A stretch of DNA of 64,000 nucleotides from NCBI GenBank assembly GCA_017512555.1, contig JAFWFE010000063.1, positions 1 through 64,000 of the forward strand. Direction: 5' to 3'. The DNA is from Solobacterium sp. GTDB lineage: Bacteria; Bacillota_I; Bacilli_A; Erysipelotrichales; Erysipelotrichaceae. Shown here piece after piece: positions 1-64,000 of the stretch. A model generated the notes under the pieces. It was given only the letters and a program-made list of their open reading frames with translations, ran no database searches and had not been told where the DNA came from. How positions within the stretch are numbered: position 1 is the first letter of the stretch; every line of letters begins with the position of its first letter. Made by a program: the position numbers and the translations under genes.

Positions 1-1011
1 CTGACGTTTTCCGTCCGGAGTCATCAGAATATCCTGTTTAAATTCACACACGGTCTTGCCGGCAGGAATCTCTGAATCCTGATCACCGAGAGTAAAGAAG
101 ATGGCTTCTTCCTGTTCCGGTTTCCGGGTCATGTTCGCATCCTCTTTTTCAAAGCGTCTGCCCATGGATTTTACGGCGTGCATCTTTTTCTTCAGGTTTG
201 CGGCAGTGTGAGGATCCTGGCGGGTGATCACAGCCTGGGCATGTTCCACACTCTGCATGATCCGTCTGTACTTTTCGTCCCGTATCCTCTTCTGGCGGAG
301 ATCACTCTGTGCCTGCTGTTCCTGCCGGGCGAATTGATCAGCACGGTACTTCATATAGTTCTCGTAAGTGTCATGGACAACGGTATACCGGGACTTCTGC
401 TTTTTCATGACTTGTTCAAGATGAATGATCATGTTTGCGGTATTCTCGATCAGGGTTTCATCGTGAGAGATATACAGGACGATATGTTTCTGTCCGCGGA
501 TGAATTCTTCCAGAAATTCCAGAGTCTCGATATCTAGGTCATTGGAGGGTTCATCCAGTAATAATACCGTAGGTTCACACATCAGAAGACGCATTAACTG
601 GGCTTTGATCTTCTCTCCTCCGGAGAGACTTCCCAGGATTTGTTCACGGAAGAAGAAGTCAATGTCTGTATGGAAATCCAAAGCCAGCCGGGATAATTCC
701 CGGGGATTCTTCTCTAGGAACGCAGGTTCTTCGGAAAAGAAAGCGTGGAGGGTCTTTCCGGCATCATCGGGAGGCAGTTCCTGAGGCAGATATGCAAGTC
801 TTTCCCTACCGGTGATCCTCTCTCCCTCCGCATCCGCATAGCTTTCAATCAAGCAGGGGTCATAGATCCATTTCATCAGAGTTGACTTACCGTTTCCTTC
901 TTCACCGATGATCACGGCTTTATCTCCGTCATTCAGGGTAACAGAAAAGTCTTCCAGCAGGATACGCAGGTCTTTGCGGTGAATGATCTTCAGGTTCCGG
1001 ATCTGTAACAT
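1..1011 (-). CDS. ABC-F family ATPase, 3' end outside window
   Basis: The reverse strand reads open for 337 codons from the ATG at 1011-1009 to the window edge, so the C-terminal part is missing. Residues near 38-45 form a Walker A motif (GEEGNGKST). A signature follows (SLSGGE), then a Walker B with the ABC-F hallmark DEPSNDLD, and an H-loop (YISHD). After the first ATPase domain comes a long charged, helical stretch (about residues 220-300) that fits the ABC-F inter-domain linker. No membrane segments are present. Family knowledge: ABC-F proteins bind the ribosomal E site and act in translation or in antibiotic protection; I cannot tell which subtype this is. It is transcribed divergently from gpmI. 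Confidence 0.9.
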   Translation of the reverse strand, partial: MLQIRNLKIIHRKDLRILLEDFSVTLNDGDKAVIIGEEGNGKSTLMKWIYDPCLIESYADAEGERITGRERLAYLPQELPPDDAGKTLHAFFSEEPAFLEKNPRELSRLALDFHTDIDFFFREQILGSLSGGEKIKAQLMRLLMCEPTVLLLDEPSNDLDIETLEFLEEFIRGQKHIVLYISHDETLIENTANMIIHLEQVMKKQKSRYTVVHDTYENYMKYRADQFARQEQQAQSDLRQKRIRDEKYRRIMQSVEHAQAVITRQDPHTAANLKKKMHAVKSMGRRFEKEDANMTRKPEQEEAIFFTLGDQDSEIPAGKTVCEFKQDILMTPDGKRQ

Positions 1012-1066
1012 CAACCCGATTATATCACAGGAAGATTCTTTCTTTTTCCGGACCGGGGAATTACTA

Positions 1067-1072
1067 TATAAT
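1067..1072 (+). promoter_or_regulatory. -10 element for gpmI
   Basis: A perfect TATAAT lies 24 bp before the gpmI start, in the 85-bp gap between it and the divergent ABC-F gene. No good -35 box is visible. The RBS AAAGGAG at 1081-1087 follows, 9 nt before the ATG at 1097. Confidence 0.55.
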
Positions 1073-1096
1073 AGGTTAGAAAAGGAGATTTTATAT

Positions 1097-2683
1097 ATGA
1101 GTAAACCTGTAGTACTGGTTGTCATGGATGGTGTCGGATGGACACAGAAAGATAAGGGAAATGCTGTATTGCATGCGTATAAACCACAGTTGGATGAATT
1201 GATGACGGAGTGGCCGCACACAACGATCAAAGCTTCGGGGACAGCCGTAGGCCTGCCTTCCGATGATGATATGGGTAACTCGGAAGTAGGTCATAACGCG
1301 TTAGGATGCGGACAGATCTATTCCCAGGGTGCGAAGCTGGTCAATGAATCCATCGAGAGCGGTAAGATCTACGAGTCTTCCGCATGGCAGGATGCCGTAA
1401 AGTTTGTTAAGGATCATAACGGTAAGTTACACTTTATCGGTTTATTATCTGACGGTAATGTACATTCCAATATCTCTCACCTGATTGCCATGTTGAAGCA
1501 GAGCAAGGCTGAAGGTTTAAAGGAAGCACGTGTACATATCCTGTTAGACGGACGTGATGTGCCGGAGACCAGCGCCCTGCAGTATGTGGATCAGCTGGAG
1601 GAAGTACTTGCGGAACTGAATGATGAGAATTACCACGCCTGCATCGCTTCCGGCGGCGGACGTATGGTCATCACAATGGATCGTTATGAAGCAGACTGGT
1701 CCATGGTGGAACAGGGATGGCATATCCATGTCATGGGTGACGGAAGACAGTTCGCTTCCGCGAAAGAAGCGATTGAAACATTACGCGCAGAGGGTGGTTA
1801 TACCGACCAGTTCCTGCCGGGATTCGTGATTGCGAAAGACGGTGTACCTGCCGGAACGATCGATGACGGTGATTCTGTACTGCTGTATAACTTCCGTGGT
1901 GACCGTGCGGTGGAATTATCCAAGGCATTTGACTATATGAACAGCGGTTTCAGCGCCTTTGACCAGGTGAAGAAGCCGGACGTATACTACGCAGGCATGT
2001 TACAGTATGACGGAGATCTGAAGCTTCCGGAACACTTCCTGGTGGAACCTCCGCACATTGAACATACGCTGAGTGAATTCCTGGTCAACCACAATGTGAA
2101 GAGCTTCGCCTGCTCTGAAACACAGAAATTCGGACATGTGACATACTTCTGGAACGGTAACCGCTCTGAGAAGTTCTCCGATGAACTGGAGACCTGGGTA
2201 GAAGTTCCTTCCGATATTATCCCGTTTGAGAAGAAACCGTGGATGAAAGCTACAGAAATCACCGACCTGATGGTAGAGGCAATCGAATCAGGTAAGTATC
2301 AGTTCCTGAGATGTAACTACCCCAATGGTGACATGGTAGGTCATACCGGAAACTATGAAGCCACAATGATCGGTGTACAGAGCGTAGACCTGATGTTACG
2401 GAGAATCATGGATGCCTGCAAGAAGATGGATTATGTCTTACTGGTAACTGCAGACCATGGTAACTCCGATGAGATGTATGACAAGGGTGTTAACCCGGAT
2501 GGTTCACCTAAGCCCAAGACCAGTCATTCCCTCGCAAGAGTACCGTTTGCGGTCTATAACGGACCGGAAGGCACAGAAGTTAAGGATCTGGAAGATCTGG
2601 GATTGGCGAATGTTGCGGCTACAGTCGTAAAACTGCTGGGCTATGAACCTCCGAAGGAATGGTTGGAATCCATCACAAAGTAA
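1097..2683 (+). CDS. gpmI: 2,3-bisphosphoglycerate-independent phosphoglycerate mutase
   Basis: This cytosolic enzyme interconverts 3- and 2-phosphoglycerate in glycolysis. The 528-residue product matches the usual length of about 510. The N-terminal VVMDGVG carries the metal-binding Asp11. DMGNSEVGH places the catalytic phosphoserine at Ser62, the family position. HGRDVPE-like and TADHGNSDEM motifs supply further metal ligands of the alkaline-phosphatase fold. An ATG at 983 would add 38 residues, but 1097 is chosen because AAAGGAG sits 9 nt upstream, the -10 lies between the two, and MSKPVVLVVMDG is the normal family start. A hairpin terminator follows, so it is probably transcribed alone. 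Confidence 0.97.
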   Translation: MSKPVVLVVMDGVGWTQKDKGNAVLHAYKPQLDELMTEWPHTTIKASGTAVGLPSDDDMGNSEVGHNALGCGQIYSQGAKLVNESIESGKIYESSAWQDAVKFVKDHNGKLHFIGLLSDGNVHSNISHLIAMLKQSKAEGLKEARVHILLDGRDVPETSALQYVDQLEEVLAELNDENYHACIASGGGRMVITMDRYEADWSMVEQGWHIHVMGDGRQFASAKEAIETLRAEGGYTDQFLPGFVIAKDGVPAGTIDDGDSVLLYNFRGDRAVELSKAFDYMNSGFSAFDQVKKPDVYYAGMLQYDGDLKLPEHFLVEPPHIEHTLSEFLVNHNVKSFACSETQKFGHVTYFWNGNRSEKFSDELETWVEVPSDIIPFEKKPWMKATEITDLMVEAIESGKYQFLRCNYPNGDMVGHTGNYEATMIGVQSVDLMLRRIMDACKKMDYVLLVTADHGNSDEMYDKGVNPDGSPKPKTSHSLARVPFAVYNGPEGTEVKDLEDLGLANVAATVVKLLGYEPPKEWLESITK

Positions 2684-2707
2684 TAATATTCAGAGAAGTA
2701 TAAATAT

Positions 2708-2739
2708 GGCCGGAGAGCGTAAAAGCTGACCGGTCTTTT
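2708..2739 (+). terminator. Probable intrinsic terminator of gpmI
   Basis: GGCCGG pairs with CCGGTC (one G-T wobble) and an inner AGC/GCT pair closes a GTAAAA loop, with an AG/GA mismatch in the stem; TTTT follows. It is imperfect, hence moderate confidence. Confidence 0.45.
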
Positions 2740-2758
2740 CACATCAGGAGGATAGGTT

Positions 2759-3202
2759 ATGGTAAGAAAGATGCCGCCGCTAGAGAAAGTGTATGAGGCT
2801 TTCTCCGCAATCGGAGATGAAAGAATACATGTAGAAGATAATGCGTACATGGTATTTTCTTCGGATAAGTCAAAGTACTATACCGTTACAGAAAAGGATA
2901 ATGTCTACCGCAGTGATGATAATGCGACATACTGGCAGGGATATCCGGGATATCCTGTGATTGCGGTACTGATCCTGCAGGGGAAACTTCCGTACAACCG
3001 TGAGGTATGCGAAGAAATGAAAGGTATTCCCTGGAAAGTACTGAATGATAAGTATCAGCGTGATTACGCGGCTGCGGCAGAGGAAGCTTTACAGGGTCTT
3101 GGTACAGATACACAGAAGATCCGGGAAGAAGCGCAGAAGGTGTATGATGCCTTGCAGGTACTGGATATTGAGACAGGCAGAGGGAAGCGGAAAAAGGGCT
3201 GA
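2759..3202 (+). CDS. Hypothetical protein, 147 aa
   Basis: I do not recognise this protein. It is soluble and acidic in the N-terminal half (residues about 1-70 contain many Tyr, Asp and Lys and a DxxTYWQGYPGYP stretch). A short hydrophobic strand follows (VIAVLILQG, about residues 67-75), and the C-terminus is Ala/Glu-rich and probably helical, ending in a basic RGKRKKG tail. No signal peptide or membrane helix is evident. The start is supported by AGGAGG 8 nt upstream. It lies between gpmI and a UroD-like methyltransferase on the same strand, 53 nt before the latter, so the two could be co-transcribed. No function is proposed. Confidence 0.75.
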   Translation: MVRKMPPLEKVYEAFSAIGDERIHVEDNAYMVFSSDKSKYYTVTEKDNVYRSDDNATYWQGYPGYPVIAVLILQGKLPYNREVCEEMKGIPWKVLNDKYQRDYAAAAEEALQGLGTDTQKIREEAQKVYDALQVLDIETGRGKRKKG

Positions 3203-3255
3203 ATACGATGGTTGTTTGTACTATGATAGAAGTAGATAAATAGGAGAGATAATAC

Positions 3256-4284
3256 ATGGAAACATTGACGAAACGAGAGAGATTCGAACGTTTTATGGCC
3301 AATGAACCAGTTGACCGTGTACCGGTAGCGTTTTTTCATCATTTTATCGGACAGGACCAGTGGTTCAAGGGAATGGTAGACGAACAGGCATTTGAGAAGA
3401 ATATCGAAGGCCACAGAATCGCCAGAAAGATCTTTGACCCGGATATCATCAAGGTCATGAATGACTCCCTGATGATCATGCCGGTAGACATGTCTTTTGT
3501 GAAACATGCGCAGGATCTGGAAAAGATCGAGCCTCCGGTCCACGGTTCATTATTCTTTGAAAAGAGTAAGGAACTGACAAAGCGCGTATTGGAGATCTAC
3601 GCGGACTCTGACGCGCCGACATACTTCACTGGATTCTCCTGCGGAATGATCGCGAAACTGGCGCTGAGGAAAGCACCGGTTGAGGAACAGCCGGGTAAAT
3701 CCAAGTTACAGGTATTGATTGAAGAAGATAAAGACGCAGTCGTCAAAGCCCTAACGAAGATCAATGACAGTGTCATCGCCCTGAACAAGGAGATCTTTGA
3801 GGAAACTGGTGTAGAAGGTCTGTACTTCAGCGTAAACAACCAGGCACACTACCTGCCGGATGACATGTTCCGGGAGATCATCGCACCGTTGGACAAGAAG
3901 GTTATTGAAGAAGCCAACAAGCTCAGTAAGATCAACATGTTACATATCTGTGGTTATGAGGGCTTAGGCAATAACCTGGAACTGTTTACAGATTATGATA
4001 CTCCGATCATCAACTGGGCTGTACATGCGGAGGGAGTAAGTTTATCCGAGGGTAAGAAGTTATTCCATGGGAAACCGATCTGCGGAGGCTTTGCGCAGGC
4101 AGATACGATCTATAAGGGCTCTCCGAGGGATGTGGAGAATGAGACCTTCCGCTACCTGAAAGATGCCGGACAGGTCGGTGTCATGATCGGCGCAGACTGT
4201 ACCGTACCGATGGATATCGATAATGAGCGTCTGGAGTGGGTACGCCGTGCATGCATGAGATTTGCGACATTGCCGAACAAGTAG
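3256..4284 (+). CDS. UroD/MtaA-type methyltransferase-like protein
   Basis: The 342-residue product belongs to the uroporphyrinogen decarboxylase fold family. The LHICG near residue 232 and the GADC near residue 313 reproduce the H-x-C...C zinc ligands of MtaA/MtbA-type cobamide-dependent methyltransferases, which true UroD lacks. The N-terminal RERFERFMANEPVDRVPV is typical of this branch. Family knowledge says such proteins move methyl groups between corrinoid proteins and thiols such as CoM or homocysteine. The substrate here is unknown, and no corrinoid protein or haem genes are adjacent. GGAGAG precedes the start and a clear terminator follows the stop. UroD itself is unlikely. Confidence 0.85.
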   Translation: METLTKRERFERFMANEPVDRVPVAFFHHFIGQDQWFKGMVDEQAFEKNIEGHRIARKIFDPDIIKVMNDSLMIMPVDMSFVKHAQDLEKIEPPVHGSLFFEKSKELTKRVLEIYADSDAPTYFTGFSCGMIAKLALRKAPVEEQPGKSKLQVLIEEDKDAVVKALTKINDSVIALNKEIFEETGVEGLYFSVNNQAHYLPDDMFREIIAPLDKKVIEEANKLSKINMLHICGYEGLGNNLELFTDYDTPIINWAVHAEGVSLSEGKKLFHGKPICGGFAQADTIYKGSPRDVENETFRYLKDAGQVGVMIGADCTVPMDIDNERLEWVRRACMRFATLPNK

Positions 4285-4294
4285 AACACAGATG

Positions 4295-4320
4295 AAAACC
4301 TGTCAGAAAGACAGGTTTTT
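4295..4320 (+). terminator. Intrinsic terminator
   Basis: A perfect stem AAAACCTGTC / GACAGGTTTT with an AGAAA loop and a run of Ts, starting 10 nt after the UroD-like stop codon. Confidence 0.85.
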
Positions 4321-4567
4321 GTATGCCTGGGACAGGAATTCAGCAAAATCTTTGCAGTGTTGTATTTTAAATAATAAACAGGAACAATGTATGACTTGTG
4401 TTTCATAATTTCCTCCAAGGAATATATATAGCAATAGCAATTTATGGTGTGCGTATCGTGCACAAATCGTGTTTTATAAGTTTGAAAATCAATTCAGCAC
4501 AAGATGTGAACGACGTGCACACACAAATAATAGATACAGGCTTAGCATTTGATTAAGGAGGTGTTTT
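4321..4567. other. A+T-rich intergenic stretch
   Basis: No convincing gene is seen here. The stretch is A+T-rich and carries loosely related GTGCAC-containing segments near 4459 and 4518 (GTGTGC...GTGCAC and GTGCACACAC) that could form a weak stem or operator. It ends in AAGGAGGTG at 4555-4563, a near-ideal ribosome binding site serving the small ORF at 4568. Confidence 0.4.
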
Positions 4568-4645
4568 ATGAAACACATCAACAATCACTTTTTATCCAGC
4601 CAGTTTATAATGTCACTGCATGGTCAAAAGCAGGATAGTATATAA
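4568..4645 (+). CDS. Candidate small ORF, 25 aa
   Basis: AAGGAGGTG at 4555-4563 sits 4 nt before an ATG opening a 25-codon frame (MKHINNHF...KQDSI). The SD match is the best in this part of the window, which is why I list it. Its stop codon lies inside the TATAAT proposed as -10 of the next gene. It could be a small protein, a leader peptide or the decayed 5' end of a lost gene; there is no homology evidence. Confidence 0.25.
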   Translation: MKHINNHFLSSQFIMSLHGQKQDSI

Positions 4646-4646
4646 T
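4641..4646 (+). promoter_or_regulatory. -10 element of lipoprotein gene, leaderless arrangement
   Basis: A perfect TATAAT lies only 6 nt before the ATG at 4653, and no SD is present. Transcription would begin at or next to the start codon. No good -35 is visible. Confidence 0.4.
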
Positions 4647-4652
4647 CGTGTT

Positions 4653-5186
4653 ATGAAGCATATTCAAAGGCATATTCTCTATTTCACCTGTTTATGTATG
4701 GTAATGCTTGGCGGGTGTATACAAAAAGAAACTCCGATCATGCATTGGGAAGTCAAACAACCAACCCAACAGACACTTACTCTGCGTAATGACCTGAAAG
4801 GATGCCTGGTCTCTTTTTCAGCAAATACTGAATATACACAGGAAATTCTTGATACTGCAGATGTCGGAGATGCGCAGACATGGCTGAAAGAACGCAGAGA
4901 GAAAGCTGAAGAACTCATTAATCAGAACGAGGGATATGCGTACTTTTCCATTGCCCGATACAATGTTGGTGCACCGATATCAGAAGTATTGACTTTGAAG
5001 TTTACCTCTGACTATGACTACGAAAAGAATCAGGAATTGCTGGAATATGCAGGATTGGCGAAGTATTACGATGTACAGAAAAAGTGTATTATTGCAGATC
5101 CTGATGTGCTGAAAGAGGATCCGGAGTTTCCGTACCGTTATCCTCTGTTGAAAGGAATATACACGGAAGAACTGCCGCCAAAGTAG
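4653..5186 (+). CDS. Putative lipoprotein, 177 aa
   Basis: The N-terminus has a basic start, a hydrophobic core and the lipobox MLGGC, with the lipidated Cys at residue 22, so the mature protein should be tethered to the outer face of the membrane. The rest is hydrophilic and rich in Glu and Tyr, with a LFKxxSDYDYEKN-like region near residue 115; I do not recognise a family. An upstream in-frame ATG at 4620 would add 11 residues, but it precedes the TATAAT at 4641, and only the 4653 start puts the lipobox at a normal distance. A second lipoprotein gene follows 64 nt downstream. Confidence 0.75.
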   Translation: MKHIQRHILYFTCLCMVMLGGCIQKETPIMHWEVKQPTQQTLTLRNDLKGCLVSFSANTEYTQEILDTADVGDAQTWLKERREKAEELINQNEGYAYFSIARYNVGAPISEVLTLKFTSDYDYEKNQELLEYAGLAKYYDVQKKCIIADPDVLKEDPEFPYRYPLLKGIYTEELPPK

Positions 5187-5250
5187 TGCAGAAGTCCATC
5201 GTAAGCCTGTGACTTTAGCACAATGGAATTACGAGAAGATCATAGTACCT

Positions 5251-5664
5251 ATGTCTGATAGATTATACAAATACATAAGAACAGCGTTGATTATCATACT
5301 TTTGATAATACCTTTATTTGGCTGTCAGGAAAAAGAGTATTCCTTTGAACATGGGAGATATGTACCGGAGGATCAGAAAGGAAAGCCATACGATGGGCCT
5401 TTTATCTTAACCCTGCATAATAGTGCTCAGAATAATGAACAGTTTGTGGTTGTTTTCATGCCTGCTTCAAGTTATCAGCCAAACGGAGAAATCTACAGGA
5501 AAAAGAATGAAATAGTCCTCAATGGTGAATATATGGACGAAGAATATCACTATGTATTTCACTTGGTGGATGATAATACACTGGAATATCTGAAATCTCG
5601 TTCCTCAATTCCCAATAAGGATGCTGAGTGGGAAGATGGTACAAGATTGGTTCTTGACCGGTGA
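5251..5664 (+). CDS. Putative lipoprotein, 137 aa
   Basis: The start at 5251 gives a short basic N-terminus, a strongly hydrophobic stretch and a lipobox PLFGC with Cys25. An upstream frame from 5209 would place this too deep. The mature part (about 112 residues) is probably beta-rich, with phrases such as YDGPFILTLHNS, NGEIYRKKNEIVLNGEY and HYVFHLVDDNTLEYLKS. These resemble small Gram-positive lipoproteins of unknown role, but I cannot name a family. No strong SD is seen. It may share a transcript with the lipoprotein upstream. Confidence 0.7.
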   Translation: MSDRLYKYIRTALIIILLIIPLFGCQEKEYSFEHGRYVPEDQKGKPYDGPFILTLHNSAQNNEQFVVVFMPASSYQPNGEIYRKKNEIVLNGEYMDEEYHYVFHLVDDNTLEYLKSRSSIPNKDAEWEDGTRLVLDR

Positions 5665-5762
5665 TTACCAGGTATCGTGTGATCTGACAGGAGTCTCATG
5701 TGCAACCTTAAAGAACCGGCAGGAAAAAGATAGTATAATGGGTACACAGTAAGAGGCAGGAA

Positions 5763-6512
5763 ATGAAGATACTCGGAATCCTTATCGGTATAACCGGTTT
5801 ATTTGTATTCAGTATACCGCTCTTTGCGGGTATCTTTAATTTTGGCAGTCTGGCAGGGATCCTGTTATCTCTTCCTCTTCTGCTGGCAGGATTGTTTGAT
5901 ACAAGACTCAGAGAACTGTGCAGTACTGTATCCTGGGTACATATATTGTGCAGATTGGTTCAGTGCGGGTATCTTGTCTTTCTGGCAATTGCGGTCATCA
6001 CATGCGCCTGTATGATCAAAGAGACACGGAATACTCCGGAAGAGAATAAGGAGTATACCATGGTGGTGCTTGGCTGCGGTCTGGAAGGAGATCAGCCCAG
6101 TCTGATGTTGTGGTATCGCCTGAAGAAAGCAGAAGGGTATCTGAAAGATCATCCGGAGATGAAGGTGGTCGTGTCGGGTGGTCAGGGCGGTGATGAGATC
6201 ATGCCGGAAGCGCAGTGTATGAAACAGTGGCTGTTGAATCACGGAATTACAGAAGATCGCGTGTACAGTGAGGAACGTTCGAGATCTACCGCAGAGAACC
6301 TGAAGTATTCCCTGGAGATCATCCGGGAGAATCACCTGTCTGAGGAGATCGTCATCGTAACCAACGATTTCCATGCGTACCGGGCAGGATATATTGCGAA
6401 GAAACAGGGAATTGAACATCGCACACTGGCTGGCCATTCCACGTGGTGGCTGTATCCGATCTCAGTTCTCAGAGAGATATTCGGAATTACCTGGGAATGG
6501 ATCAGAAGATAA
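5763..6512 (+). CDS. YdcF/SanA-like (DUF218) membrane protein
   Basis: The product has 249 residues. About three hydrophobic helices occupy residues 1-85, then a DUF218 domain follows with its typical marks: VVLGCGLEGDQPS, VVVSGGQGGDEIMPEA, STAENL and VTNDFHAYRA. Family members (YdcF, SanA, ElyC) are linked to envelope integrity or undecaprenyl-phosphate metabolism; their biochemistry is poorly defined. A TATAAT at 5734-5739 and GAGGCAGG just before the ATG suggest an own promoter and RBS. A hairpin terminator shared with the convergent gene lies downstream. Confidence 0.88.
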   Translation: MKILGILIGITGLFVFSIPLFAGIFNFGSLAGILLSLPLLLAGLFDTRLRELCSTVSWVHILCRLVQCGYLVFLAIAVITCACMIKETRNTPEENKEYTMVVLGCGLEGDQPSLMLWYRLKKAEGYLKDHPEMKVVVSGGQGGDEIMPEAQCMKQWLLNHGITEDRVYSEERSRSTAENLKYSLEIIRENHLSEEIVIVTNDFHAYRAGYIAKKQGIEHRTLAGHSTWWLYPISVLREIFGITWEWIRR

Positions 6513-6523
6513 AATTACAGGAA

Positions 6524-6558
6524 CAGAAAAAGAGTCATGGATGTCATGACTCTTTCTG
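6524..6558. terminator. Bidirectional terminator
   Basis: CAGAAAAAGAGTCATG pairs with CATGACTCTTTCTG around a GATGT loop. T-rich flanks occur on both strands, so it can end both the DUF218 gene and the leftward SGNH operon. Confidence 0.8.
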
Positions 6559-6572
6559 TAGTTATACAAGGA

Positions 6573-7316
6573 TCAGTCCCGGAATAACTCCCGGAAGAAC
6601 TTTTCAAATTCCGGTAACCACCAGCACAGATATCCGGCTTTTGTGGGATGGATCGGATCTGCCATATATAAGTGATACTTCTCATCACTGATCGTATTCA
6701 TTTCGTTATTCCAGAGATCCAGGATCTGTATATTCCATTTCTCTTTCAGTTTGTACAGATGATCATACATCGTCTGGTAATGCGCGTTGTCGAATTTCGT
6801 GCCGGTATAGAAGGTAACCGGGCAATGCCAGGTTTCCTGCGCATAGGCGATGATATACTCCATGGCACCGCATACCGTAGATACGTCAAACGTCGTAATA
6901 TCTTTACTGTCCGTGATCTTACCGATTGGCTTAGGGTCTTCCGCCTTGGCATCATTGGTGGATAACTGGCACATGAACGCCTCTGCACGGATATCTTTAG
7001 GAATGTTGTGTATACGCTCCACGTAGGAGTTTTCACCGCGTTCATCCTGTACCAGAGTCGTACCGGACAGCGCCTCTTTCACCGCGTGTATACCATCTTT
7101 CTTCGCCAGAAAGTCCGCAAAGGATTGTCCGACAGACGCAGCGCCGAAAGTTACGGAACTGCCTAAAAACAGGATGGTTTTATCCTTCAGGACAGGATCG
7201 TTTTCTTCTTTCACTGCGGAGATATCGTACTGTGGATCATTCCCGGGAAGTACTGCCATCATCTCCATGAACATCTTTTGTCTTTCTTCTGCAGTCATTT
7301 GTTCTAATTCAGTCAT
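6573..7316 (-). CDS. SGNH/GDSL-type hydrolase
   Basis: The product has 247 residues and no signal peptide, so it is probably cytosolic. FLGSSVTFG near residue 50 is block I with the nucleophile Ser, SGTT and LSTNDA fit the oxyanion blocks, and DPIHPTKAG near the C-terminus gives the Asp-His pair. Family members are esterases or lipases acting on acetylated sugars, acyl chains or other esters; the substrate cannot be read from sequence. A 45-residue charged N-terminal extension precedes block I. It is the last gene of a leftward operon, beginning 3 nt after the stop of the esterase gene, so the two products probably work together. Confidence 0.88.
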   Translation of the reverse strand: MTELEQMTAEERQKMFMEMMAVLPGNDPQYDISAVKEENDPVLKDKTILFLGSSVTFGAASVGQSFADFLAKKDGIHAVKEALSGTTLVQDERGENSYVERIHNIPKDIRAEAFMCQLSTNDAKAEDPKPIGKITDSKDITTFDVSTVCGAMEYIIAYAQETWHCPVTFYTGTKFDNAHYQTMYDHLYKLKEKWNIQILDLWNNEMNTISDEKYHLYMADPIHPTKAGYLCWWLPEFEKFFRELFRD

Positions 7317-7319
7317 AGG

Positions 7320-8369
7320 TTACCTCTGTTTGTTGTGGGATACCAGCCATTCCAGGATCCCTTTTTCGTTGTGATAGGTCAGAATCCAGCTCCGGTGATT
7401 ACTGCCGATTCTCTGTGTCCAGGTTAATTCCGGATTCTGCGGGATATGGTATTTCTCCAGTTCTTCACTGGTATACAGGGTGAGGTGGATATCCTTCTTC
7501 CCCTTTTCCAGCAGGGACATCACCGTATTGGTTATATACGCATGACGGTCAATCTGGTGGTCAATATACGCTGTAGAGATCCATACAGGCACATCCGGCC
7601 AGTTTTGTAACATGGGCAGGGTTTCACCGTTGATGGATGGACAGACCGGTGCCGCAGCCGCAAACATCTCCGGAGCCATGGATACGATCCTTATCGTACC
7701 GGCACCACCCATGGACAACCCGGTAACGTAGACACGATCCTGATCCACAACACCTTCGCTGATCATCCGGCGGATAATCACCAGGATCCTTCCCAGATAG
7801 TCTCTGTTCCATCCCCGGTCATATTTCCCGGATTCCGGACGCGCGGAAGTATCTACGCCGAACTTGGGGAATAGTTGTACACCGTTATCGGGTGCCTGGG
7901 GAGCCATGACCACCATATCCGGCCAACGCTCCGCAAAGTGTATCGCCCCGATCGTACCGGTCATCTGTATCAGGTTGTCAGTACCGCATTCCCCGCCACC
8001 GTGCAGGAATAACACCAGGGGGTGAGGACCCTCAAAATCCGGTGTATACAGGCGATATCGCACACCGTTCTCCTCAACCGCTTTAAAGTTCTCCAGACCC
8101 TTAACGACCATTTCTCCCTCACCCTTGCGCAGGATGATCTTCTTGCCATCACGGAGCTGATAATACTCCTCCTCGGAGAACGGTATTACACGTATACATG
8201 TCTCTCCGTTTTCGCAGGTCACTTCTGTAACTGCGTCAGGCACGGGGAAATAACGTTTTGTGAGAAGATCCGGTTTGTACAGTACAGGTTCATTCAGAAG
8301 CTTTCCGACCGTAAACCCTGTGATGTAATTGCCGAAGTCAAGCACCTCGGTATGAATGATCTTATTCAT
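7320..8369 (-). CDS. Alpha/beta-hydrolase esterase, prolyl-oligopeptidase/PHB-depolymerase type
   Basis: The product has 349 residues. The C-terminal two thirds are an alpha/beta hydrolase: FLHGGGECG is the oxyanion loop, GLSMGGAGT carries the nucleophile Ser, and the SNHRSW near the end supplies the His. The first 115 residues form an additional N-terminal region of unknown fold that may fix substrate choice. No signal peptide is seen. RBS AGGAGG lies 6 nt upstream. It is preceded by an MgtC gene (29 nt) and followed by an SGNH hydrolase (3 nt); the pair looks like two cooperating esterases. The natural substrate is unknown. Confidence 0.88.
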   Translation of the reverse strand: MNKIIHTEVLDFGNYITGFTVGKLLNEPVLYKPDLLTKRYFPVPDAVTEVTCENGETCIRVIPFSEEEYYQLRDGKKIILRKGEGEMVVKGLENFKAVEENGVRYRLYTPDFEGPHPLVLFLHGGGECGTDNLIQMTGTIGAIHFAERWPDMVVMAPQAPDNGVQLFPKFGVDTSARPESGKYDRGWNRDYLGRILVIIRRMISEGVVDQDRVYVTGLSMGGAGTIRIVSMAPEMFAAAAPVCPSINGETLPMLQNWPDVPVWISTAYIDHQIDRHAYITNTVMSLLEKGKKDIHLTLYTSEELEKYHIPQNPELTWTQRIGSNHRSWILTYHNEKGILEWLVSHNKQR

Positions 8370-8398
8370 GTTTAAACCTCCTGTAAAGAAAAAGCAGG

Positions 8399-9094
8399 TT
8401 AACCCCGCTTAGTGTCCATATACTCCGCAGACAGGATTCCGTCAACGTCACGGAATAAGTCCAGGAATTCTTCATTATTGATGATTGAGTTACCACGAAG
8501 ACGCAGAATTGCGGCACACTTGTTATCCGGAAGATGTGTGATCTGCAGATTTACGATCGTTACATCCAGGTCTTTTGTCATACGGATCAGATTATCAAAA
8601 ACAGCTTTATCTTCATAAACAATACGTACACTGATCTCCGGAGCAACCGTAATTCTCGCCGCCAGACCGCTGAAACCTGTCTCAATGAACAGAATCAGCG
8701 CAGCCGCAATGATCCCGCCTTCGTAGAAACCGGAACCGATCGCAAGACCAACCACACCGGTAGCCCAGAGACCGGCAGCGGTAGTCAGACCCTTGATGGT
8801 ATTCTGCTTGGTTTTGATAATCGTACCGGCACCGATGAAACCCATACCGGCAATGACCTGGGCACCGATACGTGTCAGGTCGGAAGTAACCTTCATTCCA
8901 AGATAGAGATAATGACCGGTAATGGAAGCCAGGGTCGCAGCCAGCGCCACAAGCACATGTGTACGCAGACCGGCAGGACGATTCTTGTAGGAACGTTCCA
9001 GACCGATCATGGCGCCCAGGATCCAGGATAATACCAGACGGAACACAATTGAAGCAGTACTGACATCACGCAATGTATCAAATATATGTAACAT
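8399..9094 (-). CDS. MgtC/SapB family membrane protein (second copy)
   Basis: The product has 231 residues. Residues 1-135 hold four to five membrane helices with the MgtC/SapB signatures GAMIGLERSYKNRPAGLRTH and GMGFIGAGTI. A soluble C-terminal domain of about 85 residues (SVRIVYEDKAVFDNLIRMTKDLDVTI) looks ACT-like. Family members are tied to magnesium limitation and virulence, and some regulate the F-type ATPase; transport itself is disputed. It starts 9 nt after the stop of a second MgtC paralogue. Between it and the esterase gene, GCGGGGTTAACCTGC followed by TTTTT on the minus strand might form a weak attenuating hairpin. Confidence 0.92.
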   Translation of the reverse strand: MLHIFDTLRDVSTASIVFRLVLSWILGAMIGLERSYKNRPAGLRTHVLVALAATLASITGHYLYLGMKVTSDLTRIGAQVIAGMGFIGAGTIIKTKQNTIKGLTTAAGLWATGVVGLAIGSGFYEGGIIAAALILFIETGFSGLAARITVAPEISVRIVYEDKAVFDNLIRMTKDLDVTIVNLQITHLPDNKCAAILRLRGNSIINNEEFLDLFRDVDGILSAEYMDTKRG

Positions 9095-9103
9095 AAGCGC
9101 CTC

Positions 9104-9826
9104 CTAGGAAACCAGTTCTTTTACTGCATGTACGCAGGATAATTCAGCAATACTGGTCATCATCTCGGAATGAGAAGTACTCTCTTTCGCAAGACGCAGG
9201 ACAATGATCGCGCCAGGCCAGTGTTCATCATCTTTTTTCGTACGTTCGATATCCACATCGAAGATTGTGGCATTCTTCTCTTTAACGAAATCGATGATCT
9301 CTGCCAGGTTCCGGGGATTCTCATACTCCACGTAGACCGTAAATTGACGCATTCTCCGTTTCAGCCGCTTTTCAACCGGATACATGACCTCAATACTGAA
9401 GATCAGCAGTAAGAGCACAACAAGCACTGTAGTATACAGACCCATACCGGCAGCTAAACCGGTAATAGCAGAGGCAAATAAACCGATGGCGGTGGTTAAC
9501 CCGCTGACCTGCTGGTGCTCCGCGGACAAGATCGTGCCGGCACCGAGGAAACCTATACCGGTAATGACCTGGGACGCATATCTGGAGGCGTCAAACTTCA
9601 TACCCAGCTCTGCCGCAATCTCTGCCCAGCCGGTTTTCAGCATCTCAAAGTCGTAACATCCTAATAACACCGTCAGACAGGCAGCCATACTGATCAACAT
9701 ATACGTTCGTAATCCGGCAGCCCGGTTCTTTTTGGAACGTCCGTATCCGAGGATCCCTCCTGCGGTCATAGCCAGAACCAGCCGAACAAATACAGAAAGA
9801 ATATTAAATTCGTGAAAGAGTTCCAT
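9104..9826 (-). CDS. MgtC/SapB family membrane protein (first copy)
   Basis: The product has 240 residues with the same layout as its neighbour: N-terminal helices with GGILGYGRSKKNRAAGLRTY and GIGFLGAGTI, then a soluble C-terminal domain. It carries an insert near residues 65-85 (DFEMLKTGWAEIAAELGMKFD) that the second copy lacks. It is the first gene of the leftward four-gene unit. GAGGG stands just before the ATG, and a TATGAT at 9856-9851 (minus strand) is a likely -10. The two copies are divergent enough to have separate roles, perhaps as partners in one complex. Confidence 0.92.
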   Translation of the reverse strand: MELFHEFNILSVFVRLVLAMTAGGILGYGRSKKNRAAGLRTYMLISMAACLTVLLGCYDFEMLKTGWAEIAAELGMKFDASRYASQVITGIGFLGAGTILSAEHQQVSGLTTAIGLFASAITGLAAGMGLYTTVLVVLLLLIFSIEVMYPVEKRLKRRMRQFTVYVEYENPRNLAEIIDFVKEKNATIFDVDIERTKKDDEHWPGAIIVLRLAKESTSHSEMMTSIAELSCVHAVKELVS

Positions 9827-9944
9827 AATTATCCCTCATTGTTTTTTCTTATCATACCACGAAAGTACACGTCCCATGAGAAATATACCCCATTTATACA
9901 CGTACTATTGTGAATCACAACAGATATATGATAGATTAACTTAC
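9827..9944. promoter_or_regulatory. Divergent promoter region
   Basis: This gap separates the leftward MgtC operon from the rightward MATE gene. A TATGAT on the minus strand (9856-9851) faces left and another at 9927-9932 faces right, 12 nt before the MATE ATG. No strong -35 was found for either. Confidence 0.45.
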
Positions 9945-11336
9945 ATGAAAAAAAGACAGTGGTTTGGGGATAAAGAGTTCTATCTTTCGGTAGCACGTCT
10001 GGCTGTACCGATCATGATCCAGAACGGGATTACCACATTTGTGAATATGCTGGATAACATCATGGTGGGACAGATTGGTACTTTACCGATGAGTGCCGCT
10101 TCCATCAGTAACCAGTTATTCATGATCTTTAATCTTGCGGTATTCGGTTCAAACAACGCGGCTGGTATTTTCGGGGCGCAGTTCTTCGGCAAGGATGACC
10201 GCAAAGGTGTAAAGCACTGTTTTCACTTCAAGGTGTATATCTCGGTATTCATCGCGTTACTGGGTATTACTCTGTTTGTGCTTTTTGGTAAGAATCTGAT
10301 TGGTTTATTCCTGAACGAAGGAACCAACGGGGCTGCCGAGATCCTGGAGACCATGGACTATGCCAGGATCTATATGTTGATCATGTTGGTGGGCTTGCCG
10401 GCATTTACGCTTACTCAGGCATTTTCTTCGACGGTCAGAGAGAGCGGAGAAACCGTATTGCCCATGATTTCCAGCATTGCGGCAGTATTGGTGAACTTTG
10501 TCGGAAACTATACGCTGATCTTCGGCCATTTTGGCTTCCCGAAACTGGGGATCATAGGTGCTGCGCTTGCGACAGTGATCTCCCGCTACGTGGAACTGGC
10601 AATTATTGCGGTTGGTACACTCCGGCGGAAAGATACCTTCTACTTCCTGCAGGATTTCTTCAGGGAGATGGGTATTCCGGGGAAACTGGTCGGGTCTATC
10701 GCTGTAAAAGGAGCGCCGCTTGTGGCCAACGAAGTATTGTGGTCTACCGCCATTACCTGGATCGTGCAGTGTTATTCTTTGCGTGGTTTAAACGCGGTTG
10801 CGGCGGTGAATATCAACTCGACAATACAGAATGTATTCATGATTACGAACATGGCTATGGGGGCTTCCATATCCATCATGGTTGGGCAGAGGTTAGGTGC
10901 CAACAAGATCGAAGAAGCCGTAGATACGGACTGGAAACTGATCATTTTCGCTGTCTTGATGGCTTCCTTCATGGGATGCCTGATGTTTATCCTGTCTCCG
11001 GTATTCCCGCGTCTTTACAATACCAGTGACGAAGTACGCAGAATCGCAGGTATCCTGTTGAGGATCAATGCCTGTTACATGCCAATCAGCGCATTGTATA
11101 TGGCTGGCTATTTTACCATGAGATGCGGAGGGAAAACTGTCCTGACCTTCTTGTTTGACAGTGTATATACTTGCCTGGTCAATCTTCCGATTGCGTTCTG
11201 TTTATCGAGATTTACAACTTTGCCTGTAACAATGCTGTATCTGTGTGTACAGTGCGCGGATATACCCAAGGCGATTCTTGGGGTGATCCTGGTCAGAAAA
11301 CAAGTCTGGGTACAGAATCTTGTCGGAACGGATTAA
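9945..11336 (+). CDS. MATE family multidrug/Na+ efflux transporter
   Basis: The product has 463 residues with about 12 hydrophobic helices in two halves, the MATE pattern. Typical sequence includes RLAVPIMIQNGITTFVNMLDNIMVGQIG at the start (helix 1), RESGETVLPMISS, and the second-half MGASISIMVGQRLGANKIEEA. MATE proteins export cationic drugs or metabolites using H+ or Na+ gradients. An upstream ATG at 9876 would add 23 residues; 9945 is preferred because the MKKRQWFGDKEFY start is usual and a TATGAT lies between the two. No SD is visible, so translation may be nearly leaderless. A terminator follows the stop. Confidence 0.93.
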   Translation: MKKRQWFGDKEFYLSVARLAVPIMIQNGITTFVNMLDNIMVGQIGTLPMSAASISNQLFMIFNLAVFGSNNAAGIFGAQFFGKDDRKGVKHCFHFKVYISVFIALLGITLFVLFGKNLIGLFLNEGTNGAAEILETMDYARIYMLIMLVGLPAFTLTQAFSSTVRESGETVLPMISSIAAVLVNFVGNYTLIFGHFGFPKLGIIGAALATVISRYVELAIIAVGTLRRKDTFYFLQDFFREMGIPGKLVGSIAVKGAPLVANEVLWSTAITWIVQCYSLRGLNAVAAVNINSTIQNVFMITNMAMGASISIMVGQRLGANKIEEAVDTDWKLIIFAVLMASFMGCLMFILSPVFPRLYNTSDEVRRIAGILLRINACYMPISALYMAGYFTMRCGGKTVLTFLFDSVYTCLVNLPIAFCLSRFTTLPVTMLYLCVQCADIPKAILGVILVRKQVWVQNLVGTD

Positions 11337-11352
11337 ACCAATCTGGTCTTAT

Positions 11353-11378
11353 AAAAATATCCAAATATGGATATTTTT
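11353..11378 (+). terminator. Intrinsic terminator after MATE gene
   Basis: AAAAATATCC / GGATATTTTT with an AAATAT loop, continuing into a T run; A+T-rich but symmetrical. Confidence 0.7.
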
Positions 11379-11427
11379 TTAATACCAAGTACTGATTATC
11401 ATATATACATAACAAGGAGATGGTTTT

Positions 11428-12021
11428 ATGAAAGACGATCGTGTTCTGCGGTTGAGTGTAACAGCGCTCATGGCTGCGTTGGCATATGTATCATTTACTT
11501 TTCTGAAAATCAATATCCCGACACCGGGCGGATATACTGCCTTCCATCTTGGTAATACATTTACGGTACTGGCAGCGCTGATGCTGGGCGGGCTGACCGG
11601 CGGAATTGCCGGAGCGATCGGCATGGGTATCGGCGATATACTTGATCCGCTGTATATTACCGTAGCTCCGAAGACGATCATTCTCAAAACCATGATCGGG
11701 GTCGTGACTGGTTTTTTTGCCCACAAGGTCTTCAAGATCAATCACCTGGAAGACGGAAAGAAACTGACCCGCGCGGTATTTATTTCCTCATCCATGGGTA
11801 TGTTGTTTAACTGTATCGGCGAACCGCTGTTCTCCTACTTCTACACCGCGTATATTCTCGGGGCTCCGACACAGGCTGCGGAAAAACTGGCTAAGTTCAA
11901 CGCTATAACAACTTTCACAAACGCAGTGCTTGCAGTGATCATTTCTTCTTTACTTTATCTGGCCGTCAGAAAACGCCTGAAGAATAACGATACTCTGCAA
12001 AAGATTGCGCCTAAATATTAG
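11428..12021 (+). CDS. ECF transporter substrate-binding (S) component
   Basis: The product has 197 residues with five to six helices. The segment near residues 33-70 (YTAFHLGNTFTVLAALMLGG then GIAGAIGMGIGDILDP) is the typical signature of the ECF-ribofla_trS/HmpT-like S-component family. S-components capture a vitamin or its precursor and associate with a shared EcfA-A'-T module, which is not in this window, so this is a group II arrangement. The substrate is not decidable from sequence, and no riboswitch is visible upstream. AAGGAG supports the start. A strong hairpin terminator follows, so the gene stands alone. Confidence 0.88.
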   Translation: MKDDRVLRLSVTALMAALAYVSFTFLKINIPTPGGYTAFHLGNTFTVLAALMLGGLTGGIAGAIGMGIGDILDPLYITVAPKTIILKTMIGVVTGFFAHKVFKINHLEDGKKLTRAVFISSSMGMLFNCIGEPLFSYFYTAYILGAPTQAAEKLAKFNAITTFTNAVLAVIISSLLYLAVRKRLKNNDTLQKIAPKY

Positions 12022-12051
12022 TCCTCTTCAGTCTGGTACATATAACCAGGC

Positions 12052-12076
12052 AAAAGCACTGCACTGCAGTGCTTTT
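12052..12076 (+). terminator. Intrinsic terminator after ECF S-component
   Basis: AAAAGCACTGCA and TGCAGTGCTTTT form a perfect stem with almost no loop at the base-paired centre, ending in TTTT. Confidence 0.8.
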
Positions 12077-12106
12077 CTTATCGTGTAATCAAGCCGGTGT
12101 ATCTTG

Positions 12107-12112
12107 TATAAT
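12107..12112 (+). promoter_or_regulatory. -10 element upstream of radical-SAM pair
   Basis: A perfect TATAAT (12107-12112) would give a leader of about 70 nt. The leader contains TCCGG/CCGGA close to the SD-like GGAAAGG, which could pair and affect initiation. Confidence 0.45.
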
Positions 12113-12191
12113 AACTATAAAGAAAACGTGGAATACCGGATGAATGCATAAAGGTTTAGTCCGGGTTACAGACCGGAAAGGATAAATACGT

Positions 12192-13094
12192 ATGAAACTG
12201 TCTTCTTTTCTGTATTTTGTCCGCTATGGATTAAAAACGATCATTACCAAGGGTGAAGACCCGATTCTTGGTACGGTAATCGTTACAGATAAGTGTAATC
12301 TTCACTGTAAACATTGTTCGGTGAATAATAAGACAGCTGTGATCCGGCCGTACATAAAAGTGAAAGAAGAGATGAAAATACTTTATGATATGGGGATCCG
12401 GATCTTGTTTTTCTGCGGAGGGGAAACATTTCTCTGGGAAAATTCCGGAAAGAATCTGAGAGATCTGGTCATTGAGGCGAAAGAAATGGGTTTTATGATC
12501 GTCAATGTGGTGACTAACGGTACGTATCCTATTGATCTTCCTGAAGCAGATCTGATCCTTCTTAGTCTGGACGGAGACAGAGAACATCACAATATCATCC
12601 GCGGGGATACCTATGATACGATCATGGATAACATAGAAAACGCGACTGCGGAGAATATCTGTTTCTACATGGCAATCAACCAGATAAATAAAGAAACGAT
12701 TCCTCATGTATGTCAACTAGCGAAAGAAAAGAAAAATGTCAAGGCAGTATCGTTCAATTTTCATACCCCATATCCAGATACGAGATACTTAAAGCTATCT
12801 GCGGAAGAAAAGAAGCAATGCTGTGATGTTATTTGTAAACAAATGGATGAAGGAGCTCCGGTATTTAATCTGAGATCGGTTTTCCCGTATCTGATTGAAA
12901 ACCGGTTTCCGGTGCCTTGTAAGCAATGTGTAGTGATTGAAAACGGAAAGATCAGTATCTGCGGGAGATGTATAGACGAGCCGGGATTATGCGATGAATG
13001 CGGGTATTTCTTTGTGGCAGAGTATACATTGTTGTTCAGCGGTAAGATCCGGCCGATTCTGGAGATGTTACATACATATCTGAGGTATATATGA
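12192..13094 (+). CDS. Radical-SAM protein with C-terminal Cys-rich tail
   Basis: The product has 300 residues. CNLHCKHC (residues about 36-43) is the CX3CX2C cluster binding the SAM [4Fe-4S] centre, and FFCGGETFL is the GGE motif. The body fits a partial TIM barrel. The C-terminal 70 residues hold CKQC, CGRC and CDEC motifs typical of an auxiliary cluster (SPASM- or twitch-like). The substrate is unknown. A hydrophobic N-terminal stretch (SSFLYFVRYGL) might touch the membrane. Its last 4 nt overlap the start of a second radical-SAM gene, so the two are translationally coupled and probably act in one pathway. Confidence 0.85.
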   Translation: MKLSSFLYFVRYGLKTIITKGEDPILGTVIVTDKCNLHCKHCSVNNKTAVIRPYIKVKEEMKILYDMGIRILFFCGGETFLWENSGKNLRDLVIEAKEMGFMIVNVVTNGTYPIDLPEADLILLSLDGDREHHNIIRGDTYDTIMDNIENATAENICFYMAINQINKETIPHVCQLAKEKKNVKAVSFNFHTPYPDTRYLKLSAEEKKQCCDVICKQMDEGAPVFNLRSVFPYLIENRFPVPCKQCVVIENGKISICGRCIDEPGLCDECGYFFVAEYTLLFSGKIRPILEMLHTYLRYI

Positions 13095-14341
13095 GTATAT
13101 TAACAAGTATCACAAGGATGTGGCTGACCAGGACGATCCAGCCGTTTACGTTTACGGCAGAGAATGACCGGATCCTTTCTTACGCTGATCTGGACAATCT
13201 CGGGCTTTATGTTCATATCCCGTTCTGTGCTAAGATCTGTGATTTCTGTCCTTACTGCAAGATTCCTTATGACAAGAATACGTGTGACAGGTATATTGAT
13301 CATCTGATTCGGGAGATTCATATGGTCGGGGAAATGCATAAAGGCAGGAAAACCGTAACCAGTCTCTATTTCGGCGGAGGAACACCGGCATTGGCGGCAG
13401 ACCGCATCGGAGAGATCGTTCAGGCATTACGTGAACATTTTGAGATTACGGAAGGTATAGGTCTGGAACTGCATCCCGCAAACGTAAATGTGAAAACACT
13501 AACCAAGCTGAAAGAAGCCGGAGTAACCAGGATCAGCATCGGTATACAATCGTTTTCCGGAAAGTACAGTTCAATTCTCGGACGTCCCACTGCCGATACA
13601 GAAAGATTGAAGAAAGCCCTGCGGGAAGTTCCGTTTGAAACAGTATCCATGGATTTTATCTTTGCGTTGCCGGAACAGACATCTGAAGATCTGATCAGGG
13701 ATATTGATACAGCATTTGCGATTGGGGCGAATCATATCGCAATCTATCCGTTTATTGATTTTACCTTTACAGAGAGCCAGGTAAAGGCAATGCCAAAGAA
13801 AGAAAAACATAGGTTACTGGATCAAATCACTGACTATTGTGAGAAAAAAGGTCTGACCAGGGATTCGATATGGACATTCTCATCCGAAAATGCACACTAC
13901 TCATCCATGACCAGAGAGAATTTTCTGGGTTTTGGCTGTTCAGCAACAACATTGTTAAAAGATTCGTTCAAGATCAATACGTTTGACGTAGAAGAATACA
14001 TCCGGAAGATCAGCCGGGAAGAATTGCCTACATCTCTGACGATCCGTTTCACAAAGGGACAGCGGATGGTGTATTGGCTGTTCTGGACATTATATACCAC
14101 AAGAGTAAACTGTGAGGAGTTCAGACGTTTCTTCGGGAAAGATCTGAAGAGAGAATACGGTCTGGAATTATCCCTTGCACGAGTACTGGGAATGCTGGAA
14201 AAGAGAGGAAACACCTACATACTGACCAATCAAGGCGCATTTTATTACCACTATTACGAAAATTACTATACGCTTGCGTATATTGACAAGATGTGGGGTA
14301 TTCTGCGAAAAGAAGCCTTCCCGGAAACACTCATCCTTTGA
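13091..14341 (+). CDS. HemW/HemN-like radical-SAM protein
   Basis: The product has 416 residues. VHIPFCAKICDFCPYC holds the CX3CX2C cluster plus an additional Cys as in HemN/HemW. LYFGGGTPA is the GGE-equivalent motif, and ELHPANVNVKTL...GVTRISIGIQSF is typical of this subfamily. Relatives act as coproporphyrinogen dehydrogenases, haem chaperones (HemW) or radical methyltransferases. No haem biosynthesis genes are nearby, so HemN activity is not implied. It overlaps the preceding radical-SAM gene by 4 nt (ATGA-type). The N-terminal 40 residues before the cluster are longer than usual. Confidence 0.87.
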   Translation: MSILTSITRMWLTRTIQPFTFTAENDRILSYADLDNLGLYVHIPFCAKICDFCPYCKIPYDKNTCDRYIDHLIREIHMVGEMHKGRKTVTSLYFGGGTPALAADRIGEIVQALREHFEITEGIGLELHPANVNVKTLTKLKEAGVTRISIGIQSFSGKYSSILGRPTADTERLKKALREVPFETVSMDFIFALPEQTSEDLIRDIDTAFAIGANHIAIYPFIDFTFTESQVKAMPKKEKHRLLDQITDYCEKKGLTRDSIWTFSSENAHYSSMTRENFLGFGCSATTLLKDSFKINTFDVEEYIRKISREELPTSLTIRFTKGQRMVYWLFWTLYTTRVNCEEFRRFFGKDLKREYGLELSLARVLGMLEKRGNTYILTNQGAFYYHYYENYYTLAYIDKMWGILRKEAFPETLIL

Positions 14342-14390
14342 CACGGAAACACAAAGGGGTGTATGTTTGCACATATAGAAAGCGGGTAGT

Positions 14391-15185
14391 ATGAGAAAGA
14401 TAGTACTAATAATAAGTATGTTGGCATTATGTCTGTGTGGCTGCGGTACGAAGTATACCGTGGATTACTGCGGGCAGAAAGATTCCTACACCGGCGCAAA
14501 AGACAGCTATCCTGCAGGTAAGAAAGTAACCTTGTACTATTCCGAGATTGCTACAGATACGGATTATTCTTTCATCCTGGATGGTGAGCCCCTGAATTGT
14601 CTGTATGAAGAGAGTAAAGGGTATGCGGTGCGTTTTACCATGCCTGCGCATGATGTACGTCTGGAATGCCGTTCGTATAACTCGATGTTGCCTACAACGA
14701 TCGTATCCCCGGAATTGTGGTATTCCACGGTCACTGTGTACGCGAATTACAGCGAAGATAGTGCGATCATGCGGGAAGCGCGGAATGGCGAAACAATGAT
14801 CATCAGTTCTGTACAACATCTTCCGGTATATCTGCTGGAGAGCACACAGGATCTGGAGTGGTTTAAGACAGGCCCGGGAAACAGTTTATCCCTGGATCAA
14901 GGGTATGATGAAGTACCATCCTTCAATGAAGTGACCGGGAACTACGACGATGAATTCTTCCGTGACTACTCATTATTACTGGCGTATGTACAGGCAGGAA
15001 GCGGTTCTTTCCGCTATGAATTAAATGATCTCGAGAAAGTGGACGGCAAGCTGGTAATGCATGTCATCCAGACCAATGATCCCGAGGTATACACGGCAGA
15101 TATGTCCGGGTGGCTGGTCATGGCAGAAGTAGAGAAAGAAGTAACCAAAGACTGTGCGGGATATGACGCGCAGATGGATAGATAA
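14391..15185 (+). CDS. Putative lipoprotein, 264 aa
   Basis: The N-terminus ends in the lipobox CLCGC with a lipidated Cys near residue 17. The first domain (about 20-100) contains KKVTLYYSEIATDTDYSF and FTMPAHDVRLECRSYNSM, a pattern I know from conserved Firmicutes lipoproteins of unknown role. The second part (about 100-264) is a separate globular region with YSLLLAYVQAGSGSFRYEL. The mature protein should sit outside the cell. AAAGCGGG precedes the ATG. An alpha/beta hydrolase gene follows after 12 nt, suggesting one transcript. No enzymatic motif is visible. Confidence 0.78.
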   Translation: MRKIVLIISMLALCLCGCGTKYTVDYCGQKDSYTGAKDSYPAGKKVTLYYSEIATDTDYSFILDGEPLNCLYEESKGYAVRFTMPAHDVRLECRSYNSMLPTTIVSPELWYSTVTVYANYSEDSAIMREARNGETMIISSVQHLPVYLLESTQDLEWFKTGPGNSLSLDQGYDEVPSFNEVTGNYDDEFFRDYSLLLAYVQAGSGSFRYELNDLEKVDGKLVMHVIQTNDPEVYTADMSGWLVMAEVEKEVTKDCAGYDAQMDR

Positions 15186-15197
15186 AGGAGATAGTAT

Positions 15198-15968
15198 ATG
15201 GGATTGACGAAGATTACAAAGTACACAGAGAGAGTATTTGAATGTAAGCGTGAGAATCTGACGATCCGCGGCACCGAGTATCGTCCGCAGGGTGAATCCT
15301 TACCCGCAATCATCGTATCTCACGGATTCATGGCGAATCAGGATTCTGTCCGGGAATATGCGAAAGCCATGGCAGAGGATGGTTTCTGCGCATACTGCTT
15401 TGATTTCTGCGGCGGAAGCGCAATGAAGAACCAGAGTGACGGAGAATCTACACAGATGTCGGTACTGACCGAAGTAAAAGATCTGGAAGCGGTATTGGCA
15501 TATGTGGAATCACTTCCGTATATTCAGGACGGCGTTGTCCTGATGGGGTGCAGCCAGGGTGGTTTTGTGTCTGCGTTAACGGCGGTAAAACACCCGGAAG
15601 AAGTAAAGAAACTGATCCTGTTCTATCCGGCGTTATGTATACCGGATGATGCCAGAAAAGGGAATATGCGGCTTGCGGTATTTGATCCGGAGAATATCCC
15701 GGAGATCTTCCCGTGCGGCCCGATGATGCTGGGTAAATGCTACGTTGAAGATGTGATCCGCATGGATGTCAACGAAGAGATCAAAGGCTATGCCGGACCG
15801 GTATTGATCGTACATGGAGATCAGGATGACATCGTAGATCTTTCATACTCCGTGGAAGCGCAGAAAGCGTATGAGAATGCAGAACTAAAGGTAATCAAAG
15901 GCGCAGGACATGGCTTCCGCGATGGTCAGGATCAGACAGCGATCGGCTATATCCGGGCATTTATCTAA
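15198..15968 (+). CDS. Alpha/beta hydrolase (serine aminopeptidase/esterase-like)
   Basis: The product has 256 residues and no signal peptide. IVSHGFMANQDSV contains the oxyanion HG motif, LMGCSQGGF has the nucleophile Ser, VHGDQDDIV gives the Asp and GAGHGF the His, so the catalytic triad is complete. It resembles the Hydrolase_4/serine aminopeptidase S33 class used for acyl esters, feruloyl esters or monoacylglycerols; the true substrate is unknown. RBS AAAGGAGAT precedes the ATG, and it follows the lipoprotein gene by 12 nt. Transcription of the next gene appears to restart at its own promoter. Confidence 0.9.
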   Translation: MGLTKITKYTERVFECKRENLTIRGTEYRPQGESLPAIIVSHGFMANQDSVREYAKAMAEDGFCAYCFDFCGGSAMKNQSDGESTQMSVLTEVKDLEAVLAYVESLPYIQDGVVLMGCSQGGFVSALTAVKHPEEVKKLILFYPALCIPDDARKGNMRLAVFDPENIPEIFPCGPMMLGKCYVEDVIRMDVNEEIKGYAGPVLIVHGDQDDIVDLSYSVEAQKAYENAELKVIKGAGHGFRDGQDQTAIGYIRAFI

Positions 15969-15982
15969 TCACCGGAGATGAC

Positions 15983-16011
15983 TTGCGGAATCCATGATTT
16001 CTCTGTAATAT
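15983..16011 (+). promoter_or_regulatory. Promoter of mscS-like gene, leaderless
   Basis: TTGCGG (15983-15988), a 17-bp spacer and TAATAT (16006-16011). The ATG at 16021 lies 9 nt after the -10, leaving a leader of about 2-3 nt and no SD. Confidence 0.5.
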
Positions 16012-16020
16012 GAAAGCACT

Positions 16021-16809
16021 ATGGAAAATCTGATTGGTATCGTTATCACAATTGTTATCACGGCTGTATTGCTGGCAATGTCCAAGTCATTCTTCACCAG
16101 GATCCTTGGGGACAGTAAGCTTCCTTTGAAGTTCCTGCACAGTACAGTTAACTTTATTATTATCGTCATCGGTGTCTATGCGGTACTGAACCAGATCACC
16201 CTGACAAAAGAACTCAGTACAACGTTATTACAAAGCAGTACGCTGATCATCGCGATACTTACGTTTGCGGCCCAGCAGACCCTTGGCAACATCATTGCTG
16301 GTTTCTCACTGTCCTTTACCCATCCGGTGGAGATTGGTCATAAAGTACGTATCGTATCCGGAGGCTCTGTAATCGCGGAAGGAGTGATCAAGGATATTAC
16401 GATCCGCCATGTGGTCATCCAGCAGTACGACGGGCAGACCTGTATCGTTCCCAACAGTCTCGTGGATTCTTCCGTGATCGTCAACACGAATTACCTGGAC
16501 CGTGTAGGTAACTTCCTGGAATTCCAGGTGGCATATGATACAGATCTGGAGAAGGCGAAAGAGATCATTCATGAACTTCTGGCCAAAGAGAAGGCCGTCC
16601 TGAACAAGGATGTGAAAGTCTATACCAGTAAAGTTACAGATAACGGATTGATGCTTAAGTTTACCGTGTGGACTTCTACGATTGATGAAAGCTATATTAC
16701 CTGCAGTAATCTGCGTGAAGGTATCGTACAGGAATTCCTGAAACAGGGGATCGTCATTCCCTATCAGACAATTACGGTTACAGAAGTAAAAGATACAGCA
16801 CCTGAATAA
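16021..16809 (+). CDS. Small-conductance mechanosensitive channel, MscS family
   Basis: The product has 262 residues and three N-terminal helices; the third (about 62-95) runs into AAQQTLGNIIAGFSLSFTHPVEIG, the pore-lining helix and start of the MscS beta domain. PNSLVDSSVIVN is the conserved motif of that domain, followed by the C-terminal alpha/beta domain. MscS channels release solutes on hypo-osmotic shock. The start has no SD and sits directly after a promoter. The terminator hairpin overlaps the end of the coding sequence, with the stop codon lying in its loop region. Confidence 0.93.
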   Translation: MENLIGIVITIVITAVLLAMSKSFFTRILGDSKLPLKFLHSTVNFIIIVIGVYAVLNQITLTKELSTTLLQSSTLIIAILTFAAQQTLGNIIAGFSLSFTHPVEIGHKVRIVSGGSVIAEGVIKDITIRHVVIQQYDGQTCIVPNSLVDSSVIVNTNYLDRVGNFLEFQVAYDTDLEKAKEIIHELLAKEKAVLNKDVKVYTSKVTDNGLMLKFTVWTSTIDESYITCSNLREGIVQEFLKQGIVIPYQTITVTEVKDTAPE

Positions 16810-16823
16810 GATTCAGGTGTTTT
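16799..16823 (+). terminator. Intrinsic terminator overlapping a stop codon
   Basis: CACCTGAAT (16799-16807) pairs with ATTCAGGTG (16811-16819) around AAG; TTTT follows. The stem encodes the last residues of the MscS-like protein and the TAA spans the stem-loop boundary. Confidence 0.8.
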
Positions 16824-16885
16824 GATTAACAGAAAAAGAGAAACAGATAAGTATTGTATAATACGTACAAGGAGATGAAACGACT

Positions 16886-17749
16886 ATGACATTTGCGGTA
16901 TTTGCGGATGGTACGGCTAACCTGCCGGGAAAACTATTGGAAGGTATCCAGCTTCTTCCCAGTGAATTAACGATCAATGGTACATCCTATACATATACAG
17001 GAGATATAGAGCACTTTGATATGCATTCCTACTATGAGGGATTACGTCATGGGGATGATGTAAAGACCAGTCTGTTGAATACAGCTCTGTTCATGACGAG
17101 TTTTGAACCTCTGGTCAAAGAAGGTACAGATATCATCTATGTGGCGATGAGCTCGGGAATCAGCGGTACGTATAACGCGGCGTGTGTAGCAGCGATGCAG
17201 CTGATGGAAGAATACCCGGAGCGGTATATCCACATCGTGGATTCTCACGGCTGCGGGTTTGGCAACGGTATGCTGGCAATCAAGGCCGCAGAGCTAAGTA
17301 AAGAGGGTGTATCCTCCCGTGAAGCAGGACAGATCCTGGATGACATGGTACCGCACTGCTGCCAGTATTTTACTGTAGATGATCTGAATTTCCTGAAGCG
17401 TACAGGCAGAGTCAGCGGGGCAGCCGCCATGATCGCAACCACTCTGCAGATCAAGCCGATCCTGTACGGTGACCATACCGGTCATATCGTATCCTGTGAA
17501 AACTGCCGGGGAAGAAAAAGAGCGATCCAGAAACTGGCAGACAAATATCGTGAGAAGCGCATGGATCTCCCGACACAGAACGTGTATATCTCCCACGGAG
17601 ATTGTCTGCAGGATGCCGAGAAGTTAAGAGAACTGATTCTTTCAATCACTCCGGATGTAACCGTGGTCCTCTGCCCGCATGAACCGTTCTCCGGAGCGCA
17701 TGTCGGGCCCGGAATGCTTGGCCTGTTCTTCCTGGGGAAAGAAAGATAA
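16886..17749 (+). CDS. DegV family fatty-acid-binding protein
   Basis: The product has 287 residues. It has family marks in order: FADGTANLP, the LLPSELTINGTSY strand, VKTSLLN, MSSGISGTYNAA with the ligand-binding Ser, IVDSHGCG, FLKRTGRVSGAAA and AHVGPGMLG near the end. Family knowledge: DegV/FakB proteins bind a fatty acid and present it to the kinase FakA for phosphorylation before phospholipid synthesis. FakA is not in this window. A TATAAT at 16857-16862 and AAGGAG at 16869-16874 support the start at 16886. A strong terminator follows the stop. It is likely monocistronic. Confidence 0.93.
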   Translation: MTFAVFADGTANLPGKLLEGIQLLPSELTINGTSYTYTGDIEHFDMHSYYEGLRHGDDVKTSLLNTALFMTSFEPLVKEGTDIIYVAMSSGISGTYNAACVAAMQLMEEYPERYIHIVDSHGCGFGNGMLAIKAAELSKEGVSSREAGQILDDMVPHCCQYFTVDDLNFLKRTGRVSGAAAMIATTLQIKPILYGDHTGHIVSCENCRGRKRAIQKLADKYREKRMDLPTQNVYISHGDCLQDAEKLRELILSITPDVTVVLCPHEPFSGAHVGPGMLGLFFLGKER

Positions 17750-17767
17750 TACCGGAAAAACAGATAT

Positions 17768-17792
17768 AGTCCCGCTGAAGCGGGGCTTTTTT
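17768..17792 (+). terminator. Intrinsic terminator after degV-like gene
   Basis: AGTCCCGC / GCGGGGCT stem with a TGAA tetraloop and a run of six Ts. Confidence 0.9.
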
Positions 17793-17861
17793 CATTTCTG
17801 TTGATCCTGATCAAAAGGGTAGTACATATACAACGAGATATGTACCCATTTTGCCGGAATG

Positions 17862-17870
17862 TGATACACT
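17862..17870 (+). promoter_or_regulatory. Extended -10 of LCP gene, leaderless
   Basis: TGATACACT (TG-n-TACACT) ends 6 nt before the ATG at 17877. No SD is present between. The expected start of transcription coincides with the ATG. A -35 box is not clear. Confidence 0.4.
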
Positions 17871-17876
17871 CAAGGC

Positions 17877-18932
17877 ATGAGTACGACTGTACGAAAGAAA
17901 CGTAAACTGAAAAAAGGTGTCAAGATCCTGCTGGTGATCCTGGCGATATTCCTGTTGCTCGCTGCAGGCGGACAACTGTTCATAGGCAGTATGTTAAACA
18001 AGATGAACAAGACCGTAGCCATGGCTCAGCATGAAGCCGGTATTGCCGAAGAAGTCCGCCGCACCCCCGTAAACAAGAATATCTTCAACTTTCTGCTGTT
18101 TGGAGCAGACCGCAGTACCGTCAGCGGAGACGAGGGAATGGAACGGGCAGACGCGACCAAGATCATCTCTCTGGATAAAGTCCACAAGACCGTCAAGATC
18201 GCATCGCTGCAGAGAGATACGATGGTCTGGATCCCGGATCCGGTCAATGACTTTTCCAAGCTCAATCATGCGTACTGGTGGGGTGACGCAGATCTGGCGA
18301 TACGCGCTGTGAATCTGAATTACGACATGAATATCACCAAGTATGTGACATTCTCCATGGCAGGTCTGGAAGCGATGGTGGAGGCAATTGGCGGTGTGGA
18401 TATCTATCTGACAGCGGCAGAGTCCAAATACTTTCAGGATGGACATATTAAACAGACTAATTATAAGGAAGGAACATTTCACTTGTCCGGTCATGAAGCT
18501 CGTGCCTATGCACAACTGCGTGAGATCGATAACGACTATCACCGGATGAACCGTCAGAATGTATTAATCAAGACAATCTTGTCACAGTTGAAGGACTGCT
18601 CGGTGAAGGAGATTCTGGGTCTTGTAGAGACAGTCATGCCGTATATAGAGACAAACTTTACCAATGCCGAGATCGAACTCTGGCTGACCAGAATGTTGAC
18701 CTACGATCTGAAAAACATTGAGACGCAGGATGTACCAAAGGGAGACGAAGAAGACAGGTGGACAGAAGTAGAATATAACGGCTACCCATATATCAGCATC
18801 CTGAGAAATTATGAGAAGATGATCCAGGACCTGTATGAATTCCTCTACGGTATAAAGGATTACTCCATCAGTAAACAGGCGGCAGGAATCCAGGACGATA
18901 TCTACCAGAAATTCGCGGATAAACTGAAATAG
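17877..18932 (+). CDS. LytR-CpsA-Psr (LCP) family wall polymer ligase
   Basis: The product has 351 residues: a basic N-terminal tail, one membrane helix (about residues 15-36), then an extracellular LCP domain. FLLFGADRS (D78), RADATKIISLD, KIASLQRDTMVWIP (R113, D114) and DNDYHRMNRQ (R223, R226) give the acidic and arginine residues that hold the polyprenyl diphosphate substrate. LCP enzymes transfer capsule or teichoic-acid-like polymers from undecaprenyl diphosphate to peptidoglycan. Directly upstream of a CpsB phosphatase, it is the likely ligase for the polymer of the locus starting at 19.8 kb. Confidence 0.95.
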   Translation: MSTTVRKKRKLKKGVKILLVILAIFLLLAAGGQLFIGSMLNKMNKTVAMAQHEAGIAEEVRRTPVNKNIFNFLLFGADRSTVSGDEGMERADATKIISLDKVHKTVKIASLQRDTMVWIPDPVNDFSKLNHAYWWGDADLAIRAVNLNYDMNITKYVTFSMAGLEAMVEAIGGVDIYLTAAESKYFQDGHIKQTNYKEGTFHLSGHEARAYAQLREIDNDYHRMNRQNVLIKTILSQLKDCSVKEILGLVETVMPYIETNFTNAEIELWLTRMLTYDLKNIETQDVPKGDEEDRWTEVEYNGYPYISILRNYEKMIQDLYEFLYGIKDYSISKQAAGIQDDIYQKFADKLK

Positions 18933-18940
18933 GGGCACAT

Positions 18941-19696
18941 ATGATCGATATTCATACACATATACTGCCGAGAGTGGATGACGGCTCAGAGAGCACGGCA
19001 ATGTCCCTGAAGCTGATTGAAGAGGCGCTGGAGTCCGGTGTACATTCCATGATTGTGACACCGCACTTCTTTCAGGGTGTCTATGAGAACTATGCCGGTG
19101 AAGATCTGCAGAAACGCTGGGACAGGCTGCACAATGCCGTACATCGCGCAAATCTCCCGATCCACCTGTATCAGGGCATGGAGATCATGGCTTGTGATGA
19201 TCTGCCGGAACTGTTGAAAAAGGGGAAGGTCTGGACCATGAACAGTTCGGACTACTTTCTGCTGGAGTTTGCCTTTGATGAGGATCCCGCTTACTGCAAG
19301 ACGATCATCCGTTCCTGTATGGAGGCAGGATACCGGCCGGTAATCGCGCATCCTGCCCGATATTACTTCGTCCAGGATGATCCGGGGATCGTCTATGACT
19401 GGTACCGCAGCGGCTGCTGTATCCAGCTGAATAAGGGCACTCTGCTTGGTGATAACGGTATACGGGCAAGGAATACCGGTCTCTCCCTGCTGCGTCACTG
19501 TGTTGTCTCTTGTGTGGCTTCCGATGCCCACCGTACATATTGGCGTAATGCGGATATGTCGCAGGTAGAAGAACTCCTGCTGGATCAATTCGGTGAAGAA
19601 TATACGTATATGCTGCTGGAAGAGAATCCGGACAGGATCCTGCGTAATCGTGAGTTGGTGGGATATAAGCCGGTACCATACGATAAAAACACATAG
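18941..19696 (+). CDS. CpsB/YwqE-type PHP tyrosine-protein phosphatase
   Basis: The product has 251 residues. MIDIHTHILPRVDDG at the N-terminus, IVTPHF, GMEI, HPAR and SDAH supply the metal-binding His/Asp set of the PHP domain. Family knowledge: CpsB/CapC dephosphorylates the tyrosine kinase CpsD and so regulates capsule chain length and attachment. It starts 8 nt after the LCP gene, and the two form one transcript closed by a terminator. The partner kinase (CpsD) and its adaptor (CpsC) are absent from the window, which is odd for this gene order. Confidence 0.93.
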   Translation: MIDIHTHILPRVDDGSESTAMSLKLIEEALESGVHSMIVTPHFFQGVYENYAGEDLQKRWDRLHNAVHRANLPIHLYQGMEIMACDDLPELLKKGKVWTMNSSDYFLLEFAFDEDPAYCKTIIRSCMEAGYRPVIAHPARYYFVQDDPGIVYDWYRSGCCIQLNKGTLLGDNGIRARNTGLSLLRHCVVSCVASDAHRTYWRNADMSQVEELLLDQFGEEYTYMLLEENPDRILRNRELVGYKPVPYDKNT

Positions 19697-19736
19697 AGCA
19701 TACATGACTGTTCCCTGAACCAATGTATGCTTTTTT
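19697..19736 (+). terminator. Terminator after cpsB-like gene
   Basis: AGCATACAT and ATGTATGCT form a 9-bp stem with a 17-nt loop and TTTTTT. It separates the LCP-CpsB unit from the polysaccharide locus. Confidence 0.75.
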
Positions 19737-19800
19737 CTGGTGTTTGAATTGTCTCCTGATAAGGGCGGATGAAAGTGGTGCATGTATACACGGATTTGGT

Positions 19801-19829
19801 TTGCAGACGATGTTACTCAATGCTATCAT
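19801..19829 (+). promoter_or_regulatory. Main promoter of polysaccharide locus
   Basis: TTGCAG (19801-19806), a 17-bp spacer and TATCAT (19824-19829) preceded by TGC, i.e. an extended -10. Transcription would start near 19836, about 16 nt before the ATG at 19852. Confidence 0.65.
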
Positions 19830-19851
19830 GTTAAAGTGTAGGAATATTGCC

Positions 19852-21528
19852 ATGTACCGTTTTATCCTGAAAAGACTGATCGATATATTACTATCTACTG
19901 CAGGGTTTGTGATCCTGCTTCCTGTATTCCTGGTATTAACGCTGTGGATCAAGGCGGATAGTCCGGGTCCGGTATTCTTTAAGCAGAGAAGAATCGGAAT
20001 ACATAAAAAGGAGTTTGATATCCTCAAGTTCCGTACAATGTATATCGATACTCCCAAGGATATACCTACACATATGCTGGCAGATCCTGAGAAATATATT
20101 ACTAAGGCAGGCAGGTTTTTAAGAAAAACCAGCCTGGATGAGTTACCCCAATTAATCAATATTATCCGGGGTAACATGAGTATTGTTGGACCAAGACCGG
20201 CATTGTATAACCAATACGATCTGATTGAAGAGAGAGACAAGTATGGCGCAAATGATGTCATGCCCGGACTGACCGGATGGGCACAAATCAACGGCAGAGA
20301 TGAACTGGAGATTCCCGTGAAAGCAGCATTAGACGGCTATTATACAGAACATATCGGTTTCCTGATGGACTGCAGGTGTTTTTTTGGTACGTTCTCTGCT
20401 GTACTGAGTGGAAGGGGCATTGCTGAAGGAAAGAAACGGGAACGGAAAAAAGTCCTGATCATTACCAACCATTCCTATATGCTTTATCGTTTCCGTCTGG
20501 AACTTATTTCTAAACTCATGGAGCAGTGTGAAGTTGTTCTCTCCATGCCTTTTGTAGGTCATGAAGATGACTTTCAGGCTATGGGTTTAAAGTGTATCAA
20601 TACACCGATGGAACGCAGGGGAATCAATCCTGTGAAGGATCTCAAACTCCTGAAAGAATACAAGAGACAGCTGAGGGAAGAAGCCCCGGATCTGGTGATT
20701 ACGATCTCGGTCAAACCGAATATCTATGCCGGGTATCTTTGCGGGAAGATGCACATCCCCTTTGCGGTAATGGTACAGGGTCTCGGTTCTCCTTTTGAGA
20801 AACCGGTGCTTGCCCAATTGGTTACCGTCATGTACCGTACCGGCCTCAAAAAAGCACACAGAGTACTCTTTGAGAACAAGGATAATGCCGCAGTGTTTGT
20901 GAATAAGCATATTGTTGAACCGGAGCGGGAAGTAGTGCTCAGCGGTGCCGGCATCAACCTTGATCTCTTTGAGGAGAGAGAGTACCCCGTAAACGATGTA
21001 TTCAGATTCTTATATGTAGGCAGAATCATGGAAGAGAAAGGATGCGGAGAACTCTTTGCGACTGTCAGGAGACTTCATGCGGAGAATATACCATTCCTGC
21101 TGGATCTGGTCGGCTTCTATGAAGATGACTTCCGTGAACAGGTGAAAGAACTTGAAGACGCCGGGATTCTGCAGGACCATGGCTTTCTTAATGACCCCCG
21201 GGAATATTATGCTTTGGCTGACTGTGTTGTCATGCCAAGTTACCATGAAGGAATGAGCAATGTCCTGCTCGAAGCAGCAGCCATGGGAAGACCTCTGATC
21301 ACGACAGATGTGCCGGGATGCCGGGAGGCTGTAATCAACGAAGTCAGCGGTTTGCTGTGCCAACCGAAAGATGAAGAATCCCTGTATCAGGCAATGAAGA
21401 AGATGCTGGGATATACCAGGGAACAGAGAGAAGCCATGGGTAAGGAAGGGCATAAACATATGGTGGCAAACTTTGGCAAGGATGCCGTAGTCACCCATAC
21501 GATCGAAGCCCTCTCGGAGATTCTATGA
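19852..21528 (+). CDS. Fused phosphoglycosyltransferase and GT4 glycosyltransferase
   Basis: The 558-residue protein joins two enzymes. Residues 1-190 are a small monotopic phosphoglycosyltransferase: one N-terminal membrane segment, DSPGPVFFKQ, KFRTM, the catalytic pair D96-E97 in SLDELPQ, GPRP (113-116) and PGLTGWAQINGRD. It should load the first sugar-1-phosphate on undecaprenyl phosphate. Residues about 200-558 are a GT-B fold GT4 enzyme with an SGAGIN-type loop, YVGRIMEEKG and the ExxxxxxxE motif in YHEGMSNVLLEAAAMG; it probably adds the second sugar. Start 19852 is chosen over an ATG at 19723 because the promoter lies between them and the fold begins with YRFILKRLIDIL. Confidence 0.92.
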   Translation: MYRFILKRLIDILLSTAGFVILLPVFLVLTLWIKADSPGPVFFKQRRIGIHKKEFDILKFRTMYIDTPKDIPTHMLADPEKYITKAGRFLRKTSLDELPQLINIIRGNMSIVGPRPALYNQYDLIEERDKYGANDVMPGLTGWAQINGRDELEIPVKAALDGYYTEHIGFLMDCRCFFGTFSAVLSGRGIAEGKKRERKKVLIITNHSYMLYRFRLELISKLMEQCEVVLSMPFVGHEDDFQAMGLKCINTPMERRGINPVKDLKLLKEYKRQLREEAPDLVITISVKPNIYAGYLCGKMHIPFAVMVQGLGSPFEKPVLAQLVTVMYRTGLKKAHRVLFENKDNAAVFVNKHIVEPEREVVLSGAGINLDLFEEREYPVNDVFRFLYVGRIMEEKGCGELFATVRRLHAENIPFLLDLVGFYEDDFREQVKELEDAGILQDHGFLNDPREYYALADCVVMPSYHEGMSNVLLEAAAMGRPLITTDVPGCREAVINEVSGLLCQPKDEESLYQAMKKMLGYTREQREAMGKEGHKHMVANFGKDAVVTHTIEALSEIL

Positions 21529-22631
21529 TTACCTCTTCGTATATCCTGATCCTGTTCTGGTTCGTGCTTATGGCACTGTTCGCCCATAATGTACAGGTAA
21601 CAGAAAAGAAGAGGATTCTAGGCAAAGAGAGAACCATTGTGAGATGGTGGTATGCCATACTGGTGTTTGTGCCGTTGATTATTATGGCGATGAACAGGAG
21701 CGTGGCAATTGGCGATACGGGGGCTTATATTGGGCATTATAGTGGTATGCCTGAAAGCTTTGCGGATATATCATCGTATTATTCTCATTTGTCTAAGGAT
21801 AAAGGTTATTATTTATTGGCATCGATCATCAAGTGTATCTTTGGCAGTGAATATAAAATCTACTTCCTGATTATTGCGATGATTCAGGCATTCGGCTTGG
21901 TTCGCATGTACAGGAAGTATTCGCCATCGTATTTTCTCGCGATATTTTTATTCGTTGTTTCTACAGACTATATATCCTGGATGCAGAATGGAACCAGGCA
22001 GTTTGTGGCCGTAAGCATATGTCTTCTGGCAGCAGATTTTATATTGGAGAAGAAGTATATCCCGGCAGTGATCACAGTAGTAATTGCGGCCAGGTTTCAT
22101 CAGTCGGCACTATTGGTAATACCGATGATTTTTATCGTACAGGGGAAGCCCTGGAATACTAAAACTTTGTTATTTCTTGTACTAACCCTTCTGGCAATAA
22201 TATATGTTGAGCAGTTTACCAGCCTACTGGATGAAGCTTTAGATGAAACACAATATACCAATGTCGTTACAGACTGGAAATCTTGGGGAGATGACGGTAC
22301 CAATCCGATCCGCGTGTTGGTCTATTCCTTGCCGGCATTGTTATCTCTTGTAGGATTACGCTATATCCGGGCAGAGAATGATCCGGTGATCAACTTTGCG
22401 ACAAACATGTCGATCATTACGGCAGGGTTATACTTAGTCAGTATGTTCACTTCCGGAATCTTCATCGGAAGACTTCCTATCTACGCAAGCTTATATTCTC
22501 AAGGTATACTTTTACCATGGGAAGTCGATCATATGTTTAACCGTGAGTCTACGATGATCGTGAAATTGAGTATGATCGTCTTCTATTTGATCTTCTATAT
22601 TTACCAATTACGAAAGTGGGGAATCATGTAA
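21525..22631 (+). CDS. EpsG/Wzy-like polysaccharide polymerase
   Basis: The product has 368 residues and about ten predicted membrane helices. The short conserved pieces fit the EpsG family (PF14897): MAMNRSVAIGDTGAYIGHY near residue 60, the KDKGYYLL stretch and SWMQNGTRQFVAVSI with the NGxRQ motif. Such proteins polymerise lipid-linked repeat units outside the membrane. It overlaps the preceding gene by 4 nt (ATGA), so translation is coupled. No Wzx flippase is found in the window; the export genes at 40-42 kb are of the ABC type. An alternative role as a large glycosyltransferase-like membrane protein cannot be excluded. Confidence 0.82.
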   Translation: MITSSYILILFWFVLMALFAHNVQVTEKKRILGKERTIVRWWYAILVFVPLIIMAMNRSVAIGDTGAYIGHYSGMPESFADISSYYSHLSKDKGYYLLASIIKCIFGSEYKIYFLIIAMIQAFGLVRMYRKYSPSYFLAIFLFVVSTDYISWMQNGTRQFVAVSICLLAADFILEKKYIPAVITVVIAARFHQSALLVIPMIFIVQGKPWNTKTLLFLVLTLLAIIYVEQFTSLLDEALDETQYTNVVTDWKSWGDDGTNPIRVLVYSLPALLSLVGLRYIRAENDPVINFATNMSIITAGLYLVSMFTSGIFIGRLPIYASLYSQGILLPWEVDHMFNRESTMIVKLSMIVFYLIFYIYQLRKWGIM

Positions 22632-22632
22632 C

Positions 22633-23040
22633 ATGAAAAGAGTGATTACATACGGGACATTTGATCTCCTTCACTATGGGCATATCAATCTGCTGAGAAG
22701 GGCGAAGTCTCTTGGAGATTATCTGATCGTTGCGCTGTCTACAGACCGGTTTAATACGGAAGAGAAGCACAAGATATGTTATTTTACTTATGAGCAGAGA
22801 AAGCAATTGCTGGAAGCAATCCGGTATGTGGACCTGGTGATTCCGGAAGATAACTGGGAACAGAAGATTACGGATGTACAGGAATATAAAGTAAATACAT
22901 TTGTTATCGGTGATGACTGGGAGGGGAAGTTTGATTTCCTCAAAGAGTACTGTAATGTCGTATATCTGCCCCGTACGCCGGAGATCAGTACCACACAAAT
23001 CAAAGAAGAACTCAAGGAGAACCATGGAGATAAGCACTGA
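22633..23040 (+). CDS. tagD: Glycerol-3-phosphate cytidylyltransferase-like
   Basis: The product has 135 residues, the normal size of TagD. GTFDLLHYGHINLL carries the nucleotidyltransferase HxGH motif, LSTDRFN and KITDVQEYKVNTFVIGDDWEGKFD are typical, and RTPEISTTQIK is the RTxGISTT motif of TagD. The enzyme makes CDP-glycerol from CTP and glycerol 3-phosphate. It starts one base after the polymerase stop and overlaps the next gene, licD-like, by 17 nt. The pair suggests a glycerol-phosphate substituent on the polymer. Confidence 0.92.
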   Translation: MKRVITYGTFDLLHYGHINLLRRAKSLGDYLIVALSTDRFNTEEKHKICYFTYEQRKQLLEAIRYVDLVIPEDNWEQKITDVQEYKVNTFVIGDDWEGKFDFLKEYCNVVYLPRTPEISTTQIKEELKENHGDKH

Positions 23041-23866
23041 CAATACAGAATTAAAAAGACTGAGAGAAGTTCAGCTGGAGATTCTGGATATTATTGATGA
23101 TGTATGTAAGAGATATGATATCCATTACTCACTGTATGCCGGCAGTCTTTTAGGTGCAGTCAGGCATAAGGGATATATTCCCTGGGATGATGACCTGGAT
23201 ATCTGTATGTCTAGAGAGTATTATGACCGATTTCTGGAAGTGTGGAAGAAAGAAGAGCATCCGGGGTATATTCTGCAGAACAAGGAGAATACGCCTTCTT
23301 TTACACAGTCTTTTACGAAGATCCGGAAAGACCATACGACATTCCTGCAATATGACTGGGAGAAGGGTAGATACCATTCCGGGATCTTCGTGGATATTTT
23401 TCCCATTGACAGAATACCGGATGGGAATCTGAGAAGAAAAAAGTTCTTCTGGGACTGCATGAGATACCAGTTATACATGAGGGAGTTTGTGCCGCCAAAG
23501 GGATCAGCAGCTGTAAAACTTGTGTCGGGACTGTTTCTGAAAGGGACGACAGCGGATCACAAAAAAAGATTTAGAGAGGAATTTGAAGAAAAGCTCAGGG
23601 AGTATGACAAACACAGTAATTGGCATACTGTGGCGGTGGAAAGAACCCAGTCTTTCAAACAAATACTGCCTGTAGATATGTTAGACGCATATATTCATTT
23701 GGAATTCGAAGGAAAAGAATATGAGTGTTTTAAGAACTGGGATGGATATCTGACATGTAAGTTTGGGGATTACATGAAGCTTCCGCCCGAGAGTGAAAGA
23801 GTGTGGAATCACCATCATCTGATTATAGATTTTGAGCATAATTGTGAGGAACGAGGAAATGAGTGA
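23024..23866 (+). CDS. LicD family phosphotransferase
   Basis: The product has 280 residues. YSLYAGSLLGAVRHKGYIPWDDDLDICMSR spans the LicD nucleotidyltransferase-fold core with the metal-binding DDDLD motif. Family members transfer phosphocholine or other phospho-substituents from CDP-activated donors to surface sugars. Directly after a TagD gene, glycerol phosphate is the likely group. The start at 23024 has AAGGAG 4 nt upstream; the longer open frame reaching 22901 is out of the tagD frame and lacks an RBS. The 17-nt overlap with tagD implies translational coupling. Confidence 0.9.
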   Translation: MEISTDNTELKRLREVQLEILDIIDDVCKRYDIHYSLYAGSLLGAVRHKGYIPWDDDLDICMSREYYDRFLEVWKKEEHPGYILQNKENTPSFTQSFTKIRKDHTTFLQYDWEKGRYHSGIFVDIFPIDRIPDGNLRRKKFFWDCMRYQLYMREFVPPKGSAAVKLVSGLFLKGTTADHKKRFREEFEEKLREYDKHSNWHTVAVERTQSFKQILPVDMLDAYIHLEFEGKEYECFKNWDGYLTCKFGDYMKLPPESERVWNHHHLIIDFEHNCEERGNE

Positions 23867-24974
23867 ACCGATTCGTGTGTTACAGGTGATCGGTATCATG
23901 AACCTTGGCGGTGCTGAGACGATGATCATGAATCTGTACCGGCATATAGACAGGACAAAAGTACAGTTTGACTTTGTTCAGAACGAGAATACCGGTGCAT
24001 TCTTTGATGATGAGATTACCCAGTTAGGCGGGAAAATCTACCATTGCCCAAGATTTACAGGAAAGAACTATTTCACTTACCGGAAATGGTGGAGAGACTT
24101 CTTTGACAAGCATCATGAGTATGCCTTTGTTCATGGGCATATTGGTAGTACAGCTGCAATCTATCTGAAAGAAGCGAAGAAGCACGGAGTTCCTACAATA
24201 GCGCATAGTCACAATATTTCACCTAAATCAATGAAACAGTTCTTCTACAACATGCTTTCCTATCCGACAAGAAACATCGCGGATTACCTGTTTATGTGCT
24301 CGTTACAGGCTGGGATCGATCGTTACGGAGAATCTGCCGTTTCTGATAAAAAAAGGGCATATTTCGTTCCTAATTCCATTGAAACAGAGAGATATCGATT
24401 TAATGAAGAAACGAGAGAAAAGGTGCGCAGATCTATTGACATTGCAGAAGATACCTTGTTGATTGGGCATGTTGGTAGATTAGCGGATCAGAAGAATCAT
24501 CTGTTCCTGTTGGATATCTTCTCTGAGATCGTAAAGAGACAGCCGACTGCCAGACTCCTGCTTGTGGGAGATGGTACTTTGCGGAAAGAGATTGAAGCCA
24601 AAATCAATGTCATGGACTTATCTGGAAAGGTAATTCTGACAGGTAACCGATCGGACGTAAACGAACTGTTAATGGCGATGGATGTGTTTGTATTCCCTTC
24701 CAAGTATGAAGGGTTTGGAATAGGCTATGTTGAGGCACAGTGCAGCGGATTGCCTTGTATTATTTCTGATAAAGTAACACCGGAAGGAATACTGATCAAA
24801 GAGGCAGTTACAGTTATATCTCTTCAGTCTAGTACTTCTGAATGGGCGAATGCGATACTAAACTGTAAAACTCTAAAACGAGAAGAATGCGCAGCTCTTG
24901 TCAAAGAAGCAGGTTTTGATGTTGTACGCAATGCAAAAAGATTGGAGGAATTCTATCTTGAAAAAGGAAAATAG
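23859..24974 (+). CDS. GT4 glycosyltransferase
   Basis: The product has 371 residues. The N-terminal VIGIMNLGGAETMIMNLYRHI and HGHIGSTAAI fit the acceptor domain, and LIGHVGRLADQKNHLFLLDIF, LLVGDG and SKYEGFGIGYVEAQCSGLPCI the donor domain with the EX7E motif. It is cytosolic or membrane-associated and builds the lipid-linked repeat unit; its sugar is not known. The start at 23859 overlaps the licD stop by 8 nt with CGAGGAA upstream, while an ATG at 23832 is less likely. It overlaps the next gene by 17 nt. Confidence 0.9.
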   Translation: MSEPIRVLQVIGIMNLGGAETMIMNLYRHIDRTKVQFDFVQNENTGAFFDDEITQLGGKIYHCPRFTGKNYFTYRKWWRDFFDKHHEYAFVHGHIGSTAAIYLKEAKKHGVPTIAHSHNISPKSMKQFFYNMLSYPTRNIADYLFMCSLQAGIDRYGESAVSDKKRAYFVPNSIETERYRFNEETREKVRRSIDIAEDTLLIGHVGRLADQKNHLFLLDIFSEIVKRQPTARLLLVGDGTLRKEIEAKINVMDLSGKVILTGNRSDVNELLMAMDVFVFPSKYEGFGIGYVEAQCSGLPCIISDKVTPEGILIKEAVTVISLQSSTSEWANAILNCKTLKREECAALVKEAGFDVVRNAKRLEEFYLEKGK

Positions 24975-25863
24975 AAATATTCTTCTGACAATCTTTACAC
25001 CAGCATATAACCGTGCGCATACATTGGGAAGAACATACGAAAGTCTGAAGAGGCAGGACTGCAAAGAATTTATCTGGTTAGTCGTGGATGATGGTTCAAC
25101 AGACAATACAAGAGAACTCGTAAACACCTGGATCCAAAAAGAGAAAGACTTTGAGATCCGGTATGTATACAAAGAAAACGGTGGAATGCACAGTGCGCAT
25201 AATACAGCGTACAGAAATATTGATACACTGCTGAATACATGTATAGACTCAGATGATGAACTGGCAGATGGCGCTGTACAAAAAATACTGGCAAAATGGC
25301 ACACAGTAGAGAATGCCGGATATGCAGGAATCATTGCGTTGGATGCTGACATGAATACCGGAGAGATCATTGGTAAAGGATTTCCAGAAGGGATGACAGA
25401 AACCACATTGTCCGGGTATTATGCATCTGGAGGCAAGGGTGATAAGAAGCTGATTTATCGGACAGATATTATCAACAAATATCCTGAGTATCCTGAATTT
25501 GAGGGAGAAAAGTATGTCAGCCTGTCCTATAAGTATTTACTCATTGATCAGGAATATAAGCTTGCGGTATTAGACGAAGTCGTATGTAATGTAGAGTATC
25601 AACCGGACGGTTCTACTAACAGCATGTTCAGACAGTATCTGAACAATCCCAGGGGATTTGCGTTTTGGAGAACTGTACGGATGAAGTATGATACAACCAT
25701 GAAGAGAAGAATCATGGACTGTATCCACTACTGTTCCAGTGCACAGATTGGGCATATTAAGGGATATATCCAGGATTCTCCATATCCGTTATTAACCGTA
25801 GTATGTACACCGGCAGGATATATTCTTACATCGTATATTAAGCGGAAAGCAGGAAAGAAATGA
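24958..25863 (+). CDS. GT2 glycosyltransferase with TTG start
   Basis: The GT-A fold is shown by TIFTPAYNRAHTLGRTYESL, WLVVDDGSTDNT and the IDSDDE acidic motif near residue 90. The initiation codon is taken as TTG at 24958, because GGAGGA at 24944-24949 lies 8 nt upstream and the product then begins just before the first strand. The ATG at 24898 would add 20 residues and a 77-nt overlap. The C-terminal part (about 180-300) is a variable acceptor region. Donor and acceptor are unknown. It ends overlapping the next gene by 4 nt. Confidence 0.85.
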   Translation: MKKENRNILLTIFTPAYNRAHTLGRTYESLKRQDCKEFIWLVVDDGSTDNTRELVNTWIQKEKDFEIRYVYKENGGMHSAHNTAYRNIDTLLNTCIDSDDELADGAVQKILAKWHTVENAGYAGIIALDADMNTGEIIGKGFPEGMTETTLSGYYASGGKGDKKLIYRTDIINKYPEYPEFEGEKYVSLSYKYLLIDQEYKLAVLDEVVCNVEYQPDGSTNSMFRQYLNNPRGFAFWRTVRMKYDTTMKRRIMDCIHYCSSAQIGHIKGYIQDSPYPLLTVVCTPAGYILTSYIKRKAGKK

Positions 25864-26543
25864 TTCCAAAGAAGATCCATTATTGTTGGTTCGGAAGAGG
25901 ACCGAAGCCTAAACTGGCAAAGAAGTGTATTGCCAGCTGGAAGAAGTACTGTCCGGATTATGAAATCATTGAGTGGAATGAGGATAATTTTGATGTGTAT
26001 CAAAATGCGTATACGACGTACTTGTATAACAATAAGAAGTATGCATTTTTAAGTGACTATGCACGGCTAGTGATTCTTTACCGAGAGGGTGGAATCTATT
26101 TTGATACAGATGTTGAAGTTATTAGATCTTTTGATTCTCTACTTGAGGAACAAGCGTACTTTGGATTTGAAACGGATGAATACATTAATACAGGACTTGG
26201 ATTTGGAGTCGTGCCAGAGCACCAGATTGTTCAGGAAATGTTGAAGGAGTATGATCCCTATCTTGACGGCAAAAACGGTTATAAAGGATGTCCAGTGCTG
26301 AATACAGAAGCATTGAGCAAGAATGGATTGATTAAAAACGGAAAAACACAGGAGCACGAAACATTCACTGTATATTCACCGGAATACTTTAACCCTTATG
26401 ACGATCCCACAGGGAGATTAATTAAAACAATAAATACGTATTCAATACACTGGTATGCAAAATCATGGATGACTAGAAGAAAAAGAATACGTACTATACT
26501 GACAAAGCCTTATCATAGATTACAAGTATTACTGAAGCGGTAG
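25860..26543 (+). CDS. GT32-like capsular glycosyltransferase (DXD sugar-binding)
   Basis: The product has 227 residues. MIPKKIHYCWFGRGPKP, IEWNEDNFDV, FLSDYARLVILYREGGIYFDTDVEV with the DxD motif and ETDEYINTGLGFG make this a Gly_transf_sug/GT32-type enzyme common in capsule clusters. ATGA coupling to the previous gene (4 nt). Sugar specificity is not readable. The following gene (26550) is frameshifted. Confidence 0.88.
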   Translation: MIPKKIHYCWFGRGPKPKLAKKCIASWKKYCPDYEIIEWNEDNFDVYQNAYTTYLYNNKKYAFLSDYARLVILYREGGIYFDTDVEVIRSFDSLLEEQAYFGFETDEYINTGLGFGVVPEHQIVQEMLKEYDPYLDGKNGYKGCPVLNTEALSKNGLIKNGKTQEHETFTVYSPEYFNPYDDPTGRLIKTINTYSIHWYAKSWMTRRKRIRTILTKPYHRLQVLLKR

Positions 26544-26549
26544 AGATAT

Positions 26550-27532
26550 ATGAAGATAGGTATAATACTTCCTTATTTTGGCGGGTTTAACAGTTATTTT
26601 CATATATGGATGAATACTGTTAGAAATAACCCGGAAATTGATTGGTTACTTTTTACGGATCAAATAATCAATACAGAAATTCCTTCAAACTGTATAATTT
26701 ACAGCATCACTTTTAGTGAATTGAAAAAGTTATTTGAGTCAAAGTTTAATACTAAGATATATCTGAAAACACCATATAAACTTTGTGATTATAAACCTTA
26801 CTATGGGTTTCTGTTTTCTGAATATTTAAAGGATTATGACTTTTGGGGATATTGCGATTGTGATCTGATTTTTGGGAACATAAGGACATTTATCACTGAT
26901 GAATTGCTCGAGAAATATGACAAATTATTGCGGAGAGGGCACTTCAGTTTAATTAGAAACAGTGAAGATATTAATCAGAATTTTATGGCATTTGACACTT
27001 ATAAAACTGTGATTACTTCTCCTGTAATCTATGGATATGATGAATCTATCAAAGGTTATCATCTAGGATTTGCTGGAGAACTAATGGAAAAAGGGTATAG
27101 ATTTATGATGAAAAAAGATATATTGCCGATATAGATTTCAGGCATTTCCCCTTTTTCAGGATTGAGAATACTGAACAGCCGTTGGCCTTTAAATCTCACT
27201 CTGGGAAACTATATGAGTTATCAGTAATTGGGAACAGAATAAGTGAAGAAGAGATTATGTATGTACATTTTCAGAAGCGTTTTTTTGATGAGGTGACTGA
27301 AGATGTTGATAAAGACATATACATTATCCCGAATCGCATGATTGCCTGTGATAGTATTACTATGAATCCTGAAACACTTTTGAAGCTGATCAGTACAGAA
27401 AAGCCTGGGTACTATGATGTATATCGTGAAAAGATGGATTCTATCAAAAGAGATATAAAGCGATTTATTTATGAGCCGAAAAAACTAAACAGTATACTTT
27501 ATCGTGTTTTTGGCCATAGGAAGCATAGGTAG
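26550..27532 (+). pseudogene. Frameshifted DUF6625-like glycosyltransferase-type gene
   Basis: Two open pieces, 26550-27134 and one continuing in the +2 frame to 27532, encode adjoining parts of one protein of about 327 residues. The first starts IGIILPYFGGFNSYFHIW and contains DYDFWGYCDCDLIFGNIR; the second reads on as ADIDFRHFPFFRIENTEQPLAFKSHSG. The junction is GATATATT at 27117-27124: removing one AT pair restores KKDIADIDFRHF. The pattern matches DUF6625-type capsule proteins as I remember them (confidence moderate). Either a true inactivating mutation, a slippage-prone phase-variable site or a sequencing error is possible. Neighbouring genes are intact. Confidence 0.8.
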
Positions 27533-27565
27533 TGTGATAATGGAGCTGAGGAGATTTTTTCGTTA

Positions 27566-28756
27566 ATGAAACAGATTTTGATAGTTGCGAATGATCTTGA
27601 AATTGGTGGCGCTGAAAAAGCTCTTTTGGGACTGCTTGAAACGATTGATACTTCAAAAGTATCCGTAGACCTATTTCTTTTAAAACATACCGGTCAATGG
27701 CTTAATTATGTGCCTAAAGAAATTAATCTGCTACCTGAAATCAAACAGTACGCTTCTTTAGCTGTACCGGTGCAAGTGGCATTGAAGAATAAGTGCATCG
27801 GCGTTCTTTTTGGCAGGGTTTTGGGGAAATTCATTGCAAGAAGATATATCAAGCAAAATGGTATTTCAGGAATGAATTCAGTTGGCATTCAATACAGTTT
27901 TAAATATACGAAATGTTTTTTGCCAAGGATATCAGAAAAAGAATATGATTTAGTCATTGGTTTTTCAACACCATACTATATTCCCGTAGAAAAGGTAAAA
28001 GGCAAATGGAAAGTTGCATGGCTTCATACAGATTATTCGGTTATTGATGGTGATCGCAAAGAAGAAGCTGCTAACTGGAATACATATGATGAATTGGTGG
28101 CAGTATCTGATGATGTAAAAAACCAGTTTATCAAGATCTTCCCTACGCTGGCTGATAAAACCATTGTTATGGAGAATATCCTCCCTATATCACTGATAAA
28201 GAAACAGGCGGATGAGCACCAAGATCTTCCGTATTCCAGTGAGGATCTCAATTTACTATCAGTTGGCAGATTCAGTTATGCAAAAAACTTTGATAATATA
28301 CCCAAAATCTGTAAAAGGATAAAAGAAGAGGTTAAAAATGTCAGGTGGTATATCATCGGTTATGGACCGGATGAAGCATTAATCAGGCAGAAAATAGAAG
28401 AATATGGAATGCAGGATACCGTTATCATTCTTGGTAAGAAAGAGAATCCTTATCCATACATTCAGGCTTGTGATCTCTATGTACAGCCAAGTAGATATGA
28501 AGGAAAAGCAGTAACAGTAAAAGAAGCACAGATGCTGGGAAAGCCGGTAGTCATTACAGAATATGCTACATCAGGGAGCCAGCTAACGGATGGAGTAGAC
28601 GGTATCATCGTGCCGATGGATAACGAAAGATGTGCAAAAGGGATTATCCGGGTAATAAGAGATAAAGAGCTTAGGGAATCCTTGGTAAAGAACTGCTTGT
28701 CAAGTGACTTTTCCAACAGTTCAGAGATAGAAAAAATATACGAATTATTACAATAA
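27566..28756 (+). CDS. GT4 glycosyltransferase
   Basis: The product has 396 residues. IVANDLEIGGAEKALLGLLE is the typical start, followed by SVGRFSYAKNFDNIPKIC, WYIIGYGPDEA, LGKKENPYPYIQACDLYVQPSRYEGKAVTVKEAQMLG with the EX7E motif. These belong to GT-B fold GT4 enzymes. The donor is unknown. It is separated from the frameshifted gene by 33 nt and from the next gene by 6 nt. GAGGAG-like sequence is found about 15 nt before the ATG. Confidence 0.9.
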   Translation: MKQILIVANDLEIGGAEKALLGLLETIDTSKVSVDLFLLKHTGQWLNYVPKEINLLPEIKQYASLAVPVQVALKNKCIGVLFGRVLGKFIARRYIKQNGISGMNSVGIQYSFKYTKCFLPRISEKEYDLVIGFSTPYYIPVEKVKGKWKVAWLHTDYSVIDGDRKEEAANWNTYDELVAVSDDVKNQFIKIFPTLADKTIVMENILPISLIKKQADEHQDLPYSSEDLNLLSVGRFSYAKNFDNIPKICKRIKEEVKNVRWYIIGYGPDEALIRQKIEEYGMQDTVIILGKKENPYPYIQACDLYVQPSRYEGKAVTVKEAQMLGKPVVITEYATSGSQLTDGVDGIIVPMDNERCAKGIIRVIRDKELRESLVKNCLSSDFSNSSEIEKIYELLQ

Positions 28757-28762
28757 CGGAAG

Positions 28763-29815
28763 ATGTATAACAAACAGGATGCAACAATGACAAAAGGAAT
28801 GGCCATACTTTGTATGGTAGTTTTGCATTTGTTTTGCCGTAAAGGTACAGACGTCTACGGTACACCCTTATTGTGGGTAAGTCCCGGAGTACCACTTGCT
28901 TATTGGTTTGGATTCTATTCTGAAATCTGCGTACATATATATTCGATTTGTGCAGGATATGCATTGTACAGAGGGTATACCTTATTCTCCGAGCGGGGCA
29001 GAGCGTATATATCTAGTATTCATCGGTTGCCTCGCTTGTTACTCAATTATTGGATCGTAGTTTGTCTCTTTTCTGTTGTAGGATTACTTGTTCGTTCACA
29101 AAACAACATTCCTGGTTCATTCAATGACTTTATACTGAATCTCTTTCTGATTCGGAGTTATAACGGTGCTTGGTGGTACTTGAACACGTATATTCTGTTA
29201 GTTGTCTTGTCTCCTGTACTTCTATATCCAATTAGAAAAGCTTCTGCAGAATTTAGTGTTATTGGATCGCTTGTAATATCAGTTATCTGGTATGTTTTAA
29301 ATCGGTTTAACATGATACCTGCTTTTCCTGAGCAAACGATTCTTTCGTTTATGTTTAAAGAATTTCAAAACCTGATGAGTATACTTCCAGCAGTATGGAT
29401 TGGTGCTGCAATATGTAAAGGAAAGTTCTTTGATCGAATCAACAAAAAGTTGAAGGCGGAGAAGAATCAATCAAGAATTCTCATTGTGTGGATCTTATTA
29501 TTCGTGGTCACAAATATCATTGAAAAAGCAGTTTTCGTACTGCCTTGTGCAGTGTTAACATTTATACTCTTCAACTTTTGGATAAAGCCTGAATGGGTAA
29601 AACAAGTATTCTTATTTCTCGGCAAACATTCCACAAACATTTGGTTATCACATATGTTCTTTTATCTTGTCCTCTTTAAAGGTCTTGTACAAAAAGCGTT
29701 ATATCCAGTATTCATGTTGGGATTCATGATGATTTTGTGTATTGCAACATCATATGTTGTAATGGCAATAGAGAAAAGAGTGCTGACATTGATACAATAT
29801 TATAGAAATGTTTGA
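28763..29815 (+). CDS. Acyltransferase 3 family membrane protein
   Basis: The product has 350 residues and about ten helices. MTKGMAILCMVVLHLF includes the conserved His of the acyltransferase 3 family (PF01757); the K-R-rich loop after helix 3 and GAWWYLNTYILLVVLSP are also typical. Such proteins usually O-acetylate sugars in the lipid-linked or assembled polymer at the membrane. It follows the GT4 gene by 6 nt. Distinction from the second family member at 36546 is only by sequence; they are not close copies. Confidence 0.85.
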   Translation: MYNKQDATMTKGMAILCMVVLHLFCRKGTDVYGTPLLWVSPGVPLAYWFGFYSEICVHIYSICAGYALYRGYTLFSERGRAYISSIHRLPRLLLNYWIVVCLFSVVGLLVRSQNNIPGSFNDFILNLFLIRSYNGAWWYLNTYILLVVLSPVLLYPIRKASAEFSVIGSLVISVIWYVLNRFNMIPAFPEQTILSFMFKEFQNLMSILPAVWIGAAICKGKFFDRINKKLKAEKNQSRILIVWILLFVVTNIIEKAVFVLPCAVLTFILFNFWIKPEWVKQVFLFLGKHSTNIWLSHMFFYLVLFKGLVQKALYPVFMLGFMMILCIATSYVVMAIEKRVLTLIQYYRNV

Positions 29816-29832
29816 AAGGTAAAAGTCTGATT

Positions 29833-30828
29833 ATGCCTAAACTCAGTATTGTTGTTCCGGTATATAACGTAGAGCAGTATCTTGATCGGTGTGTAAACAG
29901 CATCCTGAATCAGGACTTTTCAGACTGGGAAATGATACTGGTGGATGATGGGTCTACTGATCAATGCTCTATACTATGCGACTCTTTTGCAGAGAAAGAC
30001 CCTCGCATCAAAGTGATTCATAAAAAGAATGGCGGACTCAGTAGTGCTAGAAATGCAGGACTGAGACTTGCGGGAGGAGTGTATGTAGGCTTTGTGGATT
30101 CAGATGATACAATCCGAAAAGATATGTACTTTCGCATGATCGAAGTAGCAGAAAAGTATCACACGGACTTTGTAATGTCTGATTATATGAGGGTATTTCC
30201 TAACGGTTCATCCACACTGATAACACAAAAAATAGAAGCAGGATTATATACAAAAGAAAAGATTAAAGCAGAGATATATCCCTCCTTGATTATGGGGAAA
30301 AATATAGATTATGGTCCTGTATTAGAAGTGTGGAGAAGTATGTATAGACGAAGTTTTTTGTTAGATAATAACCTAATGTTCAGTGATGAAGTTCGCTGGA
30401 GTGAGGATAACCTGTTCAGTGCATTTGCCGGATATTATGCGGATTCTTTCTACTATCTGAAGGGTGAAGCTCTGTATAACTACTATCGCAACGAAGGTAC
30501 GATAACAACATCCTATAAGAAAGGTGCTTGGCAGGTTTATTCACGTATGAATGAATACCTGCAGAACTTCTTCTCAGAGAAAAAAGACTATGACTTCAGC
30601 CAGGAATTGAAGTGGCATATGATCTATTATGCATGCGTTTGTGTATCACAGACAAAATCATTGGACAAAGCAGAAGCAGTAGAGGAACTGCGGATGATAT
30701 TAAACAGCCAACAACTGGTAAATGCGTTCAAGAACGTTGATCTTTCCAGAGTCAGCAAGAAGTTGCGAGTACAACTATTCTTGATGAAGTATAAGGTAAT
30801 ACCATTAGTCAGATATCTGATTAATTGA
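29833..30828 (+). CDS. GT2 glycosyltransferase
   Basis: The product has 331 residues. MPKLSIVVPVYNVEQYLDRCVNSIL, MILVDDGSTDQCS, GGLSSARNAGL and FVDSDDTI are the standard GT2 blocks with the DxD-like SDD motif; WSEDNLF supplies the ED(N) catalytic region. The start at 29833 is favoured with AAAGGT about 11 nt upstream; an in-frame TTG at 29812 would overlap the previous gene. Its sugar is unknown. Confidence 0.9.
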   Translation: MPKLSIVVPVYNVEQYLDRCVNSILNQDFSDWEMILVDDGSTDQCSILCDSFAEKDPRIKVIHKKNGGLSSARNAGLRLAGGVYVGFVDSDDTIRKDMYFRMIEVAEKYHTDFVMSDYMRVFPNGSSTLITQKIEAGLYTKEKIKAEIYPSLIMGKNIDYGPVLEVWRSMYRRSFLLDNNLMFSDEVRWSEDNLFSAFAGYYADSFYYLKGEALYNYYRNEGTITTSYKKGAWQVYSRMNEYLQNFFSEKKDYDFSQELKWHMIYYACVCVSQTKSLDKAEAVEELRMILNSQQLVNAFKNVDLSRVSKKLRVQLFLMKYKVIPLVRYLIN

Positions 30829-30879
30829 AGATGATGTCAATTGTAATACCTTCGTGAATGTGAAATACTTAAGAAAACA

Positions 30880-31884
30880 ATGCCTAAGATCTCTATTATC
30901 ATGCCTGTTTATAACAAGCAGAACTATATTCAAAGAAGTCTTGATTCGGTGTTGAATCAGGATTTTTTGGATTATGAATTGATTGTGGTAGATGATGGAA
31001 GTACGGATAATAGCTTAAAGATACTTGAAGAATACCAATCCAAAGACTCCAGAATAACTGTTATTCATACCGAGAATCATGGGGTATCTCATGCAAGAAA
31101 TGTAGGGCTGGAACATATCAACGGAGAATGGGTTCAGTTTCTTGATGGAGATGATTACATTGACAAAAAGTACTTGAATAATGTGCAATCGGTAATTAAC
31201 GATGTTTCGATAGATATAATCTTCAGCTCATTTTATAAAGTTAATGAAGTGGGAGAAGTTCTGGATACTGTAAAAACCGAATATACCGACATACAGTCCG
31301 GAGAGAAATTATTAGATAGTTTTCTTCAATACCAATGGAAGAATGGTTATTATGGTTTTATTTCCAATAAACTGATGCGCAGAAGATTAATAGAAAGGAC
31401 GAATGCACGATTTAACGAAAACCTGAGGTTGGCAGAGGATTTGGATTTCTTTGCCCAGATGTATCCAGCAGTTAATGTGAGCTATTATACTGATAATAAT
31501 AGTTTCTACTACTTACAGACAGATGATAGTTTGTCAAAAGACCAGGATATCGATTATCTTGGACAGCTTGAGATTCAGAAAAGAATCAGACAGTGGGCCA
31601 TTGATGCCGGTGCATTTGTGATTAACAAAGATACTGTTGACGGGCAGGTGTGCAGATATGCAGCATACGCAGTATTTGATGCCGCTATGAAAAACAGGGA
31701 TATTGCAAGTATCTGTAATACCTTGTTGAATGATGAAGTTGTTAATCAGTGCCTCAACAGTAAATATGTATCGAATCCCGTGCATAAAAGAATCATCTCT
31801 GCGATGCAGAAAAAGGACATTCATAAATTGGATTATTATTTACGTACTCGTGAGGCAATAAAAAAGATTTTAGGAAGACGATAA
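30880..31884 (+). CDS. GT2 glycosyltransferase
   Basis: The product has 334 residues. KISIIMPVYNKQNYIQRSLDSVLNQD, LIVVDDGSTDNS, HGVSHARNVGL, FLDGDDYID and AEDLDFF follow the GT2 order. A C-terminal acceptor domain of about 120 residues is helical. It lies 51 nt after the previous GT2 gene and 3 nt before the pyruvyltransferase-like gene. No SD is obvious, so its own translation could depend on the upstream gene. Donor and linkage not known. Confidence 0.9.
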   Translation: MPKISIIMPVYNKQNYIQRSLDSVLNQDFLDYELIVVDDGSTDNSLKILEEYQSKDSRITVIHTENHGVSHARNVGLEHINGEWVQFLDGDDYIDKKYLNNVQSVINDVSIDIIFSSFYKVNEVGEVLDTVKTEYTDIQSGEKLLDSFLQYQWKNGYYGFISNKLMRRRLIERTNARFNENLRLAEDLDFFAQMYPAVNVSYYTDNNSFYYLQTDDSLSKDQDIDYLGQLEIQKRIRQWAIDAGAFVINKDTVDGQVCRYAAYAVFDAAMKNRDIASICNTLLNDEVVNQCLNSKYVSNPVHKRIISAMQKKDIHKLDYYLRTREAIKKILGRR

Positions 31885-31887
31885 GCG

Positions 31888-33042
31888 ATGAACTATATAT
31901 TGGTCAATCACGGTGGCAGTGCTAATCATGGTTGTGAAGCACTGGTAAGAACAGTTAATACTCTTCTTGGAGGAGAGAATACAATCATGTCCGATTCTCC
32001 TGAAGAGGATCTTCGTTATGCCTTAAATGATGTGCTTGCTATTACTCCTGCAACATCTTCTTATTCCAGATTATCTGCGGATTTTGTGAATGCATATGCA
32101 CGTTTGAAACTGAATAAAGACTATTCTTACATGGATGTGCTGCCGTATTTAAAGCCGATCCGTGAGCTGGATTCTGGAACAACAGTTATATCGGTAGGCG
32201 GTGATATTTACTGCTATGAAGATTATCGTAAATATATTCTGATCCATCGTGAGATTGCTAAGAAGCATAAGACTATACTGCTGGGTTGTTCTCTGGAGAA
32301 ATACCTGTTTGATGATCCGGAGTTTGTAGCAGATATGAAATCTTATGATTACATATTCGCCAGAGAATCCATTACCTACGATTACCTGAAAGAAGCAGGG
32401 TTGTCCAATATTGGCCTGGCACCGGACACAGCATTCTTATTGCCTGAGATAGAATTACCGCTGCCTGAGGGTTTTATAGAAGGTAATACAATCGGTATTA
32501 ATGTTAGTCCTATGGTAGAACGAAGAGAAAGTAAGCCAGGGATAGTAAAAGAAAACTACCGGTATCTCATCAAATATATTCTGAATCATACAGACGCTTC
32601 AATTGCATTGATTCCACACGTGGTATGGAAAGATAATGATGATCGTACAATACTCAGAGAATTCTATGAAGAGTATAAAGATACAGGCAGAGTGGTAATG
32701 ATCGAAGACCATAACTGTATGGAGCTGAAGGGATATATTGCTCGATGCAGGTTCTTTATCGGTGCCAGGACACATGCGACGATAGCGGCGTACTCTTCTT
32801 GTGTGCCGACGCTTGTTGTGGGATATTCTGTTAAATCAAAGGGAATTGCAACAGATTTGTTTGGTACAGACGAGAAGTATGTGATACCTGTTCAGCAGTT
32901 CACTAAACAAGATGATCTGACAGAAAGCTTCCGGTGGATCATGGAAAACGAAGTTGAAATCAGGAATAATTTGAAACAGACAATTAAAGCATATATAGCA
33001 AATACAAATGCTTTGAAGGATCATATTAAAGAAATCGGGTAG
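31888..33042 (+). CDS. Polysaccharide pyruvyl transferase family protein
   Basis: The product has 384 residues. The start NHGGSANHGCEALVRTV, the central SVGGDIYCYE and LLGCSLEKY, and the C-terminal RTHATIAAYSSCVPTLVVGY match the PF04230 (PS_pyruv_trans) fold. Members add pyruvate ketals to sugars, giving a negative charge, although some are related glycosyl or non-pyruvyl enzymes. The gene begins 3 nt after the preceding GT2 stop, which implies coupling. With the LicD system, the polymer may be strongly anionic. Confidence 0.85.
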   Translation: MNYILVNHGGSANHGCEALVRTVNTLLGGENTIMSDSPEEDLRYALNDVLAITPATSSYSRLSADFVNAYARLKLNKDYSYMDVLPYLKPIRELDSGTTVISVGGDIYCYEDYRKYILIHREIAKKHKTILLGCSLEKYLFDDPEFVADMKSYDYIFARESITYDYLKEAGLSNIGLAPDTAFLLPEIELPLPEGFIEGNTIGINVSPMVERRESKPGIVKENYRYLIKYILNHTDASIALIPHVVWKDNDDRTILREFYEEYKDTGRVVMIEDHNCMELKGYIARCRFFIGARTHATIAAYSSCVPTLVVGYSVKSKGIATDLFGTDEKYVIPVQQFTKQDDLTESFRWIMENEVEIRNNLKQTIKAYIANTNALKDHIKEIG

Positions 33043-33050
33043 AGTCACAA

Positions 33051-34085
33051 ATGTATTATTTTTCTGAATTGAATCAAAGAGGAAATCATGCGGGAACGAA
33101 GGCACGCAATGATGCGGAAGTGATTTTAAAACGCTTTGGTGCACACCCGATTAATAAAAAACAGTTTATTTTGCAGTCACGAGAAGATGACAGTATTTAT
33201 TCAAACATAAAAAACAGGCTTGATCTCATACCATATTTTGCGAATGCTAAGTTCCTGAAGAATGAAAAAGTCTTCATCCAGTATCCGATGCTGGCTTTTG
33301 ACTGGACAGACCAGTATTTCGATGCTTTAGCTAAGAAAAACAGAATTATCCTGTTGATTCATGATCTGCATAGCTTGCGCAGAGGAGACGAAGAGGCATG
33401 CAGAGAAGAGTTACGTATTATAAACAAAGCAGATACAGTCATCGTGCATAACCGGTTCATGAAAGAAAAAATGCTCTCTTTGGGATTAACAGTACAGAAT
33501 ATATTCTGTCTGGATATTTTTGATTATTTGTGTGATGAAGCCACACCAAAGGGAGACGAAGACGCTGTAGTATTTGCGGGTAATCTGAATAAGTCTGATT
33601 TCTTGTACAGGATGTTTGGCGCTAACAAAGACGTCAGATTTAATATTTACGGTAATCCGGATGACAGACTGAATTCTTATGAAAATGTTCATTACCATGG
33701 CAGTTTCCTGCCGGATGAGTTGCCATCTGTCCTTAATGGTAAATACGGACTGGTATGGGATGGGGGAGATATTGACGGATGCAGCGGCGTTCTCGGTGAG
33801 TATACCAGAATCAATAATCCTCATAAACTGTCATTGTATGTAGCATCAGGACTTCCTGTAATTGTCTGGAATGAAGCAGCGATTGCAGAATATGTGGATA
33901 ATAACGGGATCGGTATTATTACAGACAGTATCTCTAATCTGGAAGAACTAATTCATGTCCCGGATGAGCAGTACACTCAGATGCAGGAGAATGTACTTCG
34001 TCTTCGCAAAAACATTATTAACGGCAGTCATCTGACGCATATTCTCGAAGAAATAGAACGAGGTAACTATGAAACCGCTCGTTAG
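33051..34085 (+). CDS. Galactofuranosyl/glucosyltransferase-like GT-B (WbbI/Gtf3 type)
   Basis: The product has 344 residues. MYYFSELNQRGNHAGTKARNDAEVIL at the N-terminus, LIHDLHSLR, VIVHNRFMKEKM, VVFAGNLNKSDFLY, FLPDELPSVLNGKYGLVWDGG and KLSLYVASGLPVIVW are typical for beta-1,6-galactofuranosyltransferase/Gtf3-like enzymes. The family uses UDP-linked sugars; whether it is galactofuranose here cannot be told, because no UDP-galactopyranose mutase gene is visible. It overlaps the next gene by 17 nt. Confidence 0.8.
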   Translation: MYYFSELNQRGNHAGTKARNDAEVILKRFGAHPINKKQFILQSREDDSIYSNIKNRLDLIPYFANAKFLKNEKVFIQYPMLAFDWTDQYFDALAKKNRIILLIHDLHSLRRGDEEACREELRIINKADTVIVHNRFMKEKMLSLGLTVQNIFCLDIFDYLCDEATPKGDEDAVVFAGNLNKSDFLYRMFGANKDVRFNIYGNPDDRLNSYENVHYHGSFLPDELPSVLNGKYGLVWDGGDIDGCSGVLGEYTRINNPHKLSLYVASGLPVIVWNEAAIAEYVDNNGIGIITDSISNLEELIHVPDEQYTQMQENVLRLRKNIINGSHLTHILEEIERGNYETAR

Positions 34086-34989
34086 TATCATTACACCTTG
34101 TTACAACGGTGAGAAATATGCAGATCGTTATTTTCGGTCTGTTTTGAGCCAGACCTATCCTTGTCTGGAACTGATTTTTGTCAACGATGGTTCAACAGAT
34201 AGAACAGAAGAGATCGCGCTCTCTTACAAGGATGCTCTGGAAAACAAAGGGATAAAATATACCTATCTCTATCAGGAGAATGCAGGCCAGGCTGCAGCTT
34301 TAAACAATGGATTGAAGATCTTTCAAGGTGACTATCTGGTCTGGCCAGACAGCGATGATGAAATTACACCAGACAGTATTGAGAAGCGTGTAGCGTTTCT
34401 GGAAAATCATCCAAATCTTGGAATTATGCGCAGCAACGGAATCGTAGTTAATGATGCGACTGGTGAAAAGAGAAGAATCGATAATAAGAATCATTCAGAA
34501 GCAGAAGATCTCTATGAAGATATCATGTTGCTGAGAACATATGGAAATCCCGGACCATATATGATCCGCAGAAGTCTTTTGCTTGAATGCTATCCGGATC
34601 TTGATATTTTCGTCTCTCGAACAGGCCAGAACTGGCAGATCTATGTTCCTGCATTCAGCCGCAGTCTGTGTGGTTATTTGGACGAAGATCTATTTATCAT
34701 ACATGAGCACGATGATAGTCATTCCAGGTATACCCGCTCTGCAGAAGCAGAATACAAGCGTTGGCATGGCTTTACAGAGATCCTTTTGAAAGGCATGGAA
34801 GCAGGCATAAAGAATACGGATTATTACAAGAATCTGGTGAAAGAGAATGAAGCCAGGCAGATATTTTACTATGCAGTGTCTGTCAGAGATATACCTACGA
34901 TTAAGACGGAGTTTCGTAATTTAAAGACATATGGGAAACCAACAATGAAGGAATCTCTGTTATACTTGAAATGTTTACTGGGTATGTAA
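34069..34989 (+). CDS. GT2 glycosyltransferase
   Basis: The product has 306 residues. LVSIITPCYNGEKYADRYFRSVL, LIFVNDGSTDRTEEI, NAGQAAALNNGL and WPDSDDEI mark a GT2 enzyme. The central RTGQNWQIYVPAFSR probably forms part of the acceptor site. It begins 17 nt inside the previous gene, preceded by GAACGAGGTAAC, and ends 2 nt before the acetyltransferase start. It is probably translationally coupled on both sides. Confidence 0.9.
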   Translation: MKPLVSIITPCYNGEKYADRYFRSVLSQTYPCLELIFVNDGSTDRTEEIALSYKDALENKGIKYTYLYQENAGQAAALNNGLKIFQGDYLVWPDSDDEITPDSIEKRVAFLENHPNLGIMRSNGIVVNDATGEKRRIDNKNHSEAEDLYEDIMLLRTYGNPGPYMIRRSLLLECYPDLDIFVSRTGQNWQIYVPAFSRSLCGYLDEDLFIIHEHDDSHSRYTRSAEAEYKRWHGFTEILLKGMEAGIKNTDYYKNLVKENEARQIFYYAVSVRDIPTIKTEFRNLKTYGKPTMKESLLYLKCLLGM

Positions 34990-34991
34990 GT

Positions 34992-35618
34992 ATGGGCAAA
35001 TTCAGAGATATTGATATTCTGCAATATATCTATCTGAACTATCTTTCCAAGAATGTGGTTCATGAAGGAAAAGGGAAGGTCGTTCCTTTTCGTGGTGCGC
35101 ATGTGGAACTGGGAGAGAACAGTAAACTAATCATACATGATGACAGTATTGAGATAGGTCTGAATAAGGTCAAAGGATCTAAGACTGAAACACTGATTCG
35201 GTTACGTAAAGGTGCCATATGGAACGTAAAAGGATACTGCGGATTGTCATATGGAGATACTCTGGAAGTCAATGAGAATGCAGAATTGAATTCCAATTAT
35301 TTCACTATGAATAGTAATTCAACAATCGTTGTGAACAAGAAAATTAGTATTGGTAATGATGTCATGATCGGCCGGAATGTCATTATCTATGACAGTGATT
35401 TTCATGCGCTGAATGACAGATCAGTTAGTGAAGAGGTTGTCATCGGTGATCATGTGTGGATCGCGACCAACGCCATGGTATTAAAGGGTGTCCATATAGG
35501 AAACGGTTCTGTGATCGCTGCCGGTACAATAGTAAAAGAAAATGTTCCTGAGTATGTAGTTATAGGCAGTGAAACAAAGCAGAAGATCCTGTCAGAGAAC
35601 GCGAACTGGAAGAGGTAA
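34992..35618 (+). CDS. Hexapeptide-repeat (left-handed beta-helix) acyltransferase
   Basis: The product has 208 residues. Imperfect hexapeptide repeats fill residues 85-195, e.g. IGNDVMIGRNVIIYDSDFHA, VIGDHVWIATNAMVLKGVHIGNGSVIAAGTIV. The DFHAL has the catalytic His typical of NodL/LacA-like acetyltransferases. It likely O-acetylates a sugar of the repeat unit in the cytosol. Start 34992 is chosen over an ATG at 34971 that lies inside the previous gene. The next gene begins 2 nt after its stop. Confidence 0.88.
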   Translation: MGKFRDIDILQYIYLNYLSKNVVHEGKGKVVPFRGAHVELGENSKLIIHDDSIEIGLNKVKGSKTETLIRLRKGAIWNVKGYCGLSYGDTLEVNENAELNSNYFTMNSNSTIVVNKKISIGNDVMIGRNVIIYDSDFHALNDRSVSEEVVIGDHVWIATNAMVLKGVHIGNGSVIAAGTIVKENVPEYVVIGSETKQKILSENANWKR

Positions 35619-35620
35619 AT

Positions 35621-36565
35621 ATGTATTCACTTCTATACAGTCTCTATTATTCTCTGAGGAGAGTACAAAAAGCTTATCGTGATGATAACGGTATACGTTA
35701 TCGTTTTAGTACTTTTTTGATAGGTTATATCGAAGCATATTACAACCTGAATGTTGTAAAGCAGTTCCGTAATAAACCATCACACGAGTCAGGGGTTACA
35801 GAGGTAAAAAGAGAACAGAAGATCATTGTTTCACTGACATCTTTCCCTGCCAGGATCAATGTTGTATGGATTGCCATAGAGACTCTGTTACGGCAGTCGA
35901 TGAAACCGGATGAGATCATTCTCTGGCTCGCTGAAGAGCAGTTTCCGAATAAAGATGATGATCTCCCTAAGGAACTGTTACAGCAGAAAGAAAGAGGCTT
36001 AACGATTCGATATTGTGATGATCTGCGTAGTCATAAGAAGTATTTCTATACTATGCAGGAATATCCGGAAGATCTGATCATACTGACAGATGATGATGCG
36101 TTCTACAGTAAGGATCTGGTTGAGAAACTGTATAAACTGCATCAAGAGAATCCGGAAGATATTGTATGTATGACAACAGCAATTATCTATCCGGATATAC
36201 ATACTGCGCCAACGTATTGGACACGTCCCTTACGTGGTGAAAGAATCATACACTCTGAAACTGCACAGCCATTCACCGGGCAGGGGACTCTATATCCTCC
36301 GCATAGTATACCGGATGAAGCTTTTAATGCAGAATTGATCAAAGAGTTATGTCTGCACGCAGATGATCTATGGCTGAAATATATGTCCATGCGAAATGGC
36401 GTAAAAACTACAGTGATGTACAAAGAAAGAAGTATGCCGGTAGGAATCTACGGTACACCCGAAAGCAGCCTTTGGCATATTAACGGAGAAGAACGGCAGA
36501 ATGATATTCAGTGGGAGAATATACTGCGATATTTTGGAGAACTGAATGACAGTATACAGAAATAA
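35621..36565 (+). CDS. GT-A type glycosyltransferase of capsule loci
   Basis: The product has 314 residues. The central IVSLTSFPARINVVWIAIETLLRQSMKPDEIILWLA and LIILTDDDAFY fit a GT-A family seen in capsule and O-antigen clusters; DDD may be the metal motif. A late HADDLWLKYMSM follows. I cannot give the donor. It begins 2 nt after the acetyltransferase and overlaps the following acyltransferase by 20 nt, so all three are probably co-translated. Confidence 0.8.
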   Translation: MYSLLYSLYYSLRRVQKAYRDDNGIRYRFSTFLIGYIEAYYNLNVVKQFRNKPSHESGVTEVKREQKIIVSLTSFPARINVVWIAIETLLRQSMKPDEIILWLAEEQFPNKDDDLPKELLQQKERGLTIRYCDDLRSHKKYFYTMQEYPEDLIILTDDDAFYSKDLVEKLYKLHQENPEDIVCMTTAIIYPDIHTAPTYWTRPLRGERIIHSETAQPFTGQGTLYPPHSIPDEAFNAELIKELCLHADDLWLKYMSMRNGVKTTVMYKERSMPVGIYGTPESSLWHINGEERQNDIQWENILRYFGELNDSIQK

Positions 36566-37499
36566 ACAAATTGATACTGCAAAAGGAATTCTGATGTTGT
36601 TGGTAATCCTGGGGCATGTTCTTCTTGCTTCTAGTAATCTGACGCAAACAGGTTCTTTTCTTTTAAAGCTGATATATTCTTTTCATATGCCTGCTTTTTT
36701 GATTATAAGCGGGATTCTTTTTGACAGAGAAAAGCAGAAAAAGAATGTATTTCAGAAATTCTTATTAACCAGAGTTAAACATATATTGATACCGTATTTT
36801 ATTTTCGAATTACTAGGTGGAATAGCTCAGAATGTATTTGCTTATGGCAGCCGAGAAACGTTTTTTACTATTTTGATAAGAATAATGACATTTAGAATGT
36901 ATGTGGGTGCTGACTGGTATCTGTTAACATATCTGTTGGCAATAGTTTTGGTATATATAGCTAACAAGGTTATTCAAAAGAATAGTGGATTGTTAATGAC
37001 TGCTGGCACCCTGTTTGTTACTGTATCAATATATCAAGGTACTATAATCAACGAACAGTGTGTATTTATCCTACGTATATTATTGGCTTACTCATTGATA
37101 ATTTTCGGAATCTTGATGAAAGATATATTACTGTCTTTCGATCAAAAGAAGATAGTTATTGCAGGTGTTTGCTTTATTCTCTCGGTTGTATATAATACGA
37201 ACGTATTTATGCATGCAGTAATACTTGGAAATCCGGTGCTATTCCTGCTGGGAGGAGTTAGCGGAAGTTATTTAGTTCTTCAATTAGCTGCAGTTATAGA
37301 TAGCAACTTGATGAATACGCTTGGCAGGTATTCTATCGTATCCATGGGTATTCATCAGGATATGATATGGATCTTTGGCTGGTTTTTTGGTTTGAACGGA
37401 TCCAGTCCTTTGATTATCTTCAATATAGCTGTTACGTATTTACTCTGTATAATTGTTACAATGATATATAGATCTATATTTGGAAAGGAACAACTATGA
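36546..37499 (+). CDS. Acyltransferase 3 / fucose 4-O-acetylase-like membrane protein
   Basis: The product has 317 residues and about nine helices. RNKQIDTAKGILMLLVILGHVLL has the conserved His, SFHMPAFLIISGILF and the GADWYLLTYLLAIVL region follow. These fit the COG3594-like O-acetylase branch of acyltransferase 3. It should acetylate a sugar at the membrane. The region is more A+T-rich than its neighbours. Overlaps at both ends (20 nt and 4 nt) point to one operon. Confidence 0.85.
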   Translation: MTVYRNKQIDTAKGILMLLVILGHVLLASSNLTQTGSFLLKLIYSFHMPAFLIISGILFDREKQKKNVFQKFLLTRVKHILIPYFIFELLGGIAQNVFAYGSRETFFTILIRIMTFRMYVGADWYLLTYLLAIVLVYIANKVIQKNSGLLMTAGTLFVTVSIYQGTIINEQCVFILRILLAYSLIIFGILMKDILLSFDQKKIVIAGVCFILSVVYNTNVFMHAVILGNPVLFLLGGVSGSYLVLQLAAVIDSNLMNTLGRYSIVSMGIHQDMIWIFGWFFGLNGSSPLIIFNIAVTYLLCIIVTMIYRSIFGKEQL

Positions 37500-38269
37500 A
37501 TCCGTTCATTGAGAAAAAAGCGATTCGTTTGCGTAATAAAATACACGGCAGTAATGAACAGATTTGCTTGCCTGATTATCATAGTGCCGGGAATACGATC
37601 ACAGTTATTGGAGAGGGCTCTGACTTGCGCATTAATGGGGACGGTTATATGAGGAACTGTATCTGTGATGTGAAGGGTAACGGAAATCATATTTCTGTAG
37701 GTAATCATTCATGGTTGTCAGATTACTGCAAGATACGTATTTCAGGGAATAATAATATTCTGGAAATAGGCGAAAATTGTTCCCTGCAAAACTGTTCTGT
37801 ATTCATAGTTGGAGATAATAACATAATTAGAATTGGCGATGAGGCAACTGCTGTATTTACGTCTTTTCATATAGAGAAAGAACACAATATAGTTACAATT
37901 GGGAAACACACTAGTCTGCACGGCAGAAATAATGGAATTATTGAGTTCGTTCTTGAAGAGTCTACAGCAATCACCGTTAAAGAGGATTGTATGATCTCAA
38001 ATGATGTATGTTTTAGAAGTAGTGATTCACATAGTATTATCAACGAACAGGGAGAGCGGATCAACCATGCGAAAGATATTGTGATAAATAATCATGTGTG
38101 GATTGGAATGCGATCACTAATTCTTAAAGGGACGTTAATAAAGAATAACTGTGTTGTTGGTGCCGGAAGTATATGTAACAAAGACTATGAAAAAGATAAC
38201 TGTATGATTGCAGGTAATCCGGCAAAAATTATCAAAGAGAACGTGAACTGGTCAAGGGATAGACTGTAA
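37496..38269 (+). CDS. Hexapeptide acyltransferase, second copy
   Basis: The product has 257 residues. Residues about 60-235 show irregular left-handed beta-helix repeats (GNGNHISVGNHSW, GNNNILEIGENCSLQ, NNHVWIGMRSLILKGTLI), with a SSDSHSI segment that may carry the catalytic His. The C-terminal AGNPAKIIKENVNW resembles CapG-like serine acetyltransferase homologues. It probably acetylates a repeat-unit sugar. Start AGGAACAACT is close, and it begins 4 nt inside the preceding gene. Confidence 0.88.
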   Translation: MNPFIEKKAIRLRNKIHGSNEQICLPDYHSAGNTITVIGEGSDLRINGDGYMRNCICDVKGNGNHISVGNHSWLSDYCKIRISGNNNILEIGENCSLQNCSVFIVGDNNIIRIGDEATAVFTSFHIEKEHNIVTIGKHTSLHGRNNGIIEFVLEESTAITVKEDCMISNDVCFRSSDSHSIINEQGERINHAKDIVINNHVWIGMRSLILKGTLIKNNCVVGAGSICNKDYEKDNCMIAGNPAKIIKENVNWSRDRL

Positions 38270-38345
38270 CAGATGACATATGTTTATCAATAACTGGATC
38301 AAGTGTTACTAGACAATAAAGCAATGCTGAAAAGGAGGACTATTC

Positions 38346-39218
38346 ATGAACTTTCTCTTTACAATCAATGATGCTTATGCAGAACCTGTTAAACCATTGC
38401 TTTTTTCTGTCTACGACAATCTTGGTAAGGGTAATAATTATTATTTTATCTATGAAGATTTAAGTGATAAAAGTATAGTTGAATTAACTGCATTCATTGA
38501 AGATAAATGCTTTGGTACAGCCAAGTTTGTTACATTTCCTTATGATGAAGTTTTAAACGGATTACCTCTAACTGGTAATTGGAGTAAAGAAGTATATTTC
38601 AGACTCTTCGCACCATATATTTTTACAGAACTAGACCAGATCGTTTATCTTGATGGAGATACGATTGTTACCGGTAAGTTGGAAGAAATAAAGAAGCTTC
38701 AAGGAGACAATTCGTTTGTTATTGCGGCAGTAGAGAATGATGTACAAAAAGAAAACCTCGAAAGACTTGGCTTGGTAGAGCAAAGTGTCTATGTCAATGC
38801 TGGTGTTCTTGTAATAAATCTGCAACAATGGAGAGAAAAATGCACTTATGAGAAAATGCTGCAGTATTTGTTGCAGTGGAAAGGCATAATGAAATTTCAG
38901 GACCAAGATTTTATTAACCTTCTTTGGCAAGAACACTTTAGAATCCTTCCGCGTTCATATAATTACATGATTAGTTTGACTGAACGAAATCCATCTTATA
39001 CAGTTATCCCAAACCCAGAAATATGTCACTATGTTTTTACTAAACCGTGGGTTGATTATTTTGAGTATGGAACAGATGGACCATATATCTATTACTTAAG
39101 AAAAAGCGGGAAAAAGAAAGAAGCATTTGAATTGAAAAAAAAGCATACGATATTACGGCTAAAAAATAATATAAAAAAGGAACTCGGATTAGTAAAAGGA
39201 AAGACCATCAAAAAATGA
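38346..39218 (+). CDS. GT8 family glycosyltransferase
   Basis: The product has 290 residues. FTINDAYAEPVKPLLFSV, YLDGDTIVTGKLEEI with the DxD motif, YVNAGVLVINLQQWREK and FQDQDFINLLW identify a retaining GT8 enzyme. It may add glucose or galactose. AAAGGAGG lies just before the ATG. The gene is more A+T-rich than most of the locus. It follows a gap of 76 nt with no clear terminator and is 1 nt from the next gene. Confidence 0.92.
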   Translation: MNFLFTINDAYAEPVKPLLFSVYDNLGKGNNYYFIYEDLSDKSIVELTAFIEDKCFGTAKFVTFPYDEVLNGLPLTGNWSKEVYFRLFAPYIFTELDQIVYLDGDTIVTGKLEEIKKLQGDNSFVIAAVENDVQKENLERLGLVEQSVYVNAGVLVINLQQWREKCTYEKMLQYLLQWKGIMKFQDQDFINLLWQEHFRILPRSYNYMISLTERNPSYTVIPNPEICHYVFTKPWVDYFEYGTDGPYIYYLRKSGKKKEAFELKKKHTILRLKNNIKKELGLVKGKTIKK

Positions 39219-39219
39219 T

Positions 39220-40182
39220 ATGCCACAAATCAGTGTAATCGTACCGGTTTATAATACCGAACAGTATTTAAGACAGTGCTTGGACAGTATTCTTTGCCAG
39301 ACATTTTCAGATTTTGAACTTATTCTGGTGGATGATGGCAGTAGTGACAACAGTGGCCAGATTTGCGATGAGTATGCTTTGTTGGATCAGCGCATAACTG
39401 TTATACACAAAGTTAATTGTGGCGTTTCCTCTGCTAGAAATAGTGGTTTAAAATGCGCACTTGGACAGTATATTGTCTTTGTTGATGCTGATGATTTGAT
39501 TAATATTGATTATTTTGAAAACTTAACAAGCGTACATGCGGATCTTGTTTTATCAAGTTTTGATGATTATTGGCCAGATACTAAAAAAAGAATAGAATAT
39601 CAAGCAAAATATGGAGAGTTCATAATAAAGAATGAAAATGATATTGTTGCATACTTAAAAGGAGGGTATGCGCCGGGTTTTGTTTGGGGAAAACTCTTTT
39701 TGAACCAGATTATCAAAAAGTATAAAATTTGTTTTGATGAAACACAAAAACATAGTGAAGATATACTGTTTATTGGTGACTATATTAAACATATTAATTA
39801 TATTTATAAACTAAATTATTGTGGATATCATCATTGTCAGTATAAATCTGACACACTAAGTAATGTTGCCATGAAAAAACCACTAATTACTAGAATGGAT
39901 TGGTGGAGGAAAGCTTTATTTCAATTTGAAGGTTATCCTATAGTACAAAAATACTATGCAGAGATGTTCCTATATTTGTTTGAAAAAGAAGTACAGCGTA
40001 TTGCAATATCCAACCTTCCGTTTAGACAAAGAAAAAAAAGTATTAATGATTTGCTAAAATGTGATTCGTTAATTCAATGTATTAACATCTCTCCTGGGAT
40101 TCTGCCTAAAGATACCAGACTATTTACACTGTATAAAATGAGCGGGCTGATAGTATTGAAATATTCAAATCGCAATAGTTAA
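39220..40182 (+). CDS. GT2 glycosyltransferase
   Basis: The product has 320 residues. QISVIVPVYNTEQYLRQCLDSILCQTFSDFELILVDDGSSDNSGQ, CGVSSARNSGL and FVDADDLI are the GT2 blocks; HSEDILF is a likely catalytic segment. The gene is very A+T-rich, like the GT8 gene before it, and probably entered with it. A promoter for the exporter genes follows. Confidence 0.9.
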   Translation: MPQISVIVPVYNTEQYLRQCLDSILCQTFSDFELILVDDGSSDNSGQICDEYALLDQRITVIHKVNCGVSSARNSGLKCALGQYIVFVDADDLINIDYFENLTSVHADLVLSSFDDYWPDTKKRIEYQAKYGEFIIKNENDIVAYLKGGYAPGFVWGKLFLNQIIKKYKICFDETQKHSEDILFIGDYIKHINYIYKLNYCGYHHCQYKSDTLSNVAMKKPLITRMDWWRKALFQFEGYPIVQKYYAEMFLYLFEKEVQRIAISNLPFRQRKKSINDLLKCDSLIQCINISPGILPKDTRLFTLYKMSGLIVLKYSNRNS

Positions 40183-40212
40183 CGTATGATCTTAATCTAT
40201 AAGAAACAAATA

Positions 40213-40242
40213 TTGCTTTTGTGGCATTATTAAATATATAAT
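40213..40242 (+). promoter_or_regulatory. Promoter of wzm-wzt exporter genes
   Basis: TTGCTT (40213-40218), an 18-bp spacer and a perfect TATAAT (40237-40242). Transcription would start near 40249; the leader of about 33 nt has no SD. Confidence 0.5.
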
Positions 40243-40281
40243 GTGAACTAATTGTGCTACGAAATCTAATTTAAAATATAT

Positions 40282-41142
40282 ATGCTGGAAGTCACGAATA
40301 CAGAAAAATATCATACTCACATCACTTCTAAAAAGAAGTGGTTTGAGTTAAATCTTAAAGAGGTATGGCAATACCGTGATTTAATCGTACTCTTTACCAA
40401 AAGAACATTTGCTTTGCGTTATAAACAGACAATTCTTGGCCCTATCTGGTTATTCTTAAACCCTTTTTTAACCAGTGTGATGTATACCGTAGTATTTGGA
40501 AACATAGCCAAAATTGATACAAACGGAATACCACATATTCTGTTTTATTTGGCTAGCACAGCTATCTGGGCATTCTTCGCGGACAGTATCAACCGGAACG
40601 CACAAACATTTACATCCAATGCGAATGTCTTCGGTAAAGTATATTTTCCACGTTTAACAGTACCTATATCGAATATCCTGTCTGCAGCGATTCAGTTCTG
40701 TATCCAGATGCTTATGGTTGGCATCTTCCTTGCGTACTATGTTATGCAGGGAATGGTATCTCCGAACTGGTTATATTTCCTTCTGATACCCCTGTGTCTG
40801 CTCCACTTAGGTATTATGGGTATGGGCTTTGGCATTATCATTTCAAGTCTTACTACGAAATACCGTGATCTCGGTATTCTGGTATCTTTTGGTGTACAAC
40901 TATGGATGTACGGTACACCTATTGTTTATCCCTTATCAGAGATTGGTGATGGCTTGCTGAAAACCATCATCATGATTAATCCGGCAACAATGCCAATAGA
41001 GTTATTCCGATATGCCGTACTTGGTCAGGGAACTGTTATACCAGAGTATTTGGTATTATCCTGGATCATTACCATTGTTGTCGTAGTATTAGGAATTATG
41101 ATCTTTAACCGTGTAGAAAAGACCTTTATGGATACAGTATAG
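40282..41142 (+). CDS. ABC-2 type polysaccharide export permease (Wzm/TagG-like)
   Basis: The product has 286 residues and six helices. KEVWQYRDLIVLFTKRTFALRYKQTILGPIWLFLNPF is the classic amphipathic start of Wzm/TagG/RfbA-type permeases. Its partner ATPase follows 8 nt later. Such exporters move completed lipid-linked polymers (O-antigen, teichoic acid, rhamnan) across the membrane. Here the locus also encodes a Wzy-like polymerase, which is unusual. It has its own promoter. Confidence 0.93.
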   Translation: MLEVTNTEKYHTHITSKKKWFELNLKEVWQYRDLIVLFTKRTFALRYKQTILGPIWLFLNPFLTSVMYTVVFGNIAKIDTNGIPHILFYLASTAIWAFFADSINRNAQTFTSNANVFGKVYFPRLTVPISNILSAAIQFCIQMLMVGIFLAYYVMQGMVSPNWLYFLLIPLCLLHLGIMGMGFGIIISSLTTKYRDLGILVSFGVQLWMYGTPIVYPLSEIGDGLLKTIIMINPATMPIELFRYAVLGQGTVIPEYLVLSWIITIVVVVLGIMIFNRVEKTFMDTV

Positions 41143-41150
41143 GAGAGTAT

Positions 41151-42443
41151 ATGAGTGAGAATAACAGACAAATAGCCATTAAACTCTCCGGTGTTAAGAA
41201 GATGTATAAACTCGGGCAGATCGGAGGAGGTACTCTTCAGGGAGATCTGCAGTCCTGGTGGGCAAGAATAAGAGGAAAAGAAGATCCCAACACGAAGATT
41301 GGACAAAATCAGAGACTGGTAGGGCAGACATTCATGGCTTTGAATGGCATTGATTTAACTGTATACCAAGGTGAAGCTTTAGGTATTATCGGTGCTAACG
41401 GTGCTGGTAAGAGTACCATGTTAAAACTTTTATCTAAAGTCACTGCACCGACAGATGGAGAAATTGATATCTATGGAAGAGTAGCATCGATGCTGGAAGT
41501 AGGCACCGGTTTTAACGGTGAGATGACCGGCAGAGAGAATATATACATGAACGGTGCAATTCTCGGTATGACCAAGGCAGAAATCGATGCCAAGATGGAA
41601 GATATTATAGAGTTCTCTGAGGTTAGAGAATTCATCGATACCCCTGTTAAACGATATTCTTCAGGTATGTACGTGAAGCTTGCGTTCTCTGTAGCAGCAC
41701 ACCTGGACAGTGAGATCATGATTATGGATGAAGTGCTGGCAGTAGGTGATATGGCATTCCAGAAAAAGTGTCTTACAAAGATGAGAGAAGTTGCTAGTAA
41801 AGAGGGCAGAACAGTACTCTATGTTTCACATAACATGAATACAATCAGGCAATTATGTGACCGATGTATTGTGCTGGATAAAGGGAAGATCATCTTTGAT
41901 GGGGATGTGGAGAAAGCGATAAGTAGGTATACTGGTGAGATAAATCAATTATGTACGCATTATGAGTACACAGCTAATTATCATAAAGACCGTAGATCAT
42001 CAGATAGATTTGTTATCAAAGAATTAACATTTTTGTCCGTTAGTCAACCGAAATATGCTGTTGGTGAAAAAATTGTGATTTCTTTTTCATGCTGCGTTCT
42101 TAGAGCATTTCTTGATGTTAAGTTTCGCTTCGAGACTAAATACGAAGATGGCACAATTGTTGGGACAATGGTAACCAATAAAAGTGAAGATTTTCCCGCT
42201 AATACCACAAAGTCAATTAGTATTAGTATCGATACAACATATTTAACAACAGGTATTTTCAGTGTTGATTTGATTGCATTCCAATATGATAACTTTGGAA
42301 ATGAAAGCTATTTAGATGGTGTATACCCTGGTTTCAGTTTTGAAATCATTGAAGATGCAAATAACACTAGTAATCTGGTGTGGAATCATAGGTATTGGGG
42401 ACATATTCATTTACCAGATGTTGTAATTGTTGAAGATAGTTAA
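41151..42443 (+). CDS. ABC polysaccharide export ATPase with Wzt-type C-terminal domain
   Basis: The product has 430 residues. Residues 1-265 are the ATPase: LGIIGANGAGKSTMLK (Walker A), YSSGMYVKLAFSVAA (signature), IMIMDEVLAVGD (Walker B), VSHN (H-loop). From about 270 to 430 lies a beta-rich extension like the Wzt carbohydrate-binding domain (VIKELTFLSVSQPKYAVGEKIVISF). In Wzt this domain recognises the modified end of the glycan. Its presence suggests chain-end control. An 8-nt gap joins it to the permease. Confidence 0.93.
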   Translation: MSENNRQIAIKLSGVKKMYKLGQIGGGTLQGDLQSWWARIRGKEDPNTKIGQNQRLVGQTFMALNGIDLTVYQGEALGIIGANGAGKSTMLKLLSKVTAPTDGEIDIYGRVASMLEVGTGFNGEMTGRENIYMNGAILGMTKAEIDAKMEDIIEFSEVREFIDTPVKRYSSGMYVKLAFSVAAHLDSEIMIMDEVLAVGDMAFQKKCLTKMREVASKEGRTVLYVSHNMNTIRQLCDRCIVLDKGKIIFDGDVEKAISRYTGEINQLCTHYEYTANYHKDRRSSDRFVIKELTFLSVSQPKYAVGEKIVISFSCCVLRAFLDVKFRFETKYEDGTIVGTMVTNKSEDFPANTTKSISISIDTTYLTTGIFSVDLIAFQYDNFGNESYLDGVYPGFSFEIIEDANNTSNLVWNHRYWGHIHLPDVVIVEDS

Positions 42444-42550
42444 ATATGTAATGTCAATGTTTAAATCATTTACTACAATAAAACGGATTACTTCAACTTA
42501 TAAGAAATCGAACAACATCAAAAACTATAGAAGAGAGAACCTTCCTTTCC

Positions 42551-42594
42551 TTCGGAATACAGATAATCATTAATTTAAACACGTATATTCCGAA
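42551..42594. repeat. Inverted repeat after wzt
   Basis: TTCGGAAT (42551-42558) and ATTCCGAA (42587-42594) form an 8-bp imperfect stem, loop 28 nt, in the 211-nt gap before the leftward GT2 gene. It may act as a terminator or be a remnant. No gene is seen in this gap. Confidence 0.4.
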
Positions 42595-42654
42595 AGAAAA
42601 AACACATGAAAGGATCGTATTTTTTCCTGATTTAAGGGTATAGTGTAAAGAAAT

Positions 42655-43668
42655 TTACGCTTTTTTTCTATTATTAGCCTTCTGTTTTTTCTCCCAATCC
42701 AGCATTGTAGGATCTTGGATGATTCTGAATAATCGATACAGTAGTGGGAATCTTGTTAATAAAGTATAAACAGCGTTTTGTGAAAATGAAGAATACGAAG
42801 ACGTTTTAAGCGTTCTCAATGCATTCTTCATAAGCGTTTTATAATCAAAACCTGTATTATCTGTCGCTGGTTCAAATGATTGATTGTAACGGTAAAGGAA
42901 ACAGTTTTTGAGTGTTTCTAGTGCGTATACGTAGTTTGCCCAGGCAGAAGTAAGCTGAGTCATTTGTGAATAATAGTATTGAGATACCTGCATGTATACT
43001 TTAGAACTAAACCGTGAAACCATCGATCCTGCCCGCTGAAAATAGTAATATAGCTTCGCATCACAGACAGTACATGTAATATCCTCTTTTGATGCCAGTA
43101 CATCAATGTTAAATGCAGCATCATCCATGACGGTGATATTGTGAAACAGATGGTTATCTACGCATTCTCTAGTGTATATTCTTGCCCAGACATAACCGTG
43201 TGTAACAGAATAGTTATCCAAAGCCTGCATACCCGTAACGGTATAACAACTCACTTGAGAAATCTCAAAAGGCTTATCAGAAACGATATCTTCAGTTTTT
43301 TTCCAACCGCAGATCGTTATATCCGAACCGTAATGTTTCATATAATGCATCAGTATTTCAAAATACATCTGGTGAATCCAGTCATCTGCATCAATAAATG
43401 CTATGTAACGTCCTCTTGCGGCAGCTAAGCCGGCGTTTCTTGCACTGTAACATCCCCCGTTCGGCTGATCAATAATGATTACCCGACCATCCTTTGCGGC
43501 ATATTCTTGAAGTATATTTAAAGAATGATCTGTGCTGCCATCATTGACACAGATAATCTCCAAGTCAGTGTATGTATTGTTTATGATTGAATCCAGGCAT
43601 CTGGATAAATAGCTTTCAACATTGTAAACCGGTATAATTACAGAAACTTCAGGAGTGGTTTTATTCAT
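42655..43668 (-). CDS. GT2 glycosyltransferase (leftward)
   Basis: The product has 337 residues from ATG at 43668: VSVIIPVYNVESYLSRCLDSIINNTY, IICVNDGSTDHSLNI, GGCYSARNAGL, FIDADDWIH and MDDAAFNID. The longer frame reaching 43764 has no RBS. A CATAAT lies 7 nt before the ATG on its strand, so the message may be leaderless. It is transcribed towards wzt, opposite to all other genes of the cluster, and shares a divergent region with the GT4 gene at 43784. Probably a later addition to the locus. Confidence 0.88.
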   Translation of the reverse strand: MNKTTPEVSVIIPVYNVESYLSRCLDSIINNTYTDLEIICVNDGSTDHSLNILQEYAAKDGRVIIIDQPNGGCYSARNAGLAAARGRYIAFIDADDWIHQMYFEILMHYMKHYGSDITICGWKKTEDIVSDKPFEISQVSCYTVTGMQALDNYSVTHGYVWARIYTRECVDNHLFHNITVMDDAAFNIDVLASKEDITCTVCDAKLYYYFQRAGSMVSRFSSKVYMQVSQYYYSQMTQLTSAWANYVYALETLKNCFLYRYNQSFEPATDNTGFDYKTLMKNALRTLKTSSYSSFSQNAVYTLLTRFPLLYRLFRIIQDPTMLDWEKKQKANNRKKA

Positions 43669-43783
43669 AGATTTAATTATGGACGATTTTTGGGTGAAAT
43701 GGTATATATAAATGATGTTACTGATTCTTCTCTTGTTATGGAGAGTGTAATACATAGAGTACATAAATACGGAGAAACTGCTG

Positions 43784-44989
43784 ATGAATCTTCTCTTTTT
43801 GATAGATTATATAAATTATGGGCTTGGCGCTGAGCGTGCGTTACTGAATATTGCAAACAGTTTATGTGATAAACATAATGTAGTAATTGCTGCTAGATTT
43901 GATGGTGGCAATCCCAGTTACTGGATGGATCCCCGGATCGATTATAGATTGTTGAATACTGAGCGTGATCTTCCTCTGCATAAAAAGGTTTTTAGTTATC
44001 TGAAAGAAACACAAGCGTTAAAGAGGCTAAAAAAGGAAATACAAGCAGATATCTCTATTAGTTTTCTTGAAACAGCCAATTTTCTCAATGTCGTCAGCGG
44101 AGGACCGGGTAAGACGGTCATATCTATAAGGAATTACTATTCGCTTGGTCTTAAATCAGACTATGCATTCATACAACGCATCAAAGCAGTGTGGTCTGGA
44201 AAGACAGCGGACCAGGTAGTTTGCGTATCAGAGATGATCAGGCAGGATATGGTGAAACACTTCAAAGCTCCGCAAAAGAAAACATGTGTTATTTACAATA
44301 TGTACAATGTGCAGCAGGAGGCCGTTCCATACAGAGAAGATATCTATGACTTGTTTATTCAGCGTAAAGGCGGCAGTCATTCAGTGTTTATTACAACAGG
44401 CAGATTAACTGTGCAGAAAGGACAATGGCATTTAATCAGAGCATTTAAAAAGGTGCATGAAGTCATTCCGGATGCTGTATTGTTTATCTTTGGAGGAGGA
44501 TCTCTGGAAAACTATCTGTCCATGCTGATTCGTGAGAACAATCTGGAAGATAGTACTTATCTGATGGAATTTGATCCGGGGATTGTACATTATTTAAAAG
44601 AAGCAGATATCTATGTTTCCCCATCTTTATGGGAAGGATTCAGCAATTCTATTCTTGAAGCACTTTGTAACGGAATGCCCGTTATTTCTACTGATTGCCA
44701 TACCGGTCCTAGGGAGTTGCTTGCACCTGATACGGATTATTCTTATGAAACAGATAAAATCGAATATGCTAAGTACGGCATACTGGTTCCTGCTGGTTCA
44801 GAAAAAAGGTTAATCAATGAACCACTAACTGCTGATGAAGAGCTGCTTGCAGACGCAATGATTGCATTAGCAAAGCATCCTGAATTAAGAGAAAAGTATG
44901 CTCGTGCGGCATTAGAACGTGCAGAGCTGTTCAAACCGGAATTAATCACAAGCCAATGGGAATCGTTGCTTAAGACACTTACTCAATAA
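43784..44989 (+). CDS. GT4 glycosyltransferase
   Basis: The product has 401 residues. FLIDYINYGLGAERALLNIANSL, TTGRLTVQKGQWHLIRAFKKV, FIFGGGSLENYL and SPSLWEGFSNSILEALCNGMPVI (EX7E) mark a GT4 enzyme. The C-terminal DCHTGPRELLAP is characteristic of poly(glycerol/ribitol) and alpha-glycosyl transferases such as TagE relatives and other GT4. It starts 116 nt from the leftward GT2 gene and is followed by 153 nt without a gene containing the promoter of the next unit. Confidence 0.9.
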   Translation: MNLLFLIDYINYGLGAERALLNIANSLCDKHNVVIAARFDGGNPSYWMDPRIDYRLLNTERDLPLHKKVFSYLKETQALKRLKKEIQADISISFLETANFLNVVSGGPGKTVISIRNYYSLGLKSDYAFIQRIKAVWSGKTADQVVCVSEMIRQDMVKHFKAPQKKTCVIYNMYNVQQEAVPYREDIYDLFIQRKGGSHSVFITTGRLTVQKGQWHLIRAFKKVHEVIPDAVLFIFGGGSLENYLSMLIRENNLEDSTYLMEFDPGIVHYLKEADIYVSPSLWEGFSNSILEALCNGMPVISTDCHTGPRELLAPDTDYSYETDKIEYAKYGILVPAGSEKRLINEPLTADEELLADAMIALAKHPELREKYARAALERAELFKPELITSQWESLLKTLTQ

Positions 44990-45074
44990 AGCCATGCGTA
45001 CATTCTTTAGACTGTATGGGCTGAGTGGCGTTTGACTTCTGTTAGAAAGAGTTCAAGATGCGGTGGACTCGCAT

Positions 45075-45103
45075 TTGATACTCTGTACCCTTTTTGTTAA
45101 TAT
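45075..45103 (+). promoter_or_regulatory. Promoter of GT4-GT2 pair
   Basis: TTGATA (45075-45080), a 17-bp spacer and TAATAT (45098-45103); TATACT at 45101 is an alternative -10. AAAGGAG (45121-45127) follows 15 nt before the ATG, a rather long spacing. Confidence 0.5.
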
Positions 45104-45142
45104 ACTAGTTGTTATATCCAAAGGAGTATAAAAACCTGCGAA

Positions 45143-46231
45143 ATGAAAAGGATTGCACTGGTACTGCATGGGCTGCAGGCTTATACCGGAACGGAAGTCA
45201 TGTTTGCCAATCTCAGCCATTATATAAATACTGAACAGATACATCTTACTTTTTTTATTGCTATTGATCCAGGTGAGCCGCAGTTTTTGGAGAATGAGGT
45301 GAAACAGTCTGGTGCAGATGTTATCCATCTTCATGATCTTGATCATTTCCGGTTTCTTTTATGGCCGTGGACACTCTACCGTGCTTTTAAGCAGTATGGA
45401 CCGTTTAATGCTGTTCATGCCAATATGAACCTGCAGAATGGTGTTGTCCTGGCTTCTGCCCGTCTTGCCGGGATTCCCATGCGTATCTGCCACGCACATA
45501 CAAGTGCCCATAATCGTGATCATACTTCTCTTTTGCGGCGCATATACCGGTCTTTGATGCGTTCTTTGATCCATCGTTACGCGAATGTGCGTTTGGCCTG
45601 TGCAGAGGATGCCGGCTTATATTACTACGGGAATGATTCTTTTACGATACTTGATAACGGAATCGAACTATCCCGTTTTGATTACTGTAATTCTGAGAAG
45701 AGAAGGGAACGTACAAGATTTATCGCTGTCGGCCGTTTCGCTGCAGAGAAGAACCCGTTTTTCCTGCTGGATGTATTTGAGGCAGTGTACCGGAAGAACA
45801 AGAATGCACATCTGACCTGGGTGGGTACCGGTCCGCTGCAGAAAGAGATCAAAGATCAGGTACACCGGAAAGGATTGGATACTGCGGTAACTTTCCTCGG
45901 CCAGAGAAAAGATATACCGGAATTGATGCGCGAAGCAGATATTTTCCTGTTCCCTTCACGAGCAGAAGCTCTGGGTCTTGCGCTGGTGGAAGCCCAGGCT
46001 GCAGGTTTAACCTGTTATGCATCTGATCGTGTACCGAAGAAAGCAGACTGCGGTCTCTGCCGGTTTCTTTCCCTTGATCTTACGGCGGAAGAATGGGCAG
46101 AAACGATCCTGCATGAGGATACATTCTTGGTACAAGACCGTAAGAAGCTGGAACGGTATGATATCCGTCACATGGCAGACCGGCTGACTGCGTTGTATCT
46201 TACTGACACAGAAGAAAGGACATCCGTATGA
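45143..46231 (+). CDS. GT4 glycosyltransferase
   Basis: The product has 362 residues. VLHGLQAYTGTEVMFANLSHYI, CHAHTSAHNRDHTSLLRRI, FIAVGRFAAEKNPFFLLDVF, WVGTGPLQKEI and PSRAEALGLALVEAQAAGL fit a GT4 enzyme. Its relatives include EpsF-like and WbnK-like transferases; donor unknown. It shares a transcript with the following GT2 gene (overlap 4 nt). Composition is more like the chromosome than the A+T-rich centre of the locus. Confidence 0.9.
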   Translation: MKRIALVLHGLQAYTGTEVMFANLSHYINTEQIHLTFFIAIDPGEPQFLENEVKQSGADVIHLHDLDHFRFLLWPWTLYRAFKQYGPFNAVHANMNLQNGVVLASARLAGIPMRICHAHTSAHNRDHTSLLRRIYRSLMRSLIHRYANVRLACAEDAGLYYYGNDSFTILDNGIELSRFDYCNSEKRRERTRFIAVGRFAAEKNPFFLLDVFEAVYRKNKNAHLTWVGTGPLQKEIKDQVHRKGLDTAVTFLGQRKDIPELMREADIFLFPSRAEALGLALVEAQAAGLTCYASDRVPKKADCGLCRFLSLDLTAEEWAETILHEDTFLVQDRKKLERYDIRHMADRLTALYLTDTEERTSV

Positions 46232-47256
46232 TGCCTCCTATAATCAGTGTCATTATCCCTGTATATAACGCGGAGAAGTATCTGGATAAGTGTCTGTCTT
46301 CTGTCTGTGCGCAGACATTTCAGGCATTGGATATTATTGTGATCGATGATGGATCTACAGACAGCAGCGGTAAAATTGCGGATACGTTTGCGCAGAGAGA
46401 TCCCCGTATCCGTGTCTTTCATACAGAGAACCGCGGGCACTATCTGGCAAGGGGAACAGCAATAGCAGAAGCCCACAAGGCCGGCAGTTCCTATATCGGC
46501 TTTGTGGACAGTGATGATACGATCGTGCCAGAGATGTACGAAGTGATGTATCAGAGAGCTGTGGATACCGGTGCTGATATAGTGGAGTGTGGGTTCTTTC
46601 AGGATTATCCCGATCATACGACTGTATGGAGGCCTGCGGAAGGTGTCCGGGATACCACCGCAGCCCTGTGTGAATTATTCCGCGGGAGATCTCGTGACTT
46701 CTTCTGGAATAAATTGTGGCGTATTTCCTGCTTTGATGGTTTTTCTTTCCCAGATGCACAGGCCTATGCGGATATATCTGTTAGTTACCGTATTTATTCA
46801 AAAGCCAGAATCTTTGCGGGTATAGTACAGCCTTTATATCATTACCGACAAGTATCTGATAGTATCGTACATAAGAACGATATGCGTCTTCTTAGACTCT
46901 GGCAGTATAATCGCGAGAAGTATATGTATATTCTTACAGAGATGAGATCCCGGATTGGTCCGGATGTCTATGCTGAAATAGAAAATAGCCAGCTCTCCCG
47001 CTGTGTCTATGCCATCGGAAAGAACTGGGTCTGGTGGTTGAATCATACCCCTCAGGAACAGGAATTATACCGGGATGAACTGTATGCCATGTCTTCCTTT
47101 ATTTGCACGTATACGCCTGTTTTCGGCCGCTCCGGGTGGTCTTTCGCATTCCGGTTGACGTGTCTGCTGGCACGTTTCCCTAATCGTGTATCTTTACGGA
47201 TTTCCTATCTGTTGGAGAAGGTTTTGCTGGCATTTCGTAAACGCAGGTATTATTAG
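46228..47256 (+). CDS. GT2 glycosyltransferase
   Basis: The product has 342 residues, beginning ATGATG. ISVIIPVYNAEKYLDKCLSSVCAQT, IIVIDDGSTDSSGKIAD, NRGHYLARGTAIAEAH and FVDSDDTIVPE are the GT2 motifs; NKLWRISCFDG follows. The C-terminus is helical and Arg-rich (LLAFRKRRYY). It overlaps the GT4 gene by 4 nt. Its end is 10 nt from the end of a leftward gene. Confidence 0.9.
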   Translation: MMPPIISVIIPVYNAEKYLDKCLSSVCAQTFQALDIIVIDDGSTDSSGKIADTFAQRDPRIRVFHTENRGHYLARGTAIAEAHKAGSSYIGFVDSDDTIVPEMYEVMYQRAVDTGADIVECGFFQDYPDHTTVWRPAEGVRDTTAALCELFRGRSRDFFWNKLWRISCFDGFSFPDAQAYADISVSYRIYSKARIFAGIVQPLYHYRQVSDSIVHKNDMRLLRLWQYNREKYMYILTEMRSRIGPDVYAEIENSQLSRCVYAIGKNWVWWLNHTPQEQELYRDELYAMSSFICTYTPVFGRSGWSFAFRLTCLLARFPNRVSLRISYLLEKVLLAFRKRRYY

Positions 47257-47266
47257 TACAGGTCTC

Positions 47267-48127
47267 TCACTCCGCCTTAAAATCAACTACTAGTACTTCG
47301 GGTATGTTATTCACCCGGGGTATTTTTTCCGTATTTCCCAGTCCCTTGGACAGGATCATGTGTTTCCTGCCGTCCTTGGAGTCATATATCCCGTATTCCT
47401 TTCCGCAGAACCATCCCTGATCCGGCGCATATAATCCTCCGATGAAGGGAATCTGTATCTGTCCTCCATGAGAATGCCCGCTGAAGACACAGTCCACATC
47501 CCATGCGTCCAGTGAACCATTGATGATCCAACATACCGGCATATGACACATCAAGATTGTATATAACTCTGTATCCTGATATTCCTTCAGGAACTCCGCT
47601 TCCTGTCTCCGGTTATTCTCTACCGCGTATCTCTCCGGCAGACAGTAGCCGTAGATTCCACCCAGACGAATATCCTGTCCATTGACGGAGATCTCTTCCC
47701 ACGCATACTCCAGCACATGAGCTCCGGTTTCCTCATAAAGGGCGGTAATATCGGTACCGTACCGATTCTCATAACCCTTTTCATGATTGCCTAAGGAGAT
47801 ATATACCGGAGCAGCAGGGACCAGCTGCCGGATCAGTTCTACAGCGATCTCTGTTGTCTCTTCATCCTCATTCAGCAGATCCCCGGTAATCAGAATCATA
47901 TCCGCATCCTGCTGTTTGACCAGGGATACCAGTTTCTCATTGTTCTCCCCAAATACACTATTATGCAGATCGGTAAGCTGGACAATACGGAAATCATGAG
48001 AAAGCCTGTCCGAGGTAATCTCATAGTATGAACATTCCAGCCAGTTCTTCGATGTATAAATACTGAAACTGACTAGACCAGCCAGGCTGAACAGGATCAC
48101 TAAGATAATGACAACGATCTTTTTCAT
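47267..48127 (-). CDS. Membrane-anchored metallophosphoesterase, YaeI/YkuE-like
   Basis: The product has 286 residues. One N-terminal membrane helix (residues about 4-24) and a catalytic domain outside or at the membrane: QLTDLHNSVFG, ITGDLLNED, LGNHEKGYE, CHMPVCW and GHSHGGQIQIP give the DxH, GDxxD/E, GNHE, H and GHxH blocks of calcineurin-like esterases. Relatives (YkuE, YaeI) cleave phosphate esters, sometimes from lipids or wall polymers. Start 48127 is chosen over 48139, since TATGAT at 48140-48135 lies just upstream. It is convergent with the GT2 gene. Confidence 0.9.
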   Translation of the reverse strand: MKKIVVIILVILFSLAGLVSFSIYTSKNWLECSYYEITSDRLSHDFRIVQLTDLHNSVFGENNEKLVSLVKQQDADMILITGDLLNEDEETTEIAVELIRQLVPAAPVYISLGNHEKGYENRYGTDITALYEETGAHVLEYAWEEISVNGQDIRLGGIYGYCLPERYAVENNRRQEAEFLKEYQDTELYTILMCHMPVCWIINGSLDAWDVDCVFSGHSHGGQIQIPFIGGLYAPDQGWFCGKEYGIYDSKDGRKHMILSKGLGNTEKIPRVNNIPEVLVVDFKAE

Positions 48128-48134
48128 CGTCTGT

Positions 48135-48140
48135 ATCATA
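48135..48140 (-). promoter_or_regulatory. -10 element of metallophosphoesterase gene, leaderless
   Basis: TATGAT ends 7 nt before the ATG at 48127. No SD; -35 weak. Confidence 0.35.
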
Positions 48141-48216
48141 CCGCAATCCGATGTCTGAAGGAAAACAGAAATATCTTCCGGTTGTTAAATTCCGATAAAT
48201 GATAGACAATTTAAAC

Positions 48217-49995
48217 ATGAGTGAAGACAGAAATCAAACCGCAGAGACAGCAGCATTCCGTTCTCTGGACACATTATATAAACGCTGGAAAGAAGGCACT
48301 TTCGGAGAAATCCTGGAAGACTGGAAATGGATCTTTTCCTATTCCAGCCGGTACAAGGGAACAATCGTCTTCTATACGTTCCTCGGTATCTTCAGCTCTA
48401 CCCTGGCTCTCGTTTCCGGTGTCGTCAGTAAGTACATCATTGATATCGTCACTGGCTACCAGTATGAAAAGCTCGGTATTCTGATTGCCCTGTATGTCGG
48501 CAGTTCCGTCTTCAGCCTGGTCTTCTCAAGTCTGTTGAGCAGAGTTACCGCAAAACTCTCCCTGCGGATCAACCATGAGATCCAGGCGGATATCTTTGAC
48601 AAGATCATGGACGCAAAGTGGCTGGAGATCTCCAAGTATAGGAACGGGGATATCCTGAACCGTTTCAACGGGGATGTCAGCGCCATCGCAAATAACGCGG
48701 TCTCCTGGATCCCGAATATTATCATTGCGGTCTACAGTTTCATTGCGACATTCGTGGTGATCTGGCACTACAGCAAGCTCATGTCCCTGCTTTCGTTTGC
48801 TTCCGCACCGGTTATGCTGCTGATGAGCCGTTTTGTTATCCGCAAACAGCGTGAGTATAACCGCAAGACCCGGGAGATCTCTTCCAAGGTCATGACCTTC
48901 GAGGTAGAGACCTTCTACAACATGGATACGATCAAGTCTTTCGGGATCGCTCCTCTCTACGGCAGAAAGCTCAGAGAATGGCAGGATAAATACAAGGATA
49001 TCTATCTCGACTTTAATTTATTCAGTATTCAGGCCAAGGCTTTCATGTCCCTGGTGGGCAGGATCGTCCAGTTTATCGTTTTCGGCTACTGCCTGTATCT
49101 GCTTTGGACGCATGAGATCACCTACGGTACGATGACCCTGTTCCTGACCCAGAGAGCCCGGATGACCTCTGCGTTTAATAATATTATCTCGGTAGTACCG
49201 TCTTTCCTGTCTGCTTCGGTATCTGCCCACCGTCTGCGTGAGCTGGTTGACCTGCCGAATGAGGACCATATTCCCGCAGAGGCGGAAGTGAGCGGGAAGC
49301 TGTCCGTTGTGATGGAGGATGTAAGTTTCGGCTATGAAGAGAATACGCCAGTATTTACGGATGTGCAGTTTACGGCAGAACCGGGTGAGATCGTTGCGCT
49401 TGTCGGTCCTTCCGGCCAGGGCAAGACAACGATGATGCGTCTGATCCTCGGGCTGGTAAGTCCCCTGCAGGGTAAAGCAGGAATACTCAGCGAAGATCAT
49501 ACATTTACACCGGGCAATGCCGATATCCGCCGGTACTTCTCCTATGTGCCCCAGGGGAATACGATTCTCTCCGGCACCATCGCTGAGAATATGCGGATCG
49601 TAAAGGAAGATGCTACAGATGAAGAGATCATCGCCTGTCTGAAGAGTGCCTGTGCCTGGGAGTTCGTGGAACGGATGCCGCTGGGCATCAACAGTCCGGT
49701 GGGAGAGCGCGGCAAAGGACTTTCGGAGGGACAGGCCCAGCGTATTGCGATTGCCAGAGCGTTACTGCGTGATGCCCCGGTATTATTGCTGGATGAGGCT
49801 ACTTCTGCTTTGGATGTCACTACTGAACGCAATGTACTCCGCAATATCATGCAGGATCATCAGGAACGCACTTGTATCGTGACTACCCACAGGCCAAGTG
49901 TTTTGGGCATCTGCCAGCGTGTCTACGGTGTGCAGGGCGGCAAAGTTCGCGAACTGGATGAGGAAGAGTCTGTGGAGCTGGCAATGGAGTTCTGA
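48217..49995 (+). CDS. Type I ABC exporter half-transporter
   Basis: The 592-residue protein has a membrane domain (about residues 35-330, six helices) and an ATPase domain: LVGPSGQGKTTMMR (Walker A), SYVPQGNTI (Q-loop), KGLSEGQAQR (signature, LSEGQ instead of LSGGQ), VLLLDEATSALD (Walker B), TTHRP (H-loop). A homodimer is likely since no partner gene is adjacent. Substrate unknown: drugs, lipids or a peptide are possible. The start at 48217 is preferred; TTGTTA (48182-48187), 17 bp and GACAAT (48205-48210) end 6 nt before it, and no SD is visible. An ATG at 48199 lies upstream of that -10. A terminator follows. Confidence 0.9.
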   Translation: MSEDRNQTAETAAFRSLDTLYKRWKEGTFGEILEDWKWIFSYSSRYKGTIVFYTFLGIFSSTLALVSGVVSKYIIDIVTGYQYEKLGILIALYVGSSVFSLVFSSLLSRVTAKLSLRINHEIQADIFDKIMDAKWLEISKYRNGDILNRFNGDVSAIANNAVSWIPNIIIAVYSFIATFVVIWHYSKLMSLLSFASAPVMLLMSRFVIRKQREYNRKTREISSKVMTFEVETFYNMDTIKSFGIAPLYGRKLREWQDKYKDIYLDFNLFSIQAKAFMSLVGRIVQFIVFGYCLYLLWTHEITYGTMTLFLTQRARMTSAFNNIISVVPSFLSASVSAHRLRELVDLPNEDHIPAEAEVSGKLSVVMEDVSFGYEENTPVFTDVQFTAEPGEIVALVGPSGQGKTTMMRLILGLVSPLQGKAGILSEDHTFTPGNADIRRYFSYVPQGNTILSGTIAENMRIVKEDATDEEIIACLKSACAWEFVERMPLGINSPVGERGKGLSEGQAQRIAIARALLRDAPVLLLDEATSALDVTTERNVLRNIMQDHQERTCIVTTHRPSVLGICQRVYGVQGGKVRELDEEESVELAMEF

Positions 49996-50056
49996 GGTGA
50001 GAGGCTCAAGACAGCTATAACGCAGTTATTTCTATTTTTGCTGGAAAATATAGTTA

Positions 50057-50092
50057 AACACTAGTAAATATGAAATTTATTAGTGTTTTTTA
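50057..50092 (+). terminator. Terminator of ABC exporter gene
   Basis: AACACTAGTAAAT / ATTTATTAGTGTT stem (one mismatch) and a T-rich end. Confidence 0.75.
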
Positions 50093-50121
50093 TTGTAATA
50101 TCAGGAATGTAATAACATAAT
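50093..50121 (+). promoter_or_regulatory. Promoter of first giant surface-protein gene
   Basis: TTGTAA (50093-50098), 17 bp and CATAAT (50116-50121). The leader of about 70 nt contains the CTTTTCAT...GCAGAAAGCGT block also found before both other giant genes. Confidence 0.5.
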
Positions 50122-50196
50122 TAACGTGGAGAAGTGTCCAAATGTTTTTTGCGTCTTTTCATAAGCAGAAAGCGTGGCACAGGAGGACAACAGGAT

Positions 50197-53100
50197 ATGA
50201 ATAAAAAAGTATTATCAGTTATTTTGTCAGCGCTGATGAGTATCAGTGTGCTGCAGACACCGGTGTTTGCGGCAGGAGATGAACCCGAAGCTGACGGACA
50301 GGAAGAAGTAACAGAAGTACAGGAAAACACAGCAGAAGAAACCGAAGAAGTACAGGAACCTGAAGAAGAGGAAGAGAACCTCGAAGAACCGGCAGAAGAA
50401 ACTCCGGAAGTGACGGAAGAATCAGAAGAATCCGAGATTCTTGAAGTAGCGGAAGTTCTTGAAGAAACAGAAGAACCGGAGGAAACACCAGAGGTCCAGC
50501 AGGAGACAGAAGAGCCGGAAGAAAGCGAAGCTCCCGAAATCACTGAACCTGAAGAACCGGCAGAAGAGTCTGAAGAGACAGTGGAAGATCCTGAAGAGAA
50601 TGAGGATCTTTTGATCGCTGAAGAAGAGGAAGAAGAAGATGTTGTACTTACGGAAACATCGGAAGAAGAGCCTGAAGTGACCCTGATCACTCCGGAGCCG
50701 GTGACCTACAATGGTGTAACCGTAACGGTCAGCTATCTTTCTGATACTTTTGGTAGTAAAGAAGTCACAATGATCGTCGGTGAACCAGGTGAAACAGAAA
50801 AAGAAGCCCTGGAAGCCCTTGGCAGATCTTTCAAAGCGGTCGATATCACATTCATTGACGAAGAAGGCAATCCTGTCCAGCCTGAAGAAGGAAAGAATGT
50901 GTCGGTATCGCTTGAAGCAGACGGCATGAAAGATACCGGGAACTATGGAGTTGTGCATGTCGACGGTGAAGGAAACATCACCGAGCTGGATGCGGTACCG
51001 GAAGTTACAAATACGGTCACAGAACATGTGAAAGTCGGCGAAACAACCAGAACGATCGAAGTCCCTGCGGAGACAGAAATCGTAGAAGTACAGAATTATA
51101 AAGAAGAGACATACACAGAGTATGAACTGAAAGAACAGACGATTGAAGTCCCTGCGGTCATTTCCTACCGGTATGTACGCAAGAGCAGAGAAGCAGAAGT
51201 AACGCAGGGCACTTGGGGATTCTTCAATTATGGAAAATCCGGACAGAACCAGACACGTACAGAGTACTACTACGAGAAAGAACCGTATGTTGTAAGAGAA
51301 GCGTACACATATTCAACGTGGAAAAGAACACCTGTGCAGAAGACAAGGACAGTCCCTGCCGGAACACGTAATGAAACAAGAATCGTAAAGGAAGCCTATT
51401 CCTACGAAGTTACGGAAGATATCTATGAAGATGTTGTATACAACGATGTACAGACATCCTTTGAGGCAGGAAGTTTCTCTGTCTATGCGGTAATCGGCGG
51501 TTCAACCGATGATGAGGCACGTGCAATCGTCAATTTCTACGGCATAGATAATGCACTGATCACTACATATTTTGTTAAGAACAGTGACCAGATGCCGCCG
51601 GCTAATGAAGCTGAAAGACAACCCGGTGTACAGTATATCGATGATATCGTAACTGACCCGGGTATTGGCGGAACCCTGCCTGGAAACCAGATCTTTGTCG
51701 GCTGGTATATCGGCAATTCAGATGATTATACAACTACCACTGCGCCGAAGACGATCAACGATATCCGTCAGTATCTTGTTGATCAGACATTCACGGAAGG
51801 TGAGACCATCATCAATGTCTACGCAATGATTTTCAAGGTCTTTACCGTAACATATCTGGATGAACAGAATATTTCCATGGGCTCGGATGAAGTGAAAGTG
51901 CGCACTTCCGAATCCAACGGCGCGTACACCGTCAGTAAGACCTATGTACCGGTTGATCCGACTAAGAACTTTGAGGGCTGGCAGACAGAAAATGACAGTT
52001 TCATTGCTGACGCACAGTACAGCGGTGAAGCAGCATCCGAACCATACAAAATGGGTACAACCATGACCATCTCCGGCGATATTACCTTTACTGTTTCCGC
52101 ACCGAAAGGCCGCTGGCTGATTTTTGACGAGAACGGCCGCGGAGCTACCTATAATGCGCCGCAGTTCGTCAGGGACGGTGAAGTTACGCATGAGCCAGCA
52201 CTGGATATGATCAGGCTTGGTTATACATTTGTCGGCTGGTATACGGTGAAATACGATGACGATGCAACACCGGATGAAGCCAACAGGTTTGAATTCGGAC
52301 AGGAACTGGAACAGCCTTCGACAACAATCTATGCCAAGTGGACATCCGTGGAAACTGCGCACTATACAGTCATTTACTGGAAACAGAAAGTGGACGGTTC
52401 AGATTATGATTTCGAGCATTCCCAAACCATTACCGGGAATGTCGGCACAACGATCAATGTAACAGCATCTGGTACGACAGTTGCGGTCACCGGTGCGAAT
52501 ATTTACAACATTGAAAAAGGATTCAGTTTCAAAGAAGCCGACACAGGCAAGACTATCTCCGCTACCGGTAATACAGTTATCAATGTATATATTCAGCGGA
52601 ACCAGTACACCCTGACATTCCGTGCTCCGGGTTATACTTACACACCGACAACCAGCAGCTTCGGTACGCAGTATGGTCTTGTGGATGGTGTATATGTGGA
52701 ACTCAACTGGCACCTTGGCTGGGGAGGCATTTATTGGACTTATGGAGATACATGGGGCAGCGAAGGACCAGTCTATACCGGAACCCGCTACACACGCAGC
52801 CAGGGTGAAATGACAGTTAAGGAGATTACTGCGTATTACGAACAGAACATTTCCGATTACTTCCCGATTGAAGGCGACAACGGTGTTACATACAACCATG
52901 GTGAGCGTTGGAAGCCGGGTACAAACGGCCTTGGATGGACGGAAGTCATGGTCTTTATTGACACAATGCCTAACGAGAATGTCACTTTCACACTGGATGA
53001 GGCAGACCGGCCGCTGAAGACGATGTACTACTACGTGGAGGCATTGGATACCGATACCACCACAATCACGCACAAAGGAACGAAATACGTACTGTACAAC

Positions 53101-55443
53101 ACAGTTGCTGCCCGGTACAACGGCGTGACAACGGAAGACTTCATCGACCTGGACGGTTTCGCGAAAGTTGAAGCTGCTGCCACTATCGGCGGAGCGGCTT
53201 TGACACCGTATACAATTTCTGGCGTATCCGGTCAGTGGTACATCTACAATACTGATCAGGACCAGTCAATCTACTTCTTCTATACCCGTCTGAAGTATTC
53301 CATCAATTTCATGGACGGCGGTTACTTTGATGGTGAAGGTAATCCGCTGACGGATGATTATTCAACTGTCGGACAGTGGAAAGCAGTAGATAACATTGTC
53401 TACGGATCTAACATCGCCTCCTACAACAAGGGAGGAGCTGACTACTATGAACCTGCAGCAGCATATCCGGGATTCATATTTGAAGGCTGGTACATCGATG
53501 ACAGATGTACGACACCGTACACATTTACAACCATGCCGAAGGGCGGCCTGACGCTCTATGCAAAGTGGCGTCAGATCCAGTACCGTGTGTTCATGCATCC
53601 GAATGCCAAACTGCCGGACGGAACCAATGACAATACCCTCACCTGGGGTAGTGCAACCCAGGACCTGAACTTCCGTGTATCCTATATGGGTCAGGTGAGT
53701 ATGCCGACAGGCCTGCGCGATGAGTACGAGTTCATCGGCTGGTTCCTTGATGAAGAGACGAGCATTCCGTTCAACGAAGATACGAAGCTGACAGAAGACA
53801 TTGTTACTGCCGATTATGACAAGACAGACCCTGCCAACTACACTGATCCGATGAACAAGTTCGGTGAGATTGAAGGCCAGGGAAGTAATTCTGATCTGAC
53901 CGGGAATAATGGATCCGAACGTTTCTGGATCACGAAAAAACTGGATCTGTATGGCAAGTGGAGCGCTATACTGACAGGCGCACAGGGCATCGGTGTTATC
54001 TATGATGCAAATGGTGGTTCCAATGCTCCGGATGACACCCGGAAGTACAAGGACAATGTCCAGGCGATTGCCCAGGCAGCATCCACACCTCCGGCGAATT
54101 ACCGGTTCCTGTACTGGGTCGTTCAGAAGTGGGACGGCACTGCATACGTCGATGCGAAAGACAGCAGCGGTAAGTTGTTGACTGTCTACCCGGGTGACGG
54201 CTTCACCGTGCTGAAGAATTACGCCAAAGTAACCGACCTGACGCCGGGTGATGAAGGATACTCTGAAGAAGATGAAATCTACAAGGCGTATACCATGCAG
54301 CTGCGTGCAGAATACGGTCCGGAAGAAGCCAGTAAAGATACCTATATGAACTGGTACAAGAATGACCAGGATCCTTCCGAACTGCTGCACGAGGATAAAG
54401 ACCTCCTGATCAACGAGGCAGTGGATATCTACACACTGACTTCAGGAATTCCGACCCGTACAGGTTATAAGTTCCTCGGATGGGCCCGCGAGGCAGAATA
54501 TGCGCTGAGTGAAGATAACAAGCCGACCGGCGATGCCATTACATATTACGATGTAGATGAAGATGATTTGTATTTGAAGTGGGTCGAAACCACAGGGGGA
54601 GAAGGACACTACGAAGCAAAGAATTCCTCTGGTTCTTGGGTGACAGTTACACAGGTCGCTGCTGATGAAAAGATGCCGTACCATGCATTATATGCAGTAT
54701 GGAAACTGGATCACTTCTTCATCTTCCATTCTGCCACCGGTGTGCTGGAAGCTGTGGAATATACAGATACCATTGACCTGACAGAATATGTCACAAATGG
54801 TTATCTCTACGGCGGTTACTACAGTGCCTATACACGCTATGAAGCAACAGATGCAGATAAGGCTAACGCAGAAAAGAGCGCAGACCTCAAGATAACGATT
54901 CCTGACAGTACGTATACTCCCGAAACAGACAGTACGCATGTTGGTTCATGGAATATCGATAATGCATACACTGCGCCTGGAACATCTATGAAACCGGATG
55001 CGCAGACGGTCTACTACCTGAAGGAAGTGAAGACACGTTATCTGCAGAATTATCACCAGATCACCTACAACAAGACTTCTCTTGAGTTGACAGGTCTCTA
55101 CCTCTTTACTGCAATCGATGATACGAATTATAACGAGAACGGATTTACACTGAAGTCTACAGATGGTAAGACAGCAACGGTTGTACAGACCTTCTCGATT
55201 ACCAATGCATCAGGTAAAACTGTCGTGCTGAAAGCCAATACGATCTTCAAGAATAAAGGCCTGGCCGGAGATGGATACCTTGGATACTGGAATGTTACTG
55301 GTTCGAGTTACTATACTACAGGATCATTCACGATATTGCCTTATTGGGTAACACCGGATACGATCAAAGTTGATGGAATCAGTACCAGAACGGTAACGGT
55401 TACTGAGATGACCAAGTCAGGGATCACCAAGTCTGATGAATAG
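50197..55443 (+). CDS. Giant secreted surface protein 1, InlB-type repeats
   Basis: The 1,748-residue protein has a Sec signal peptide (residues 1-25, cut after VFA), an acidic Glu/Pro/Thr stalk (about 27-160), an N-terminal module (about 165-430) shared with the two other giant proteins, and at least four InlB/Flg_new-type repeats (GYTFVGWY, GFIFEGWYIDD, YEFIGWFLDEE, YKFLGWARE) at about 674, 1090, 1177 and 1424. A C-terminal module (1505-1748) follows, conserved in giant protein 2 and containing NYHQITYNKT and LTGLYL. No LPXTG, membrane tail or SLH domain is present, so the anchoring mode is unknown. Start is supported by AGGAGG 10 nt upstream; the ATG at 50134 lies before the RBS. It overlaps a small EF-hand gene by 8 nt. 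Confidence 0.9.
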   Translation: MNKKVLSVILSALMSISVLQTPVFAAGDEPEADGQEEVTEVQENTAEETEEVQEPEEEEENLEEPAEETPEVTEESEESEILEVAEVLEETEEPEETPEVQQETEEPEESEAPEITEPEEPAEESEETVEDPEENEDLLIAEEEEEEDVVLTETSEEEPEVTLITPEPVTYNGVTVTVSYLSDTFGSKEVTMIVGEPGETEKEALEALGRSFKAVDITFIDEEGNPVQPEEGKNVSVSLEADGMKDTGNYGVVHVDGEGNITELDAVPEVTNTVTEHVKVGETTRTIEVPAETEIVEVQNYKEETYTEYELKEQTIEVPAVISYRYVRKSREAEVTQGTWGFFNYGKSGQNQTRTEYYYEKEPYVVREAYTYSTWKRTPVQKTRTVPAGTRNETRIVKEAYSYEVTEDIYEDVVYNDVQTSFEAGSFSVYAVIGGSTDDEARAIVNFYGIDNALITTYFVKNSDQMPPANEAERQPGVQYIDDIVTDPGIGGTLPGNQIFVGWYIGNSDDYTTTTAPKTINDIRQYLVDQTFTEGETIINVYAMIFKVFTVTYLDEQNISMGSDEVKVRTSESNGAYTVSKTYVPVDPTKNFEGWQTENDSFIADAQYSGEAASEPYKMGTTMTISGDITFTVSAPKGRWLIFDENGRGATYNAPQFVRDGEVTHEPALDMIRLGYTFVGWYTVKYDDDATPDEANRFEFGQELEQPSTTIYAKWTSVETAHYTVIYWKQKVDGSDYDFEHSQTITGNVGTTINVTASGTTVAVTGANIYNIEKGFSFKEADTGKTISATGNTVINVYIQRNQYTLTFRAPGYTYTPTTSSFGTQYGLVDGVYVELNWHLGWGGIYWTYGDTWGSEGPVYTGTRYTRSQGEMTVKEITAYYEQNISDYFPIEGDNGVTYNHGERWKPGTNGLGWTEVMVFIDTMPNENVTFTLDEADRPLKTMYYYVEALDTDTTTITHKGTKYVLYNTVAARYNGVTTEDFIDLDGFAKVEAAATIGGAALTPYTISGVSGQWYIYNTDQDQSIYFFYTRLKYSINFMDGGYFDGEGNPLTDDYSTVGQWKAVDNIVYGSNIASYNKGGADYYEPAAAYPGFIFEGWYIDDRCTTPYTFTTMPKGGLTLYAKWRQIQYRVFMHPNAKLPDGTNDNTLTWGSATQDLNFRVSYMGQVSMPTGLRDEYEFIGWFLDEETSIPFNEDTKLTEDIVTADYDKTDPANYTDPMNKFGEIEGQGSNSDLTGNNGSERFWITKKLDLYGKWSAILTGAQGIGVIYDANGGSNAPDDTRKYKDNVQAIAQAASTPPANYRFLYWVVQKWDGTAYVDAKDSSGKLLTVYPGDGFTVLKNYAKVTDLTPGDEGYSEEDEIYKAYTMQLRAEYGPEEASKDTYMNWYKNDQDPSELLHEDKDLLINEAVDIYTLTSGIPTRTGYKFLGWAREAEYALSEDNKPTGDAITYYDVDEDDLYLKWVETTGGEGHYEAKNSSGSWVTVTQVAADEKMPYHALYAVWKLDHFFIFHSATGVLEAVEYTDTIDLTEYVTNGYLYGGYYSAYTRYEATDADKANAEKSADLKITIPDSTYTPETDSTHVGSWNIDNAYTAPGTSMKPDAQTVYYLKEVKTRYLQNYHQITYNKTSLELTGLYLFTAIDDTNYNENGFTLKSTDGKTATVVQTFSITNASGKTVVLKANTIFKNKGLAGDGYLGYWNVTGSSYYTTGSFTILPYWVTPDTIKVDGISTRTVTVTEMTKSGITKSDE
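55173..55252 (+). repeat. 80-bp perfect repeat, copy 1
   Basis: Identical to 60800-60879 over 80 bases; encodes part of the C-terminal module (TVVQTFSITNASGKTV). Confidence 0.95.
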
Positions 55444-55711
55444 AAACATTGCAAAGAAGACATATAGCGGTCCAATATTCTTTGGGCTCACCCCGGAAGA
55501 CGATCCTGGTATCGTTCTGCCCCCTTCTCAAGGCACAAGTGGTGAGGACCCTCAGTTCACATGGAATCCTGCTATTGATTCAAACGATATTGACATGTTC
55601 TGGGTAAGCCATGATGAAACAGATCTTGCAGAGATGGATACAGACCACGATCTGTATATCTCTAAAGCGGAATTCGACGCATGGTTTGCCAGCATTGGCG
55701 GTAACTGGTAA
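55436..55711 (+). CDS. Small EF-hand protein coupled to giant protein 1
   Basis: The product has 91 residues. The ATG lies in ATGAATAG, whose TAG ends the giant gene, an 8-nt overlap in the +1 frame; no good SD precedes it, so translation probably depends on termination-reinitiation. Residues 68-79 (DTDHDLYISKAE) form a canonical EF-hand loop with Asp at 1, 3, 5, Ser at 9 and Glu at 12. A central PGIVLPPSQGTSGEDP is identical in the second copy. There is no signal peptide, although the partner is secreted. Ends in SIGGNW. Function unknown; Ca2+ binding is inferred. Confidence 0.85.
   Translation: MNRNIAKKTYSGPIFFGLTPEDDPGIVLPPSQGTSGEDPQFTWNPAIDSNDIDMFWVSHDETDLAEMDTDHDLYISKAEFDAWFASIGGNW
55621..55695 (+). 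repeat. 75-bp perfect repeat, copy 1
   Basis: Identical to 61254-61328; covers the EF-hand region of the small gene. Confidence 0.95.
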
Positions 55712-55739
55712 GAATCAGTCAAACAACGAGTAACAGAAG

Positions 55740-55780
55740 AGAGGTTAGTGCAGTCAAAAGATTGTGATAACCTCTTTTTT
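55740..55780 (+). terminator. Terminator of unit 1
   Basis: AGAGGTTA...TAACCTCT stem with an inner GCAGTC/GATTGT pairing around AAAA, then TTTTTT. Confidence 0.9.
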
Positions 55781-55856
55781 AAATATTTATGTTGAAAAAA
55801 TGTAATTATACGATTGTTCTGGTAGAAAAGTTTCATCAAATCCTCGTATTTTTATA

Positions 55857-55885
55857 CTGACATTGCACAAAACGAATGATATATT
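55857..55885 (+). promoter_or_regulatory. Promoter of giant gene 2
   Basis: CTGACA (55857-55862), a 17-bp spacer and TATATT (55880-55885) preceded by TGA, giving an extended -10. The same layout lies before giant gene 3. A small TGCAT/ATGCA hairpin in the leader is found near 55914-55931. Confidence 0.7.
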
Positions 55886-55958
55886 TATTCTGTATAAGTA
55901 TACGCAATTCTTTTTGCATCTTTTCACATGCAGAAAGCGTAGCACAGGAGGACAGGAT

Positions 55959-58900
55959 ATGAACAAAAAAGCTCTATCTGTTATTCTGTCATTGCTGATG
56001 AGTGTCAGTGCATTTCAGACACCAGTGTTTGCGGCAGGGGAAGAACCCGAAGCTGACGGTCAGGAAGTAACAGAAGTACAGGAAAACACAGAAGAAGAAA
56101 TCGAAGAAACACAGGAACCGGAAGAAGAGGAAGAGAACCTTGAGGAACCTGCAGAAGAAACTCCGGAACTGACGGAAGAATCAGAAGAAACCGAGATTCC
56201 TGCAGTTACGGAAGTTCCTGAAGTAACAGAAGAGCCGGAAGAAACCGAAGCTCCCGAAGTTACTGAGCCTGAAGAACCGGCAGAAGAGACCGAAGAGACA
56301 GTGGAAGATCCCACGGAGAGCGAGGGTCTTTTGATCGCTGAAGAAGAGGAAGAGGAAGACGTCGTTCTTGCGGAAACCCCGGAAGAAGAGCCTGAAGTGA
56401 CCCTGATCACACCGGAGCCGGTGACTTATAACGGTGTAACGGTAACGGTCAGCTATCTTTCTGATACTTTTGGTGGTAAAAAAGTCACCATGATCGTCGG
56501 AGAACCTGGTGAAACGGAGAAAGAAGCACTGGAAGCCCTTGGCAGATCTTTCAAAGCGGTCGATATCACATTCATTGATGAAGAAGGCAATCCTGTCCAG
56601 CCTGAAGAAGGAAAGAATGTGTCTGTCACGCTCGAAGCAGAAGATATGGAAGATACCGGAATGTATGAAGCTGTACATGTCGACAGTGAAGGAAATGTCA
56701 CTGTGATGGAAGCAACATCAGAAGTAACGAACACGGTCACCAGACAGGAAAAAGTCGGCGAGACGACCAGAACGGTTGAAGTCCCTGCGGAGACAGAGAC
56801 TGTCGAAGTACAGGACTATAAAGAAGAGACATACACGGAGTATGAACTGAAAGAACAGACGGTCGAAATCCCTGCGGTCATTTCCTACCGGTATACACGC
56901 AAGAGCAGAGAAGTAGAAGTAACACAGGGCACATGGGGATTCTTCAATTATGGAAAATCCGGAAAGAGCCAGACACGCACAGAGTACTACTACGAGAAAG
57001 AACCGTATGTAGTAAGAGAAGCGTACACGTATTCGACGTGGAAAAGAGTGCCTGTGCAGAAGACAAGGACAGTCCCTGCCGGAACCCATACAGAGACAAG
57101 AGTCGTACGTGAAGCTTACACCTATGAGGAAACAGAAGATGTCTACGAAGATGTTGCATACAACGATGTACAGACATCCTTTGAAGCAGGCAGTTTCTCG
57201 GTATATGCGGTTGTAACAGCCGCACCTACCACCGGAGAAGAGTTTGTCATATACTCTGGGACAACAGCTTTGGCTTATAGTGGAAACGGTGGCCTTACTA
57301 CTGCATCAATAACAGTTGAAAACGACATAGTTCGCTCAGGCAGTGATAATATCGTATGGACGTTTACAGAAATCGGAACAGATGCTAACGATAATATAAT
57401 CTATCGCATTTCATACACCTCTGGATATACTACTCGCTATCTCAGGTATAGTAGCAGTCAAAACAGTCTGGCATTAGGTACATATACCAATAACAGTGAA
57501 TGGATATATGATCAATATAATCATCGCCTGACTCAAGGAAACAGATATCTTAGGTATAACAATAATACGTTTACTTTAACGACAAATGTTAATCAAGCAT
57601 CTGCGATTTATCTTGCTCATGTTGAAGATGAACCGGTACCCGGAGATTTAAATTATTACTATTACAATGCAGATCGTACTGCCTCGATCAGTGCTTCGGA
57701 AGTAGCTGAAACACTCACTACTGACTGGGTCGATGTCTCAACACTTGCTAAAGAGATCACTGGTTATACATATCTTGAGGCAAGAGCGAATAGTAAAGAT
57801 GGTGATGTGATCACCGAAGTTAATGGAAGAGCATATCGTCATGGAACAGAAACGAGCGGTAGCGGATCTCGATTAGATAATATCTATTTTATTTACATGA
57901 AGGATTATGTTGCTGGCGAAGATGTGATCCCTGGTCTGAACGGTCCTGTCACCGAGAAGGAAGTTACACAGAATCCAGATGGTACATTTACCATTACGTT
58001 GGATGTTACCGGTGTTGTGAATGAAGTCAAGCATGGTGCTAATGTTGTTATTGTATTTGACCGTACATATAGTATGAGCGGCAATATGAGCAATACTGAC
58101 CGTACAATGCGTATCAATGCAGCGATATCTGCCGTCAACACACTGGTAACCACGCTGAATCCGGGCGATCCGTCAATCGAGGGGTTCAATGATATTGATT
58201 TTGCCTTGGTTGAATTTGATCGAAACGCAGCGGTATATGACTTCGGGACAAATGGTATTTCCGGACATACGAACTGGACAAAGAGCGGCAGCGCTTTGAC
58301 AACACGTATCGAAAGGTATCGGAACGGTCAGAATCTTGCGGCATCCGGAGCTACTCAAGGTGGTGGCGGCACCAACTGGCAGGCAGCACTGCAGGCTACG
58401 GCATCAGTACTTGAAAACAAGCCGGATGCCGATCCTACTTATGTCATTTTCATGACCGATGGTGAACCGACGATCTACATAGGGAGTGATGAGGTTCATA
58501 ACACCAACATAACAACATCGAGTCCGGAATATGCTAGAGCTGAACCGTATGCAACTGCTATCGTCAGTGCAGATTATCATATGTATGACATTTTCTGCAG
58601 TGCCAGTACAACGACATTACTACAGTCCCTGTACACAACATCCCACGCAGACAGTTATGTCATGGCAGAAACCCAGGCAGCAGTTGAGCAGGCATTTGCA
58701 AATGTTGCTCAGGCCATGATTGATGCGATTGGTTCCAGCAACTATGGTGTCAACGATGGTGTTCCTGAACTTGGATCTTTCGATATCAATACAGTAGATG
58801 GGACACTTGGTGAGGCTAGATACTATAAGAAAGAAGCAAATGAAAGTGCCTTTACGGAATGGACAAATGCGCCGGCAGCAACACCTTCTTCAACGGGTGT

Positions 58901-61076
58901 TCTGTGGGATCTGACATCTGTCGGAACGCTGACAGGTGATACAGTATATCGAATCGAATTCGAAGTATGGCCGAGCCAGGCGGCGTATGACTTGATTGCT
59001 GATTTGAACAATGGGCTGCGGTTCTACGATTATGCTGATTATCTGGCTTCCAATCCGGATCCTGTGCTGACAGAAGAAGCAGCAGTTACAGCCGGTCTGG
59101 TTCTGACTGCTGATCAACGGTCGCAGATTACGGAACCGGCAAGTGCAGATGCTGAGTATACGATGAAGACAAACACCACCCTGTCCGCAACTTACAAACT
59201 GTATGGACAGACAATTACTGAAGATGACATTGACTTCACAGCCGATGCTATGGATCTGCCGGTAGAACCGATTTCTGTCAAGAAGATATGGCCGGCAAAT
59301 ATGCTGGACGAATACGGAGCAGCGGATTACCGTGATCCTGAAACCGGAGAAACCTTCACTGCTACAGAAATCGTGCTTACATTGAAGCGTGATGGTCAGA
59401 ATTACATGGATATTCTGGTCAAGGGAAGTGAAGGGTGGAAAAAGGATGACATCTTTGTTTCCAACGGCTTCATGACAGTAGAAACTGTTGATGGTCAGAA
59501 GGTTGCGCATATCAAAGAGGTAGGACATGATTACCAGTTGGTTGAACCGCCGGCATTCATGTATTACTGGGATCTGGTATCGGATATCTATCATCCGATG
59601 GTCATCAACGGGGTTCCAACATTACTGGTCTACAATCAGGATAAGAAAGCAGCAGACGTTGACAACGTGACATACTTTGCAATCGGCCAGAATGACGATG
59701 GAACACCGAGGGTCTATGAAAAGCATGCTGCTACGGACAATACCCTGGAAGGTTCAAACTATCGTAGATCTAATCTGAACCTGACCAAGGTTATTACATC
59801 CGGTGATGCTGATGCCCTCTTCACTTACACTGCAACGGTTAATGATTCTTATTCAACAGACGGCTATGTGTGGTTCTCTGTTTGGGATCCTGCTGTGAAC
59901 GGTCTGACCTTTGATGCGGAAGTAACCGGTGCTACCAAGGAAACCAAGACTATTCCTGCAGATGCTACCATGAACGATGACGGTACATGTACATTCCCGG
60001 TTGAAAACCCGAGAACACATGTGATCACCAATGAAACATATCCGGTTGCAGGTGACGGGAAGTACTATACCGGTTACTACTATGCGACAAACGGTGCGAC
60101 AATCACTTTGAAGATCAAGGCAACATGGAACGTCCGCTTCCTGAACCTGTATCATGGCTCTACATATAGCTTTGAAGAAACAGGCATGCCGGGCAACTTT
60201 GAATTCCAGAGTGTTGAAGCAAGCACACAGTGGAACTTCATGCATCAAGACAACGCAGACTGGTATGAAATTGTTGAAGGAAACGCAAATGGTAAGATCA
60301 CAGGAACGATAACAGAACCGAACAACAATTATACGGTCAAGTATACCAATAAACCGAAACAGGAATTCTACATCTATCACTCTGGTGTTGCGACAGACGG
60401 TAATCTGGAAGTCATTCCGATGACAGCAGTCAACACAGATGGGACATATGACCTGTACGCAAAGACAACGGCAGGAACTCTCTACGGTGGTTATTATCTC
60501 GATTACGCCGGTAAGGGTGACTATGCGGATGATGGTATCAAGGGAACGACCGGCGTTGCCTACACAGGTATGAACTATGAGTGGTCAAATCCGCAGACTG
60601 TGGACGGAAGCGCGATGAAGCCTGTAGCCGGCGAGACCTATTATATTAAAGAAGTTCCGACATACTATCTGAGAAACTATCATCAGATCACTTATAATAA
60701 GACCACCCTCAAACTGACAGGTCTCTATCTTATGTCCGCGATTGATGATACAAACTATAACGAGACCGGATTCCTGCTGCAGACAACAGATGGCAAGGAA
60801 GCAACGGTTGTACAGACCTTCTCGATTACCAATGCATCAGGTAAAACTGTCGTGCTGAAAGCCAATACGATCTTCAAGAGTCTCGGTATCACTGAAGACG
60901 GTGAGTATCTGACATACTGGAACGCGACCGGAAGCAGTTACTTCGCTGCGAATACAACATTCACAGTCAAGCCATACTGGAAGACACCTGACGGAATCCT
61001 CGTAAAGGGAACAAGTACACGTACGATCGAGATTGTTGATCTTACAAAGAGTGGTATTTCCAAGATTGATGAATAG
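55959..61076 (+). CDS. Giant secreted surface protein 2, vWA and Cna-B domains
   Basis: The 1,705-residue protein has a signal peptide (1-25), acidic stalk, the shared N-terminal module (about 150-420), a beta-rich region (425-560, ...RYLRYSSSQNS...), and a vWA domain (about 690-930) with a MIDAS reading DRTYS at 701-705 (DxTxS) and TDGEP at 834. A Cna-B-like domain (about 1104-1215, SVKKIWP...EIVLTLKRDGQ) and a pilin-like domain (1271-1440, LTKVITSGDADALFTYTATV) follow, then the C-terminal module (1467-1705). vWA and Cna-B domains are usual in pilus-tip adhesins; no LPXTG or membrane tail is present. RBS AGGAGG. It overlaps the small EF-hand gene by 8 nt. Confidence 0.9.
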   Translation: MNKKALSVILSLLMSVSAFQTPVFAAGEEPEADGQEVTEVQENTEEEIEETQEPEEEEENLEEPAEETPELTEESEETEIPAVTEVPEVTEEPEETEAPEVTEPEEPAEETEETVEDPTESEGLLIAEEEEEEDVVLAETPEEEPEVTLITPEPVTYNGVTVTVSYLSDTFGGKKVTMIVGEPGETEKEALEALGRSFKAVDITFIDEEGNPVQPEEGKNVSVTLEAEDMEDTGMYEAVHVDSEGNVTVMEATSEVTNTVTRQEKVGETTRTVEVPAETETVEVQDYKEETYTEYELKEQTVEIPAVISYRYTRKSREVEVTQGTWGFFNYGKSGKSQTRTEYYYEKEPYVVREAYTYSTWKRVPVQKTRTVPAGTHTETRVVREAYTYEETEDVYEDVAYNDVQTSFEAGSFSVYAVVTAAPTTGEEFVIYSGTTALAYSGNGGLTTASITVENDIVRSGSDNIVWTFTEIGTDANDNIIYRISYTSGYTTRYLRYSSSQNSLALGTYTNNSEWIYDQYNHRLTQGNRYLRYNNNTFTLTTNVNQASAIYLAHVEDEPVPGDLNYYYYNADRTASISASEVAETLTTDWVDVSTLAKEITGYTYLEARANSKDGDVITEVNGRAYRHGTETSGSGSRLDNIYFIYMKDYVAGEDVIPGLNGPVTEKEVTQNPDGTFTITLDVTGVVNEVKHGANVVIVFDRTYSMSGNMSNTDRTMRINAAISAVNTLVTTLNPGDPSIEGFNDIDFALVEFDRNAAVYDFGTNGISGHTNWTKSGSALTTRIERYRNGQNLAASGATQGGGGTNWQAALQATASVLENKPDADPTYVIFMTDGEPTIYIGSDEVHNTNITTSSPEYARAEPYATAIVSADYHMYDIFCSASTTTLLQSLYTTSHADSYVMAETQAAVEQAFANVAQAMIDAIGSSNYGVNDGVPELGSFDINTVDGTLGEARYYKKEANESAFTEWTNAPAATPSSTGVLWDLTSVGTLTGDTVYRIEFEVWPSQAAYDLIADLNNGLRFYDYADYLASNPDPVLTEEAAVTAGLVLTADQRSQITEPASADAEYTMKTNTTLSATYKLYGQTITEDDIDFTADAMDLPVEPISVKKIWPANMLDEYGAADYRDPETGETFTATEIVLTLKRDGQNYMDILVKGSEGWKKDDIFVSNGFMTVETVDGQKVAHIKEVGHDYQLVEPPAFMYYWDLVSDIYHPMVINGVPTLLVYNQDKKAADVDNVTYFAIGQNDDGTPRVYEKHAATDNTLEGSNYRRSNLNLTKVITSGDADALFTYTATVNDSYSTDGYVWFSVWDPAVNGLTFDAEVTGATKETKTIPADATMNDDGTCTFPVENPRTHVITNETYPVAGDGKYYTGYYYATNGATITLKIKATWNVRFLNLYHGSTYSFEETGMPGNFEFQSVEASTQWNFMHQDNADWYEIVEGNANGKITGTITEPNNNYTVKYTNKPKQEFYIYHSGVATDGNLEVIPMTAVNTDGTYDLYAKTTAGTLYGGYYLDYAGKGDYADDGIKGTTGVAYTGMNYEWSNPQTVDGSAMKPVAGETYYIKEVPTYYLRNYHQITYNKTTLKLTGLYLMSAIDDTNYNETGFLLQTTDGKEATVVQTFSITNASGKTVVLKANTIFKSLGITEDGEYLTYWNATGSSYFAANTTFTVKPYWKTPDGILVKGTSTRTIEIVDLTKSGISKIDE
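60800..60879 (+). repeat. 80-bp perfect repeat, copy 2
   Basis: Identical to 55173-55252. Confidence 0.95.
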
Positions 61077-61344
61077 AAACATGGCAAAGAAAGCATATAA
61101 CGGGCCAAAAATTTTCGAGGTTGACCCTACAGCTGATCCCGGTATCGTTCTGCCCCCTTCTCAGGGCACAAGCGGTGAGGACCCTCAGTTCACATGGGAT
61201 CCTGCTATTGATCAAAATAGTATTGATATGTTCTGGTTAAACCATGACGAAATAGATCTTGCAGAGATGGATACAGACCACGATCTGTATATCTCTAAAG
61301 CGGAATTCGACGCATGGTTTGCCAGCATCGGCGGCAACTGGTAA
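61069..61344 (+). CDS. Small EF-hand protein coupled to giant protein 2
   Basis: The product has 91 residues and is identical to the first copy at 75 of 91 positions; residues 63-91 with the EF-hand loop (68-79) and residues 23-43 are unchanged. Differences gather at residues 5-22. The ATG again lies in ATGAATAG at the giant gene's stop. An upstream TTG at 61033 is less likely. No signal peptide is seen. The gene is followed by a terminator. Function unknown; role as partner, chaperone or anchor of the giant protein is only inferred from coupling. Confidence 0.85.
   Translation: MNRNMAKKAYNGPKIFEVDPTADPGIVLPPSQGTSGEDPQFTWDPAIDQNSIDMFWLNHDEIDLAEMDTDHDLYISKAEFDAWFASIGGNW
61254..61328 (+). repeat. 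75-bp perfect repeat, copy 2
   Basis: Identical to 55621-55695. Confidence 0.95.
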
Positions 61345-61370
61345 GAGTCAGGCAAACAACGAGTAACAGA

Positions 61371-61414
61371 AAAGAGGTTATTGCAGTCAAAAGATTGCTA
61401 TAACCTCTTTCTTT
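61371..61414 (+). terminator. Terminator of unit 2
   Basis: AAAGAGGTTAT / ATAACCTCTTT stem, inner GCAGTC/GATTGC pairing around AAAA, T-rich end. Confidence 0.9.
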
Positions 61415-61486
61415 CTATTTATGCTCGAAAATAGATAATTATATGATTGTGCTATTGGAAATGCATTATCAAATCTTATTATTTTA

Positions 61487-61515
61487 CTGACATTGCAAAA
61501 AAAGAATGATATACT
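61487..61515 (+). promoter_or_regulatory. Promoter of giant gene 3
   Basis: CTGACA (61487-61492), 17-bp spacer, TATACT (61510-61515) preceded by TGA; a better match than in unit 2. Confidence 0.75.
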
Positions 61516-61588
61516 CATTCTGTACGAGTGTACGTAATTCTTTTTGCATCTTTTCATGTGCAGAAAGCATGGCATAGGAGGACAGGAT

Positions 61589-64000
61589 ATGAACAAAAAA
61601 GCATTATCTGTTATTCTGTCAGCATTGATGAGTGTCAGTGTGCTGCAGACACCAGTGTTTGCGATGGGAGAAGAACCCGAAGCTGATGGTCAGGAAGTAA
61701 CAGAAGTACAGGAAAACCAAACAACTGAAGAAGAAACTGAAGAAACACAGGAACCTGAAGAAGAGGATGAGAACCTCGAAGAACCTGTGGAAGTAACAGA
61801 AGAAACACCGGAAGTGACGGAAGAACCGGAGGAGACAGAGACTCCTGCAGTTACGGAAGTCCCTGAAGAAACAGAAGAGCCGGAAGAAACTGAAGTTCCC
61901 GAAGTTACTGAGCCTGAAGAGACCGAAGAACCAGAAGAAGATCCCACGGAGAGCGAGGAACTTTTGGATGCTGAGGAAGAGTCAGAAGAAGACGTCGTGC
62001 TTGCGGAAACCCCTGAAGAAGAGCCGGAAGTCACACTGATCACACCGGAGCCGGTGACCTACAATGGTGTAACCGTAACGGTCAGCTACCTCTCTGATAC
62101 TTTTGGTGGTAAAGAAGTCACAATGGTCGTCGGAGAGCCGGGTGAAACAGAAAGGGAAGCTCTGGAAGCCCTTGGAAGTTCTTTCAAAGCGGTCGATATC
62201 ACATTCATTGACGAAGAAGGCAATCCTGTCCAGCCTGAAGAAGGAAAGAATGTATCAGTATCGCTTGCAGCAGATGGCATGGATGCGGCAGGTTATTACG
62301 AAGCAGTCCATGTAGACGGCGAAGGGAATATCGTATCACTCACTGCCAATGCAGATGTGGCAGACACATTCACAGAAAAAGTAAAGATCGGTGAAGCAGT
62401 AAAAACGATTGAAGTCCCGGCAGAGACAGAGACTGTCGAAGTACAGGATTATAAAGAAGAGACATATACGGAGTTTGAACTGAAAGAACAGACGGTCGAA
62501 ATACCGGCAGTCATTTCCTATCGGTATGTACGTAAGAGCAGAGAAGTAGAAGTAACGCAGAACAAATGGGGATTCTTCAATTTTGGAGGATCCAAACAGC
62601 CTCAGACACGCACAGAGTACTACTATGAGAAAGAACCGTATGTAGTAAGAGAAGCGTACACGTATTCGACGTGGAAAAGAGTGCCTGTGCAGAAGACAAG
62701 GACAGTCCCTGCCGGAACCCATACAGAGACAAGAGTCGTAACAGAAGCCTATTCTTACGAAGTGACAGAAGATGTCTACGAAGATGTAACGCTCTACAAT
62801 GTTGAAACATCCTTCAGCGCAGAGTCATTCTCTGTTTATGCAATCGTAGCAGTCGGCACAGATGGCAGTATCGATTTCGATGAGACGTTCGGCGCAGATC
62901 ATATCACAGTCAATGCTCCGGCAGGAGCCTTCGAAGAAGGCACTGTCATGAAGATCGAGACAGTGGATGATCCGGATGTATTGGCTAATGCCCTGAAAGC
63001 ACTTGGAGATCACACATATAGTATCTATGGTATCGATATCAGCTTCTGGCAGGGTGATCAGGAAGTAGAACCTCAGAAGCCTGTAAAGGTAACCTGGACA
63101 TCAGAGTACATCAACGCAGGAGATACGGTAGTACATATCAATGATGACGGAACAGCAGAAACAGTAGCTGCAGTTGTACAGGACAATAAGACAGTATTCA
63201 CAACTGATAAGTTCTCGACATATACAACGACGAGACTGGATTCGATTGACTTTACACAAAGTTATGCCAATGCGATCAAGTTCGATCCGGATACACTTGT
63301 ATATACGGGGACGATGGCTTCAGGTCTTCTGGCAGATACACATCCGGAATTTGACGGATATACTTATGTCAATGCTACATATCAGAAAGCCGGTCAACAG
63401 CCGAGCAGCGACCATGTTGTATACCTCGGCGCATTCATTTACCGTGAGTTCGATGATGAAGGACAGCAGATCGGTGATGATAAGACGTATGTCTACTACC
63501 GTACAGAGACTACACAGGACAATGACCTGATCGTTAAGTTAGCCGATGATGAAACAATCTATCTGCATTATGAACCAACACCGTTGGCAATTACTTACAA
63601 TGTTGAATACAATGGAACAACATATCATATGGCAGACGAGAGTGAAGTTGCGGCACTGCAGGCAGCTTTAGGTGATGATGCGGACCAGCTGGTATTCAGC
63701 GGGCCGACATCCGTCAAATCGAATGTTACATATACGGAAGCGGTTGAAGTTGAGATTCCTCGAGGCTATTCTGCACAGCTGAGATACGGCAGCACTAATC
63801 AAACGCCTCAGCTGGGTGTTGAACCGTCCTACAGTATAAACAATGAACATAAGATCATCAGTAGAAATGGTAATCCGCTCGATCTTGACTATAAATATGA
63901 CATCAGAACAAGTACAGCTCAAACGGTTACACTGACGCTGACAAAGCGTACAAGTTTCACGTTTGACGCTAGTTATTTCCTGCGAACGGTATATACAGGC
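61589..64000 (+). CDS. Giant secreted surface protein 3, 3' end outside window
   Basis: An open frame of 804 codons runs from the ATG at 61589 (AGGAGG 10 nt upstream) to the window end. It has the signal peptide (MNKKALSVILSALMS...VFA), acidic stalk (about 27-145) and shared N-terminal module (about 155-420). A second, shorter copy of the module's beta domain follows (about 425-550: VHINDDGTAETV, TTDKFSTYT) that lacks the Tyr/Glu-rich insert seen in the first. The remainder (DTLVYTGTMASGLLADTHPEF, EVEIPRGYSAQLRY) resembles no family I recognise. C-terminal module and small gene, if present, lie beyond the window. Confidence 0.9.
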   Translation, partial: MNKKALSVILSALMSVSVLQTPVFAMGEEPEADGQEVTEVQENQTTEEETEETQEPEEEDENLEEPVEVTEETPEVTEEPEETETPAVTEVPEETEEPEETEVPEVTEPEETEEPEEDPTESEELLDAEEESEEDVVLAETPEEEPEVTLITPEPVTYNGVTVTVSYLSDTFGGKEVTMVVGEPGETEREALEALGSSFKAVDITFIDEEGNPVQPEEGKNVSVSLAADGMDAAGYYEAVHVDGEGNIVSLTANADVADTFTEKVKIGEAVKTIEVPAETETVEVQDYKEETYTEFELKEQTVEIPAVISYRYVRKSREVEVTQNKWGFFNFGGSKQPQTRTEYYYEKEPYVVREAYTYSTWKRVPVQKTRTVPAGTHTETRVVTEAYSYEVTEDVYEDVTLYNVETSFSAESFSVYAIVAVGTDGSIDFDETFGADHITVNAPAGAFEEGTVMKIETVDDPDVLANALKALGDHTYSIYGIDISFWQGDQEVEPQKPVKVTWTSEYINAGDTVVHINDDGTAETVAAVVQDNKTVFTTDKFSTYTTTRLDSIDFTQSYANAIKFDPDTLVYTGTMASGLLADTHPEFDGYTYVNATYQKAGQQPSSDHVVYLGAFIYREFDDEGQQIGDDKTYVYYRTETTQDNDLIVKLADDETIYLHYEPTPLAITYNVEYNGTTYHMADESEVAALQAALGDDADQLVFSGPTSVKSNVTYTEAVEVEIPRGYSAQLRYGSTNQTPQLGVEPSYSINNEHKIISRNGNPLDLDYKYDIRTSTAQTVTLTLTKRTSFTFDASYFLRTVYTG

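Follow-up and report, generated by a model that had tools for sequence, protein, structure and literature searches.

A candidate RiPP-like precursor gene paired with genes for giant secreted proteins in a Solobacterium genome

Results

The window, that is, the whole 64,000-nucleotide stretch of the Solobacterium sp. contig that was analysed, carries on its forward strand tandem units that are each composed of a gene for a giant secreted protein and a small gene behind it. Two units are complete within the window. Giant gene 1 (50197..55443) encodes a signal peptide, Flg_new/InlB-like repeats and a conserved C-terminal domain, giantC, and is followed by small gene 1 (55436..55711), our RiPP-like precursor candidate; giant gene 2 (55959..61076), which encodes a signal peptide, a VWA domain and giantC, is followed by small gene 2 (61069..61344). 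Both small genes are open reading frames of 91 residues. Giant gene 3 begins at 61589, reaches the end of the window at 64000 and continues on the same strand to contig position 66367, as part of a third unit (contig 61544-66644) whose small gene (contig 66360/66381-66644) lies outside the window. Upstream of the units, also on the forward strand, is a gene for an MsbA-like ABC exporter (48199..49995) with PF00664/PF00005 and MsbA-type matches, a candidate LppD-like protein. Adjoining it on the minus strand is a calcineurin-like metallophosphoesterase gene (47267-48139). The exporter gene of genome G008 (L072) is likewise preceded, at this place and on this strand, by a gene of comparable length. 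The wider setting is a capsule-type locus, with glycosyltransferase genes upstream (42655-47256) and, downstream, genes for two proteins that read from their sequences as Wzz/BY-kinase-like (contig 70746-73717; L005:9746-12717).

Small genes 1 and 2 are each followed by a forward-strand RNA hairpin (55735..55780, z -5.6, and 61368..61408, z -5.4). Behind small gene 3, outside the window, there is again a hairpin, followed by genes for an HprK-like P-loop kinase (66718), two PqqD proteins (67457 and 67740) and an NTP_transf_5 protein (68008-69252). Hairpins 3' of the small gene were found in eight units of the genus (z -4.7 to -6.9) and in 11 of 12 spacers elsewhere, which would fit with a precursor that is expressed above the enzymes encoded behind it.

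Giant genes 1 and 2 both close with the 9-mer GATGAATAG (55435-55443 and 61068-61076), inside which sits the ATG of the small open reading frame. The sequence-only reading of this DNA had pointed out the resulting identical 8-nt overlap and the want of a clear Shine-Dalgarno (SD) sequence, and both observations stand, as no SD match longer than 3 nt lies upstream of the overlap ATG in either unit. That reading went on to propose strict coupling and, from it, a fixed stoichiometry with the giant protein. Neither proposal survived comparison with related loci. The 9-mer is not more frequent in the window than expected by chance (2 observed vs 0.9 expected), and since the units are tandem paralogues their identical overlap reflects common ancestry and is not independent evidence of selection. 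The third unit has the identical overlap at contig position 66360 and reads GATGAATAGGAGGGATAGAAACATGGCAAAG, in which AGGAGG precedes an in-frame ATGGCAAAG. The corresponding stretch of units 1 and 2 is GATGAATAGAAACAT(T/G)GCAAAG, from which the 9 nt between ATAG repeats that carry AGGAGG in unit 3 are missing. Small gene 2 retains ATGGCAAAG but has no SD in front of it, and in small gene 1 the ancestral ATG of the MAKK start is now ATT. MAKK is where homologous small proteins start. In 18 of 18 other units the small gene lies behind the giant stop, at distances of 8-32 nt that between them give each of the three relative frames, and in 17 of these units it is preceded by an SD match of 4 nt or more. 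Given that the homologues start at MAKK, the overlap ATG is best read as left over from the final codons of the giant gene and perhaps now used by units 1 and 2. As far as these sequences tell, the 8-nt overlap is a lineage-specific outcome of the loss of the small gene's own ribosome-binding site, and as a sign of fixed stoichiometry it was ruled out. Units 1 and 2 may depend on termination-reinitiation at ATGAATAG. In genome G008 a small open reading frame behind giant A (L007:4757-4966) keeps the EF loop DTNNNQFISKKD and has ATA in place of ATG, and is probably a decaying copy.

The giant proteins have N-terminal signal peptides and middle regions that differ (InlB-like repeats, VWA or no known domain), and share a conserved C-terminal domain that has the motif YYLKEVP..YLR and is predicted to contain an Ig-like sandwich. 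None of 26 giants has an LPXTG motif or a C-terminal transmembrane or hydrophobic segment. A Pfam search with the C-terminal domain gave no credible match, and Foldseek and VIA-align returned matches to generic Ig-like sandwiches only (Z up to 8.2), which are not decisive for its identity. Among these, the SiiE adhesin matched with Z 7.9 and an rmsd of 2.9 over 90 residues, and the weak Foldseek matches included the pilins SpaA and CppA.

Small proteins 1 and 2 are identical at 75 of 91 residues (82%), including their EF-hand-type loop DTDHDLYISKAE, as the sequence-only reading had noted. It was also right that a signal peptide is lacking, since the maximum 19-residue hydropathy is 0.2-0.4, with no hydrophobic N-terminal segment and no Sec signal. 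Alignment defined an N-terminus of the form M-A-K-K-x-Y-x-x-P-x-[IVL], followed about 20 residues further by S-Q-G-T-S-G. In small protein 1 the YxxP motif (YSGP) is encoded at 55463..55474 and resembles [Y/W]xxPx[LVIFA], a motif to which discrete RREs bind (PMC13381572). The invariant SQGTSG motif, the proposed modification region, is encoded at 55526..55543, under strong constraint between small genes 1 and 2, and the similarly constrained loop DTDHDLYISKAE at 55637..55672 (all on the forward strand). Clostridial small proteins have the corresponding pattern MxKKx[YF]xxPxI ... VIGGGTGQSGxDP. YxxP is not present in several small proteins at the same position (L050, L051, L079, L083, L086, L091, L092 and L094), some of which terminate in SQxxIGW or STQGxG. 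The second cassette of genome G071 (L021:17226-17474) encodes a small protein with WNNP, a WxxP motif, replacing YxxP and with no EF loop. An NCBIfam search left the small protein unnamed. The dN/dS between small genes 1 and 2 is 0.29, and codons 26-45 and 62-91 encode nearly the same residues in both. Selection is still visible, although gene conversion could be a contributor.

The predicted model of the small protein has a low-confidence N-terminal segment of 35 residues and a C-terminal half in which helices flank a single EF-type loop (pLDDT about 80). The loop fits D-x-[DNS]-x-[DNSG]-x6-[DE] in a predicted helix-loop-helix, as a single loop in a model whose global fold match is weak and whose EF-hand matches in structure comparison are local only. 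Pfam EF-hand models remained below threshold (best E 0.06-0.1, 13 bits vs a cut-off of 25), and Dockerin_1 had no match among the window's small proteins and one of E 0.27 only in the small protein of L078. The sequence-only reading had named homologues that keep neither overlap nor EF-hand as evidence against its proposal. The overlap is indeed not kept in the 18 other units, and the loop divides the homologues: comparable loops occur in distant ones (L078, DVNGDGQTNFDD; L094, DVNGNGTPDLLE), and G071, L050, L051, L079 and L083 have none. When acidic sequences of this kind are shuffled, 3-25% of the shuffled versions also show the loop pattern, so that some homologues are likely to bind Ca2+, while for the set as a whole such binding is putative.

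With the C-terminal domain of the giant as query, a scan across 84,980 species genomes yielded 23 loci, mostly in ruminant-gut MAGs and labelled Solobacterium, Erysipelotrichaceae, Lachnospiraceae, Oscillospiraceae, Christensenella or Clostridia. The conserved cassette consists of an MsbA-like ABC exporter, a Sec-exported giant with giantC, a small protein with [YF]xxPxI, an RNA hairpin, an HprK-like kinase, a PqqD/RRE protein and NTP_transf_5. A kinase lies within about 1.3 kb downstream in 19 of the 21 giant genes with room for one when giantC is the only query, the exceptions being one tandem upstream copy and L081; this is a less biased figure than the 23 of 25 non-redundant units with a kinase close downstream, which include units found through the kinase. 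The order kinase-PqqD-NTP_transf_5 behind giant genes recurs in G008, G084 (two cassettes), G076 and G071 (two cassettes), with no NTP_transf_5 seen in one of the two G084 cassettes, where the contig ends. The own small family accompanies the cassette in the own genome and four others of the genus, different small families do so in G078, G004 and G062, and many more distant genomes carry the cassette. The pairing of small with giant gene, which the sequence-only reading saw in one contig, is thus borne out by gene order as real and as reaching far beyond the own genome. The EF loop, too, is under constraint in the window's units. Being located outside the window, the enzyme cassette that would explain the small gene was not visible from the window sequence alone.

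Many cassettes also encode a small single-TM protein or lipoprotein with an acidic tail that ends like GQETTGF, GQDIGGF or GQPVVGG (for example at L005:8312-8683, contig 69312-69683). The tail resembles the ends of YxxP-less small proteins (SQETIGW, STQGIGG, NQPVAYGG), and this protein may be a second substrate or acceptor.

The enzymes resemble those of known modification systems. The PqqD protein matches PF05402 (7.5e-13), its profile matches the solved lasso RREs TfuB1 (7e-7) and TbiB1 (2e-6), and there is a weak match to NCBIfam lasso PqqD chaperones; the NTP_transf_5 protein matches PF14907 (5e-44). The kinase had no match among curated HprK families, and a PDB sequence search with it gave nothing useful, but it is homologous to kinases of canonical SpI-containing clusters in its own genus (hhalign 99.9%), and the RRE is likewise homologous to the RRE of those clusters. 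Exporter homologues near giant genes, not found in every cassette, are 60-62% identical in distant Clostridia and 79-99% in close relatives. Of 70 genomes of the genus, 15 encode an SpI-like protein (about 146 aa; TIGR02228, 8e-10), whose gene adjoins the kinase and RRE genes in several. The SpI-like leader peptidase LppS is absent from the own genome, which is 94.7% complete, and from the giant-type cassettes examined, and the lasso B2 leader peptidase (PF13471) has no match in the own genome, which leaves leader removal unexplained. No macrolactam cyclase (asparagine synthetase-like) was noticed among the genes adjoining the cassettes.

Discussion

In our view the small protein is probably a RiPP-like (LppA-like) precursor, guided by the RRE and phosphorylated, that works with an unanchored giant surface protein. 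That it is a substrate of the adjoining RRE and kinase is, given its motifs and neighbours, a reading in which we have good confidence. The giant and small genes would be transcribed together, and on their mRNA a strong hairpin would come ahead of the modification genes. Precursor may therefore outnumber enzymes. The N-terminal [YF]xxPx[ILVF] segment would be recruited by the adjacent PqqD-type RRE, after which the HprK-like kinase and then the NTP_transf_5 enzyme would modify a conserved Ser/Thr, most likely within SQGTSG. The modified protein would probably leave via the neighbouring MsbA-like ABC transporter and, at the surface, would work with the Sec-exported giant, whose conserved C-terminal domain is encoded next to it. 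The acidic, EF-hand-type C-terminal part of the small protein is a probable Ca2+ binder. Joint action with the giant at the cell surface we put forward as a tentative possibility.

The closest known systems are the LPP RiPPs (Popov et al. 2026, PMC13381572), whose clusters encode an HprK kinase, an RRE, an NTP transferase, an MsbA-like exporter and an SpI-like leader peptidase. LPP precursors are of 35-200 aa, with YxxP and variable C-termini, and are encoded in clusters near capsule loci; LPP production was shown biochemically for one case, and the same paper describes LPP and phospho-lasso RiPPs as having an unknown biological role (PMC13381572). The present locus shares the discrete PqqD-type RRE adjoining the precursor, the HprK-like kinase, the NTP transferase, the MsbA-like exporter, the YxxP precursors with variable C-termini and the capsule-locus setting. 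It differs in that LppS is absent, in having SQGTSG where the published consensus is YxxPxVLxHQxIxFETxxS, which is matched in its fuller form in part only, and in a precursor that has a folded EF-type segment (predicted) and sits behind a giant secreted-protein gene. Phosphorylated lasso peptides of the paeninodin/pseudomycoidin type likewise have an HprK kinase, an NTP transferase and an RRE (B1), whereas here the genome lacks a transglutaminase-like B2 and the cassettes examined showed no cyclase gene. Canonical LPP and lasso peptide were accordingly ruled out as class assignments, by the absence of LppS and of B2, respectively. With LPP-like motifs and enzymes but neither peptidase, the small protein is, by analogy, one that would work like an LPP precursor, yet we do not file it as a member. 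In the HPr-rel-A system (NCBIfam TIGR04352/TIGR04353) the likeness is limited to a weak match of the second PqqD to TIGR04353 (E 0.0024, below cut-off), and the kinase here matches no model.

Several other readings of the small genes deserve consideration. Small genes 1 and 2 could be decaying, with only unit 3 expressed, from its own SD, a situation compatible with the reading as a modified precursor. Loss of the SD from both, the ATT that replaces ATG in unit 1, and the start-less copy behind giant A in G008 suggest as much, but 91 open codons, the low dN/dS and the nearly unchanged motif regions (part of which gene conversion could explain), together with the retained hairpins, make decay rather unlikely. 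The small protein as a canonical LPP or lasso precursor, freed as a small secreted signal or antimicrobial peptide with the giant gene a mere neighbour, would account for enzymes like those of LPP and paeninodin clusters. We consider this quite unlikely, as giantC and the cassette are found together in Erysipelotrichales, Lachnospiraceae, Oscillospiraceae and Christensenella-labelled genomes, neither SpI nor B2 nor a nearby cyclase is at hand, and the C-terminal part is predicted to be folded.

Two further readings, both raised from the window alone, start from the junction. A role for the small protein in the cytosol, where it would serve the giant protein as Ca2+-dependent chaperone, holdback factor or regulator and be made in a ratio fixed by coupling, would agree with the lack of a signal peptide, the position directly 3' of the giant gene and the constrained EF loop. 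It is quite unlikely, however, given that the 18 other units have no overlap and several homologues no EF loop, and that it leaves the YxxP motif and the conserved RRE, kinase and NTP-transferase neighbours unexplained. A giant-small fusion protein made by +1 frameshifting at the overlap, to which the +1 frame of the small gene in the window units lends itself, was rejected as extremely improbable: the relative frame varies among homologues, whose gaps span all three frames, and nearly all have an SD and ATG of their own.

Returning to the reading as a modified precursor, the giants have no anchor of their own, so that, we infer, the small protein could serve as an adaptor. A PsmN-type NTP transferase adds a hexose to phospho-Ser (PMC9266682). 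Conceivably, a Ser-(phosphate)n-hexose end could attach to wall or capsule glycan while the Ca2+-binding EF-type end holds the giant C-terminal domain, a specific model that we regard as speculative and quite improbable in its entirety. The analogy, and it is an analogy only, is with cohesin-dockerin pairs, in that a short EF-loop protein is beside a protein with a predicted Ig-like beta-sandwich C-terminal domain, although no significant Pfam dockerin or cohesin match was found here. A literature search of freely accessible papers found no EF-hand RiPPs and no giant-linked PqqD/HprK sets, and the pairing of a giant protein with a modified peptide is apparently so far undescribed. If true, the adaptor model would amount to a RiPP-based, cohesin-dockerin-like display of giant adhesins. 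More generally, the conserved link between RiPP enzymes and giant proteins in gut bacteria offers a concrete, testable cell-surface role for LPP-type enzymes, and such a role would put RiPP chemistry in surface-protein display, beyond small antibiotics or signals.
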